Virus record (IMG/VR): IMGVR_UViG_3300035661_003553
Span: 1-37,934 of that record
Reading direction: 5' to 3' (one strand)
Origin: a virus
DNA length: 37,934 bases
Part shown: in pieces, positions 1-37,934 of the stretch
Numbering within the stretch: position 1 is the stretch's first letter
Layout: each line of letters begins with the position of its first letter
Made by a program: the position numbers and the translations under genes
The notes under the pieces: generated by a model
What the model was told of the DNA's origin: nothing
The model's database searches: none
What the model saw: only the letters and a program-made list of their open reading frames with translations

Positions 1-522
1 TAAATCCGCTGCGCCAAGCGGAGCGCTTTTGTTCTGCTGAATATGAATAAGTCCATTGCTAATCAACTTGGCCTCATTACTAAACAATTTAAGACGAGAA
101 ACAATGTCTTTTTCATTATTAGAAAAAAGTTTTAATATTGGATTTATGTTCTTAATATATATAAGAATACTATCAGTGTTCATTTCTTGCCATGATAAAT
201 AGAGAAGTATCAACATTTCCAATTCTGACAATTGGAAATCAAACATAAGTTTAGTAGAAGCCAGCCTCGCCGATCGCTTCATGCGGATACCAATTTTAGC
301 ATATTTTTTTTCTGCTTCTGCTCTAAGTTTTACAGCACAAGCCAGAGCATTTGCAGGAACAATATTAATTCCAGTTAAAGTTCTGATTCTTTTAATATAT
401 TTAGTTACTTCTGGCAGCGGAACTGTCTCGATAAATAACGCCGCATTGAGATAAGTGAAGTACTCTCCTATATCGAGAAGAAAGTCATTATATGAAGCAA
501 AGCTATTTTTATGCGAGCTCAA
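1..522 (-). CDS. Partial gene, N-terminal 174 codons; possibly an AAA-type ATPase N-terminal domain
   Basis: An open frame runs without a stop from a TTG codon at 520-522 to the window edge, so only the N-terminal 174 residues are visible. The start is chosen because GGAG lies 9 nt upstream; no ATG fits as well. It is the last gene visible in the cluster headed by the promoter at 4224, about 56 bp after the chaperonin gene. The visible part is mostly helical. Around residues 95-112 a segment with the pattern LSELEMLILLYLSW resembles the winged-helix-like region that precedes the ATPase core in some AAA proteins. No Walker motif lies in the visible part, so this is a guess. Alternatives include any helical phage protein. 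The first bases contain a GC-rich palindrome (5-22). Confidence 0.6.
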   Translation of the reverse strand, partial: MSSHKNSFASYNDFLLDIGEYFTYLNAALFIETVPLPEVTKYIKRIRTLTGINIVPANALACAVKLRAEAEKKYAKIGIRMKRSARLASTKLMFDFQLSELEMLILLYLSWQEMNTDSILIYIKNINPILKLFSNNEKDIVSRLKLFSNEAKLISNGLIHIQQNKSAPLGAADL

Positions 523-578
523 GGTGTACTTCTCCTTTATGGGAAATCATTTAAACTATATTTATTAATAGGCATATA

Positions 579-2240
579 TTACTGATTGTGTTTTTGCATC
601 ATAACCCTAGGCCTTACAACTTTATCTACTCTAGGGTCATCTTCTCTAAATTCTGTCTCCACCAGCAATGCATCAGTGGTAAGCATAAGCAGGGCAACAG
701 ATACAGCATTTTCAAGGGCAACTCTACTTACCTTAGCTGGGTCAATAATCCCATTTTCTATTAAGTTGGAATACTTTTCCGTCGCCGCATTAAAGCCATA
801 TCCATACTTATCTGGGTATGCCTCTAGTGCCTTTGTGACTGCCTCAGTGGCAGGGTCTAATCCGGCATTCTTGGCTATTTGTTGCGTAGGGGCTCTTAAA
901 GCTCGCATAATGATATTAAACCCAATCTTGGCGTCTTTATGCTGTTGGCCCTCCATGGCCTGTTCTACGGCCTTTGACGCATACAGGAAAGCCAATCCTC
1001 CACCGGGGAGAATCCCCTCTTCCATTGCGGACTGAGTAGCGTGAATGGCATCTTCTACCCTATCTTTAGCCTCATTTGCCTCTTCATCATTCAGCCCCCC
1101 TACACGTATAACAGCAACGGCGCCACGTATTCGACTAAGTCTGTCACGTAGCTGATCAATCTCAAATGGAGCCAAGTGCTCTTTGTCAAGTGCATACTGA
1201 ATTCTTTCCATTCTTTGGTTGATAGCCTCTTTATCTCCCGCACCGCCCATAATCGTCGTAGTGTCCTTTGTGCATATAATCCTTTGAGCTTGTCCACAAA
1301 AGCTCAACGTCAAATCATTGAGACTGGTAACAGCTGGGTCGACAAACTGTGCGCCCGTTAATACTGCCATATCCTGACAAAGCTGAGTTTTAGCTTCACC
1401 ATATCCGGGTGCGTTGACTGCCGCAACGCTAAGCAGCCCCTTGGATTTATTATAGATTAATGTTTGCAGAACTTCATTACTAAACCCATCAGCAATAATC
1501 AAAATAGGTTTTTTAGTCTTATGTACCTCATTCAAAATTCCGATTAATGGTTCTGGAGAGACAAGTTTATACATAGTTATCAATACATAAGCATCTTTCA
1601 GCTCTGCCACATTCTTTATGGGATCGGTAACAAGATATGGAGTAGGCAACCCTCTGTCAAACTGAAATCCTTCTGTAAGAGTATAATAGGTCTCGGACGT
1701 TTGTGACAATTCCACAGTGACTACTCCATTGTCAACTTTGGTAATTGCTTCTGCTATAATGTTCCCCATCACAGAATCATTATTAGCAGAAATAGTCGCT
1801 ATCTTTTTAATATCCCCTTCTTTAATTGGGGTAGCCAAGCGTTTCAACTCTTGGATGGCAATATCTTTTCCCGCATTAATTCCTTTACGTAGTTCAGCAA
1901 TATTAACTCCGACCGAGATAGCCTTACGTCCCTCATTATATATTTCTCTTGTCAATACGGCCGCCGTAGTTGTTCCATCCCCCGCAGCGTCATTAGTCGC
2001 ATTTGCAGCTGTCCGAATCATATTGGCTCCAATATTTTCTGCCGGGTCTTCTAGAATCGTTTCATTGGCAACAGTCACTCCATCTTTGGTAATTAAGCTA
2101 CCATATCTACCACGGTCGATTGTTACCATGCGGCCCTGTGCACCTAAAGTGCAAGCCACTACATCGGTAATCGTGTTAACGCCTTTAGCTAGAATATTTT
2201 GGGCCTCTTCTTTAAGATATACTTTTTTAGGTGTACTCAT
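579..2240 (-). CDS. groEL: GroEL/Cpn60-family chaperonin
   Basis: The 553-residue product is a full-length group I chaperonin subunit; the family is usually about 545. The nucleotide-site motifs are present: TKDG near residues 51-54 and GDGTTTA at 87-93, whose Asp is the catalytic site. The RVEDAIHAT segment holding the second Asp is followed by a Gly-rich EGILPGGG loop. The apical domain is complete. The C-terminus ends in basic and Gln-rich residues and lacks the Gly-Gly-Met tail of host GroEL, as expected of phage copies. No GroES gene is visible, so it may work alone or with host GroES. It sits 3 nt after the dNMP kinase stop and its ribosome site (AAGGAG) lies inside that gene, so the two are co-translated. 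The likely role is folding capsid or other phage proteins in the cytoplasm. Confidence 0.96.
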   Translation of the reverse strand: MSTPKKVYLKEEAQNILAKGVNTITDVVACTLGAQGRMVTIDRGRYGSLITKDGVTVANETILEDPAENIGANMIRTAANATNDAAGDGTTTAAVLTREIYNEGRKAISVGVNIAELRKGINAGKDIAIQELKRLATPIKEGDIKKIATISANNDSVMGNIIAEAITKVDNGVVTVELSQTSETYYTLTEGFQFDRGLPTPYLVTDPIKNVAELKDAYVLITMYKLVSPEPLIGILNEVHKTKKPILIIADGFSNEVLQTLIYNKSKGLLSVAAVNAPGYGEAKTQLCQDMAVLTGAQFVDPAVTSLNDLTLSFCGQAQRIICTKDTTTIMGGAGDKEAINQRMERIQYALDKEHLAPFEIDQLRDRLSRIRGAVAVIRVGGLNDEEANEAKDRVEDAIHATQSAMEEGILPGGGLAFLYASKAVEQAMEGQQHKDAKIGFNIIMRALRAPTQQIAKNAGLDPATEAVTKALEAYPDKYGYGFNAATEKYSNLIENGIIDPAKVSRVALENAVSVALLMLTTDALLVETEFREDDPRVDKVVRPRVMMQKHNQ

Positions 2241-2243
2241 GAT

Positions 2244-2876
2244 CTATCTCCTTTGAGTTGGTGTTATAGTTGGAAATAATTTATGTATTAATTCCTCTGC
2301 GCTTTCATAGATAGAATTCACGTCGAATTCATTAAGCAAGACCGCATCAACATCCTGATAATTGTCTAAGGCAATTTCTGATTCATGGCGAGCATCTCGA
2401 GACGGATCAATATATAAATTACCTTCGCCATCATAGCGCAATATACGCATGATTTTACCGTCAAGACTCTTAATAAAATTCGCTTCATTTAACAGTCTAA
2501 CGTCAGCCACTATTACATTTTCTACGTTCTTGCTTCTTAAACTCTCCAGTGTTTTCGATACGTGTTCTATCCAATAGTCTTCTTTAAAATAGTTGCGACG
2601 AATAGTCCCCCACCATTGCAGAAAATTGCCGTCCTTGTCTTTCATACCATTGGTGATTATTTCCGGGGAAATATAATCTGGTATTGGAATAATTTGGCCA
2701 TTTTCCAGTGTTACCGCATCGTTACCTGTGAGGGTACAATATTTATAGACTTCCTTGGCCTCCCCGTACAAAGCATCAGAAAAGTGAAGAACGACAAATC
2801 CATATTTGTCTCTGAGAAAAGCAGCCGTTGTATCTTTACCGCTTCTTGCTTTACCAGAAATACCTAGAATATTCAT
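2244..2876 (-). CDS. Deoxynucleoside monophosphate kinase (T4 gp1-like)
   Basis: This 210-residue P-loop kinase has the motif GKARSGKDT at residues 8-16, directly after the first beta strand. It is followed by a helix and a HFSDALY segment, as in phage dNMP kinases, which convert dNMPs to dNDPs with ATP. The DVRLLNEANFI segment in the C-terminal half matches the lid/core pattern of the family. Its length fits. It lies between the M16 peptidase (28 nt upstream) and the chaperonin. It would supply dNTP synthesis together with the ribonucleotide reductase elsewhere in the window. Its TAG stop happens to be in frame with the groEL ATG two codons later. I treat this as coincidence because the chaperonin has its own ribosome site. 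Substrate specificity (which bases) cannot be read from sequence. Confidence 0.85.
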   Translation of the reverse strand: MNILGISGKARSGKDTTAAFLRDKYGFVVLHFSDALYGEAKEVYKYCTLTGNDAVTLENGQIIPIPDYISPEIITNGMKDKDGNFLQWWGTIRRNYFKEDYWIEHVSKTLESLRSKNVENVIVADVRLLNEANFIKSLDGKIMRILRYDGEGNLYIDPSRDARHESEIALDNYQDVDAVLLNEFDVNSIYESAEELIHKLFPTITPTQRR

Positions 2877-2904
2877 GCCTATATCCCTATCTTACTTTTC
2901 TGTT

Positions 2905-4197
2905 CTAACGTTTTTCAATAAAATAATGTACTGTATATTTGCTCTTAGCAAAGCGCTTAGCCATTCGTTGCAAACGATTATAGTTAAGATTATCCAACAT
3001 TTTTATTCTATTTTCTAGAGTCAATAGCTTGGCATTAGCTTCAAATTGAGCAGGGGTTGATTCATATGACATAATGACTAGCTCATTGCTAAGGCCATCC
3101 GTTAGACTGTCAATACTGTTATGTGTTAAACAGTAAGTAGTTTTCATACTCATTGATGCCATTTTAACAACTTCTGGGGTTATCGTCTTTACGGCATCTT
3201 TTACGATATTAGCAAGAAGCTTGTGGCTCTTGGTCATCGCCTCCGGCTTTCTCTCCATGGCATACTCAATCCCGAGTAAAATACCTCCATCTACCCTAGA
3301 GATAATGCCGTTACAATCATAACAAATACCGTGATTGCTGCGCAATACCTCATGGGCTCTTGAGCTATTACCAGTAAAAAATATTTCACCAATAGCCAAA
3401 GCATCATACCACGCCTGAGTGCCCACTATTGGACCAGAGGCCTCCATAAAGTGGAATCTTCGTGCCTCAATACCAGAAAGGCTATAATCTGAAAGCTTCC
3501 AAGTCACTATTTGATTGCAATATGCCTTAGCTTTATTTTTATCTAGATGCATTTTTATTTTAGGATCGTATTTTCCAAAGTCTGTCTTTTTCATAAAATC
3601 CTCAATCTCATCCGTAGTCAAATCTCCAACAATTAACACAAAACTCTGATCGCCCCAAACTCCCCACTTTTTATGTGCCCTTTTAAGGTCTGCGACAGTA
3701 ATATAGTCTAAATAATCAGAGCCTATCATTACTCCCTGTTTATATCTGGGGAGTTGCCTTGTAGCCGCTCGCATCGTAACATCTATGAAGGCAGCCGTGT
3801 TATCTGCGTCCAATGCTTCGGCTCGGATTACTTCCCTTTCTCGGTCCCAATTCTGTTGGGTGTAGTTTTCAGTTTTAAGTTGAGCTGTCCACTGTCTTGC
3901 AACTTCATCTAGCGCCTCTAGAGAAACTATCCCTGAAGCGTCCAATCCAGCCATAGCAAACCCGGTAAAAGCATTGATCTTAACACCGACATTCGTCGCC
4001 ATTGCGTTGACGGTATTGTGATCTCCAATAGCATTAAAAACGAGCATGTGCTCAATCGCATGTGCTAGGCCAGGAATGTCCTCATAGGCTGCTCCAGCGT
4101 GAGGAAGAATATATTGCATTCTAAAACATTTTTCAAATGCTCGATAATGAATAACTATTGGCTTCCCTTTTATTTTAATAACGTTAATTTCGGCCAC
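2905..4197 (-). CDS. M16-family zinc metallopeptidase (pitrilysin-like)
   Basis: The 430-residue protein carries the inverted zinc motif HAIEH at residues 46-50. A Glu in VIRAE at residue 127 is 77 residues beyond the second His, the spacing of the third zinc ligand in M16 peptidases, so the N-terminal half should be catalytically competent. The C-terminal half (about 220-430) fits the second, non-catalytic M16 domain; one subunit of this length resembles bacterial processing-peptidase-like M16B proteins. There is no signal peptide, so it is probably cytoplasmic. The start is GTG with GAGGAAG 7 nt upstream. It is the first gene after the promoter at 4224-4252, heading a cluster with dNMP kinase and GroEL. 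A role in trimming phage proteins is inference. Confidence 0.9.
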   Translation of the reverse strand: MAEINVIKIKGKPIVIHYRAFEKCFRMQYILPHAGAAYEDIPGLAHAIEHMLVFNAIGDHNTVNAMATNVGVKINAFTGFAMAGLDASGIVSLEALDEVARQWTAQLKTENYTQQNWDREREVIRAEALDADNTAAFIDVTMRAATRQLPRYKQGVMIGSDYLDYITVADLKRAHKKWGVWGDQSFVLIVGDLTTDEIEDFMKKTDFGKYDPKIKMHLDKNKAKAYCNQIVTWKLSDYSLSGIEARRFHFMEASGPIVGTQAWYDALAIGEIFFTGNSSRAHEVLRSNHGICYDCNGIISRVDGGILLGIEYAMERKPEAMTKSHKLLANIVKDAVKTITPEVVKMASMSMKTTYCLTHNSIDSLTDGLSNELVIMSYESTPAQFEANAKLLTLENRIKMLDNLNYNRLQRMAKRFAKSKYTVHYFIEKR

Positions 4198-4223
4198 TGC
4201 TCTTCCTCTCTTTCTTTATAATT

Positions 4224-4252
4224 AATATAAGCCAAATGAAGGTAAAAGTCAA
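4224..4252 (-). promoter_or_regulatory. Promoter P1, TTGACT-N17-TATATT
   Basis: On the minus strand the -35 box TTGACT (4247-4252) and -10 box TATATT (4224-4229) are separated by exactly 17 bp. The site lies just past the terminator at 4271-4305 and 27 bp before the GTG of the M16 gene, so it should drive the M16-dNMP kinase-GroEL cluster. Its boxes are identical to four other sites here. Confidence 0.8.
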
Positions 4253-4270
4253 TATCTTCCAGACCTTTAT

Positions 4271-4305
4271 AAAAAATACCGCCCTCCCCGGGGAGGAGAG
4301 GGCGG
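4271..4305 (-). terminator. Intrinsic terminator after the 4331-4975 gene pair
   Basis: Read on the minus strand, CCGCCCTC (from 4305) pairs perfectly with GAGGGCGG (to 4279) around a GC-rich loop. Two bases later a run of six T follows (4271-4276). It lies 26 bp past the stop of the small gene at 4331 and directly before promoter P1, marking a clean boundary between two transcription units. Confidence 0.88.
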
Positions 4306-4330
4306 CTTGAGACAATCCACGCGGCCTTAT

Positions 4331-4582
4331 TTAATCTTTCTTTCCGCCATCGTTTTCGTCTTCAGTCTCTCCAGAATCTGGCATCACTGAGATACTGATA
4401 GATGTATAAAGCTCCATCATTGATGCTTTATTGGCCTCTCTTACGGCCTCGTCGATTGTCTTTCCCACTGCACTCAACTCGTCAATGCTGCCTGAAAATG
4501 TAATCTCCAACTTCTTTTTTGAGGTTAGAACCTTCTTAATCTTTAGGCCTCTAATCTCCGCAACCTTTTCGTCAGCGCTCAT
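4331..4582 (-). CDS. Small hypothetical acidic-tailed protein
   Basis: No family recognised. The product is about 83 residues from the ATG at 4580-4582, which has GGAGG 8 nt upstream. A GTG three codons earlier overlaps that ribosome site and is unlikely to be used. The body alternates charged helix and short strands (a KKKLEITFSGS strand, then a helix with DEAVREANKAS), ending in a Glu/Asp/Gly-rich disordered tail. It follows the 125-aa gene by 15 nt and is the last gene before the terminator at 4271, so the pair forms a two-gene unit from promoter P2. Confidence 0.75.
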   Translation of the reverse strand: MSADEKVAEIRGLKIKKVLTSKKKLEITFSGSIDELSAVGKTIDEAVREANKASMMELYTSISISVMPDSGETEDENDGGKKD

Positions 4583-4597
4583 CAATGTCACCTCCTA

Positions 4598-4975
4598 TTA
4601 CTTCAACTTGCTAAGGCGCTTGAGAGCTACCTTAGACACTGAGCCCTTCCGCACTGAGGTTGCTCGAACAAACTGTTCCTGACGAGTCGTGGGGTGGAAC
4701 CAGCCTTTTGCCTGGAAGGCCCTGCGAATGCGGGACACAGACTCCAGGGGAGGATAGCCACCGTTCTTAGCCACGTTAACATCCAACATGAGCCGGTCGT
4801 CTACTATTTCCACTCCAAAATACTTGTTAAGTATTGTGGCATAAAGCAGAACGTCGTTGCTACGGCAGCCGACATTAGACGTTAGGACATTCTCAATCTG
4901 GCGTGACAGAGAGTCCTTCTTTGTTAGCTTTTGGGGCGGCGTAGAGCTGGTTTTGACCTTGTTCTTCTTCATCAT
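4598..4975 (-). CDS. Hypothetical basic protein, possible winged-helix
   Basis: The 125-residue protein has a very Lys-rich N-terminus (about residues 1-25). A helical section follows, then a YPPLESVSRIRRAFQAKG segment near residues 74-91. Many phage proteins of unknown function share a similar P-x-ES-x-x-R-x-R pattern, which resembles a DNA-binding recognition helix. The basic C-terminus (residues 105-125) would also suit nucleic-acid binding. It could be an early regulator, but I do not recognise a family. ATG start with GGGAG upstream, 39 bp past promoter P2. Confidence 0.72.
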   Translation of the reverse strand: MMKKNKVKTSSTPPQKLTKKDSLSRQIENVLTSNVGCRSNDVLLYATILNKYFGVEIVDDRLMLDVNVAKNGGYPPLESVSRIRRAFQAKGWFHPTTRQEQFVRATSVRKGSVSKVALKRLSKLK

Positions 4976-4991
4976 TTCTTTTCTCCCTTCT

Positions 4992-5003
4992 GCGCTTTTG
5001 CGC
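4992..5003 (-). promoter_or_regulatory. Small 5'-leader hairpin
   Basis: GCGC-AAAA-GCGC on the minus strand lies about 10-20 nt after the -10 box of promoter P2, within the short leader of the 125-aa gene. It could protect the 5' end of the mRNA. Short stem, so modest confidence. Confidence 0.35.
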
Positions 5004-5013
5004 TCTCATGGGT

Positions 5014-5042
5014 AATATAATACTAAGATCGACAAAAGTCAA
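5014..5042 (-). promoter_or_regulatory. Promoter P2, TTGACT-N17-TATATT
   Basis: -35 TTGACT at 5037-5042 and -10 TATATT at 5014-5019 (minus strand), spacer 17. It heads the 4975-4331 pair and lies back to back with the plus-strand promoter at 5104, making a divergent control region of about 60 bp. Confidence 0.8.
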
Positions 5043-5103
5043 TGACGATAATCCATTTCTCTACGGCTCACACGCGCCTGCCACTACACCCAAAGCGAAG
5101 TAC

Positions 5104-5132
5104 TTGACGAAAAGAAAACTATGTATTATATT
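5104..5132 (+). promoter_or_regulatory. Plus-strand promoter P6, TTGACG-N17-TATATT
   Basis: -35 TTGACG (5104-5109), 17-bp spacer, -10 TATATT (5127-5132). This is the same arrangement as the minus-strand promoters but in the opposite direction. No protein gene follows on the plus strand; an intrinsic terminator follows about 45 bp later. Confidence 0.72.
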
Positions 5133-5138
5133 AATGGT

Positions 5139-5208
5139 ACTAGGGCAGTAAAACTACCCACACTTCGTACCACGGCGAAGCCTCCCAATACTCGACAGGG
5201 AGGCTTTT
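5139..5208 (+). ncRNA. Candidate small structured RNA, about 70 nt
   Basis: The stretch between promoter P6 and its terminator is predicted to be transcribed from about 5139 to 5208. The only short frame from an ATG (5134) stops after five codons, so it is non-coding. A 5' hairpin forms from GGG-C-AGT (5143-5149) and ACT-A-CCC (5153-5159) with an AAA loop. GGTAC (5136-5140) could also pair with GTACC (5167-5171) if the start is a few bases earlier. The 3' hairpin is the terminator. The left arm of the terminator holds CCTCC, which is complementary to Shine-Dalgarno sequences. Function unknown; an RNA regulator of phage or host genes is inference. I see no match to a named RNA family. Confidence 0.6.
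5178..5208 (+). terminator. Intrinsic terminator of the plus-strand small RNA
   Basis: AAGCCTCCC (5178-5186) pairs perfectly with GGGAGGCTT (5198-5206) across an 11-nt loop, followed by TT (U run 5205-5208). The U run exists only in the plus direction. It lies 64 bp beyond the stop of the converging minus-strand gene at 5272. Confidence 0.75.
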
Positions 5209-5271
5209 CCATGAACGGCACACATATGTTCTCTTCGACTAAGACAATATGCTATTTTCGACAATAAATAG

Positions 5272-5526
5272 TTAATGATTGCGATCTTCTTTGGATGGCT
5301 CTGTATACTTGAATACTTTCCAGTAGACTAGACGTCCCACTCTAAAACTACACTTAGTGCCGTCGTGAAGTGTCAATTCGCCCATATAATTCCTATTCTC
5401 TACGGCGGCAGTAATGGCGTTATATGCCGCCATAGCCTCTGCTTGGCTCTCATATTTAACCTGCTCATGAGATCCATTGTTAAAGAATAGCCTTACCACA
5501 AAATTTCTTTCGGCAGGTTTTGTCAT
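5272..5526 (-). CDS. Small hypothetical protein
   Basis: The 84-residue product is unrecognised. It alternates strands and one central helix (residues 24-45, Ala/Glu rich) and ends in a charged tail. It could be a compact alpha/beta domain. The ATG has AAGGAG 9 nt upstream and lies two bases after the TAA of the upstream metallopeptidase-like gene, so the two are in one unit. It is the last gene before the convergent small RNA. Confidence 0.75.
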   Translation of the reverse strand: MTKPAERNFVVRLFFNNGSHEQVKYESQAEAMAAYNAITAAVENRNYMGELTLHDGTKCSFRVGRLVYWKVFKYTEPSKEDRNH

Positions 5527-5527
5527 T

Positions 5528-5863
5528 TTAATTCTCCTTTTTCGTGCTTTCTGCTGAAACTACAGAATTGTATATAAAGTAGGCAAGAAGGTCATAGTCT
5601 TCTGGGTCAGCTAATTTAGTCCCATCTTCTGCCATGCTTTCTACGGTATGCAATAATTCGTGTATCATTGTAATTGTCTGCTCTTTGACTGGCTGTGCAG
5701 ATGATACAAAAATTTTATATTCTGCCGAGGTTTCCACCGGGACAACCTCTCCCATCTTTAGAGATGGAAGTCTCTTACGAATAATCTCTATAATATTATC
5801 TCCGCTAAGCTTAAGTATAGCAAGCGATTCAGGCTTTCTCATCCGCCCAAGGAGCGTCTTCAT
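5528..5863 (-). CDS. Small HEXXH zinc metallopeptidase-like protein
   Basis: The 111-residue protein contains IHELLHTVE at residues 67-75, a zinc-peptidase HEXXH motif (His68, Glu69, His72) on a helix. Acidic residues 79-92 follow and could give a third ligand, but I cannot assign it. The N-terminal half is strand-rich. The size suggests a minimal peptidase domain like those in small phage or ImmA-like proteins. It overlaps the upstream gene by 35 nt and has no clear ribosome site, so translation is probably coupled. A second ATG eight codons later is possible. Whether it cleaves anything is unknown. Confidence 0.7.
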   Translation of the reverse strand: MKTLLGRMRKPESLAILKLSGDNIIEIIRKRLPSLKMGEVVPVETSAEYKIFVSSAQPVKEQTITMIHELLHTVESMAEDGTKLADPEDYDLLAYFIYNSVVSAESTKKEN

Positions 5864-6092
5864 TAATTAATAAATCCAAACGCTCAGCATCCCTGCACAT
5901 AGAATTAAAGGTCACTATATTATCCATATAGAGCTTATGACCAAGTTTACTCAACATGTCAAATTGTTTACGAGTATAAAGCTTAGGTCTAAATTTTTCT
6001 GGAGATAAAGCAAAAATCTCAAAGGGAATTTTTAATAATTCCGAAGTGTTATCGCAGCCTGAACCGCAACCAGTAGAACAACAATTAGGCAT
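5829..6092 (-). CDS. Small protein with Cys-rich N-terminus
   Basis: The 87-residue product begins MPNCCSTGCGSGCD, with five cysteines in the first 13 residues, followed by a helical domain (residues 15-87) with no recognisable family. The Cys cluster could bind zinc or be lipidated only if exported, but there is no signal peptide. The ATG has AAGGAGAG upstream. It follows the Pro-rich gene by 14 nt, whose product also starts with a Cys cluster, and it overlaps the small HEXXH gene by 35 nt. Confidence 0.75.
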   Translation of the reverse strand: MPNCCSTGCGSGCDNTSELLKIPFEIFALSPEKFRPKLYTRKQFDMLSKLGHKLYMDNIVTFNSMCRDAERLDLLINEDAPWADEKA

Positions 6093-6106
6093 TACTTCTC
6101 TCCTTT

Positions 6107-6400
6107 CTAATACTGTCTATTCTGACTGCGCCTTAGAGCCAAGAGAGCTTCGCGCTTTTGCTTAATTAAGTCCGTTATTGTTTCATGCGCGCCAATTGGA
6201 GTTGAGGGCGTAGATGACACGGCAAGTATCTCAACTTGTTTAGACGCAGGGGCAACTGGAGATGGAACTGGGGGATTCGGTGAAGAGACGACGGATGAAG
6301 AGACGGGTGAAGGAACAGCAGTGGCAATCTGTGGAGGCGGAGAAACGCTTTGAGCAACTGGCTTTTCCACTTTACGATATCCACCACAACCGCACGGCAT
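6107..6400 (-). CDS. Small Cys/Gly-start, Pro/Ser-rich protein
   Basis: The 97-residue product starts MPCGCGG, followed by a long Pro/Ser/Val disordered stretch (about residues 12-65) and a C-terminal basic helix (70-97, rich in Lys, Arg and Leu). The layout suggests a tethering or adaptor protein: a small metal-binding head, a linker and a binding helix. No family recognised. ATG start with AAGGGAGG upstream. It follows a hairpin at 6440 and a 105-bp spacer after the zinc-protein gene. Confidence 0.7.
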   Translation of the reverse strand: MPCGCGGYRKVEKPVAQSVSPPPQIATAVPSPVSSSVVSSPNPPVPSPVAPASKQVEILAVSSTPSTPIGAHETITDLIKQKREALLALRRSQNRQY

Positions 6401-6439
6401 GAGGCACCTCCCTTAATGTCAAGAATTATTAATATATAA

Positions 6440-6459
6440 GCCACCTATTTCTAGGTGGC
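6440..6459 (-). other. Perfect 8-bp hairpin between genes
   Basis: GCCACCTA and TAGGTGGC pair around a TTTC/GAAA tetraloop. On the minus strand it is followed by an AT-rich but not T-only stretch (TTATATATT), so it could be a weak terminator or an RNA-processing/stability element between the genes at 6506 and 6400. Confidence 0.5.
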
Positions 6460-6505
6460 TCGTCTTTCTCAATTGTTTCAATTCCTAAAGTCCAAGAATA
6501 AAATT

Positions 6506-7012
6506 TCAGCTATCTTCATCGGTCGAGCCAGGAGCGACCAAGCTCTCTAGCTTTTCTAATAATTTCATCATAACGTCGCTATTTTTACCCTCATAAATAG
6601 AACGCATCAGAGCATCGTGATCCTCGTCGGATAATTTAACACTTTCAATATGATATTCAGTATAATTATCTTTAATCTCTCTGCTAATCGTCAAAAGTCT
6701 CTTACTAATAAAAGCCGACAGAGTAAGACCATCCTTTTTGGCCAATACAGTTAACTGCCTAATAAGCCCCGGCTTAAAGTCAATAAAACCTAGCACCCCG
6801 CCCTTCGCAAGCCCAATAGCATAAATACCTTTAAAAAGTTTCATGCCATTTTGACAATATGGACAGGACGCAGAAGCGTGACAATTTTTCTTCTGCTTCT
6901 TACCGTCGACATCAACATAATGAGCAGCATAAGGCCTTTCGGTATCTGGCACAATTACAAATGTTTGTGGCTTATCTCCCAAACGAATAAAACTAGATTC
7001 ATTTCCTCTCAT
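6506..7012 (-). CDS. Zinc-binding protein, possibly single-stranded-DNA-binding-like
   Basis: The 168-residue protein has a strand-rich N-terminus. A Cys/His set follows at Cys44, His45, Cys50 and Cys53 (CPYC), reminiscent of the zinc site of T4 gp32-type proteins. Beyond it lie strands (YAIGLAKGGVLGFIDF) and helices, ending in an acidic tail with Asp-Glu-Asp. An acidic C-terminus is typical of single-stranded-DNA-binding proteins. That assignment is inference; a small transcription or recombination factor is equally possible. The ATG has AAGGAAGG upstream inside the preceding zinc-ribbon gene, which it overlaps by 14 nt. Confidence 0.75.
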   Translation of the reverse strand: MRGNESSFIRLGDKPQTFVIVPDTERPYAAHYVDVDGKKQKKNCHASASCPYCQNGMKLFKGIYAIGLAKGGVLGFIDFKPGLIRQLTVLAKKDGLTLSAFISKRLLTISREIKDNYTEYHIESVKLSDEDHDALMRSIYEGKNSDVMMKLLEKLESLVAPGSTDEDS

Positions 7013-7163
7013 TGCCCTTCCTTTCTGGCTCCCTGATTAACTCAGACATCACTTGAGTCTTCCTATGACATTTATTACATTTAAAAATATACACAGTCTC
7101 ATACTTTTGTACTAAAACAGTGTCGCCACCGCAATGAGAACACTTTACTTCATCTCTTGTCAT
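6999..7163 (-). CDS. 54-residue zinc-ribbon protein
   Basis: A short frame from ATG 7161-7163 to TGA 6999-7001 encodes 54 residues with two CxxC pairs (Cys8/Cys11 and Cys29/Cys32) 17 residues apart, a classic zinc ribbon, followed by a charged helix. AAAGGAG lies 8 nt upstream. It overlaps both neighbours by 14 nt, the same overlap as other joints in this cluster, which supports it being real. Likely nucleic-acid or protein binding. Confidence 0.8.
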   Translation of the reverse strand: MTRDEVKCSHCGGDTVLVQKYETVYIFKCNKCHRKTQVMSELIREPERKGNERK

Positions 7164-7332
7164 TTGCCTTCTCCTTTTTTCTCGTTAATAATAAGCGTTT
7201 AAAGACATGACCTCCTTTATGAACGGGGGCAGAGATATAACTTCCAGGTCTCACGCTCCAATGAGAGTAATAACATATCCAAGTGGTCAGAATAGAATCG
7301 AAAGGAATCTCTTGCTCTTTAACTCTTGCCAC
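7150..7332 (-). CDS. Small hypothetical protein, paralogue of the next gene upstream
   Basis: The product is about 60 residues. It shares a core with the 61-aa product of 7319-7504: IPF, then LTTWICY, then a G-x-Y block and GGHV near the C-terminus. The pair is a tandem duplication. The GTG at 7330-7332 is preferred because GGAG lies 7 nt before it; an ATG two codons earlier is almost on top of that site. The C-terminus is strongly basic. No family recognised. It overlaps both neighbours. Confidence 0.68.
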   Translation of the reverse strand: MARVKEQEIPFDSILTTWICYYSHWSVRPGSYISAPVHKGGHVFKRLLLTRKKEKANDKR

Positions 7333-7504
7333 TTGCATTCTCCTTTACTGTTGATAGTTTATAGACATGGCCTCCTTCATAAGCGGCATCTGTCATATAA
7401 TGCCTAGGTCCAAGGGGCAAACGATAGCTATAACATATCCAAGTAGTTAAAACAGCATTGAAAGGAATCTTTTGCCCTTCATTCAAAATATCATTAAAAC
7501 TCAT
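7319..7504 (-). CDS. Small hypothetical protein, tandem paralogue
   Basis: The 61-residue product is the first gene after promoter P3. It shares IPF, LTTWICY and GGHV blocks with the downstream 60-aa protein, with different linkers. GGGAGGG precedes the ATG, and the leader from the predicted start is only about 15 nt. Unknown function; the early position and small size suit a host-takeover or regulatory protein, which is inference. Confidence 0.7.
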   Translation of the reverse strand: MSFNDILNEGQKIPFNAVLTTWICYSYRLPLGPRHYMTDAAYEGGHVYKLSTVKENASGKS

Positions 7505-7523
7505 TCTCTATGCCCTCCCTATG

Positions 7524-7552
7524 AATATAATTCTTAAACGAAAGTTTGTCAA
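7524..7552 (-). promoter_or_regulatory. Promoter P3, TTGACA-N17-TATATT
   Basis: -35 TTGACA (7547-7552), 17-bp spacer, -10 TATATT (7524-7529) on the minus strand, between the reductase gene stop and the small-gene cluster 7504-5272. Confidence 0.8.
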
Positions 7553-7578
7553 TAGCTGAGGCGCGATAGGGAAAGCCA

Positions 7579-10500
7579 TCAAACATGAGTGACCGCACAA
7601 GCTCCACCCGCGCACGCCGCTTGCTCAGTTAAGGCTGTATTATCCTCATCTTCAATAATCTCAGATAAGTTAATATCTTTCACTTTGCGAAGCATTTTTT
7701 CATATGTTTCCTCTGTACACTCTTCGAAGGGCATCTGAACGTAAGTATGATCATTAAGAGGAAGAACAGTAATCCCAGTATAACAATTCCTATTTTTCCA
7801 TAACCACTCCCTAGCCTCATCCCAATCATTTGGGCCTAGGGACACAGTAACACTCACATTGTGATGATTGTCTCCTTCATAGTGCCCAGGCGTAATCCAC
7901 TCATCTGCAAACTTCTTAACCCGCTCTAATAGCTGAATAGGCGTGCTATTTTTTAGGGTAATGGCTCCTTCCGGTGCCTTTTGTGGAATAGAAATAACTG
8001 CCTGAGTAGACGGCTTTAATGCATCGTCCTCAACAAGATCTGGACATACTTTTATCAGGTATCGATACAGAGCTTCATTCTTTCCCACTCTCATTCGCCT
8101 AATATAATATTGACTGTGCCACTCATGAATGCCAGAAGAGCAACCAAATACCAGCGATGTAGTTCCACTGGGCTTAATGCATGTAACCCTAGCGGCCCTG
8201 TTAATATTTATCAGTTTGGCAACACGTATATTTTCTTCTACACATATATTGGCCGCTTCTTCTATATTAAGCTTGAGTACGCCACCAGAGCAAATACCAG
8301 TCATACTCACGCCCAATAATGCATCTTTCTCACAATTCTTCTTCCACGTATCTCTGAGATAGTGAAAGTCTGTATAAGATGCCTGTAATGTCCCAATGAA
8401 AGCTGCTGCTTTACATCTATCATTCAACTCTTCCTGATTATTTACATCAGAAACATTGACTTCTGTTAGGTTACACTGCTTAGTTAGCACGTTTCCGAAT
8501 AGACATTGGTGCGTTTCGGGTTCCGTAAGACAGAATGACTTATGCGTTCCTGGCAGCCTGGTTATCGACTTCACTACTTGGTTTTTACCCTTATACTTGG
8601 CATTGCAGCCCTCCGACAGAGCCAGACGATGTGAGGGAATCTCACTGGCATTCGGAATATGCAAATACCAGAGATCCTGCTTCCGACGAATCTGCTTCTC
8701 CGCAATAGTTGTAAATCGTGAATCTGCCTTAGCGCATATATTAAGTGAAGATTGAATGCCACACTTTGTTAAGAGAAGTTGAGCATCACGAAGTTGACCT
8801 TTTTTACCATACAGACGGCACCCCCTATTGGCCTGTGAGCCATCTGCATCTATCCAGCCTGCCATGAAAAATAGGATAGACTTTTTAGACCAAGAAAACA
8901 CTTCTCTTGGAAGGGAATCATGCCATTTGAGCATTCTACATAGCTCGATTCTTAGCTCATTAAAATGGTGGGGGATTCTGTTTATATCTGTCTTTTTGTA
9001 ACTTTTCAATGAACCTATAGAGCCATCACCAAGGGCATATCCATAGTCATATGCCAGCGGTTCATCTGTACCACCTGCATCATATAGCACATTAGCTCTT
9101 GGCACACTTAGTGGATACTTAGAATTCTTGAGAAGGCTTCTGAGTTGGTCTGTAGTTACTTCACTGTATTCTTTCTGGAATCGATGTTTAACTAGCCACT
9201 TGTGATTACCAGTGACATCGAGATAGCTTCCGTCGGATAGAGAAACCCTGTAAAGAACATCATTCGTCCCCGTCTGAAATGGAGTCACTGTGGCCCAGTT
9301 TTTCCCATTCCAAATTTCGATTTTTTGGTTTACTGCCTCTTCAATAGGCACAATACCAGTCTTCGTGATAATAGGGGTATTTCCAGCCACGCACATCTGA
9401 TTGGACTTTAGAGATATCTCTGAGCAATTGCCCGTAACGCAATTGCTTAGTTGGAAGCAATGGGTTTCATCATATACAGAAATATCCCATACATCCTCCT
9501 TAATATCTGTAATTTCTACACTCTTAATCCGTATATTCCTCTGGAAAAATTGAATATTGTTATCTTTGAAAGATTTCAATTTGCTATCTTTCTCTTTATG
9601 TGTCAATTTGAACAGATAATTGAAATGATTGATCGACTCCGCATTTATATTAAGATGATAGTATGTATAGTCTTTCTCATGCTGCCCACCGTTTGATAAC
9701 GTTTTACGAGTTGTTTGCGATGTTATAGACGTTTTGATACCATAGAAGCCGAACATGTCCCTTAAGTCTTCCACTAACTTAACATAGGATGAATAAAATA
9801 GAGACCTGATGTGCCCCGCGTTGGAGCCAGCAGAGAGTAGACCATCCACAAATCCTTTTCTGAAAGCCTCAGACCCATTTTCCCAAATAACCTTAGGAAG
9901 GCCAAAAGACTTGTGCTCTACACCAAATTTATCAAAATATTCTCTAGCCGATTGTCCCTGAAAGTTTGCTTCATAGTCCCCGTTGCGGCGCAGAGTAAAA
10001 TGAATTTCTGGAGAAATTTTATTAGCTAAAATAGTTTTAATTTTTTCCAAAATACCACTTTCAGCATCTTTTTGGGACACAACTAACCCATACTGGCGCA
10101 CACCATCATCGGCTCCATCAGCAATCCATCCGTCGCCATAAAGCCATCCGATCAAAAACCCATCATCAGCATCTCCAAGCTGTCCGTCGAACATGCTATC
10201 TTCCGTAAGAAATGGCAATCTCATACCAGCTTTCAATTCTGTCGTCTCTTTCTTTTCCCAGCTTTTGTTCCAGCCACGATTAACTAATACCGGCCACTTA
10301 TGCTCCGGGGTACAATAATATTCTTTCCCATTTTCAAGGGTAATTTTATATAGGCTCTTGCCTCTCCCGCTTAAGAAGCACTTTGCAGGCGCATATTTAC
10401 CATAGAGGTTTTTCACCTCAAATGATTTGCCCTCCAAGCTTTCAATGTTTTTTACACCATCTTTAGTCATTATTCTAGTCCCGGCGCGAAGTGACGGGTT

Positions 10501-12393
10501 TATTCCAAGCTCTTTGTCATTTGTCCAGAAAATTCCCGGCTCGCCAGTATTAGAAATTTGTATTTTTTTCCACAATGCTTTAAATTCTTTCTCTTTCATT
10601 CTATGCCTGAGGAGAACAACTGAGTTATTAGCTCTAGCGCGTTGAGGATTTAATTCATACCAATGGTTATACTTACAAGTGAGCATTTCTTCGTCATCCA
10701 AGCTAAAGAGAGATATCATAGCCGCACGACGTATACCACCAGCAAGAACGGCATCAGCTATATAACACATAATGTCATGGCACTCAAGAGGGGTAAGCTT
10801 TGATCCATCTGGTTTACGGTCGAGTATCTTTTGTATATTATGAAGACAATCCTTAAGAGGTTCTGGGCCAGGAGCTTTACCGCCAGATGTGATCAACCTA
10901 GCCCCCTTAGGTCTAATGTCCCTAAAATCAAAATCTGGAAGAGTTTTATTATCCAAATATGCCCGAATTAATGCCTTAACTGCGTCTGCCCAACCCTCAA
11001 TAGAGTCTCCAACGAGATATCTTCGTTTTTTTATCGGTTTATGAATTACTGGCAATTTCTCAACATGGTGAGATTGAACAGAGTAGCCTACTCCACTCCC
11101 ACCTAAAAGTAAAAACATTGCCTCTGAGAATGCGTGAAGATCATCCACGGCCATATAAGAGCAATTGTAAGACCTAGATGGGGCTATTTCCATTGGTTTG
11201 CCGGCAAATTGCATGCTGTTGTGCGTTACTATCATTCTATCCCCAGCAAGAAAGCTATTATCATTAGAGTCTACATGGAAACAAGTCGCATTTCCAGTGC
11301 CGATATATTTTACCGAAGAAACAGTCCTATAGTTTGCCTCCTCGTCGGCCTTGATGAGCTTAGGCAACGTCTCTAGCTTTTTCGGCAATCTGAATACCGG
11401 CAGTTCCGTCAAGAAAGATATAGTTGAAACCTTACTAACTCTCTCAATATATTGAATCCCCAAAGAACTAAGAAGCTCTTTGAACCCTGCTATCAAAGCC
11501 ATGTTAGTATTGCGGAACAAATATCTTCCGCCAACACAAGAACCGTTTGTATCCATAAGCCCTTGTACCAAACCGATTCTCTGATCAATAGACCCCTGCA
11601 TATATATCCTTGGGATGTGTTTATTAGTTTCAAGAGAATACATAGCAAGCATTGGCTTAAGCCCAATCACGTTAAATGCATACTTATTTTTTACGTCTGC
11701 CGGTTGAATCTTAAACCCTGTCTTTATATACTGCTCCGCCATAAACTCCATATCGGCAGGCTCCGTTGCGTACTGGGTTCCGTTACTATGCCCATTACCC
11801 AACCACAATCCTAAAATATAGGGATCGATATGCAGCTCTACGCTATCTCTTTGGATAGGTTTTGGATTATGAATATATATATTGCCTTTGTGCGATCGGC
11901 TATAATAATCTTTGATAAATTTGGTGTCTACAACTCTAGGCGCTTTATCGTATTTCAGGTCATCATTCGTTTTCACAATCCAAAGATGTTCACTGCAAGC
12001 AACTAGATGTGAATCATCGTTGAAACTTATTTGATATAGCTCCTTATCATGAAAGTGAGTAACTCCCAATACCTTTGTTTCGGTCCCTTCCGATGAGTAT
12101 AAAATATCTCCTTCCTGAATATCTTTAGCAAGCTTCCACCCATATTTAGTCATTATCGGCGTAGAGTCTTCCAGTGCCCTCATACTTGGAACCACCTTCT
12201 TAGCATATACAAACTCATACGCCTTTTTGATTTCCTGCTCCAGCGAAGGAAACTTTTTAATATGCATTTCCATATTCCTAGTAACAATTTCTTCCCACGT
12301 TTCACGGCGTTTCAGCCCCGGAATATACTTCGCATATTTTGAATATACTGTAATATCCGAAAGAATTTTACGAGACAACTCTGACTTATCCAT
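7579..12393 (-). CDS. nrdJ: Class II (cobalamin-dependent) ribonucleotide reductase with three inteins
   Basis: The 1604-residue precursor contains 622 residues of reductase exteins (1-72, 393-633, 990-1000, 1307-1604). The spliced enzyme resembles the monomeric Lactobacillus leichmannii type. Visible motifs: PSMR/SMQFAG, YNCS with Cys411 as the first redox Cys, GGSGVGYSVQ, and the active-site N-P-C-S-E (Asn632, Pro633, then Cys990, Ser991, Glu992 after splicing). The second redox Cys is 1307, and CKPSGT-like and LPLNDHTY segments are present. A C-terminal CAGGAC pair (Cys1594, Cys1599) matches the C-x4-C reductant of class II enzymes. After splicing, the active-site Cys and second redox Cys are 11 residues apart, as in Cys408/Cys419 of the model enzyme. 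It makes deoxyribonucleotides for phage replication. It follows the DnaB-like helicase, with ribosome site AAAGGAG. Splicing must remove all three inserts for activity. Confidence 0.95.
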   Translation of the reverse strand: MDKSELSRKILSDITVYSKYAKYIPGLKRRETWEEIVTRNMEMHIKKFPSLEQEIKKAYEFVYAKKVVPSMRALEDSTPIMTKYGWKLAKDIQEGDILYSSEGTETKVLGVTHFHDKELYQISFNDDSHLVACSEHLWIVKTNDDLKYDKAPRVVDTKFIKDYYSRSHKGNIYIHNPKPIQRDSVELHIDPYILGLWLGNGHSNGTQYATEPADMEFMAEQYIKTGFKIQPADVKNKYAFNVIGLKPMLAMYSLETNKHIPRIYMQGSIDQRIGLVQGLMDTNGSCVGGRYLFRNTNMALIAGFKELLSSLGIQYIERVSKVSTISFLTELPVFRLPKKLETLPKLIKADEEANYRTVSSVKYIGTGNATCFHVDSNDNSFLAGDRMIVTHNSMQFAGKPMEIAPSRSYNCSYMAVDDLHAFSEAMFLLLGGSGVGYSVQSHHVEKLPVIHKPIKKRRYLVGDSIEGWADAVKALIRAYLDNKTLPDFDFRDIRPKGARLITSGGKAPGPEPLKDCLHNIQKILDRKPDGSKLTPLECHDIMCYIADAVLAGGIRRAAMISLFSLDDEEMLTCKYNHWYELNPQRARANNSVVLLRHRMKEKEFKALWKKIQISNTGEPGIFWTNDKELGINPSLRAGTRIMTKDGVKNIESLEGKSFEVKNLYGKYAPAKCFLSGRGKSLYKITLENGKEYYCTPEHKWPVLVNRGWNKSWEKKETTELKAGMRLPFLTEDSMFDGQLGDADDGFLIGWLYGDGWIADGADDGVRQYGLVVSQKDAESGILEKIKTILANKISPEIHFTLRRNGDYEANFQGQSAREYFDKFGVEHKSFGLPKVIWENGSEAFRKGFVDGLLSAGSNAGHIRSLFYSSYVKLVEDLRDMFGFYGIKTSITSQTTRKTLSNGGQHEKDYTYYHLNINAESINHFNYLFKLTHKEKDSKLKSFKDNNIQFFQRNIRIKSVEITDIKEDVWDISVYDETHCFQLSNCVTGNCSEISLKSNQMCVAGNTPIITKTGIVPIEEAVNQKIEIWNGKNWATVTPFQTGTNDVLYRVSLSDGSYLDVTGNHKWLVKHRFQKEYSEVTTDQLRSLLKNSKYPLSVPRANVLYDAGGTDEPLAYDYGYALGDGSIGSLKSYKKTDINRIPHHFNELRIELCRMLKWHDSLPREVFSWSKKSILFFMAGWIDADGSQANRGCRLYGKKGQLRDAQLLLTKCGIQSSLNICAKADSRFTTIAEKQIRRKQDLWYLHIPNASEIPSHRLALSEGCNAKYKGKNQVVKSITRLPGTHKSFCLTEPETHQCLFGNVLTKQCNLTEVNVSDVNNQEELNDRCKAAAFIGTLQASYTDFHYLRDTWKKNCEKDALLGVSMTGICSGGVLKLNIEEAANICVEENIRVAKLININRAARVTCIKPSGTTSLVFGCSSGIHEWHSQYYIRRMRVGKNEALYRYLIKVCPDLVEDDALKPSTQAVISIPQKAPEGAITLKNSTPIQLLERVKKFADEWITPGHYEGDNHHNVSVTVSLGPNDWDEAREWLWKNRNCYTGITVLPLNDHTYVQMPFEECTEETYEKMLRKVKDINLSEIIEDEDNTALTEQAACAGGACAVTHV
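8476..9393 (-). other. Intein 3 of the reductase (residues 1001-1306), Gln-terminal
   Basis: The 306-residue insert starts with Cys1001 (CVAGNTPIIT) and ends VLTKQ before Cys1307, the second redox Cys of the reductase. The terminal residue is Gln, not Asn, and Lys replaces the penultimate His. Gln-ended inteins are known but uncommon. Both LAGLIDADG motifs are intact (YALGDGS, Asp1123, and WIDADGS, Asp1184), so an active homing endonuclease is likely. Confidence 0.88.
9427..10494 (-). other. Intein 2 of the reductase (residues 634-989), next to the catalytic Cys
   Basis: The 356-residue insert starts with Ser634 (SLRAGTRIMT) and ends VTGN before Cys990, which is the active-site Cys of the reductase. 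Penultimate residue is Gly instead of His. Block B has TPEHKW. A LAGLIDADG pair is present: LIGWLYGDG keeps its Asp (754), while the second motif GFVDGLLSAGS has lost the catalytic Asp. The homing nuclease is therefore probably decaying. Confidence 0.88.
11218..12177 (-). other. Intein 1 of the reductase (residues 73-392), class 3 type
   Basis: The 320-residue insert begins with Ala where most inteins have Cys or Ser (ALEDSTPIMT) and ends VTHN before Ser393. It carries a Trp in block B (EHLW, Trp138), a Cys in block F (TCFHVD, Cys371) and a Thr before the final His-Asn (Thr390). This is the Trp-Cys-Thr set of class 3 inteins, which start splicing from the block F Cys. The LAGLIDADG endonuclease motifs are LGLWLGNG and GLMDTNGS. 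In both, the metal-binding Asp is Asn (Asn200, Asn283), so the nuclease is probably dead. Confidence 0.88.
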
Positions 12394-12452
12394 TATAGCC
12401 TCTCCTTTGTGCTCACCTGTTGTAGTGGCGATTTAGTGCTTAAAATTTTCAT
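12393..12452 (-). CDS. Possible 19-codon leader ORF coupled to the reductase
   Basis: A short frame starts with ATG at 12450-12452, ends with TAA at 12393-12395 and overlaps the reductase start as TAATG. The stop/start overlap suggests translational coupling, and the reductase ribosome site lies within it. It lacks a good ribosome site of its own, and the frame is also open upstream for about 17 codons, so it may be chance. Confidence 0.25.
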   Translation of the reverse strand: MKILSTKSPLQQVSTKERL

Positions 12453-12476
12453 ATTAATAGTGACTTTTTCCTCAAA

Positions 12477-12505
12477 AACATACACTCTGTATGAGGCCAA
12501 GACAA
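12477..12505 (-). promoter_or_regulatory. Possible weak promoter before the reductase
   Basis: TTGTCT (12500-12505), spacer 17, TATGTT (12477-12482) on the minus strand in the 123-bp gap between the helicase and reductase genes. It differs from the six strong sites by two to three bases. Confidence 0.35.
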
Positions 12506-12516
12506 TATCCGATTAC

Positions 12517-14016
12517 TTAACTTCCCTCTAAGGTCGCATATGAAACATCCAAAATGTGATGTATTTGCATTCGAGAGAAATCTTTTTGCATAACAATTAC
12601 ACCTCTTTCTCCACCTCTATTTTTCACCAAATATAACTTCATTGTCAAATCGGTATCGTCTCCTTGCTTCTCTTCCTCTTGTTTTTCTAGTGGATCTTCT
12701 ATCTGTACTATGATATTAACATTATAAGCCATACCCTCTGCCCTGGAAACACGATGGGTTCCATATCTCGCTGTTTCTCCCTTAATAGAACGAATGGAAG
12801 TAGATTGAGCTGCAGATATTACAGGAATGCGCTTGCTCCTGGCATACTCATGCACCTCTTCCGATATAGCTGTCTGTTTTTTCCAGTCTTCCCCGGTATC
12901 TCTATAATTATCCGTAGTAGCTTTCATGATTTGCAGATAGTCTATTATGACAACGTCCATTTTGACGCCATGCAACGCTTCCTGCCTATCCACTTCCGTC
13001 GCTATGAAATTAATGTCTTCTCCACGTGGAACGTCAATTACATAAAATCCAACTGGACCCTTCCCGCTACGTACAGACTCTAAGTAATTTAAATATATCT
13101 GCTCATCCTGCTCGCTTAATTGACCTCGTTTAATTTCTCTCTCTTTTAGACCAAGAGAAGCAGAACAAAAACGCCTTAAGCAATCTTCTGCTGGCATTTC
13201 AATGGAAACATATGCCACGTTCTTCGGTGGTATGGTATAGATATCTGCTGGAGTGGCAAAAATTGTTCCACATTTTGGACAGCGATCTTTAGAATATAGA
13301 AATAATTGAAATCCACATTTAGCGCAATATCTAATTCCGTTGGCGATATATGCGGACATAGCGATAAGACTAATAGACTTGCCTCCACCTGTTGGCCCCA
13401 CAATAAGTAAAACTTCTCCAGAATTTACTCCCCACGTCAATTCGTCAAGTTTCTGGAATCCCGTCATTACGCCCCTGACCAATTCCGGATGTGTTTTGGC
13501 TGTTTGATAAAGATCTTTCATGGCTGGAGCGCTTTCAGCTAGAGACGTTCTGACCACTCTATCTTGAGCAGCTAACGTTACAATCTCACTGCCCACTTTA
13601 GCTAGGTCTTTAGCTGCCGTTATTGGGTCATTCATGCGATTGCAAGTTTTGTCTGCCTTAGATACAGCCTCATGTAGCATGCCCTTAAAATGTCTAGTCT
13701 TGATAGCATCTACATAATATTTATAGTCTTTAACTGGGGTTTTCAAATTCTCAAGAGACATATAAAGAGCATAACCCCTAGAAAGCTCTACACTAGAGAC
13801 GCCCCTTCGTTTTAATTGATCAAAAACTTTTTCTTTATCCAACACCTCTTTAAACTTCTTATAGTACAAAACTATGTTTTCATATACTGGGCGCCACTCA
13901 GCGTTAAAATAGGCCCCTGTTAATTTATCTACCTCAATTGCAGTTATAACCGATTGTTTATCCTGCAATAAGATAGAAAGCAAGTATTCGTCTATAGATA
14001 TATTCTGATCAATCAA
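12517..14016 (-). CDS. dnaB: DnaB-family replicative helicase with zinc-ribbon insert
   Basis: The 499-residue protein has a helical N-terminal DnaB domain (about 1-120) and a RecA-type core. The core has Walker A GPTGGGKS at 207-214, SIEMP at 271-275, Walker B VVIIDYLQ at 355-362 and an arginine/Gln region near the C-terminus. It drives 5'-3' fork unwinding as a hexamer. Unusually, two Cys pairs (Cys231/Cys234 and Cys246/Cys249) form a zinc ribbon inserted between the Walker A helix and the SIEMP strand. It starts at TTG overlapping the TGA of the loader gene, with AGGAAGG 7 nt upstream. The neighbours (loader, UvsW-like helicase, reductase) confirm a replication module. Confidence 0.93.
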   Translation of the reverse strand: MIDQNISIDEYLLSILLQDKQSVITAIEVDKLTGAYFNAEWRPVYENIVLYYKKFKEVLDKEKVFDQLKRRGVSSVELSRGYALYMSLENLKTPVKDYKYYVDAIKTRHFKGMLHEAVSKADKTCNRMNDPITAAKDLAKVGSEIVTLAAQDRVVRTSLAESAPAMKDLYQTAKTHPELVRGVMTGFQKLDELTWGVNSGEVLLIVGPTGGGKSISLIAMSAYIANGIRYCAKCGFQLFLYSKDRCPKCGTIFATPADIYTIPPKNVAYVSIEMPAEDCLRRFCSASLGLKEREIKRGQLSEQDEQIYLNYLESVRSGKGPVGFYVIDVPRGEDINFIATEVDRQEALHGVKMDVVIIDYLQIMKATTDNYRDTGEDWKKQTAISEEVHEYARSKRIPVISAAQSTSIRSIKGETARYGTHRVSRAEGMAYNVNIIVQIEDPLEKQEEEKQGDDTDLTMKLYLVKNRGGERGVIVMQKDFSRMQIHHILDVSYATLEGS

Positions 14017-14765
14017 GATTGCGCCTTCCTAAAGTCTATACCCGCATGATATAAAACCACTGTCGTAGTTGCATCCAGAATAGAATCTATAGACCGGCCT
14101 GGACCACCATACTTAGCCTTTAATTCGTCAATCGAATCATTGGTAACGATAACAGTAGTTAATGCGGCATCGCTTCTAGTCTTAAGTGTATTTTCTGCTA
14201 CAAACTTTGCATAATTAGCAATAGCGCTCGTTGTGTCAACCTCGCCCAGTTGATTTGTTTTAGTGTATTCCTTGCCAAATTCATCTATTACCAACAAATC
14301 GCAGGCATGCAGTCTTTCCAATATTTCTTCTCTATTATCTTCTCGTGAATAATACAGAGAGATTAATTGATTAAATAGAATATACTGTGCCGATATACCT
14401 TGTGTCGCAGCGGCCTTTAAGAGTATACTGGACAGCATTGTTTTGCCAGTTCCATTCGCTCCACTGACAATGATAAGTGGAATATTTCTTACTGTATTTT
14501 CCACCTGAAAGATTAACTTGGACCATTTCTCTTTCAAGTCTTGTACTACTGGATTATGTTCCTGCCCAACGCCAAAATCTGCTACTTTAGCTTGCCAAAA
14601 TTTAGCAGGGACATTAGCTGCTGCGGTAGCCTCATACATTAGCATTAGGGCATGGCATCGGCAACCAGGATCATCCCCATGACATATCGGGCACTGATTT
14701 ACTACACTCTTCTTCAGTTCAGCCAGTTTTTTAAATACTACAGACCTATTACTACCAATAATCAT
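14013..14765 (-). CDS. DnaC/DnaI-like helicase-loader ATPase
   Basis: The 250-residue protein has an N-terminal zinc site with Cys25, Cys28, Cys35 and Cys37 (CPIC then CRC), as in DnaI-type loaders. An AAA core follows with Walker A GANGTGKT at 102-109 and Walker B DLLVIDEFG at 156-164. It should load the DnaB-like helicase encoded directly downstream; the two genes overlap by 4 nt. IstB-type transposition ATPases are related but are excluded by context. The ATG overlaps the stop of the 130-aa gene as ATGA. Confidence 0.9.
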   Translation of the reverse strand: MIIGSNRSVVFKKLAELKKSVVNQCPICHGDDPGCRCHALMLMYEATAAANVPAKFWQAKVADFGVGQEHNPVVQDLKEKWSKLIFQVENTVRNIPLIIVSGANGTGKTMLSSILLKAAATQGISAQYILFNQLISLYYSREDNREEILERLHACDLLVIDEFGKEYTKTNQLGEVDTTSAIANYAKFVAENTLKTRSDAALTTVIVTNDSIDELKAKYGGPGRSIDSILDATTTVVLYHAGIDFRKAQS

Positions 14766-15154
14766 TTGCTTTTTCCTTTGCGAGGTAACTTTAATGGCAA
14801 ATCATCCAAGCTTACCCCTCCCAACCGATCTTGAGAATACCCCGGTGGGCCCTGTTCCACTATCTCCTGGGCAACATCTAGCGGAGGAATTCTACTAGTC
14901 CCCACACCAATCATTCCCGGTGGACTCAATGGAGAAGGGAGCTGTGACGCGGTAGAAGACTGTAATTTCATATAATTCAACAAGACTTCAGGCGGCTCTT
15001 TAAAGAAATGAATAGTAGCCGCATGTGCAATATTTATCATCACTATCTCATTATCGTTCCTGGAGACTTTAATAAAGTCTGTGCCCCATTGCCCTTCATA
15101 TATGCCGCCGCCTAAAAGCGTCCCATCGTTAGCGCTAATTAATACATATTTCAT
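14762..15154 (-). CDS. Hypothetical protein, possible Sm-like N-terminal fold
   Basis: The 130-residue product has a strand-rich N-terminal half. Its spacing loosely resembles an Sm/Hfq barrel: DGTLLGGGIYEG, then a TDFIKV strand, then an INIAHAATIHF strand. A Pro/Ser-rich disordered half with a basic tail follows. The similarity is pattern-level only. It sits between the 287-aa unknown and the helicase loader with ATGA overlaps on both sides, so it probably belongs to replication. AGGAGGAAGGG precedes the ATG. Confidence 0.75.
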   Translation of the reverse strand: MKYVLISANDGTLLGGGIYEGQWGTDFIKVSRNDNEIVMINIAHAATIHFFKEPPEVLLNYMKLQSSTASQLPSPLSPPGMIGVGTSRIPPLDVAQEIVEQGPPGYSQDRLGGVSLDDLPLKLPRKGKSK

Positions 15155-16011
15155 TCCCTTCCTCCTATCAAATTACGACTTATGGCCTCTTTTAACATTT
15201 TCACAACCGGATGGTCTGGCAAACTATCCATTTTATCCTTCCATGCAGAATAAACATATATCAAATCTTTTTGCGTTTTCAAATTACTAACATAATTAAA
15301 AATATTATCTAGGCCTTGAACGTAACCTATAAAATCCATTGGAAGTAAAGGAGATATCGCTACAGCAGTACTGTTTGCAGCTTTATTTTGTAAGTTAGTC
15401 ATATATACCGCATAAGAGCTTAGCATGGTTGCGCTTCCTAGCCAGCCCCAATTTAGAGACTGTCCCCTGGTAAATGAATAAGCAAACCACCAATCGAGAT
15501 AATCTTTTACTGCTTCCGCTGTGTTTAGCTTTTTAAGAAGAAACGCCATTATATTAAGTCCTCTAGTGGACTTAACCTCCCATTTTCCTTTATTTTTAGC
15601 AAACTTACGATATACCACCCCAGGAGTTTCAATTGGATATTCCTTCCCCGTTCTATTGTAATATAACTCCAAAAAATAAGAAAGCAACTCAAAGTGACCC
15701 CATTCATTTATCGGCGTCAAGCTCCCATCTGTGGCTACACGCACTCTGCCATTTTTCCTCACGTCCGTGACACTACGAACGTCTTTAATATAGAAGTTTT
15801 TGAATTTAGTAACAGATGGATCTGTTTCTATGGCATCTGCATTAGCGGAATCTATTATTTGTTTCCGAAATCTAGTAATAGCCCGCTTGGCCATAGTAAC
15901 ATTAACTTTATTATTCTCAATCCCCGCAGTTTTCAGGACGTCTTCTGGGGTGACATTCTCTAGAATTTCTAAAGTTAAATGTTTGACAGCGCTATCAAGT
16001 TGCTTGCTCAT
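15151..16011 (-). CDS. Hypothetical replication-module protein
   Basis: The product is about 286 residues and unrecognised. It is mainly helical, with basic stretches (about 40-55 and 130-150) and an aromatic-rich region near 165-190 (DWWFAYSF, then NWGW). The ATG at 16009-16011 is preferred, although a TTG one codon earlier also fits the AAGGA site. It overlaps the UvsW-like helicase by 17 nt and the 130-aa gene by 4 nt, so it is translated with them. A helicase accessory or primase-related role is possible but nothing in the sequence proves it. Confidence 0.75.
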   Translation of the reverse strand: MSKQLDSAVKHLTLEILENVTPEDVLKTAGIENNKVNVTMAKRAITRFRKQIIDSANADAIETDPSVTKFKNFYIKDVRSVTDVRKNGRVRVATDGSLTPINEWGHFELLSYFLELYYNRTGKEYPIETPGVVYRKFAKNKGKWEVKSTRGLNIMAFLLKKLNTAEAVKDYLDWWFAYSFTRGQSLNWGWLGSATMLSSYAVYMTNLQNKAANSTAVAISPLLPMDFIGYVQGLDNIFNYVSNLKTQKDLIYVYSAWKDKMDSLPDHPVVKMLKEAISRNLIGGRE

Positions 16012-17563
16012 CAAAATTATCCTTTCTTATCTTTCCCATGGCTTTCTCAATTTTTTTAAGAATTACATCTTTGCGCTCTTTTGGTACATTATTAGCCACA
16101 AGATTGAATGCCGGTTCCGTTTTAAGAGCAGCTATTCTAGAAATACTATGATCTAAAACAAATCTGCCGTCATCTATAAAGTCTACTACCAAAGCGTCTA
16201 TTTTATCCGCGTGCGGCCTCAGGGCCCGGCCCACTCGCTGTTTAATTTTAGTCTTTCCTCGTTTCCCGCCAGCCAGGATTTCTCCTGACATAATAGGTAC
16301 GTCTAATCCCTCATCCGCAAGAGACGTGGCAATCATACAATCAATTTCTCCTGCACGAAAAGCATTAATAAGCACCTGCCTTTTCTTGGAGGACAGCGTA
16401 GCGTTAAGAAACTCCGCTTGAATATCTGAGAGCATTTCTTCTAAAACCTTACCATGCTCTTCAAGATAGTCGACCAATATAAGAGTTTTCCTGCCCGCTT
16501 TTACCATGGCGCGGGCCTTCTCTCCTATAATATAATTCCTAGCATCGTTATTGACAATAAGCTGCTTGTAGACCGCATGAAAGTCGTCCCACTCTACTTG
16601 TTTCCCGGAGTTATCAATGTAATTATATTCAATAGTAGGTCGTACAAGCCATCCCTTTTCGATGAGAGTGGAGGCATTGATATCATAAAAAATATTTCCA
16701 AGTTCTGCCTCAATAAGCAGATCATCACCCTCGTCTCTTTTGGGGGTTGCGCTAGTTCCCAAAACGTATGGAGCATTTATATTTCTAAAAATAGTTTGGA
16801 TAGTTTTGGCCCTTGCGCAATGCGATTCATCTAAAATTACCAGTTGGGCAGCCTTTAACATTTCAATAATTTTTGCAGAATGCGCGACATCAAACTTTTC
16901 AGATACTTGACGGTCATAAAAATAGGTTTTAGCCCTGGAATCTATAGAGCGGGCGGCGGATTGCCAAGTGCTAACTGTGATACCTTCAATTTCGCATTTA
17001 CCATCTCCAACTATACCTATAGCTGCACCTGGAATTTCTCGCTCTAAATGCTCTTTCATTTGAATAACCAAGTCTATTGTTCCGCATAGAATAACAGTAG
17101 GAAGATTCAGACGACTGACAATATTGGTGATAATAATAGATTTACCAGCTCCAGTTGCAGCGGCCAGTATGCCCTTTTTATTTTCTATAAATTTATCAAC
17201 AGCTATTTCTTGATAGTCTCTTAGCGACCCATGCCATGCCATACCATCTCCAAGCGTCGGAAAGGTGCGCTCATCCACAACTAGATAACCTACATTATTT
17301 TGTTTACAAAAAGCTAGAACTCGTTTTAATAAACCAGAACGAAAACTTAGAGAATTAAAACTAGGAATGAAAATATTCTTATCCCATTTTCCGCCAAGAA
17401 GATAATGTTTGCCATTCCAAGCTGTGTTCTTGTACCGCCAAGTATATTGGAAGTCCCGTTCAGTGTAACTAAGATAGTCATTTAGCGCAAATAAAAAACT
17501 TTGCGGAACGTCTTGCACGTTTTCCACTCTAGTCACACTATGCTGCACTACAAATGTAAGCAT
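15995..17563 (-). CDS. UvsW-like superfamily 2 helicase
   Basis: The 522-residue protein has a short N-terminal domain (1-110) ending in a GSLRDYQ Q-motif-like segment. Superfamily 2 motifs follow: Walker A ATGAGKS at 136-142, DESH at 245-248, SAT at 271-273 and QRVGRALR at 442-449. This order and the AWNGKHYLL segment near 48-56 fit the T4 UvsW group, which remodels branched DNA and R-loops during recombination-dependent replication. A type III restriction-like or RadD-like helicase is the alternative. It is the first gene after promoter P4; GGAG lies 4 nt before the ATG. Confidence 0.9.
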   Translation of the reverse strand: MLTFVVQHSVTRVENVQDVPQSFLFALNDYLSYTERDFQYTWRYKNTAWNGKHYLLGGKWDKNIFIPSFNSLSFRSGLLKRVLAFCKQNNVGYLVVDERTFPTLGDGMAWHGSLRDYQEIAVDKFIENKKGILAAATGAGKSIIITNIVSRLNLPTVILCGTIDLVIQMKEHLEREIPGAAIGIVGDGKCEIEGITVSTWQSAARSIDSRAKTYFYDRQVSEKFDVAHSAKIIEMLKAAQLVILDESHCARAKTIQTIFRNINAPYVLGTSATPKRDEGDDLLIEAELGNIFYDINASTLIEKGWLVRPTIEYNYIDNSGKQVEWDDFHAVYKQLIVNNDARNYIIGEKARAMVKAGRKTLILVDYLEEHGKVLEEMLSDIQAEFLNATLSSKKRQVLINAFRAGEIDCMIATSLADEGLDVPIMSGEILAGGKRGKTKIKQRVGRALRPHADKIDALVVDFIDDGRFVLDHSISRIAALKTEPAFNLVANNVPKERKDVILKKIEKAMGKIRKDNFDEQAT

Positions 17564-17580
17564 GCTGCTCCAAGATGACT

Positions 17581-17602
17581 AAGGGGGACAAGCCCCCTTT
17601 TT
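17581..17602 (-). promoter_or_regulatory. 5'-terminal leader hairpin of the replication operon
   Basis: AAGGGGG and CCCCCTT form a strong stem with a CTTGT loop within the first bases of the transcript from promoter P4. On the minus strand no T run follows, so it is not a terminator there. The plus-strand sequence does have a T run, but no plus-strand gene precedes it. A 5' mRNA-protecting stem is the likeliest reading. Confidence 0.55.
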
Positions 17603-17608
17603 TTGAAT

Positions 17609-17637
17609 AATATAAGATAGCAATCTCGAAAAGTCAA
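17609..17637 (-). promoter_or_regulatory. Promoter P4, TTGACT-N17-TATATT
   Basis: -35 TTGACT (17632-17637), 17-bp spacer, -10 TATATT (17609-17614) on the minus strand, 46 bp before the UvsW-like helicase ATG. It should drive the helicase-to-reductase module. Confidence 0.82.
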
Positions 17638-17667
17638 ACTAGCGCTTAGCCCGAAAGGCATTCTTCA

Positions 17668-18399
17668 TTAGTCATCTACATCGTCCGAAACAATTTTATG
17701 ATTTTCATTGTCCGAAACAATTTTATGATTTTCATTGCTTCCATCTGGAATGAGATTGGAAGTTTCCTTTAACTTTTTAACAAGTACCAATAAACGAGAA
17801 GTCCGCATAGCAATCTCTTCCGCTGTATCTTGCAATTTTTCCATTTTAAGATGGCATCCATAAGTACTGCTAAGGTTTTTAGATATTGCCCCCGAAATCT
17901 CACCTAGCTCTTTCGTTGATTGGTCCTGTGCAAATTCTAACTCTTCAATAGCAACTGCCACATCAGTGCCTAGGTGAGATAGTTTATTATAAAGTGCTCT
18001 CAATTCACCCTCAACCGCCAAGATAACCTCATATTGATGCATTTCCCGTTGCAAATCTCTATGATACTGGGCATTTTGAGCCATAAGAATTACCGGAGCT
18101 TGGAACGCAGCCACAGCGGCTAACACCAAATTTAAAAAATTAAAGGGATATGGATCAAAAGCTGGTAAAAATATGAGGCCAACATTCCCCAAAAACCACA
18201 CTAAGATTACAGCGGCCATACTTAATGCGAATGTCCAAGAACCTACAAAATTAGTAAGTTTTTCGGCCATTCTATCTGCAAAAGTTTGATTGGGAACCCT
18301 CTGCTTAGGGATAAGAGAGACTGATCCGCCCTCAGAGAGTAATTCCTTAATCTCGTTAATAATTTCATCGCGAGTTTGATTGCTGAAGGCATCGCTCAT
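17668..18399 (-). CDS. DUF1003 membrane protein
   Basis: The product of about 243 residues matches the DUF1003 pattern. Two membrane segments (WTFALSMAAVILVWF onward, and FLNLVLAAVAAFQAPVILMAQN) are joined by a DPYPF turn, followed by the NAQYHRDLQRE helix. A long C-terminal coiled-coil-like region (about 110-220) follows. The end contains two copies of ENHKIVSD from a 27-bp DNA repeat. Function of the family is unknown. The ATG at 18397-18399 gives a natural N-terminus; a TTG at 18454-18456 is an alternative, and neither has a well-placed ribosome site. It follows the subtilase gene. Confidence 0.78.
   Translation of the reverse strand: MSDAFSNQTRDEIINEIKELLSEGGSVSLIPKQRVPNQTFADRMAEKLTNFVGSWTFALSMAAVILVWFLGNVGLIFLPAFDPYPFNFLNLVLAAVAAFQAPVILMAQNAQYHRDLQREMHQYEVILAVEGELRALYNKLSHLGTDVAVAIEELEFAQDQSTKELGEISGAISKNLSSTYGCHLKMEKLQDTAEEIAMRTSRLLVLVKKLKETSNLIPDGSNENHKIVSDNENHKIVSDDVDD
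17686..17739 (-). repeat. 27-bp tandem duplication in the DUF1003 gene
   Basis: Two adjacent near-identical copies of a 27-bp unit beginning TCCGAAACAATTTTATGATT encode a repeated ENHKIVSD block at the C-terminus. A multiple of three, so frame is kept. Confidence 0.75.
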
Positions 18400-18559
18400 C
18401 TGGTTACGCGGGAAACCTCGGTATTTATACCAGAGTGGAATAGTACAACTGCGCAAGCCGCCTGAGTTCCCCCACCTCCTTTATCTAGCGTATGCATATA
18501 CCCATATCCGTCTACCCGCTGCACAACCTGGCAAAAGTTAACTATACTGGCCCAAAGTT

Positions 18560-19489
18560 TTAATGCCCTTTCTTCACTATGGTGGCCAATGAATCTAAAG
18601 CAGCTACCACATTAATAACACCTGCTCCTGAACTAGCTTTACTACCAATAGATAAAGAATACTGCGATAAAATTTTCACTACTTCTTCTCGGCCTATGTC
18701 TTTTTTAACTTCTTTCATCAGTGCGCATATGCCAGTAATAAATGGACAAGCTTGACTAGTTCCACTCATAGTAGCATATCGGCCGCCTGGATAACAAGAA
18801 AGAATATCTACTCCAGGCGCAGAAAAAGTAATATTATTTCCCGATGAAGACCACGGCGCACTAATTAGGTTTTTATTAATAGCCGCAACAGAAATAACAA
18901 ATGGCAGTCTAGCCGGCCATTGTTCGTCTATAGTTAAGTCGTTGTTATCGCCAGAGTTCCCAGCGGCAGCAACAACTATAATATTGCGATCCACAGCTCT
19001 CTTAATTGCCATCGACATAGGGACGTATTCTTCTGGGCTCCCAAGCGATAAGTTAATGACGTCACAACCAGCTTCAGTGCAAGCCTCTATAGCTCTAGTA
19101 ATATTGTTCGAATCACCAACCCCAGAATTGTCTATTGCTTTAGCGATATATAGGCTAGCATCATGAGCTATTCCAGAAACACCACGCCCAGTAACTTTAG
19201 CTGCAACAATTCCAGCAACGTGGGTACCATGACCATTTAAATCTTCGCATCTCCCAGGAGAATTAGAAAAATTTTTACAATCCACAATAGCGTCTTTGAG
19301 GTCAGGATGATTAATGTCACATCCCGTATCTACAATGCCAATCTTAATGCCTTTGCCCGTTGCCCTAGCCCATGCCTCATCTATGTGCATAAGTTTATGC
19401 GCCCAGTTTAATTCACTGGCTATTGCTACGCTATCATAGATAGCAGTAGTTTTATCCGTAATTATAATAGGCAATCTATTCTTGTTCAA
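18560..19489 (-). CDS. Subtilisin-like serine protease (S8)
   Basis: The 309-residue protease has the complete triad: Asp54 in GIVDTG, His87 in NGHGTHVAG and Ser245 in SGTSQACP, with the oxyanion Asn178 in AAGNSG. There is no signal peptide and almost no propeptide (about 30 residues), so it would be made active in the cytoplasm or packaged. The start is TTG at 19487-19489 with a poor ribosome site, overlapping the lysozyme gene by 14 nt, so translation is probably coupled. Neighbours are lysozyme and a membrane protein, which suggests a lysis or virion-maturation role; which one is inference. Confidence 0.92.
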   Translation of the reverse strand: MNKNRLPIIITDKTTAIYDSVAIASELNWAHKLMHIDEAWARATGKGIKIGIVDTGCDINHPDLKDAIVDCKNFSNSPGRCEDLNGHGTHVAGIVAAKVTGRGVSGIAHDASLYIAKAIDNSGVGDSNNITRAIEACTEAGCDVINLSLGSPEEYVPMSMAIKRAVDRNIIVVAAAGNSGDNNDLTIDEQWPARLPFVISVAAINKNLISAPWSSSGNNITFSAPGVDILSCYPGGRYATMSGTSQACPFITGICALMKEVKKDIGREEVVKILSQYSLSIGSKASSGAGVINVVAALDSLATIVKKGH

Positions 19490-19973
19490 TGGGAGTATTC
19501 CAAAGAGTGACTTCTTTAGTGCGACGATGGACTAGCTCTTGACTTACTTCAGGCGCACCATTATGATGAACATAAACCCATTTCATCAACTGAACGGGAA
19601 CTTGGTCATATTGCCCAGCATTAAGCTTTGTTAACAGCGTGCTACTAGAGAAATTGTGAATACCTACATTAAAAGCAAAACTCACTAAAGCATCAAATTG
19701 GTTCTGATTAAGAGGGACTTTCACGTAATGATTAACGGCACCCTCTCTAGAAACCACGTCCTGCGCTAGCAAATCTAAAGCTTGCTGATAAGTCAAGCCA
19801 TTCTTGTATGCTACCGTATCTCCATTTATAAGAATCATGCCAGACCCTAATTCTTCTGCGTTTAATTTATGTCCAACCCCAATAGTGGGATACCCAGCTT
19901 GGTCGTTGTACACTTGGAGTTTTACACCTTCCCACTCAGCCAGTAGTTTCCTACCATTATCGCTCAGCTTCAT
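19476..19973 (-). CDS. GH24 lysozyme (T4-type endolysin)
   Basis: The product of about 165 residues has the GH24 catalytic set. Glu15 in EWEG, Asp24 in YNDQAG and Thr30 in PTIGVGH keep the E-x8-D-x5-T spacing of T4 lysozyme. It cleaves the glycan strand of peptidoglycan. No signal peptide is seen, so it would need a holin or act as a virion enzyme. The ATG at 19971-19973 has GGAGG 5 nt upstream; a GTG two codons earlier overlaps that site. It is the first gene after the terminator of the FtsZ-like gene and I see no strong promoter before it. Confidence 0.92.
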   Translation of the reverse strand: MKLSDNGRKLLAEWEGVKLQVYNDQAGYPTIGVGHKLNAEELGSGMILINGDTVAYKNGLTYQQALDLLAQDVVSREGAVNHYVKVPLNQNQFDALVSFAFNVGIHNFSSSTLLTKLNAGQYDQVPVQLMKWVYVHHNGAPEVSQELVHRRTKEVTLWNTPIEQE

Positions 19974-20010
19974 GTTCACCTCCGTTTTTTATGTCTTTCC
20001 ATTAATAGAC

Positions 20011-20037
20011 AAAAAGCGCCCGTTACCAGGCGCTTTT
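20011..20037 (-). terminator. Intrinsic terminator after the FtsZ-like gene
   Basis: A perfect 9-bp stem (AAAAGCGCC with GGCGCTTTT) around an 8-nt loop has T runs in both directions, five T on the minus strand. It lies 32 bp past the FtsZ-like stop and could act bidirectionally. Confidence 0.85.
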
Positions 20038-20068
20038 GGTTTCCTGCTCATGATAATAGTAGAATAAA

Positions 20069-21373
20069 CTAAGACTTTTTAGTACGACCCAGAAGTTTGC
20101 CCAACGGACCATGCTTATCTTGCATAGACTTAAGCTTATCGTGGTCTATGCTTGAAGAGTCAGATCCAATAACGTTCATTTTTGTCAAATCATTCTTTTT
20201 AATTTCCAGGGCCTGGGCACCTTCATCCCCACGTTGGATGAGAGTTTCCACTCGCTTATGAGGTACGCCCAAACCACTCAAAATAGTATATACAACCAAT
20301 CCTCGGCCAGCCTCAGAAGCGTCTAAATCATAGATACCTCTATAGATTCCCGCATGGCCAACGATAGAAGTCAAATTGTAAATGGCATAGTTTATATCTT
20401 CTTGCGGGACTGTTGACAAAGTATCAAAGGCACCAGTAATAACAACTCCACCCATAGTTGCTTCTGCTAAATTAAACTCAGAAGCCAGTAGACCGGCCTT
20501 AACGCTTCCCACAACTGTCGCGGCTAAGCTTTCTGCATCTTTATATTCGGACAGCCTAGCTGCCCCATAGACTGTGCAGCCACCCTCTGTAATAACTTTG
20601 GCAAAATCCATACTATCAAAGGAGACAAACCTTGAGGGCTGAGCAGATAGACGATTAAACTGATGAAGAATATTCACTAGGTCCCCATTGGCCTTTTGCC
20701 AAAAAGAAACCGTAGAAAGCGATGGATAGATAGCCTCGATTTTGGCATTATCCACTACAATAAGTGTCGTCAGAATCTTTTCCTTAACTAGCTTGCTAAG
20801 TTTATCTAACACTTTAACTGCATTTGCATGAGTTAAAGCATCCTCATGAGACTGAGGTAAAGTATAAATCATTCCTACGGGGAGATTGTAGGCGTGCAGG
20901 ATATTAATAAGCTGCTCGGCTGCACCTGAACCAGTACCACCCCCACCACCCACGCAAACTAAAGCATAGTCTACATCATTACCAAAAGTCCGCTCAATAA
21001 GGTTCTTAACGCTATCCTGATGAGCAGCAAACGCCTCCGCACCAAGCCGAATGTCCTTACCCGCTCCGCCTAAGCCCCATTCCATGCAGAGCTTACGGTC
21101 TTCGGGAAGCTTAATATACTTTAAATCTTGTTTGGCCGTATTAATAGCGCATGAGGGATATCCTAGAGCACCAAAAACTTCAGCTATTCTAGAGCCACCC
21201 TGACCGGCTCCCACGACACCGAAACGAATTGCTAACTCCCCTGTCATTCCCACTTTAACTCCTCTTACTTCTATTGGGGAACCTGTTTTAACCTCTTTGG
21301 CGCTACCCGTACTTTCAATGGTAATTCCGCCTGGAACGTTTTGCAAGGCTTCAACTCTAATTTCATTATCCAT
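20069..21373 (-). CDS. FtsZ/tubulin-like GTPase
   Basis: The 434-residue protein has an N-terminal extension of about 48 residues and then the tubulin/FtsZ GTPase fold. The parts seen are FGVVGAGQGG at 51-60, the signature GGGGGTGSGA at 142-151 and a T7-loop-like segment DSMDFAKV at 253-260. In the T7 loop the first Asp (256) aligns with FtsZ Asp209, but the position of the hydrolysis-triggering Asp212 is Lys259. The C-terminus is basic (GRTKKS). Phages encode such proteins (PhuZ, TubZ) to make filaments that position replicating DNA. This one is longer and closer in motifs to FtsZ. It stands alone between promoter P5 and its own terminator, suggesting strong independent expression. Confidence 0.9.
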   Translation of the reverse strand: MDNEIRVEALQNVPGGITIESTGSAKEVKTGSPIEVRGVKVGMTGELAIRFGVVGAGQGGSRIAEVFGALGYPSCAINTAKQDLKYIKLPEDRKLCMEWGLGGAGKDIRLGAEAFAAHQDSVKNLIERTFGNDVDYALVCVGGGGGTGSGAAEQLINILHAYNLPVGMIYTLPQSHEDALTHANAVKVLDKLSKLVKEKILTTLIVVDNAKIEAIYPSLSTVSFWQKANGDLVNILHQFNRLSAQPSRFVSFDSMDFAKVITEGGCTVYGAARLSEYKDAESLAATVVGSVKAGLLASEFNLAEATMGGVVITGAFDTLSTVPQEDINYAIYNLTSIVGHAGIYRGIYDLDASEAGRGLVVYTILSGLGVPHKRVETLIQRGDEGAQALEIKKNDLTKMNVIGSDSSSIDHDKLKSMQDKHGPLGKLLGRTKKS

Positions 21374-21409
21374 AATTTTCTCCTTATTCTATGGCTACCT
21401 CTCAAGAGG

Positions 21410-21438
21410 AATATAATTTTCAAAATGGAAAAAGTCAA
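21410..21438 (-). promoter_or_regulatory. Promoter P5, TTGACT-N17-TATATT
   Basis: -35 TTGACT (21433-21438), 17-bp spacer, -10 TATATT (21410-21415) on the minus strand, 36 bp before the FtsZ-like ATG. The leader starts with a small CCTC-TTGA-GAGG stem and ends with AAGGAG. Confidence 0.83.
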
Positions 21439-21744
21439 GCGCTCCCTATGTGACTGACATATATTCTATGTGGTTTGCTTCCAATATTTTCAAACCATGC
21501 TATTTTTTCAGACACTAAGCCTATATTGACGACATAAATGCATTAACTTGTTTGACCAAAAGGTGACCAATCAAACCATAAACACTCATCAGTTCAGCCT
21601 CCAGACAAAACCCTGCATAGCATACCTAAACGTTGGAGCTCAGAGCTAATAGCTTTTCGGGTATCCCAAGTTAACCATAGCTTCGTACCAATGGGCCATG
21701 CCATCTGTGGACACCTCCAGAGGCAAAATGTTTGTATGGATGCC
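21439..21744 (-). other. Intergenic stretch with coding-like remnants
   Basis: About 300 bp between the glycosyltransferase stop and promoter P5 hold no convincing gene. Two protein-like fragments are visible: 32 codons in frame with the glycosyltransferase beyond its TAG (to TAG at 21646), and 35 codons at 21435-21542 (containing EKIAWFENIG and HRIYVSHIG) without a ribosome site. They look like decayed coding sequence. A 36-codon frame with its own ribosome site is listed separately. Confidence 0.45.
21594..21704 (-). CDS. Possible 36-residue peptide
   Basis: ATG at 21702-21704 has GGAGG 9 nt upstream and a 36-codon frame to TGA at 21594. The product is Trp-rich at the N-terminus and basic. 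No family recognised. It competes with the 32-codon fragment in another frame, so at most one is real. Confidence 0.25.
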   Translation of the reverse strand: MAWPIGTKLWLTWDTRKAISSELQRLGMLCRVLSGG

Positions 21745-22842
21745 CTACTGATGCACTCCAATGAGACGCCCAATTAATTGCCCCACGCTGGCAATGTCCA
21801 TGCCTATATCTCTATATTGGACTATTTTAGTCTGCTCATTAAAAACCTCTCGCATCAAACGGGCGACTGAAGCACAATTAGGATCATCCCAATGCTGATC
21901 AGAAGTATACCATTTAATCCATGGCATTCCACTAACTGGGATCATTCCATTGCTATTCACGGCATAATATTCTGTTTGGTCGAAGAAATCCACTACCCCA
22001 CCATATACAGAGGAAATTATTGGCTTGTTCATTAATATGGCTGTGGCGGCTGACATATTCCATCCCTCACCCCTTGCGGTAGAGACTAAGCAGTGTCCTG
22101 TATTGTGTAAGCAGGCTATATCATCATCAGATATAATTTTTGGTAATAAATACACTGGAGGTAAATCATGAAGAGACTTGCCCTCTGCAATCTCGGCTTT
22201 GTACCTGCCTATTGTGTTTTTGATTAAATTTATGGAAGAGGGAGAGTCGTCTGCTCCGTAAGCCTTCAAAACTAGCATTACGTTGTCATTTTTAGTAAAG
22301 GCGCTCCAATAAGCTTGCAACATGCACTTGGGATTTTTTCTTTCTGTCCACTGAAAAATAGAATAGAAAATATACGTTTGTTTATCCACTTTAGGTATAA
22401 GTATTTTTCTTGTGTGAGTGTGGAGCGACATAGCTTGAGGAACTATACGAATTGGAACTACAACCCCACTATTTAAGCATGCTAAGCGATTACTTTCGCA
22501 CGGAACCCAAATTTCATCCATAGTATTGCAAGCCCGCGTCCAACTTACTGGCAGCTTGTCGGTTTCCCAGAAGAAATAACCAATATTTGTTTTCCCTGTC
22601 TCTTTTGCTCTGGAGAAAAACTCTGGTGTTAATTGAACTATCACATGGCTATATGGGATTTGCGGCTTAATCAACGACACCAGCTCATTCGGCAAGGGAA
22701 TTCGCGCCTCTCGCGCTACAAAGCTTCGATTTTCTACCATAATTGGAATTTTGGCAGACAATATAGCTAAAATAGTATTTAAGGAGGCGCGACCGTATCC
22801 CGTATGATCCTGAGGATTACCTATAAATTTAATTCCCTTCAT
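21745..22842 (-). CDS. GT4-type glycosyltransferase
   Basis: The 365-residue protein has two Rossmann-like halves. The N-terminal half has the acceptor-side motif NPQDHTGYGRAS (9-20) and a NIGYFFWETDKLP segment. The C-terminal half has FQWTERKN (163-170) and a nucleotide-sugar region around ARGEGWNMS (256-264). The first Glu (259) of the E-x7-E motif is present but the second is replaced, so the donor site is atypical. It should transfer a sugar from an activated donor in the cytoplasm; the acceptor (virion protein, DNA or host glycan) is unknown. The ATG overlaps the stop of the upstream glycosyltransferase. Confidence 0.85.
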   Translation of the reverse strand: MKGIKFIGNPQDHTGYGRASLNTILAILSAKIPIMVENRSFVAREARIPLPNELVSLIKPQIPYSHVIVQLTPEFFSRAKETGKTNIGYFFWETDKLPVSWTRACNTMDEIWVPCESNRLACLNSGVVVPIRIVPQAMSLHTHTRKILIPKVDKQTYIFYSIFQWTERKNPKCMLQAYWSAFTKNDNVMLVLKAYGADDSPSSINLIKNTIGRYKAEIAEGKSLHDLPPVYLLPKIISDDDIACLHNTGHCLVSTARGEGWNMSAATAILMNKPIISSVYGGVVDFFDQTEYYAVNSNGMIPVSGMPWIKWYTSDQHWDDPNCASVARLMREVFNEQTKIVQYRDIGMDIASVGQLIGRLIGVHQ

Positions 22843-24728
22843 AGCAACTCACCATAAAGAGCGGCTTGAGATAAAAAACCCTCTTCTGGAATATCCTCGA
22901 TGTTTATCCAGATAGATGCCGCTTGACCAGTAAGATAGATTGGAGAATTACCTGCAACTAGATTAATTAAAATCCTTATTTCGCCATACTTTAAATTCTG
23001 CACTGGGTATCCCTGCATTGGAATATCTACAATATAATATACTTTCTTTGGCGCCAAAAGACCCAAATAATATCCTAACTTTGTAACTTCGCTTACGTTG
23101 ACAACTAACGTAATGGAACTAGCCGCCCTCTTAATAGCCTGCCATTTTTTTGATTCAGCTTGATTAAAATTTTCATAAATAGTTGTTATGATTTGAGTAG
23201 AGACCTGAGAACCCGTTAATAATATTGGAGATAAATTATCTTTTGCTAATAGGACTTCTGCGTATGAAGCCCTATATTTTGGATCATTAAAATCATCAAG
23301 GGCCAAAAATACCACAATCTCAGATTTGGGATGGCTCCCTAATTCCATCACTGGATCTGGGCTGGGTGGAGAAGTGGAAGAGGAAGGAACAATAGATTTC
23401 TTGGGAGGAAGTAGTATAACATTCTGTTGTAATATTCTCATTGGAGTCGGGGGAACAGGTAAAATACTTGGCTGAGTAACTACCTCATGGGTCCCAGGGG
23501 AGGTCGACAACGTAGCTTTCTGTCCAGATAAAAGTCTTCTAGCTGCGGCCCTATCAATCTTCCCTGTTTTGGGAATAGAGACAGGGTGGGTGGATGTTAC
23601 TACTGAGCTTACTTTAGGAACTGCCCCACGAGAAGAAGGCTTAGATTTAATACCTAAATGCTCATGCATCACATTGTGTAACCCAGTAATAATATCTTTC
23701 CAATTATATTTCTTAACAGTCTCAAATCCATTTGCAATTTTAGGAATAGTTCCCTCATAATGTTCATACACCAGCCTCATTTGTCGTCCCAAATCATCCA
23801 CGTCAGGTTCTCCGATTAAAGCCCCACGTTGGTATTGCCAGTATTGCATTTGATGTGTAGCTTCTACTTCTTTGGTGGCAACCATATAAGCATTATCATC
23901 ATTTAGAAAGTCTAAATGACCACCATATGCTGTTGCTATTACTGGTATACCGCAAGCCATAGCCTCTAACGTCGTCATACCAAAGCCTTCTGAACGACTA
24001 GGGGCGACATAAGCGTGGGCAGAATTATATAATGACGCTAGGTTATGATACACCTGATCTATTACCATCAGCTCTGGTAGATCTTTATTAGGAAACATTG
24101 ATTTTATTTCGTAAATAGTTTTGTCTATGTCGATCACAAAGCTCTGCGGAGGAGAAGAACGACGAGACGTTTTTAAAATAAGCCTTACTGGGTCTGAAGC
24201 ATTAAAATTTTGAAAATAAGCCTTTAAAAGTAGATCTATGCCCTTTCTCACGTGTGGGATAGCACAATATAAAAAGTTAAATTTATCTTTTGGTATTGAC
24301 GGAGATATGCCTGGATGAAAAATATTGGTATCAACTCCATATGGCATCACTACTATTTTGTCGGAGATTACGCCATTGTTACGCAGGATATTTGCCGCAT
24401 AAGTAGAGGCTGGAAATACTAAACTAGCTTGCTGATTGATAGTAGCTGCCCAACCAGAAGGCAATAATGACGACTCATAATTATAAATAAGAAATTTGGT
24501 TTTCTGGGAAATGGAAGGGAGGCGATGCGGGACAGTATACCCTAAAAAGACAGGATCTGTTAGTTGAGTGGAAGCTAGAGACACAATTTCTGGGGGGACA
24601 TTTTCCCACCCATTTGTGCTTGAGACTCTAATCCTGTTCCCTAATAATAGTAAATTGGAAATTACATTTCTTGCAACAACCGACCACGATGAAATCGAAC
24701 CAACATAAGCGTTGTACAGAATATCCAT
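22839..24728 (-). CDS. GT4-type glycosyltransferase with long C-terminal extension
   Basis: The 629-residue protein has an N-terminal GT-B glycosyltransferase (about 1-350): a VMPYGVDTNIFHPG segment at 127-140, and SRSEGFGMTTLEAMACG with the E-x7-E pair Glu247/Glu255. A Pro/Ser-rich linker (about 365-455) follows, then a separate alpha/beta domain (456-629) that I do not recognise and that could bind the acceptor or a partner enzyme. It overlaps the next glycosyltransferase by 4 nt, so the two probably act in one pathway. It is the first gene after the TnpB element. AAGG lies just before the ATG. Confidence 0.87.
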   Translation of the reverse strand: MDILYNAYVGSISSWSVVARNVISNLLLLGNRIRVSSTNGWENVPPEIVSLASTQLTDPVFLGYTVPHRLPSISQKTKFLIYNYESSLLPSGWAATINQQASLVFPASTYAANILRNNGVISDKIVVMPYGVDTNIFHPGISPSIPKDKFNFLYCAIPHVRKGIDLLLKAYFQNFNASDPVRLILKTSRRSSPPQSFVIDIDKTIYEIKSMFPNKDLPELMVIDQVYHNLASLYNSAHAYVAPSRSEGFGMTTLEAMACGIPVIATAYGGHLDFLNDDNAYMVATKEVEATHQMQYWQYQRGALIGEPDVDDLGRQMRLVYEHYEGTIPKIANGFETVKKYNWKDIITGLHNVMHEHLGIKSKPSSRGAVPKVSSVVTSTHPVSIPKTGKIDRAAARRLLSGQKATLSTSPGTHEVVTQPSILPVPPTPMRILQQNVILLPPKKSIVPSSSTSPPSPDPVMELGSHPKSEIVVFLALDDFNDPKYRASYAEVLLAKDNLSPILLTGSQVSTQIITTIYENFNQAESKKWQAIKRAASSITLVVNVSEVTKLGYYLGLLAPKKVYYIVDIPMQGYPVQNLKYGEIRILINLVAGNSPIYLTGQAASIWINIEDIPEEGFLSQAALYGELL

Positions 24729-24765
24729 GATCCTTCTCTTTTCTGTCTTATTTTATATCGTATAT

Positions 24766-24836
24766 CTAATTTGGCCCCTATCGATACAAGTTGGAATGTT
24801 ATAATTGCCATTGACATCATAACTGACCTGACGTAC
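24766..24836 (-). repeat. Second copy of the 3' end of the 1.2-kaa gene, beyond the IS element
   Basis: About 55 of the first 57 bases (24766-24822) match 26034-26090. In one frame it encodes YDVNGNYNIPTCIDRGQI and then a TAA. Together with 25987-26009 it forms the interrupted second copy of a 118-bp tandem repeat. Confidence 0.85.
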
Positions 24837-24837
24837 T

Positions 24838-24857
24838 CCCACGGTTAAAACCGTGGG
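24838..24857 (-). ncRNA. Right-end hairpin / 3' part of a probable TnpB guide RNA
   Basis: In this family the guide RNA spans the end of tnpB and the right end of the element, with the guide taken from flanking DNA below 24837. The hairpin CCCACGG-CCGTGGG lies where expected. The RNA 5' boundary (perhaps within 24868-24990) cannot be fixed from sequence alone. Confidence 0.5.
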
Positions 24858-24867
24858 GGTTCTAAAG

Positions 24868-25902
24868 TTAGATAAGATGAAAAACTACATCATCTATTCC
24901 AGAGCTTTCTAGGGACATCAGTGTTCCCTTTGCGCGGCGCTCTTTCGCCGCGCAATTGACTATGACAGATGCTTTTGCAATGTTAAATCCTGCATTAGCA
25001 TCTGCATGGTCAAGATGTCCGCAATGCGGACATCTGAAGCTTTTTCCTTTTCTATTTCCTAGCTCTCCACATTTTGAACAAGTCTGGCTAGTATTAAAAG
25101 GATTCACTTCTTCTACAGGTATTCCTTGCAAAAGAGCTTTATATTTTATGAATGATTTCAATTGATAAAAAGCCCAAGAGTTCAAGGAATAGCGTTTAGT
25201 TGTGTCTTTTATATTTCTTGTTTTGCGTCTAATCCCACTTAAGTCTTCTAGCTTAATTCCACAATTATTTTTAACTGCTTCCTGAACAATTGTCCTTGAT
25301 ATTTTATGATTCAAGTCTCTTACTATCCGAGATTCTCTGTTCTTGACTTGTTTTAATTGTCTGTAAGCTTTCTTCTTTTGAAGTTTTTCTCTAATGCTTT
25401 TGTATTTTAAATGAGTATGTTGTGCTTTCTTTCCTAGTTTTAAAACTTTCCCTGTGATAGGATTGGAGATCACGGCGCAATGCGCCGTCTCATTTAAGTC
25501 TATTCCAAGGTATCCTTGAATGTCTTGTTTTGGCGGCTCTGCCGCCGAAATACTAACATAAGCATAAGTATTATCTAGCTCAATTTGATTAACCTTGATA
25601 AAATCTTGAAACCGATAATTGAGTCTTAACTTAAGACTAGGAATGTAAATCGTCTGATTGGTTTTATCAACTGATATTCCCTGGTTTGGAATGGTTAGTT
25701 TAACGTTCTTAACTTTTTTTGCTTTATGATTTCTTGAGTATTTTCTTAAAATTTGATTTGAGATAATAGACTTTAATCCAAATTGAGAAACATCTTTACT
25801 TGAAATAGTTCGATATTTTAAAGCGTATTCTGCGACGCTACGCGCCGCAGAAAGCTCTGAAGAAAAATCACGAGAGTGTTTTATTTTATACGTTAAAATC
25901 AT
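24868..25902 (-). CDS. tnpB: TnpB RNA-guided nuclease
   Basis: The 344-residue protein is an apparently intact TnpB. RuvC residues are Asp135 (GIDLN), Glu219 (KLEDL) and Asp301 (HADANAG). The zinc finger has Cys275/Cys278 and Cys291/Cys294. With its guide RNA it would cut DNA next to a motif matching the insertion site, here probably ending TTAC, helping the element persist. It runs in the same direction as phage genes but is clearly an insertion. The coding sequence carries four GC-rich palindromes unlike its AT-rich background. Confidence 0.94.
   Translation of the reverse strand: MILTYKIKHSRDFSSELSAARSVAEYALKYRTISSKDVSQFGLKSIISNQILRKYSRNHKAKKVKNVKLTIPNQGISVDKTNQTIYIPSLKLRLNYRFQDFIKVNQIELDNTYAYVSISAAEPPKQDIQGYLGIDLNETAHCAVISNPITGKVLKLGKKAQHTHLKYKSIREKLQKKKAYRQLKQVKNRESRIVRDLNHKISRTIVQEAVKNNCGIKLEDLSGIRRKTRNIKDTTKRYSLNSWAFYQLKSFIKYKALLQGIPVEEVNPFNTSQTCSKCGELGNRKGKSFRCPHCGHLDHADANAGFNIAKASVIVNCAAKERRAKGTLMSLESSGIDDVVFHLI
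24931..24954. repeat. GC-rich palindrome in tnpB (9-bp stem)
   Basis: TGCGCGGCG and CGCCGCGCA around a CTCTTT loop. One of four such palindromes in this gene; the others are at 25472-25488, 25532-25546 and 25828-25852. Confidence 0.7.
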
Positions 25903-25986
25903 ATATATTATTCAAAAACATTAATAGGCAATAGTTTCCGCAATTCATCCCCAAGTTAAAACTGGGACTTTCTTGTGGAAGGACTC

Positions 25987-26125
25987 GTAATATACCGCAC
26001 CTACCTCAGGACATCGGGGAAGACGGCGCATAGCTAATTTGGCCCCTATCGATACAAGTTGGCATGTTATAATTGCCATTGACATCATAAGTGAAGACCG
26101 TATAATAATATACTGCACCTGCCTC
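25987..26125 (-). repeat. 118-bp imperfect tandem duplication at the 3' end of the large gene
   Basis: GAGGCAGGTGC starting at 26125 recurs as GAGGTAGGTGC starting at 26007, a period of 118 bp, which is not a multiple of three. The second copy continues across the IS element into 24836-24766. Confidence 0.8.
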
Positions 26126-29100
26126 AAATTGGACAGCGGGAGACGTAGATGACTCAGCAAAAACCGCATCTCCTCCCGAAGAAAGCTTATAGAGTTCCCG
26201 ATAGCCATGTGTAAAGTTATCTACTCCATCAATAATAGCTGAGCTAGTCCCAGGACCAACATTAACTATCGAATTAAGGTTAGGCGTTAGAACTGAATCA
26301 TATAAAATATACATTGGGTCGTTCGCGTTAAATGGTTCAACAAAGTTAGTAGCATAACGATGCTGAGATACATAAATCCTTACACCGTATAAAGAAGCAT
26401 CATTCGGATTGACCCACGAAAGAGCCACGCTATCATACTGTGTGCCATGATTGCCACTGGCCTGTTGTAAGATGGACAATTGGCAAATGGGGCCTGGCGG
26501 AAGGGCATTTCCAATACCATATTCTGCCATAGCACATCTATCTGCATAGCTAAAATGGCCAGCGTCGTTATAGGTGAAGAGAGTATAATAGTAGATAAGG
26601 TTATAAGACATGCCATTGTTACAAGACGCAGCATTAAAACCACGCTCACAGCCAACAAAACCGGCCGAATAAGCGGTGCCTGAATAAGCATCTACATAAC
26701 AAGTGCACTCTTTATTGAGAACCAACTGTTGTCTTGGTACCAGATACAGACTTTGATTATAATACGCCACAATAGGCTTAATATCTGCCGTAGAGGTCTC
26801 GTCTACCACAGACAAGAAAAGTTCTGATGGAGATAAAGTAGAGCTATCTCCTATAGCGATTGAACTACCGACAATATCAATAAATTGCAATGAGAAGGCG
26901 CCAGATGCCACCGTCGCGGGAGTCGCCGAGTCGTTAGCCCCAATATAGTCAAATAGGGTGTCCATGGGGACCTCTGACCCATTCACTACTGTTAAAGGTG
27001 TGAGATCGATAGAGTTAGAAGGGACTATTTGGTTTATAGCCCCATTGCGATAATTAGCAATCCACTGTGGTTTAAGCGAAAGCCTGCCAAATGGCACCGT
27101 AGATGTATTTAACATGCTGATTGAGGGAGAGGTTAAAATAGAGGTCGAATCTGCAATATAATTAGATATTGCTTGACCGTTTTCGTAAAGCGGAGCAGAG
27201 GTCACCGCCAAACCAGTCTTAAAGCCCGTACCTGTCTCATTTTTAAGAATTAGTGTTAAGGCCCCAATTTGTGGATGAGTAGAAGCAAATCCATCATACA
27301 CCCTAATACACAAATACAAATACCCAGTTGGAAGATCTTTATAAACAAGTACAGGATCCCAAGGATGTGGATCAGGAAGTGGATCCCAAGGACGTGAACC
27401 CCCAGAGTACATAAGAGCAGACGGACTGCGCGTAGGAGGTGAGGGATTCTTGCTAGGTTCACCAATCTGAGATGGTATAGTGAGGGGGAGTACAATCTTA
27501 ATACTATTAGAAGAGACATTCATAGTATCTGCGTTTGCAGCTTGATAATCTCTAAGCAAACTAATCGAACCATTGGCATACACCAAGTCAACATCAAAAC
27601 GTGGATGAAGAATTGCCGAGCTTAAATTGAAAGCTGATAGGGTAACATTAAAATCATTGCCAGGAACTACTGAATATTCCACAACACCATTTAAACTATT
27701 AAGAGTCCCATCGATAGCACTAACTAATTCCATAGGAAGACTTGGAAGGGCCGAGTTGAGCCCCCTTCTTCTTCCAATAATGCCAGCATCTGCAGTATCA
27801 GAACTACAACATGGGTTAGCTTGTCCGACTGGATCAAAGTTGTAGACGCGCCCATCGGTGGTTGTGAATGTGCGCTCTGACGCGGCAATAATAACTCCAT
27901 CGTCTATAGAGCGAGGATAGTCCTCCGTGGATCGCACTATGACTATTCCCCGATAAGAGGTTGGGTCGACTGGAGGAGTCCACTGTAACCTTACCCTTAA
28001 GCCCATATTCGCATTGACACAAGCTCCCACTGTTGTAGAGGCATTAAGTGTTCTGGGAACTGAAGTAACGTCCGCGCTAGCAATAACGTTCTGGGGCATG
28101 GGAGGAATAATATTAATCTTTTTTAAGGTGCCAGCATCATCTGCATAAAATAAATACTTCCCCATGTGTGGAGTCGTTAAAGTTATACCAAAAGCACTAT
28201 CAAAAACCGAAAGATGATTTCTATCTACACAACCAGTCTTAAATATACTACTGGGGACCCCACCTTCAGAGTTAATGTATATAGGGGCCAGAGCTAAATC
28301 GTTATTAACCTGCGGAACAACTAGATTTGCATTGTATGTGGTAGACACTGCTCTACCTGGGGGTTCGTCTAATACACCATATTTAAGCGACTGAGCATGA
28401 GGAATAAATACCCTAGCATCTTCAATTTTTATAAGACCAGGAGACCAATTCCCAGCAATTGCAGCTGCATTGATATCGCAAGGCGGCTCATATAAACCTT
28501 TAATCGTTTTAATGTTTTCATCTGTAACATAAGCTAATACCAACCAGCTGTCACGCTCTGAGCTTGACATTGCGGCCCATAGTTTCTCAGTAGTTACAGA
28601 AACCTCTATGACTTCCGCTGTTGCCGTCGCATTGGGATTACCAGTCCTAGGATTAGGCTGGAATTCCATATCCACTTCGCGAATGCGAGCGATAACCATA
28701 TTCCTACCATCGCCACTTTGCCCTACTGCTCCAGCGCTGGCAAGACTTTTAACATGGGCCAAATCTATATTTCCTAAATGATATCTAACCAAATTACCAT
28801 TTGAATCTTGCACGTAAATAGGATTGTTAACGGAAGAACCGGCAATGATACTATCGCCAGGTAAAACCTCTATTGTGTCAGAAAAAATTTGATAAGCTAT
28901 TGAATCACCACTATAGTTAATCCACAGACCGGTACTAGGATCAAATTTAGTAACATACCCATCTAGATTGGCTAAATTATTTCCAAAATTTCCATGTATC
29001 TTCAAATTACCAGTAGTTGAATAGTTACGTCCAATTACTATGGCATAATACTGCCCTGGCACAATCAAGGAACGACCATCTATATTTGACACCAGCGGTT

Positions 29101-29662
29101 CAGTCGCAAAATCAACGTCAATATATGGGAAAGAATTATTAATCGTGTTATGGTCTAAAACCCGCCTAGCTAAAACCTGAGACGAAGGCTCAGTGGTAAG
29201 AGGGTCGGTTCCAGTGGGCAAAGTCGAATTGCAATTACAGCTATTGCTTGATACACAATTAGTGCCTACCAGTGGCCTAATTTCTACAAAAATTTCACCG
29301 AACACAATGCCTGGTGCAACATCCACCAACATCCATAGCCTTACTTTCTGGATATTGTTGCTTCTGGCGTAAAACTTTTGGGCGTATAAGATTCTGGGAT
29401 CGTCACTTGCCGCTATAGTAATAGGGTTATTGGCTTGAGTGGACGTTTGAAAGTCCAAATATGCACTATTATTACGATAGGAATCAACAACCACTCTCAT
29501 TGCGTTTAAATCATATGGAGTAGGATTTACTACTCCATTATTAAACATAGACAGAATAAGAGCGGTGCGCTTTGCCGCATCGTATGTAACAATGCGCTGG
29601 AGATTGTCCTTATATATGTTTTGATTCGAATAGAAGATCGGTTTCAATATAGTATCGCTCAT
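26006..29662 (-). CDS. Large virion-type protein with fibronectin-like repeats
   Basis: The product is about 1218 residues. It is rich in Ser, Thr, Asn and beta strands, with no enzyme motif. Several fibronectin-III-like units are visible in the C-terminal third: SWVNPND then YGVRIYVSQ, and twice YYYT(L/V)FTY followed by a Cys-containing turn. A Cys-rich patch (NCNST) lies near residue 160. Probably a tail fibre, baseplate or adhesin subunit. The ATG at 29660-29662 is chosen because GGGGA lies 5 nt upstream; upstream ATG and TTG codons overlap that site. Its last codons were altered: the 3' end is tandemly duplicated out of frame and the second copy is split by the TnpB element. Confidence 0.8.
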   Translation of the reverse strand: MSDTILKPIFYSNQNIYKDNLQRIVTYDAAKRTALILSMFNNGVVNPTPYDLNAMRVVVDSYRNNSAYLDFQTSTQANNPITIAASDDPRILYAQKFYARSNNIQKVRLWMLVDVAPGIVFGEIFVEIRPLVGTNCVSSNSCNCNSTLPTGTDPLTTEPSSQVLARRVLDHNTINNSFPYIDVDFATEPLVSNIDGRSLIVPGQYYAIVIGRNYSTTGNLKIHGNFGNNLANLDGYVTKFDPSTGLWINYSGDSIAYQIFSDTIEVLPGDSIIAGSSVNNPIYVQDSNGNLVRYHLGNIDLAHVKSLASAGAVGQSGDGRNMVIARIREVDMEFQPNPRTGNPNATATAEVIEVSVTTEKLWAAMSSSERDSWLVLAYVTDENIKTIKGLYEPPCDINAAAIAGNWSPGLIKIEDARVFIPHAQSLKYGVLDEPPGRAVSTTYNANLVVPQVNNDLALAPIYINSEGGVPSSIFKTGCVDRNHLSVFDSAFGITLTTPHMGKYLFYADDAGTLKKINIIPPMPQNVIASADVTSVPRTLNASTTVGACVNANMGLRVRLQWTPPVDPTSYRGIVIVRSTEDYPRSIDDGVIIAASERTFTTTDGRVYNFDPVGQANPCCSSDTADAGIIGRRRGLNSALPSLPMELVSAIDGTLNSLNGVVEYSVVPGNDFNVTLSAFNLSSAILHPRFDVDLVYANGSISLLRDYQAANADTMNVSSNSIKIVLPLTIPSQIGEPSKNPSPPTRSPSALMYSGGSRPWDPLPDPHPWDPVLVYKDLPTGYLYLCIRVYDGFASTHPQIGALTLILKNETGTGFKTGLAVTSAPLYENGQAISNYIADSTSILTSPSISMLNTSTVPFGRLSLKPQWIANYRNGAINQIVPSNSIDLTPLTVVNGSEVPMDTLFDYIGANDSATPATVASGAFSLQFIDIVGSSIAIGDSSTLSPSELFLSVVDETSTADIKPIVAYYNQSLYLVPRQQLVLNKECTCYVDAYSGTAYSAGFVGCERGFNAASCNNGMSYNLIYYYTLFTYNDAGHFSYADRCAMAEYGIGNALPPGPICQLSILQQASGNHGTQYDSVALSWVNPNDASLYGVRIYVSQHRYATNFVEPFNANDPMYILYDSVLTPNLNSIVNVGPGTSSAIIDGVDNFTHGYRELYKLSSGGDAVFAESSTSPAVQFEAGAVYYYTVFTYDVNGNYNMPTCIDRGQISYAPSSPMS

Positions 29663-29695
29663 AGTCATCCCCAAGAGTTGATATTTTATTAATAG

Positions 29696-32686
29696 CTAAA
29701 CAAAATTAACATAGACCGTCGAATTTGCTGGACGAACCATCGAAATTAAGTTTGTGATTAATACCTTATCCAGTGGAAAACTAAAGGGATTAAGCACATT
29801 AACGGTAAGCTCAAAATTGCGTCCGAATTCATCCTGTAGATTTGTAAAGGTCATTGCCTCAATAGCGGATATATTAAAATCATATCCTAACGTTACACGG
29901 CTATCGCTCAGAGAAATAGGTTGTTGACGTTGATAGGCGGCTATTTCCATAGTAGTTAGGGGCGCGTTCATAATGGCAAATTGATCTATCAACACCTGAC
30001 CTGGATAACGCCCGTTAATGTCTCCCCCAATATATATAGCTGTAAAATCAGACACATTACTAATAAACTGCCCGTTTATTTCTTTAACACTAGTCTTACT
30101 CTTCACGGCATTTAGCCACTGCGTTGGCTCAGTATCGTATTTTTGCGTAGGTTGCTCATTCATGAGGTCTAACCAGTCATAGAATGTACCGCTATAAACC
30201 TGGTTAGAAAATGTTAAAATTCCGTTAACATATGACGAAGTTTGGTACGGAACCCCAGCTACAAGCTGATTAAAAAAGCTCTGTAGCCCCTCTATTGTAC
30301 GTGGAAACTTTGTACCTGGATTGCCAACAGACACTGTGCTAGGATCAACTATCGTACCCAGTTTATCTGCGATAAACTTATTGACCCTGGCTTTTACCGT
30401 ATGAGTCTTGCCATCATCTCCAACAAATGTAGAATCACCATAATCCCCAGATAATCTTTCTTCAGCCGTTACTTCTTCTATGCCGAGAGTAGCACCTGTG
30501 TCATATTTCAACAGACTGCGCAACTCTCCATTGACATATAAACGCATAAAATTAGCAGCGGGAGAAGATGAATTGTTCCACGTGATAGCAACATGGTTAT
30601 ATTCATTGCCATTCAAGTCCTTAGAGGACAATGGGCAATGAATGGCAAACTTATCCGTTCGCACAGAATTAGTTCCAGAAATAGGAGTAAAGCCAACAAT
30701 TTCAAATGTCAAATTATCTATTTCGTCTATGTATAAAGAAAAGGAAGCTGCAAGACCATTGGAGCCAATAAAAGGCTGCATATCCACGATGTAGTATTTA
30801 GTTCCCCTTACTTTGCACAGTCTTTTCACCCACATTTGGATTGTGCCTGTCGTTATACTAAAATATCTTATATTGGGAACTATCAGTGGGGTCCCACTAA
30901 AAACCCCAGCCTGGCCAAAAAGAGAATCCGTTAAAAAAATGCCAGAATAAAAAGGATAAAAAGAAGCAAAATTATCATAGCAACCATCAAAATGTACAAC
31001 CATTAAATTATGCCGATTGTTATCCACAAAGGGGGCCAGCCTATTATTTGTTTTGACTGGACTAATACCCAAAGAATTAGAAACCAAATCATTATTGAAT
31101 GCTTTATCTAATAGCCTTTGTTCAAGTAAAATAGCATCGGCAGGATAGTAAGAATCGTAAACATAGCCAGCGTCATATTTGGGTTTGTCAATTCCTAGAT
31201 GCGGGGCTAAGTCGTATTTCATTTGAGAAGAAGAGGAACCCAAATATAAAGAACGTCCCGTTTTTTTCAGTTTAATGTCAAGTCCGGTATCATATTCAAA
31301 AGAATATTTACCTGGGGGAAGCAAACCATCCGTGCCTTCTACAGAAAAGGAAAAAGACAATACAGCATTAACCTTATTGGCACTAATATCTACATAGTAA
31401 TATCGGGAGAAATCACCACCGCTACCAACAAAATACGTCCCGCTCTGAGTAATGGTAATAGACTTCCCTACGTCTCCCGTGCTCCATACATAGGAACCAT
31501 TACCGCCCGAGGCCGTAGCTATTACCCACTTATCTTGTGCGCTATTATCTGCCCATGTAAAAGTAATTTCTAGTGGTTGTACTGTAGCGGTTTGAAGGGC
31601 AAGAGAATGTTGCCCGCCCCCCGCGATGGCCGTAATCCCCGTGAGCCCTGAAACCTGGACTGGGACATTGCTATCGGTGTTGGCCCCGTTGTCGAGTTCA
31701 CCGCCACCGTTATACCCGTTATACCCCCAGGCCCAGACCGTACCATCCTGTTTCAAGGCGAGGGAATGATCGTCACCCGCCGCGATGGCCGTAATTCCAG
31801 TTAAACCTGAAACCTGGACAGGGACATTGCTATCGGTATTGGTCCCGTTGCCGAGTTCGCCGTCACCGTTATACCCACAAGCCCAAACCGTCCCATCACT
31901 CTTCAAGACAAGAGAATAACTATCGCCAGCTGCGATGGCCGTGATCCCCCCCATGAGCCCTGAGACCTGGACAGGGACATTGCTATCGGTGTTGGTCCCA
32001 TTGCCGAATTGGCCGTTGCCATTCGAGCCCCACGCCCAGACCGTCCCGTCACTTTTCAAGGCGAGGGAATGGTCAGAACCCCCCGCGATGGCCGTAACGC
32101 CAGTAAGCCCTGAAACCTGGACTGGGACATTGCTGTTGGTGTTTGTCTCGTTGCCGAGTTGGCCCCAATAATTATACCCCCACGCCCAAACCGTCCCGTC
32201 ATTTTTCAATGCAAGGGAATGTTTTTCTCCCCCCGCGATAGCCGTTATCCCCGTAAGCCCTGAAACCTGAACGGGCACATAGCTATTGGTGTTGGTCCCG
32301 TTGCCGAGTTGGCCCCAATAATTATCCCCCCACGCCCAGACTGTTCCGTCACTTTTTAGGGCAAGGGAATGCAACTCTCCACCCGCAATGGCCGTTACCC
32401 CAGTGAGCCCTGAAACCTGGACGGGGACATTGCTTGAGGCGTTGGTCCCGTTGCCAAGTTGACCAGAAGCATTCAACCCCCAGGCCCACGCCGCGCCGTC
32501 ATTCCTTATGGCAAGGGAATGACACCAGCCGCCCGCAATTTTCGTAATTCCCGTAAGATTAGAAACCTGGACGGGGACATTGCTACTGGTGTTGGTTCCG
32601 TTGCCGAGTTGGCCGTTACCGTTATCCCCCCACGCCAGCACCAAATCACTATCCGTAAGACCAGAAATATTAACATTAGTAGTCAT
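29696..32686 (-). CDS. RCC1-repeat and LamG-like virion/adhesion protein
   Basis: The product is about 996 residues. Seven RCC1-type repeats of about 50 residues (roughly 14-375) each contain AWGxNxxGQLGNG, a VPVQVSxLTGITAIAGG step and HSLALKxDG, and should close a beta-propeller. A short Ig/PKD-like domain follows (about 380-450). A LamG-like jelly-roll region (about 560-800) has IQMWVKR and a MRLYVNGELRS segment. Such domains bind proteins or glycans, so a receptor-binding or fibre role is likely. The ATG at 32684-32686 has AAGG 7 nt upstream and overlaps a 12-codon frame as ATGA. Base composition of the repeat region is visibly more GC-rich than its surroundings. Confidence 0.85.
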   Translation of the reverse strand: MTTNVNISGLTDSDLVLAWGDNGNGQLGNGTNTSSNVPVQVSNLTGITKIAGGWCHSLAIRNDGAAWAWGLNASGQLGNGTNASSNVPVQVSGLTGVTAIAGGELHSLALKSDGTVWAWGDNYWGQLGNGTNTNSYVPVQVSGLTGITAIAGGEKHSLALKNDGTVWAWGYNYWGQLGNETNTNSNVPVQVSGLTGVTAIAGGSDHSLALKSDGTVWAWGSNGNGQFGNGTNTDSNVPVQVSGLMGGITAIAAGDSYSLVLKSDGTVWACGYNGDGELGNGTNTDSNVPVQVSGLTGITAIAAGDDHSLALKQDGTVWAWGYNGYNGGGELDNGANTDSNVPVQVSGLTGITAIAGGGQHSLALQTATVQPLEITFTWADNSAQDKWVIATASGGNGSYVWSTGDVGKSITITQSGTYFVGSGGDFSRYYYVDISANKVNAVLSFSFSVEGTDGLLPPGKYSFEYDTGLDIKLKKTGRSLYLGSSSSQMKYDLAPHLGIDKPKYDAGYVYDSYYPADAILLEQRLLDKAFNNDLVSNSLGISPVKTNNRLAPFVDNNRHNLMVVHFDGCYDNFASFYPFYSGIFLTDSLFGQAGVFSGTPLIVPNIRYFSITTGTIQMWVKRLCKVRGTKYYIVDMQPFIGSNGLAASFSLYIDEIDNLTFEIVGFTPISGTNSVRTDKFAIHCPLSSKDLNGNEYNHVAITWNNSSSPAANFMRLYVNGELRSLLKYDTGATLGIEEVTAEERLSGDYGDSTFVGDDGKTHTVKARVNKFIADKLGTIVDPSTVSVGNPGTKFPRTIEGLQSFFNQLVAGVPYQTSSYVNGILTFSNQVYSGTFYDWLDLMNEQPTQKYDTEPTQWLNAVKSKTSVKEINGQFISNVSDFTAIYIGGDINGRYPGQVLIDQFAIMNAPLTTMEIAAYQRQQPISLSDSRVTLGYDFNISAIEAMTFTNLQDEFGRNFELTVNVLNPFSFPLDKVLITNLISMVRPANSTVYVNFV
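31590..32660 (-). repeat. Tandem array of about 150-bp RCC1-coding units
   Basis: Seven units with a spacing near 150 bp, each marked by a GCGATGGCCGT-like block on the plus strand (for example near 31625, 31780, 31935, 32087, 32237, 32387 and 32535). Neighbouring units are nearly identical in places, and the array matches the one at 37560-37934. Confidence 0.85.
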
Positions 32687-32721
32687 TGGCACGCCTTAGT
32701 CCGCTTGTCGTTACGTGGCAT
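32683..32721 (-). CDS. Possible 12-residue peptide coupled to the RCC1 gene
   Basis: ATG 32719-32721 has GGAAGGA 5 nt upstream and a 12-codon frame whose TGA overlaps the ATG of the RCC1-repeat gene (ATGA). The good ribosome site and exact stop/start overlap suggest translational coupling. Too short to judge by composition. Confidence 0.35.
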   Translation of the reverse strand: MPRNDKRTKACQ

Positions 32722-32788
32722 AGTTCCTTCCTAAGCATTTTTCCTCAAGCTTCACTGAATTATGATTTTTTATAACGACAATAGTCAT
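32711..32788 (-). CDS. Possible 25-residue peptide
   Basis: ATG 32786-32788 has GAGG 4 nt upstream. The frame of 25 codons ends at TAA 32711-32713 and overlaps the next 12-codon frame by 11 nt. Lies directly after the 532-aa gene. Unrecognised. Confidence 0.35.
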   Translation of the reverse strand: MTIVVIKNHNSVKLEEKCLGRNYAT

Positions 32789-32799
32789 ATCACCTCGTT

Positions 32800-34398
32800 T
32801 TAACCAATTACCACTTTTATTTCTATAATAGCCCCACTTTTAAATCTATATTTTGAATTAGAAGGCCCATTAATTATAAAACGCCAGCCATTAGGAATTT
32901 CTTCATATGAAACATAAGGCGAGCCCTTGATGAGATCTGAGAGCAAGTTTCCGTTCTGATGTACTGAAAAATTAATATATGAAACTGGAATAGACCTACC
33001 TAGTTGCTCCGTAACTTCGAAAACAATCTCCGCATAACGGTCACATCCGCCCTGCCCCACGGGACTAAGAACATTAAGCTCAAATGACAATGGTTCATAG
33101 GAAAGGTCTACATTTACCGAGGGTGTCACGGTAGTTAACTGGCCCGTAGACAACGCCGCTTTATAATTACCGGCTACTGTTGGAACAAGTAAAGTCTCTG
33201 TCGTACGTATAGATGCAATGTCATTTATAAACCAATAGACATCGGTAATTTGCTGGCCTGGCCATATAACCTCAAGTGTCGGCGGTCCTATTAAATTGGG
33301 AGTAACGGTGATATATGCCCCCATTATAACTACATAAACGCTATCCGACGTCGCAGAACATCCATGTGCGTCAGTTATTTCTACTGAGTAATTCCCTGGA
33401 AATGCAGCTAAATAGCTAGATGAAGTGGCACCATTTATAGCAACTCCCTCTAAAAGCCATTGATAAGTCGAATAGATAGCTGGGACAGAAAGCATAGCCC
33501 CAGCCACATTAATCGTTGGGGGAGTTGGATAACCAAACAGTTGGACCGAGTGTATAGCGGAAGTCGCGCTGCAACCATTGGAATCTACAACAGATACGGT
33601 GTAGTCTCCCGTTGCCGTTGCTGTATAATTTTGCGCCGTCGCGCCTGGAATTGGCACATTATTTAGCATCCACTGATACGAGGAATATGTCTGGGTAGAT
33701 AAATCAACGGCCACGCAACCGGTAGAATCACCGCTAATGGTAACTGCAGGAAAACCGTAAATAGTTACTAATGTGCTTGGTGACGTACCTGTGCATATTG
33801 ATGTTCCATGCTGCTCCCCAACCCTAACGGCATAATTACCACTTTCAGTAGCAACATAGGTTTGTGCCGTAGCCCCATTAATGTCTATGCCGTCTTTGAT
33901 CCATTGATAAGAAAAATAATTTTGAGTCGATAAGACAGTCGAACCACATGCGGCCATAGTTCCAGATACGGTAGGAGTGGGTAAATTGTAGAAAGATATA
34001 ATAACAGGGCCAGAATAAAAATCTCCGCCCGTATAGGGGACCGTAACTTTAACTCTATAATATCCTGTACCATTAACTGTAGAAGAAACAGTAAAAGAAG
34101 ATGAGTTTGCGCCAGCAATTCCTACATAAGAAACTCCATTTGTAGAATATTGCCATTGATAAGTCAAAAACTCATTAGTAGATAATGTAACTGTCCCATC
34201 GACGCAGACGGATGACGAGGTATAATAAATAGGTACAATTGGATACTGGTCAAATTCACCAAGTGTTATTACTACAGATGCTCTATATGAAGAGGGTTGA
34301 ACTAATGATGATCTAACAGAGCTAACATGCGCGTTAGCCGTCTTTATACTAGAGAGGGGAAAAACATTTAGCTTAACACCTGGATAATAAGCAGTCAT
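32800..34398 (-). CDS. Ig-like-repeat virion protein
   Basis: The 532-residue protein has a short N-terminal module (1-50, MTAYYPGVKLNVFPL then SSYRASVVIT). Four or five Ig/PKD-like repeats follow (about 55-355), with the pattern LST-x-x-x-SYQW-x-x-x-GxxIxGATAQxY-x-A-x-xGxYxV. A C-terminal module (about 355-532) ends VSYINFSVHQNG and a PNGWRFIINGP strand pair. Ig-like repeats on phage particles help bind host surface glycans; that role is inference. N- and C-terminal modules recur as separate short genes at 34461-34727 and 36566-36984. AGGA precedes the ATG. Confidence 0.83.
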   Translation of the reverse strand: MTAYYPGVKLNVFPLSSIKTANAHVSSVRSSLVQPSSYRASVVITLGEFDQYPIVPIYYTSSSVCVDGTVTLSTNEFLTYQWQYSTNGVSYVGIAGANSSSFTVSSTVNGTGYYRVKVTVPYTGGDFYSGPVIISFYNLPTPTVSGTMAACGSTVLSTQNYFSYQWIKDGIDINGATAQTYVATESGNYAVRVGEQHGTSICTGTSPSTLVTIYGFPAVTISGDSTGCVAVDLSTQTYSSYQWMLNNVPIPGATAQNYTATATGDYTVSVVDSNGCSATSAIHSVQLFGYPTPPTINVAGAMLSVPAIYSTYQWLLEGVAINGATSSSYLAAFPGNYSVEITDAHGCSATSDSVYVVIMGAYITVTPNLIGPPTLEVIWPGQQITDVYWFINDIASIRTTETLLVPTVAGNYKAALSTGQLTTVTPSVNVDLSYEPLSFELNVLSPVGQGGCDRYAEIVFEVTEQLGRSIPVSYINFSVHQNGNLLSDLIKGSPYVSYEEIPNGWRFIINGPSNSKYRFKSGAIIEIKVVIG

Positions 34399-34401
34399 TT
34401 C

Positions 34402-34461
34402 TTAGTTCCTATATAAACTCTCAGATGTTATTGCTATAGACATTCCTCTATATGATGACAT
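34402..34461 (-). CDS. 19-residue fragment related to the 532-aa protein
   Basis: ATG 34459-34461 overlaps the TAA of the 88-aa gene (TAATG) and has GGGAAG upstream. The product starts MSSYRGMSIAIT, matching the SSYRASVVIT segment (residues 37-46) of the 532-aa protein. It is either a tiny gene or the remnant of a duplicated N-terminal module. Confidence 0.4.
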   Translation of the reverse strand: MSSYRGMSIAITSESLYRN

Positions 34462-34727
34462 TAAACACTTCCCTTTATCACGAATATTCGCCAACGCGTA
34501 GGATTGGCATTATAAATAGTGACAAGTCTTGAAGAAATACTGGCTCTTAATTCTATTTGAGCAACCTTGGAAATAAAATCTTGCCCTATCGTAGAATTAT
34601 TTTGCAGAATAAGAGCTGGAGAGAACAAACGTCGGGATGGCGTAAAAAGACTAACATGCACATTAGCCATCTTTATATTAAGAAGAGGAAAAATATTTAG
34701 TTTAATACTTGGATAATGAGCAGTCAT
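34461..34727 (-). CDS. 88-residue paralogue of the 532-aa protein's N-terminal module
   Basis: The N-terminus MTAHYPSIKLNIFPL followed by an IKMANVHVS block matches residues 1-26 of the 532-aa protein. The rest is beta-rich and unrecognised, ending TRWRIFVIKG. It could be a short structural subunit sharing a docking module with the longer protein. GGGG lies 7 nt before the ATG. It follows the 600-aa gene by 10 nt. Confidence 0.7.
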   Translation of the reverse strand: MTAHYPSIKLNIFPLLNIKMANVHVSLFTPSRRLFSPALILQNNSTIGQDFISKVAQIELRASISSRLVTIYNANPTRWRIFVIKGSV

Positions 34728-34737
34728 CTCTTAACCC

Positions 34738-36540
34738 CTACATAATTCCTTCTCTAAGCCAGGCATCTAAATAATTGGAACCGGCGCTAGACCCATATAG
34801 ATATCTATATGCCTCATCAACAATTAAATAGGTAGAAGCGTTTGTTGGAACCGTTACCCAAGTATCGGTAATAGTTATGGATGTAGTGTCATTAGATAAT
34901 ATTTTATGTATTTCGCCTGCTCCGGGTCCTGAGGTAATCATCACAACGTTAGTTGCGAAGGCGTTATTTGTCCAAATCGATGCCTTCCCACTGTCAGATA
35001 AAGTATTGGTGGTAGCGGAAGTGCATGTTCCTGAGCTTAGCACGTTAAGGGCCATCATATCTTCCCTGGCAAAGTTACTAGAATAGCAATGGTACATATA
35101 TTGGTCTATATACCCCAACAGACCGTCGTCAGATCCATTGTAAGTATAAAACGCAAGTGGCTGTAAGACAAAAGAGCCAGTTCTCGTTTCTGGATTTGTT
35201 GTAGCGCCATTCTCGGGAACGAACGTGGAAAGACGCTCAACTCCCGATGGGGCCGTAGCAGAGCCAGACGCGTCCCAAAAACATGTCGCATAAAATCTAT
35301 CTCCATTGGGCGGCATTAATCCAAATGTAGAAGGCGTTTTCCCTATAAATGCCCCTGAGTCATAATTGTTCGCAACCGAAGAAAACGTTAAAGTATTGGG
35401 AGAAGAGGCCGTATTTACCGCGCTTAAAGTTGCAGTTTCTCTACGTCCAGTCTGAAGACCCCCGGATGTATATCTGCCAATAATTTGATATTTTTTTCCA
35501 ACGATAAAATTGGAAGCGTCAGCAACGCTGACCGTCACGTTTGAACCAGAGGATATCGCTCCCGTAGTAGTCGAAACCGGTGTCGGCCAATAGCGCTTAT
35601 TGAGATGACCGAAACCTGCCTGAGCATATGTACCTGAAATCAATGTATATATAAATACAGTATCTAATGAGCCGTAAATCCAATAGTATAAACTACCCTC
35701 AGTAGTAGCTATATATGTCTCTGGCGAAGTTAGGCCGTAACCACCATTATATGATGCAGCCGTGCCATAATGATAAGTTGTGTCCCAATTCTCATAGGCC
35801 ATAAAATACACATTGTTAGTCGACTGCTGGACAAAAACCAGAATATACTCCGGCCACCTATCTGATAATTCTCCAGCGCTCTTATACACTCGCCAGTTTC
35901 CATTTGTAAAGACATGCGGGCCAGTCCCATTGTTAGAGGCATACGTAGAAGTCGAACTATTGGGCGCATCCGCTAATTTGAAAGTATTACTATTATTACC
36001 CGATACGCCAAAAACATAATAACCTTGATTCAGTGTCATCCCGGAAGGAACACCGCCAGAATAGACAAAAAAGACATAGTCTCCATTTGCAAACCCATGT
36101 GGACTAGCAGACGTAAAAGTATGACTGGTAGAATCATAGGTACAACTAGCAGCACCTCCTCTTATAAAAATATGATTATTTGACCCATAAGAGGTTAGAT
36201 TAATAGCCGACCCGCCTGAAGATGATGCTAGCTGGAAAGTGTTATCGTCCACCTTTATTACATAATAAAGAGTGTTGGCGGTTAATCCTCCTATAGGCGA
36301 ACCAGTTGTTATATAAAACACTGAATCATTAGTACTGAAACCATGATTTGGTATAGTAATTGTGCCAGGGCTGCTAGCGCTGCCAGCAGTAACATTATTA
36401 TAATTAGCGACTTTACGATTGGCCATGGAAATACCATCGCACAAAGTCCATCCCATCGACTCTAATGCCATATCTATTTGATCCATGAGTCCATATCGAC
36501 CAGTAATTAATGCCTGCCTCACATAATGTTTATAAGCCAT
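34738..36540 (-). CDS. Phage tail/baseplate-type structural protein
   Basis: The 600-residue protein begins with a helical MAYKHYVRQALITGRYGLMD segment (an end-of-fibre or tail docking style). Two similar units follow (about 65-130 and 140-215), each with HGF-x-x-x-D-x-VF, G-(L/M)T then YYV and NTF-(Q/K)-LA. This repeat type is common in phage tail proteins. The middle contains many aromatic strands. A C-terminal beta unit (about 535-585) reads SGPGAGEIHKI. No enzyme motif. GGAGG precedes the ATG. It lies between the frameshifted gene at 36566 and the 88-aa gene. Confidence 0.82.
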   Translation of the reverse strand: MAYKHYVRQALITGRYGLMDQIDMALESMGWTLCDGISMANRKVANYNNVTAGSASSPGTITIPNHGFSTNDSVFYITTGSPIGGLTANTLYYVIKVDDNTFQLASSSGGSAINLTSYGSNNHIFIRGGAASCTYDSTSHTFTSASPHGFANGDYVFFVYSGGVPSGMTLNQGYYVFGVSGNNSNTFKLADAPNSSTSTYASNNGTGPHVFTNGNWRVYKSAGELSDRWPEYILVFVQQSTNNVYFMAYENWDTTYHYGTAASYNGGYGLTSPETYIATTEGSLYYWIYGSLDTVFIYTLISGTYAQAGFGHLNKRYWPTPVSTTTGAISSGSNVTVSVADASNFIVGKKYQIIGRYTSGGLQTGRRETATLSAVNTASSPNTLTFSSVANNYDSGAFIGKTPSTFGLMPPNGDRFYATCFWDASGSATAPSGVERLSTFVPENGATTNPETRTGSFVLQPLAFYTYNGSDDGLLGYIDQYMYHCYSSNFAREDMMALNVLSSGTCTSATTNTLSDSGKASIWTNNAFATNVVMITSGPGAGEIHKILSNDTTSITITDTWVTVPTNASTYLIVDEAYRYLYGSSAGSNYLDAWLREGIM

Positions 36541-36565
36541 AAGAATCCTCCATTCGATAAATTAT

Positions 36566-36984
36566 CTACGTAGTTATAGTGACTACGATTACGATATTAG
36601 AATGATATTTAAATCTATGTTCAGAACTTTCTCCCTCAATGACAAAGTGCCAACCGTTAGCTAATTCAAAAGAAGAAATATAGTGAGAGCACTTTGTCAA
36701 GCCTTCTATTAAAGCCCCCCGTTATGATACACAGAAAAATTAATATAAGACAATGGAAAACTTCTGTTATAAGTCTCCACTATGCCAAAAGCGATACCGG
36801 TATAGCGGCTCACGCCTGCATTATCTGCCGTAGGGACAAGCGTGATGTCTGGTGAAGCGGAAACAATTATCGACCCACCTAAGAACCAATCACAACCGAC
36901 AATAGTTTTGCCAGGCCAAAAAGCTTGAACTGTAGGAAGGCCAGAGTTCCCATTTGACACGAATGTGAGATATGCATCGGCCAA
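36566..36984 (-). pseudogene. Frameshifted paralogue of the 532-aa protein's C-terminal module
   Basis: From TTG 36982-36984 (GGAG 9 nt upstream) the frame reads about 91 residues and stops just after a run of six G on the minus strand (near 36717-36722). In the next frame the homology continues to TAG 36566-36568: ALIEGLTKC, then ELANGWHFVIEG, matching NLLSDLIKG and IPNGWRFIINGP of the 532-aa protein. One extra G would restore a product of about 139 residues. It may be a sequencing error in a homopolymer, a phase-variable tract or a real lesion. The N-terminal part shows AFWPGKTIVGCDWFLGG, matching VIWPGQQITDVYWFIND. Confidence 0.72.
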
Positions 36985-36998
36985 GCTCTAACTCTCCA

Positions 36999-37934
36999 TC
37001 ATACTGGGGAAATTGTAAGGTCTCTACCAGATAGACTTAAATCTATATCTGAATTTATCAAAGTTTTAACACTATCAAAGTCAATAGAGAAAATTACTGG
37101 AGAATCCTTACCATCAGTTAACATTTCTATTCTATATTGTATAAACCTACCAATGGCATTAGACAGTGCCGCCTCATAGTCTATTGTCCAATCACACTTT
37201 GATACATAAGCCCCAATATCATAATCATAAGCATATCCATCGGCATCGCTAGTAATGCTATTCGTCAAACTCAACTCTATCCATGATGCCAGGGCAAGTT
37301 GGTCGGACGTGTCAGCCACACGATACATCACCTTGAATAACGATGTCAATATGCCAGCACCATGACCAGCATACCCATCGTCACAATATTCAGAAACACA
37401 GCCGTCGGAAGCCAGACCACAGCCTCCTGGAGGTCTTAAAATATACTTTTGGCGTTGAAGACTGGCTGTAGAAACCCTAACAGTGACTTTAGTCCATTCT
37501 AACCCTGGTATTGTACTATCGTATACTTTCGAAGTATACATGTTAACTACAGATGGCTCTGTAGTAATTTGAAGGGCGATGGAATAGTCACTGCCTCCAG
37601 CAATAGCCGTGATCCCAGTAAGATTAGAAACCTGAACGGGAACATTACTACTGGTATTGGTCCCGTTGCCGAGTTCGCCGTACCAGTTAGCCCCCCAGGC
37701 CCATACCGTCCCGTCATTTTTCAAGGCGAGGGAATGATTACCACCCCCCGCGATGGCCGTGATCCCGGTAAGATTAGAAACCTGAACTGGAACATTACTA
37801 CTGGTATTGGTCCCATTGCCGAGTTGGCCTTCATTGTTATGCCCCCAGACCCAAACCGTTCCGTCATTTTTCAACGCGAGAGAATGATCACCGCCCCCCG
37901 CGATGGCCGTGATGACCGTCCGATCGGGGAAATA
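36999..37934 (-). CDS. Second RCC1-repeat protein, 5' end outside the window
   Basis: An open frame of 312 codons runs from the window edge to TGA 36999-37001. It begins inside an RCC1 repeat array: two complete repeats plus part of a third, with WVWGHNNEGQLGNG and AWGANWYGELGNG. A strand-rich C-terminal domain (about 115-310) follows, with a Cys-rich loop (GCGLASDGC then CDDGYAG) and paired YDYDIGAYVSKCDW strands. The repeat DNA is nearly identical to that in the gene at 29696. Probably another receptor-contact protein. The first dozen codons at the edge do not fit the repeat consensus. Confidence 0.82.
   Translation of the reverse strand, partial: YFPDRTVITAIAGGGDHSLALKNDGTVWVWGHNNEGQLGNGTNTSSNVPVQVSNLTGITAIAGGGNHSLALKNDGTVWAWGANWYGELGNGTNTSSNVPVQVSNLTGITAIAGGSDYSIALQITTEPSVVNMYTSKVYDSTIPGLEWTKVTVRVSTASLQRQKYILRPPGGCGLASDGCVSEYCDDGYAGHGAGILTSLFKVMYRVADTSDQLALASWIELSLTNSITSDADGYAYDYDIGAYVSKCDWTIDYEAALSNAIGRFIQYRIEMLTDGKDSPVIFSIDFDSVKTLINSDIDLSLSGRDLTISPV
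37560..37934 (-). repeat. RCC1-coding repeat units shared with the array at 31590-32660
   Basis: Two and a half units with the same GCGATGGCCGT and GTCCCGTTGCCGAG blocks and about 155-bp spacing as the other array, about 5 kb away. Confidence 0.82.

Follow-up and report, generated by a model that had tools for sequence, protein, structure and literature searches.

We identified a B12-dependent (class II) ribonucleotide reductase (RNR) gene in an uncultured phage that has very probably been invaded separately by three inteins, and whose precursor would be spliced to a 622-aa enzyme. The gene lies at positions 7579..12393 on the minus strand of IMG/VR record IMGVR_UViG_3300035661_003553, the whole of which (37,934 nucleotides) was analysed and is called the window below, and it encodes an NrdJ/RTPR-type precursor of 1604 aa. 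One of the inteins has the features of splicing class 3 and the other two those of class 1.

The three in-frame inteins measure 320, 356 and 306 aa (inteins 1 to 3), occupy precursor residues 73-392, 634-989 and 1001-1306, and make up 982 of the 1604 residues (61%). Intein splicing and LAGLIDADG domains were detected in the precursor by domain search. Read from the start of the gene, with all features on the minus strand and a slash marking each insertion point, extein 1 (12178..12393; 72 aa, ending in VVPSMR) is followed by intein 1 (11218..12177; class 3, site MR/S), extein 2 (10495..11217; 241 aa), intein 2 (9427..10494; class 1, site NP/C), extein 3 (9394..9426; the 11 residues CSEISLKSNQM), intein 3 (8476..9393; class 1, site M/CNL) and extein 4 (7582..8475; 298 aa). 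Cutting the precursor at the splice junctions and joining the exteins gives a reductase of 622 aa. The end residues are Ala...Thr-His-Asn/Ser for intein 1, Ser...Thr-Gly-Asn/Cys for intein 2 and Cys...Thr-Lys-Gln/Cys for intein 3, and the junction residues are correct at all three sites within a single 4.8 kb open frame. An AAAGGAG-like ribosome-binding site is found just upstream of the ATG. An earlier, sequence-only reading of the window had given the same gene boundaries and end residues, and its intein lengths, 61% intein share and 622-aa product were all reproduced exactly. An Rfam search of the whole window found no introns or other RNA, and a promoter and terminator scan returned no surplus relative to shuffled sequence.

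The best family model of the spliced protein, by far, was TIGR02505 (adenosylcobalamin-dependent RTPR). Its score of 268 bits falls below the curated cut-off of 340, yet no other model came close, and we have therefore filed the protein as RTPR-type and not as a confirmed equivalog. When the spliced sequence was aligned to the RTPR of L. leichmannii (1l1l), Cys91 (extein 2), Cys314, Cys325, Cys612 and Cys617 (the latter pair at the end of extein 4) corresponded to Cys119, Cys408, Cys419, Cys731 and Cys736, and Glu316 to Glu410; all six catalytic residues of the reductase are kept. In RTPR, Cys408 bears the thiyl radical, Cys119 and Cys419 are the redox pair, and Cys731 and Cys736 act as the C-terminal shuttle. 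Intein 2 is inserted directly before the equivalent of Cys408, which is the first residue of extein 3, and intein 3 directly before the equivalent of Cys419, with only 11 extein residues between them. From these positions, both inteins would take catalytic thiols of the host enzyme as their +1 nucleophiles. Placement immediately ahead of a catalytic cysteine recurs among the inteins of viral class II RNRs, and the Cys119 equivalent is also directly preceded by an intein in relatives such as those at IMG/VR loci L193, L194 and L199.

The joined exteins could be aligned without a break to the intein-less protein of Microcystis phage Mel-JY01 (61% identity over 616 aa), and they share 62-64% identity with the products of 80 IMG/VR loci, all 80 of which are without the three segments. 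Since related viral reductases lack these segments, they are insertions, and the possibility that they are ordinary inserted domains, which the sequence-only reading had named as grounds for rejecting its proposal that a phage class II RNR carries three inteins, is ruled out.

A second, independent contig from another sample (IMGVR_UViG_3300035180_002927) is 99.98% identical to the window over 25.9 kb. It includes the junction between extein 1 and intein 1 and stops inside intein 1, at window position 11990, which could be due to chance or could reflect an intein that varies within the population. For most of intein 1, and for the whole of inteins 2 and 3, the sequence comes from a single assembly. 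A chimeric assembly of intein-bearing relatives might be suspected from this single coverage and from the break of the sister contig inside intein 1, but we find it barely credible, given that the first junction is present in the independent assembly, each of the junctions coincides precisely with an in-frame splice site, and the GC content of the inteins (0.40-0.43) matches that of the exteins (0.41). The same lack of a GC difference means that the insertions cannot be dated by composition. When the sequence of each intein was used as a query against IMG/VR, the sister contig was the only match, and a separate source for these inteins was found in no collection by such scans; their relatives were then collected by IMG/VR profile scans.

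The three inteins fall into three separate clades in a tree of 75 inteins: intein 1 in the class 3 clade (support 100/100), intein 2 among RNR inteins inserted at NP/C (100/100), and intein 3 with inteins of phage class I RNRs (99/84). Holding all three in one clade costs 222 log-likelihood units and is rejected (AU p 6e-53). At the level of the phylogeny, the supported clades and the AU test show that the inteins have separate origins and arose from three independent invasions, and the duplication of one intein is ruled out. The sequence-only reading had reached the same view from the differing end residues, which are a weak argument when taken alone, and had set it against the case in which the three inteins are one another's closest relatives, a grouping that the tree does not show. 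Its description of three chemistries is only partly correct: there are three distinct sets of end residues, but only two splicing classes, because inteins 2 (Ser1/Asn) and 3 (Cys1/Gln) both belong to class 1.

Class 3 inteins, whose definition and mechanism have been described previously (PMC5222942; PMC6195587), are recognised by the lack of a nucleophile at position 1 and by a WCT-type residue set together with Ser or Thr at +1 (PMC5222942). Intein 1 has Ala1, His64 (B:10), Trp66 (B:12), Cys299 (F:4) and Thr318-His319-Asn320, followed by Ser+1. The WCT triplet (Trp66, Cys299 and Thr318), the His at B:10 and the Asn are each found in 84 of 84 relatives, and in each of the 57 relatives that could be aligned at position 1, Ala stands there instead of the usual Cys, Ser or Thr. 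In the tree, intein 1 groups with 24 class 3 inteins in a monophyletic clade. Although it fell below the Pfam and NCBIfam cut-offs when searched alone, it matches phage inteins over its full length (E about 1e-40), the nearest known relatives being inteins of phage terminases and of a Cas4-type exonuclease (32-34% identity). An AlphaFold model (pLDDT 94.6, pTM 0.92) matched PI-SceI along its length in a structure search against crystal structures; its match to class 3 DnaB inteins covers the splicing domain. On the grounds of full-length homology, the WCT motif and the structure model, we assign intein 1 to class 3, in agreement with the sequence-only reading. In both of its LAGLIDADG motifs, LGLWLGNG (11791..11814) and GLMDTNG (11542..11562), the catalytic Asp is replaced by Asn, while Asp occupies these positions in 82/84 and 83/84 relatives, respectively, and only one relative (L125) shares Asn at both. 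The endonuclease of intein 1 is thus predicted to be dead and the intein immobile. Residue 61 (precursor residue 133, B:7) is Cys, where the relatives have Asp in 62/84 cases and Cys in 13/84; this residue may act as a redox partner for the catalytic Cys299.

Intein 2 has the class 1 features Ser1, TxxH (Thr62/His65), a Gly-Asn end (Asn356) and Cys+1. Its one close relative among sequenced phages is an intein in the NrdJ of MW202615 (Podoviridae sp. ctwe8250, Manatee Spring), which is 41% identical and shares the NP/C site, Ser1 and the Gly-Asn end. The host reductases of these two inteins are only about 27% identical. Because the inteins are more alike than the genes that carry them, this comparison indicates that intein 2 has moved laterally, by homing, between divergent reductase genes. 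A profile scan of IMG/VR recovered 26 relatives, all within diverse viral RNRs, 25 of them at the NP/C site and the remaining one truncated at its start; nearly all begin with SLR and end with TGN/C, and many lie in reductases that are 57-67% identical to that of the window. This family and the MW202615 intein are 37-45% identical to intein 2, and their host genes have one or another subset of the insertion sites filled. One genome scan with the intein 2 profile and narrow patterns returned no match, which is weak evidence. In the region of the second LAGLIDADG motif (FVDGLLSAGS, 9823..9852), the catalytic Asp that is kept in 24/26 relatives has been lost, and the endonuclease is probably dead and the intein immobile.

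Intein 3 also shows class 1 features (Cys1, TxxH with Thr61/His64, and Cys+1), but its last residue is Gln306 instead of the Asn of the class. We regard this ending as normal for its family, since the inteins of phage class I RNRs (ICP1, Staphylococcus phages, CcrColossus) mostly end in Thr-Gly-Gln/Cys, and 20 of 22 alignable relatives end in Gln. These inteins share the Cys-Val start of intein 3 and are 26-28% identical to it; most of them precede the cysteine of an NL/C site, in contrast to the M/CNL site of a class II RNR in the window. Intein 3 also differs in its penultimate Lys, where all 22 alignable relatives have Gly, although this position is known to vary among Gly, Lys and Ser in phage class 1 inteins (PMC5050341). 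Given a branch length of 1.93 and at most 29% identity to any relative, its exact relatives are unsure. Both catalytic Asp residues are present in its LAGLIDADG motifs (9022-9042 and 8839-8859), so that its endonuclease is predicted to be competent and the intein is possibly still mobile.

The long branch and unusual penultimate Lys of intein 3, together with the degenerate endonuclease domains of inteins 1 and 2, could also be read as signs of a decaying pseudogene, in which at least one intein (for example the Lys-Gln intein 3, or the crowded pair of inteins 2 and 3) is left unspliced and no active reductase is made; the intein-bearing nrdA of Campylobacter phages has been described as degenerating (PMC3653736). 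We consider this unlikely for the present gene, whose 4.8 kb frame is open and preceded by a good ribosome-binding site, and in which the splice nucleophiles and the catalytic residues of the reductase are all kept. Moreover, a Gln-ending class 1 RNR intein, that of CIV, can splice efficiently (PMC4031507). We infer that all three inteins are spliced.

A single gene appears to hold three inteins at three stages of the homing cycle, with an endonuclease that is dead in one, probably dead in another and intact in the third. If two of the three endonucleases are dead, homing alone does not explain why the inteins have been retained, and they could instead have been kept as a post-translational switch that delays splicing, and hence the supply of dNTPs, until, for example, conditions are reducing. 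The second cysteine that may lie next to the block-F Cys299 in the active site of intein 1, its recurrence at B:7 in a minority of relatives, and the exposure of redox cysteines of the reductase by inteins 2 and 3 would fit such a role, and a class 3 DnaB intein is sensitive to oxidation through its block-F Cys (PMC6195587). However, a dead endonuclease is equally expected as a neutral stage of the homing cycle, in which precise loss is rare, and we judge selection for a switch to be distinctly improbable.

The reading that we prefer is that a large uncultured phage carries a gene for a monomeric B12-dependent reductase that was invaded separately by three inteins, each formerly a spreading LAGLIDADG homing element and each now at a different stage of decay. 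Translation would yield a single inactive 1604-aa precursor. Intein 1 would follow the class 3 route, in which the block-F Cys299 attacks the bond between Arg72 and Ala73, the N-extein is passed to Ser+1, and Asn320 cyclises. Intein 2 would follow the class 1 route through Ser1, then the thiyl-radical cysteine of the reductase as the +1 residue, then cyclisation of Asn, and intein 3 would do so through Cys1, then the second active-site cysteine of the reductase, then cyclisation of Gln. The three excisions would leave the 622-aa reductase.

Several neighbouring genes in the window are also worth recording. A tubulin/FtsZ-type phage gene (20069-21373) encodes a TubZ-like protein whose nearest solved relative is RepX/TubZ and whose only match among sequenced phages is in Bacillus phage G (26%). 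The DnaB helicase of the window is likewise closest to phage G by E-value, and these two affinities hint at a very large phage genome as the source of the window. A GroEL-type chaperonin (cpn60) gene, unusual in phage genomes, is present at 579-2240, and a TnpB/IS605-type gene with a Cas12f1-like TNB domain (24868-25902) lies among the tail-side genes. Two genes near the tail genes (29696-32692 and 36999-37874) encode RCC1-repeat proteins, and their DNA repeats are similar to each other.

The sequence-only reading had also held this mix of inteins to be unusual in one phage gene. As a claim about multiple inteins, this goes too far. A 217.7 kb contig (IMGVR_UViG_3300017963_000192; locus L194) encodes, at 2289-8096, a 1936-aa viral class II RNR interrupted by four inteins (sites YN/C, GGRA/C, NP/C and PSG/C), the second of which lacks a LAGLIDADG motif and has a zinc-finger/HNH-like segment. 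Locus L196 (IMGVR_UViG_3300033143_005193, 3267-8654) encodes a viral B12-type RNR (NrdJ_Z/PRK08665-like; 1796 aa) that carries three inteins, one of them with an HNH-like insert, and four further loci (L193, L199, L214 and L243) have two inteins per RNR. The two larger proteins resemble the present one in including a member of the intein 2 family at NP/C, but Cys or Ser is the first residue of all of their inteins, which are class 1-like, and none is at MR/S or M/CNL. The Trichodesmium erythraeum reductase, a cellular cyanobacterial gene, also carries several inteins, and we know of no class 3 member among them. The number given for it, as cited in PMC1635734, is four. Two putative inteins have been described in the nrdA of a Campylobacter phage (PMC3653736). 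Inteins of any kind are rare in marine viral RNRs, with 8 reported among 18,717 sequences in a 2026 preprint (PMC12918982).

What stands of the claim is narrower, namely the presence of a class 3 intein within an RNR, a combination found nowhere else in the collections searched. When the complete precursor was compared by tblastn with 50,697 phage records, no reductase with an I1-type intein was among the best matches listed, and a record combining the two would exceed the query coverage of nearly all of those matches. None of 60 matches spread over the 724 phage records matching intein 1 is annotated as an RNR, and an RNR flanks none of the top 80 class 3 loci from IMG/VR. No insertion occurs at the PSMR or CNL site in the full-length class II relatives from the intein 2 and intein 3 sets, and the open-access literature naming both class 3 inteins and RNRs reports no class 3 intein inside an RNR. 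The known phage class 3 inteins of terminases, Cas4/RecB-type nucleases and helicases (for example in Synechococcus phage B23, Mycobacterium phage NelitzaMV and Streptomyces phage Frankenweenie) are 32-34% identical to intein 1 over its full length and share its WCT and LAGLIDADG layout, but nearly all keep both catalytic Asp residues and none of the rows examined is in an RNR. The closest parallel is DnaB of M. smegmatis, which also combines a class 3 intein (DnaBi1, with Ser+1) and a class 1 intein (DnaBi2), although its host is a helicase ATPase, it has two inteins and not three, and DnaBi1 lacks an endonuclease (PMC6195587). These results support, without proving, that no class 3 intein had been seen in an RNR before intein 1, which lies at the new site MR/S.

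In conclusion, we see about even chances that the class 3 intein of this gene is the first known from any RNR, showing that such inteins can leave phage terminases, helicases and nucleases for an unrelated enzyme, and that three independent splicing reactions gate dNTP synthesis in this phage. Class 3 inteins are believed to descend from a single event in a phage gene and to have remained largely within DNA-packaging and helicase proteins; finding one in a reductase would extend the range of their known targets. The gene would also offer a comparison of class 3 and class 1 splicing side by side. If the reading is true, two of the three gating reactions would involve catalytic thiols of the reductase itself, separated by 11 residues.
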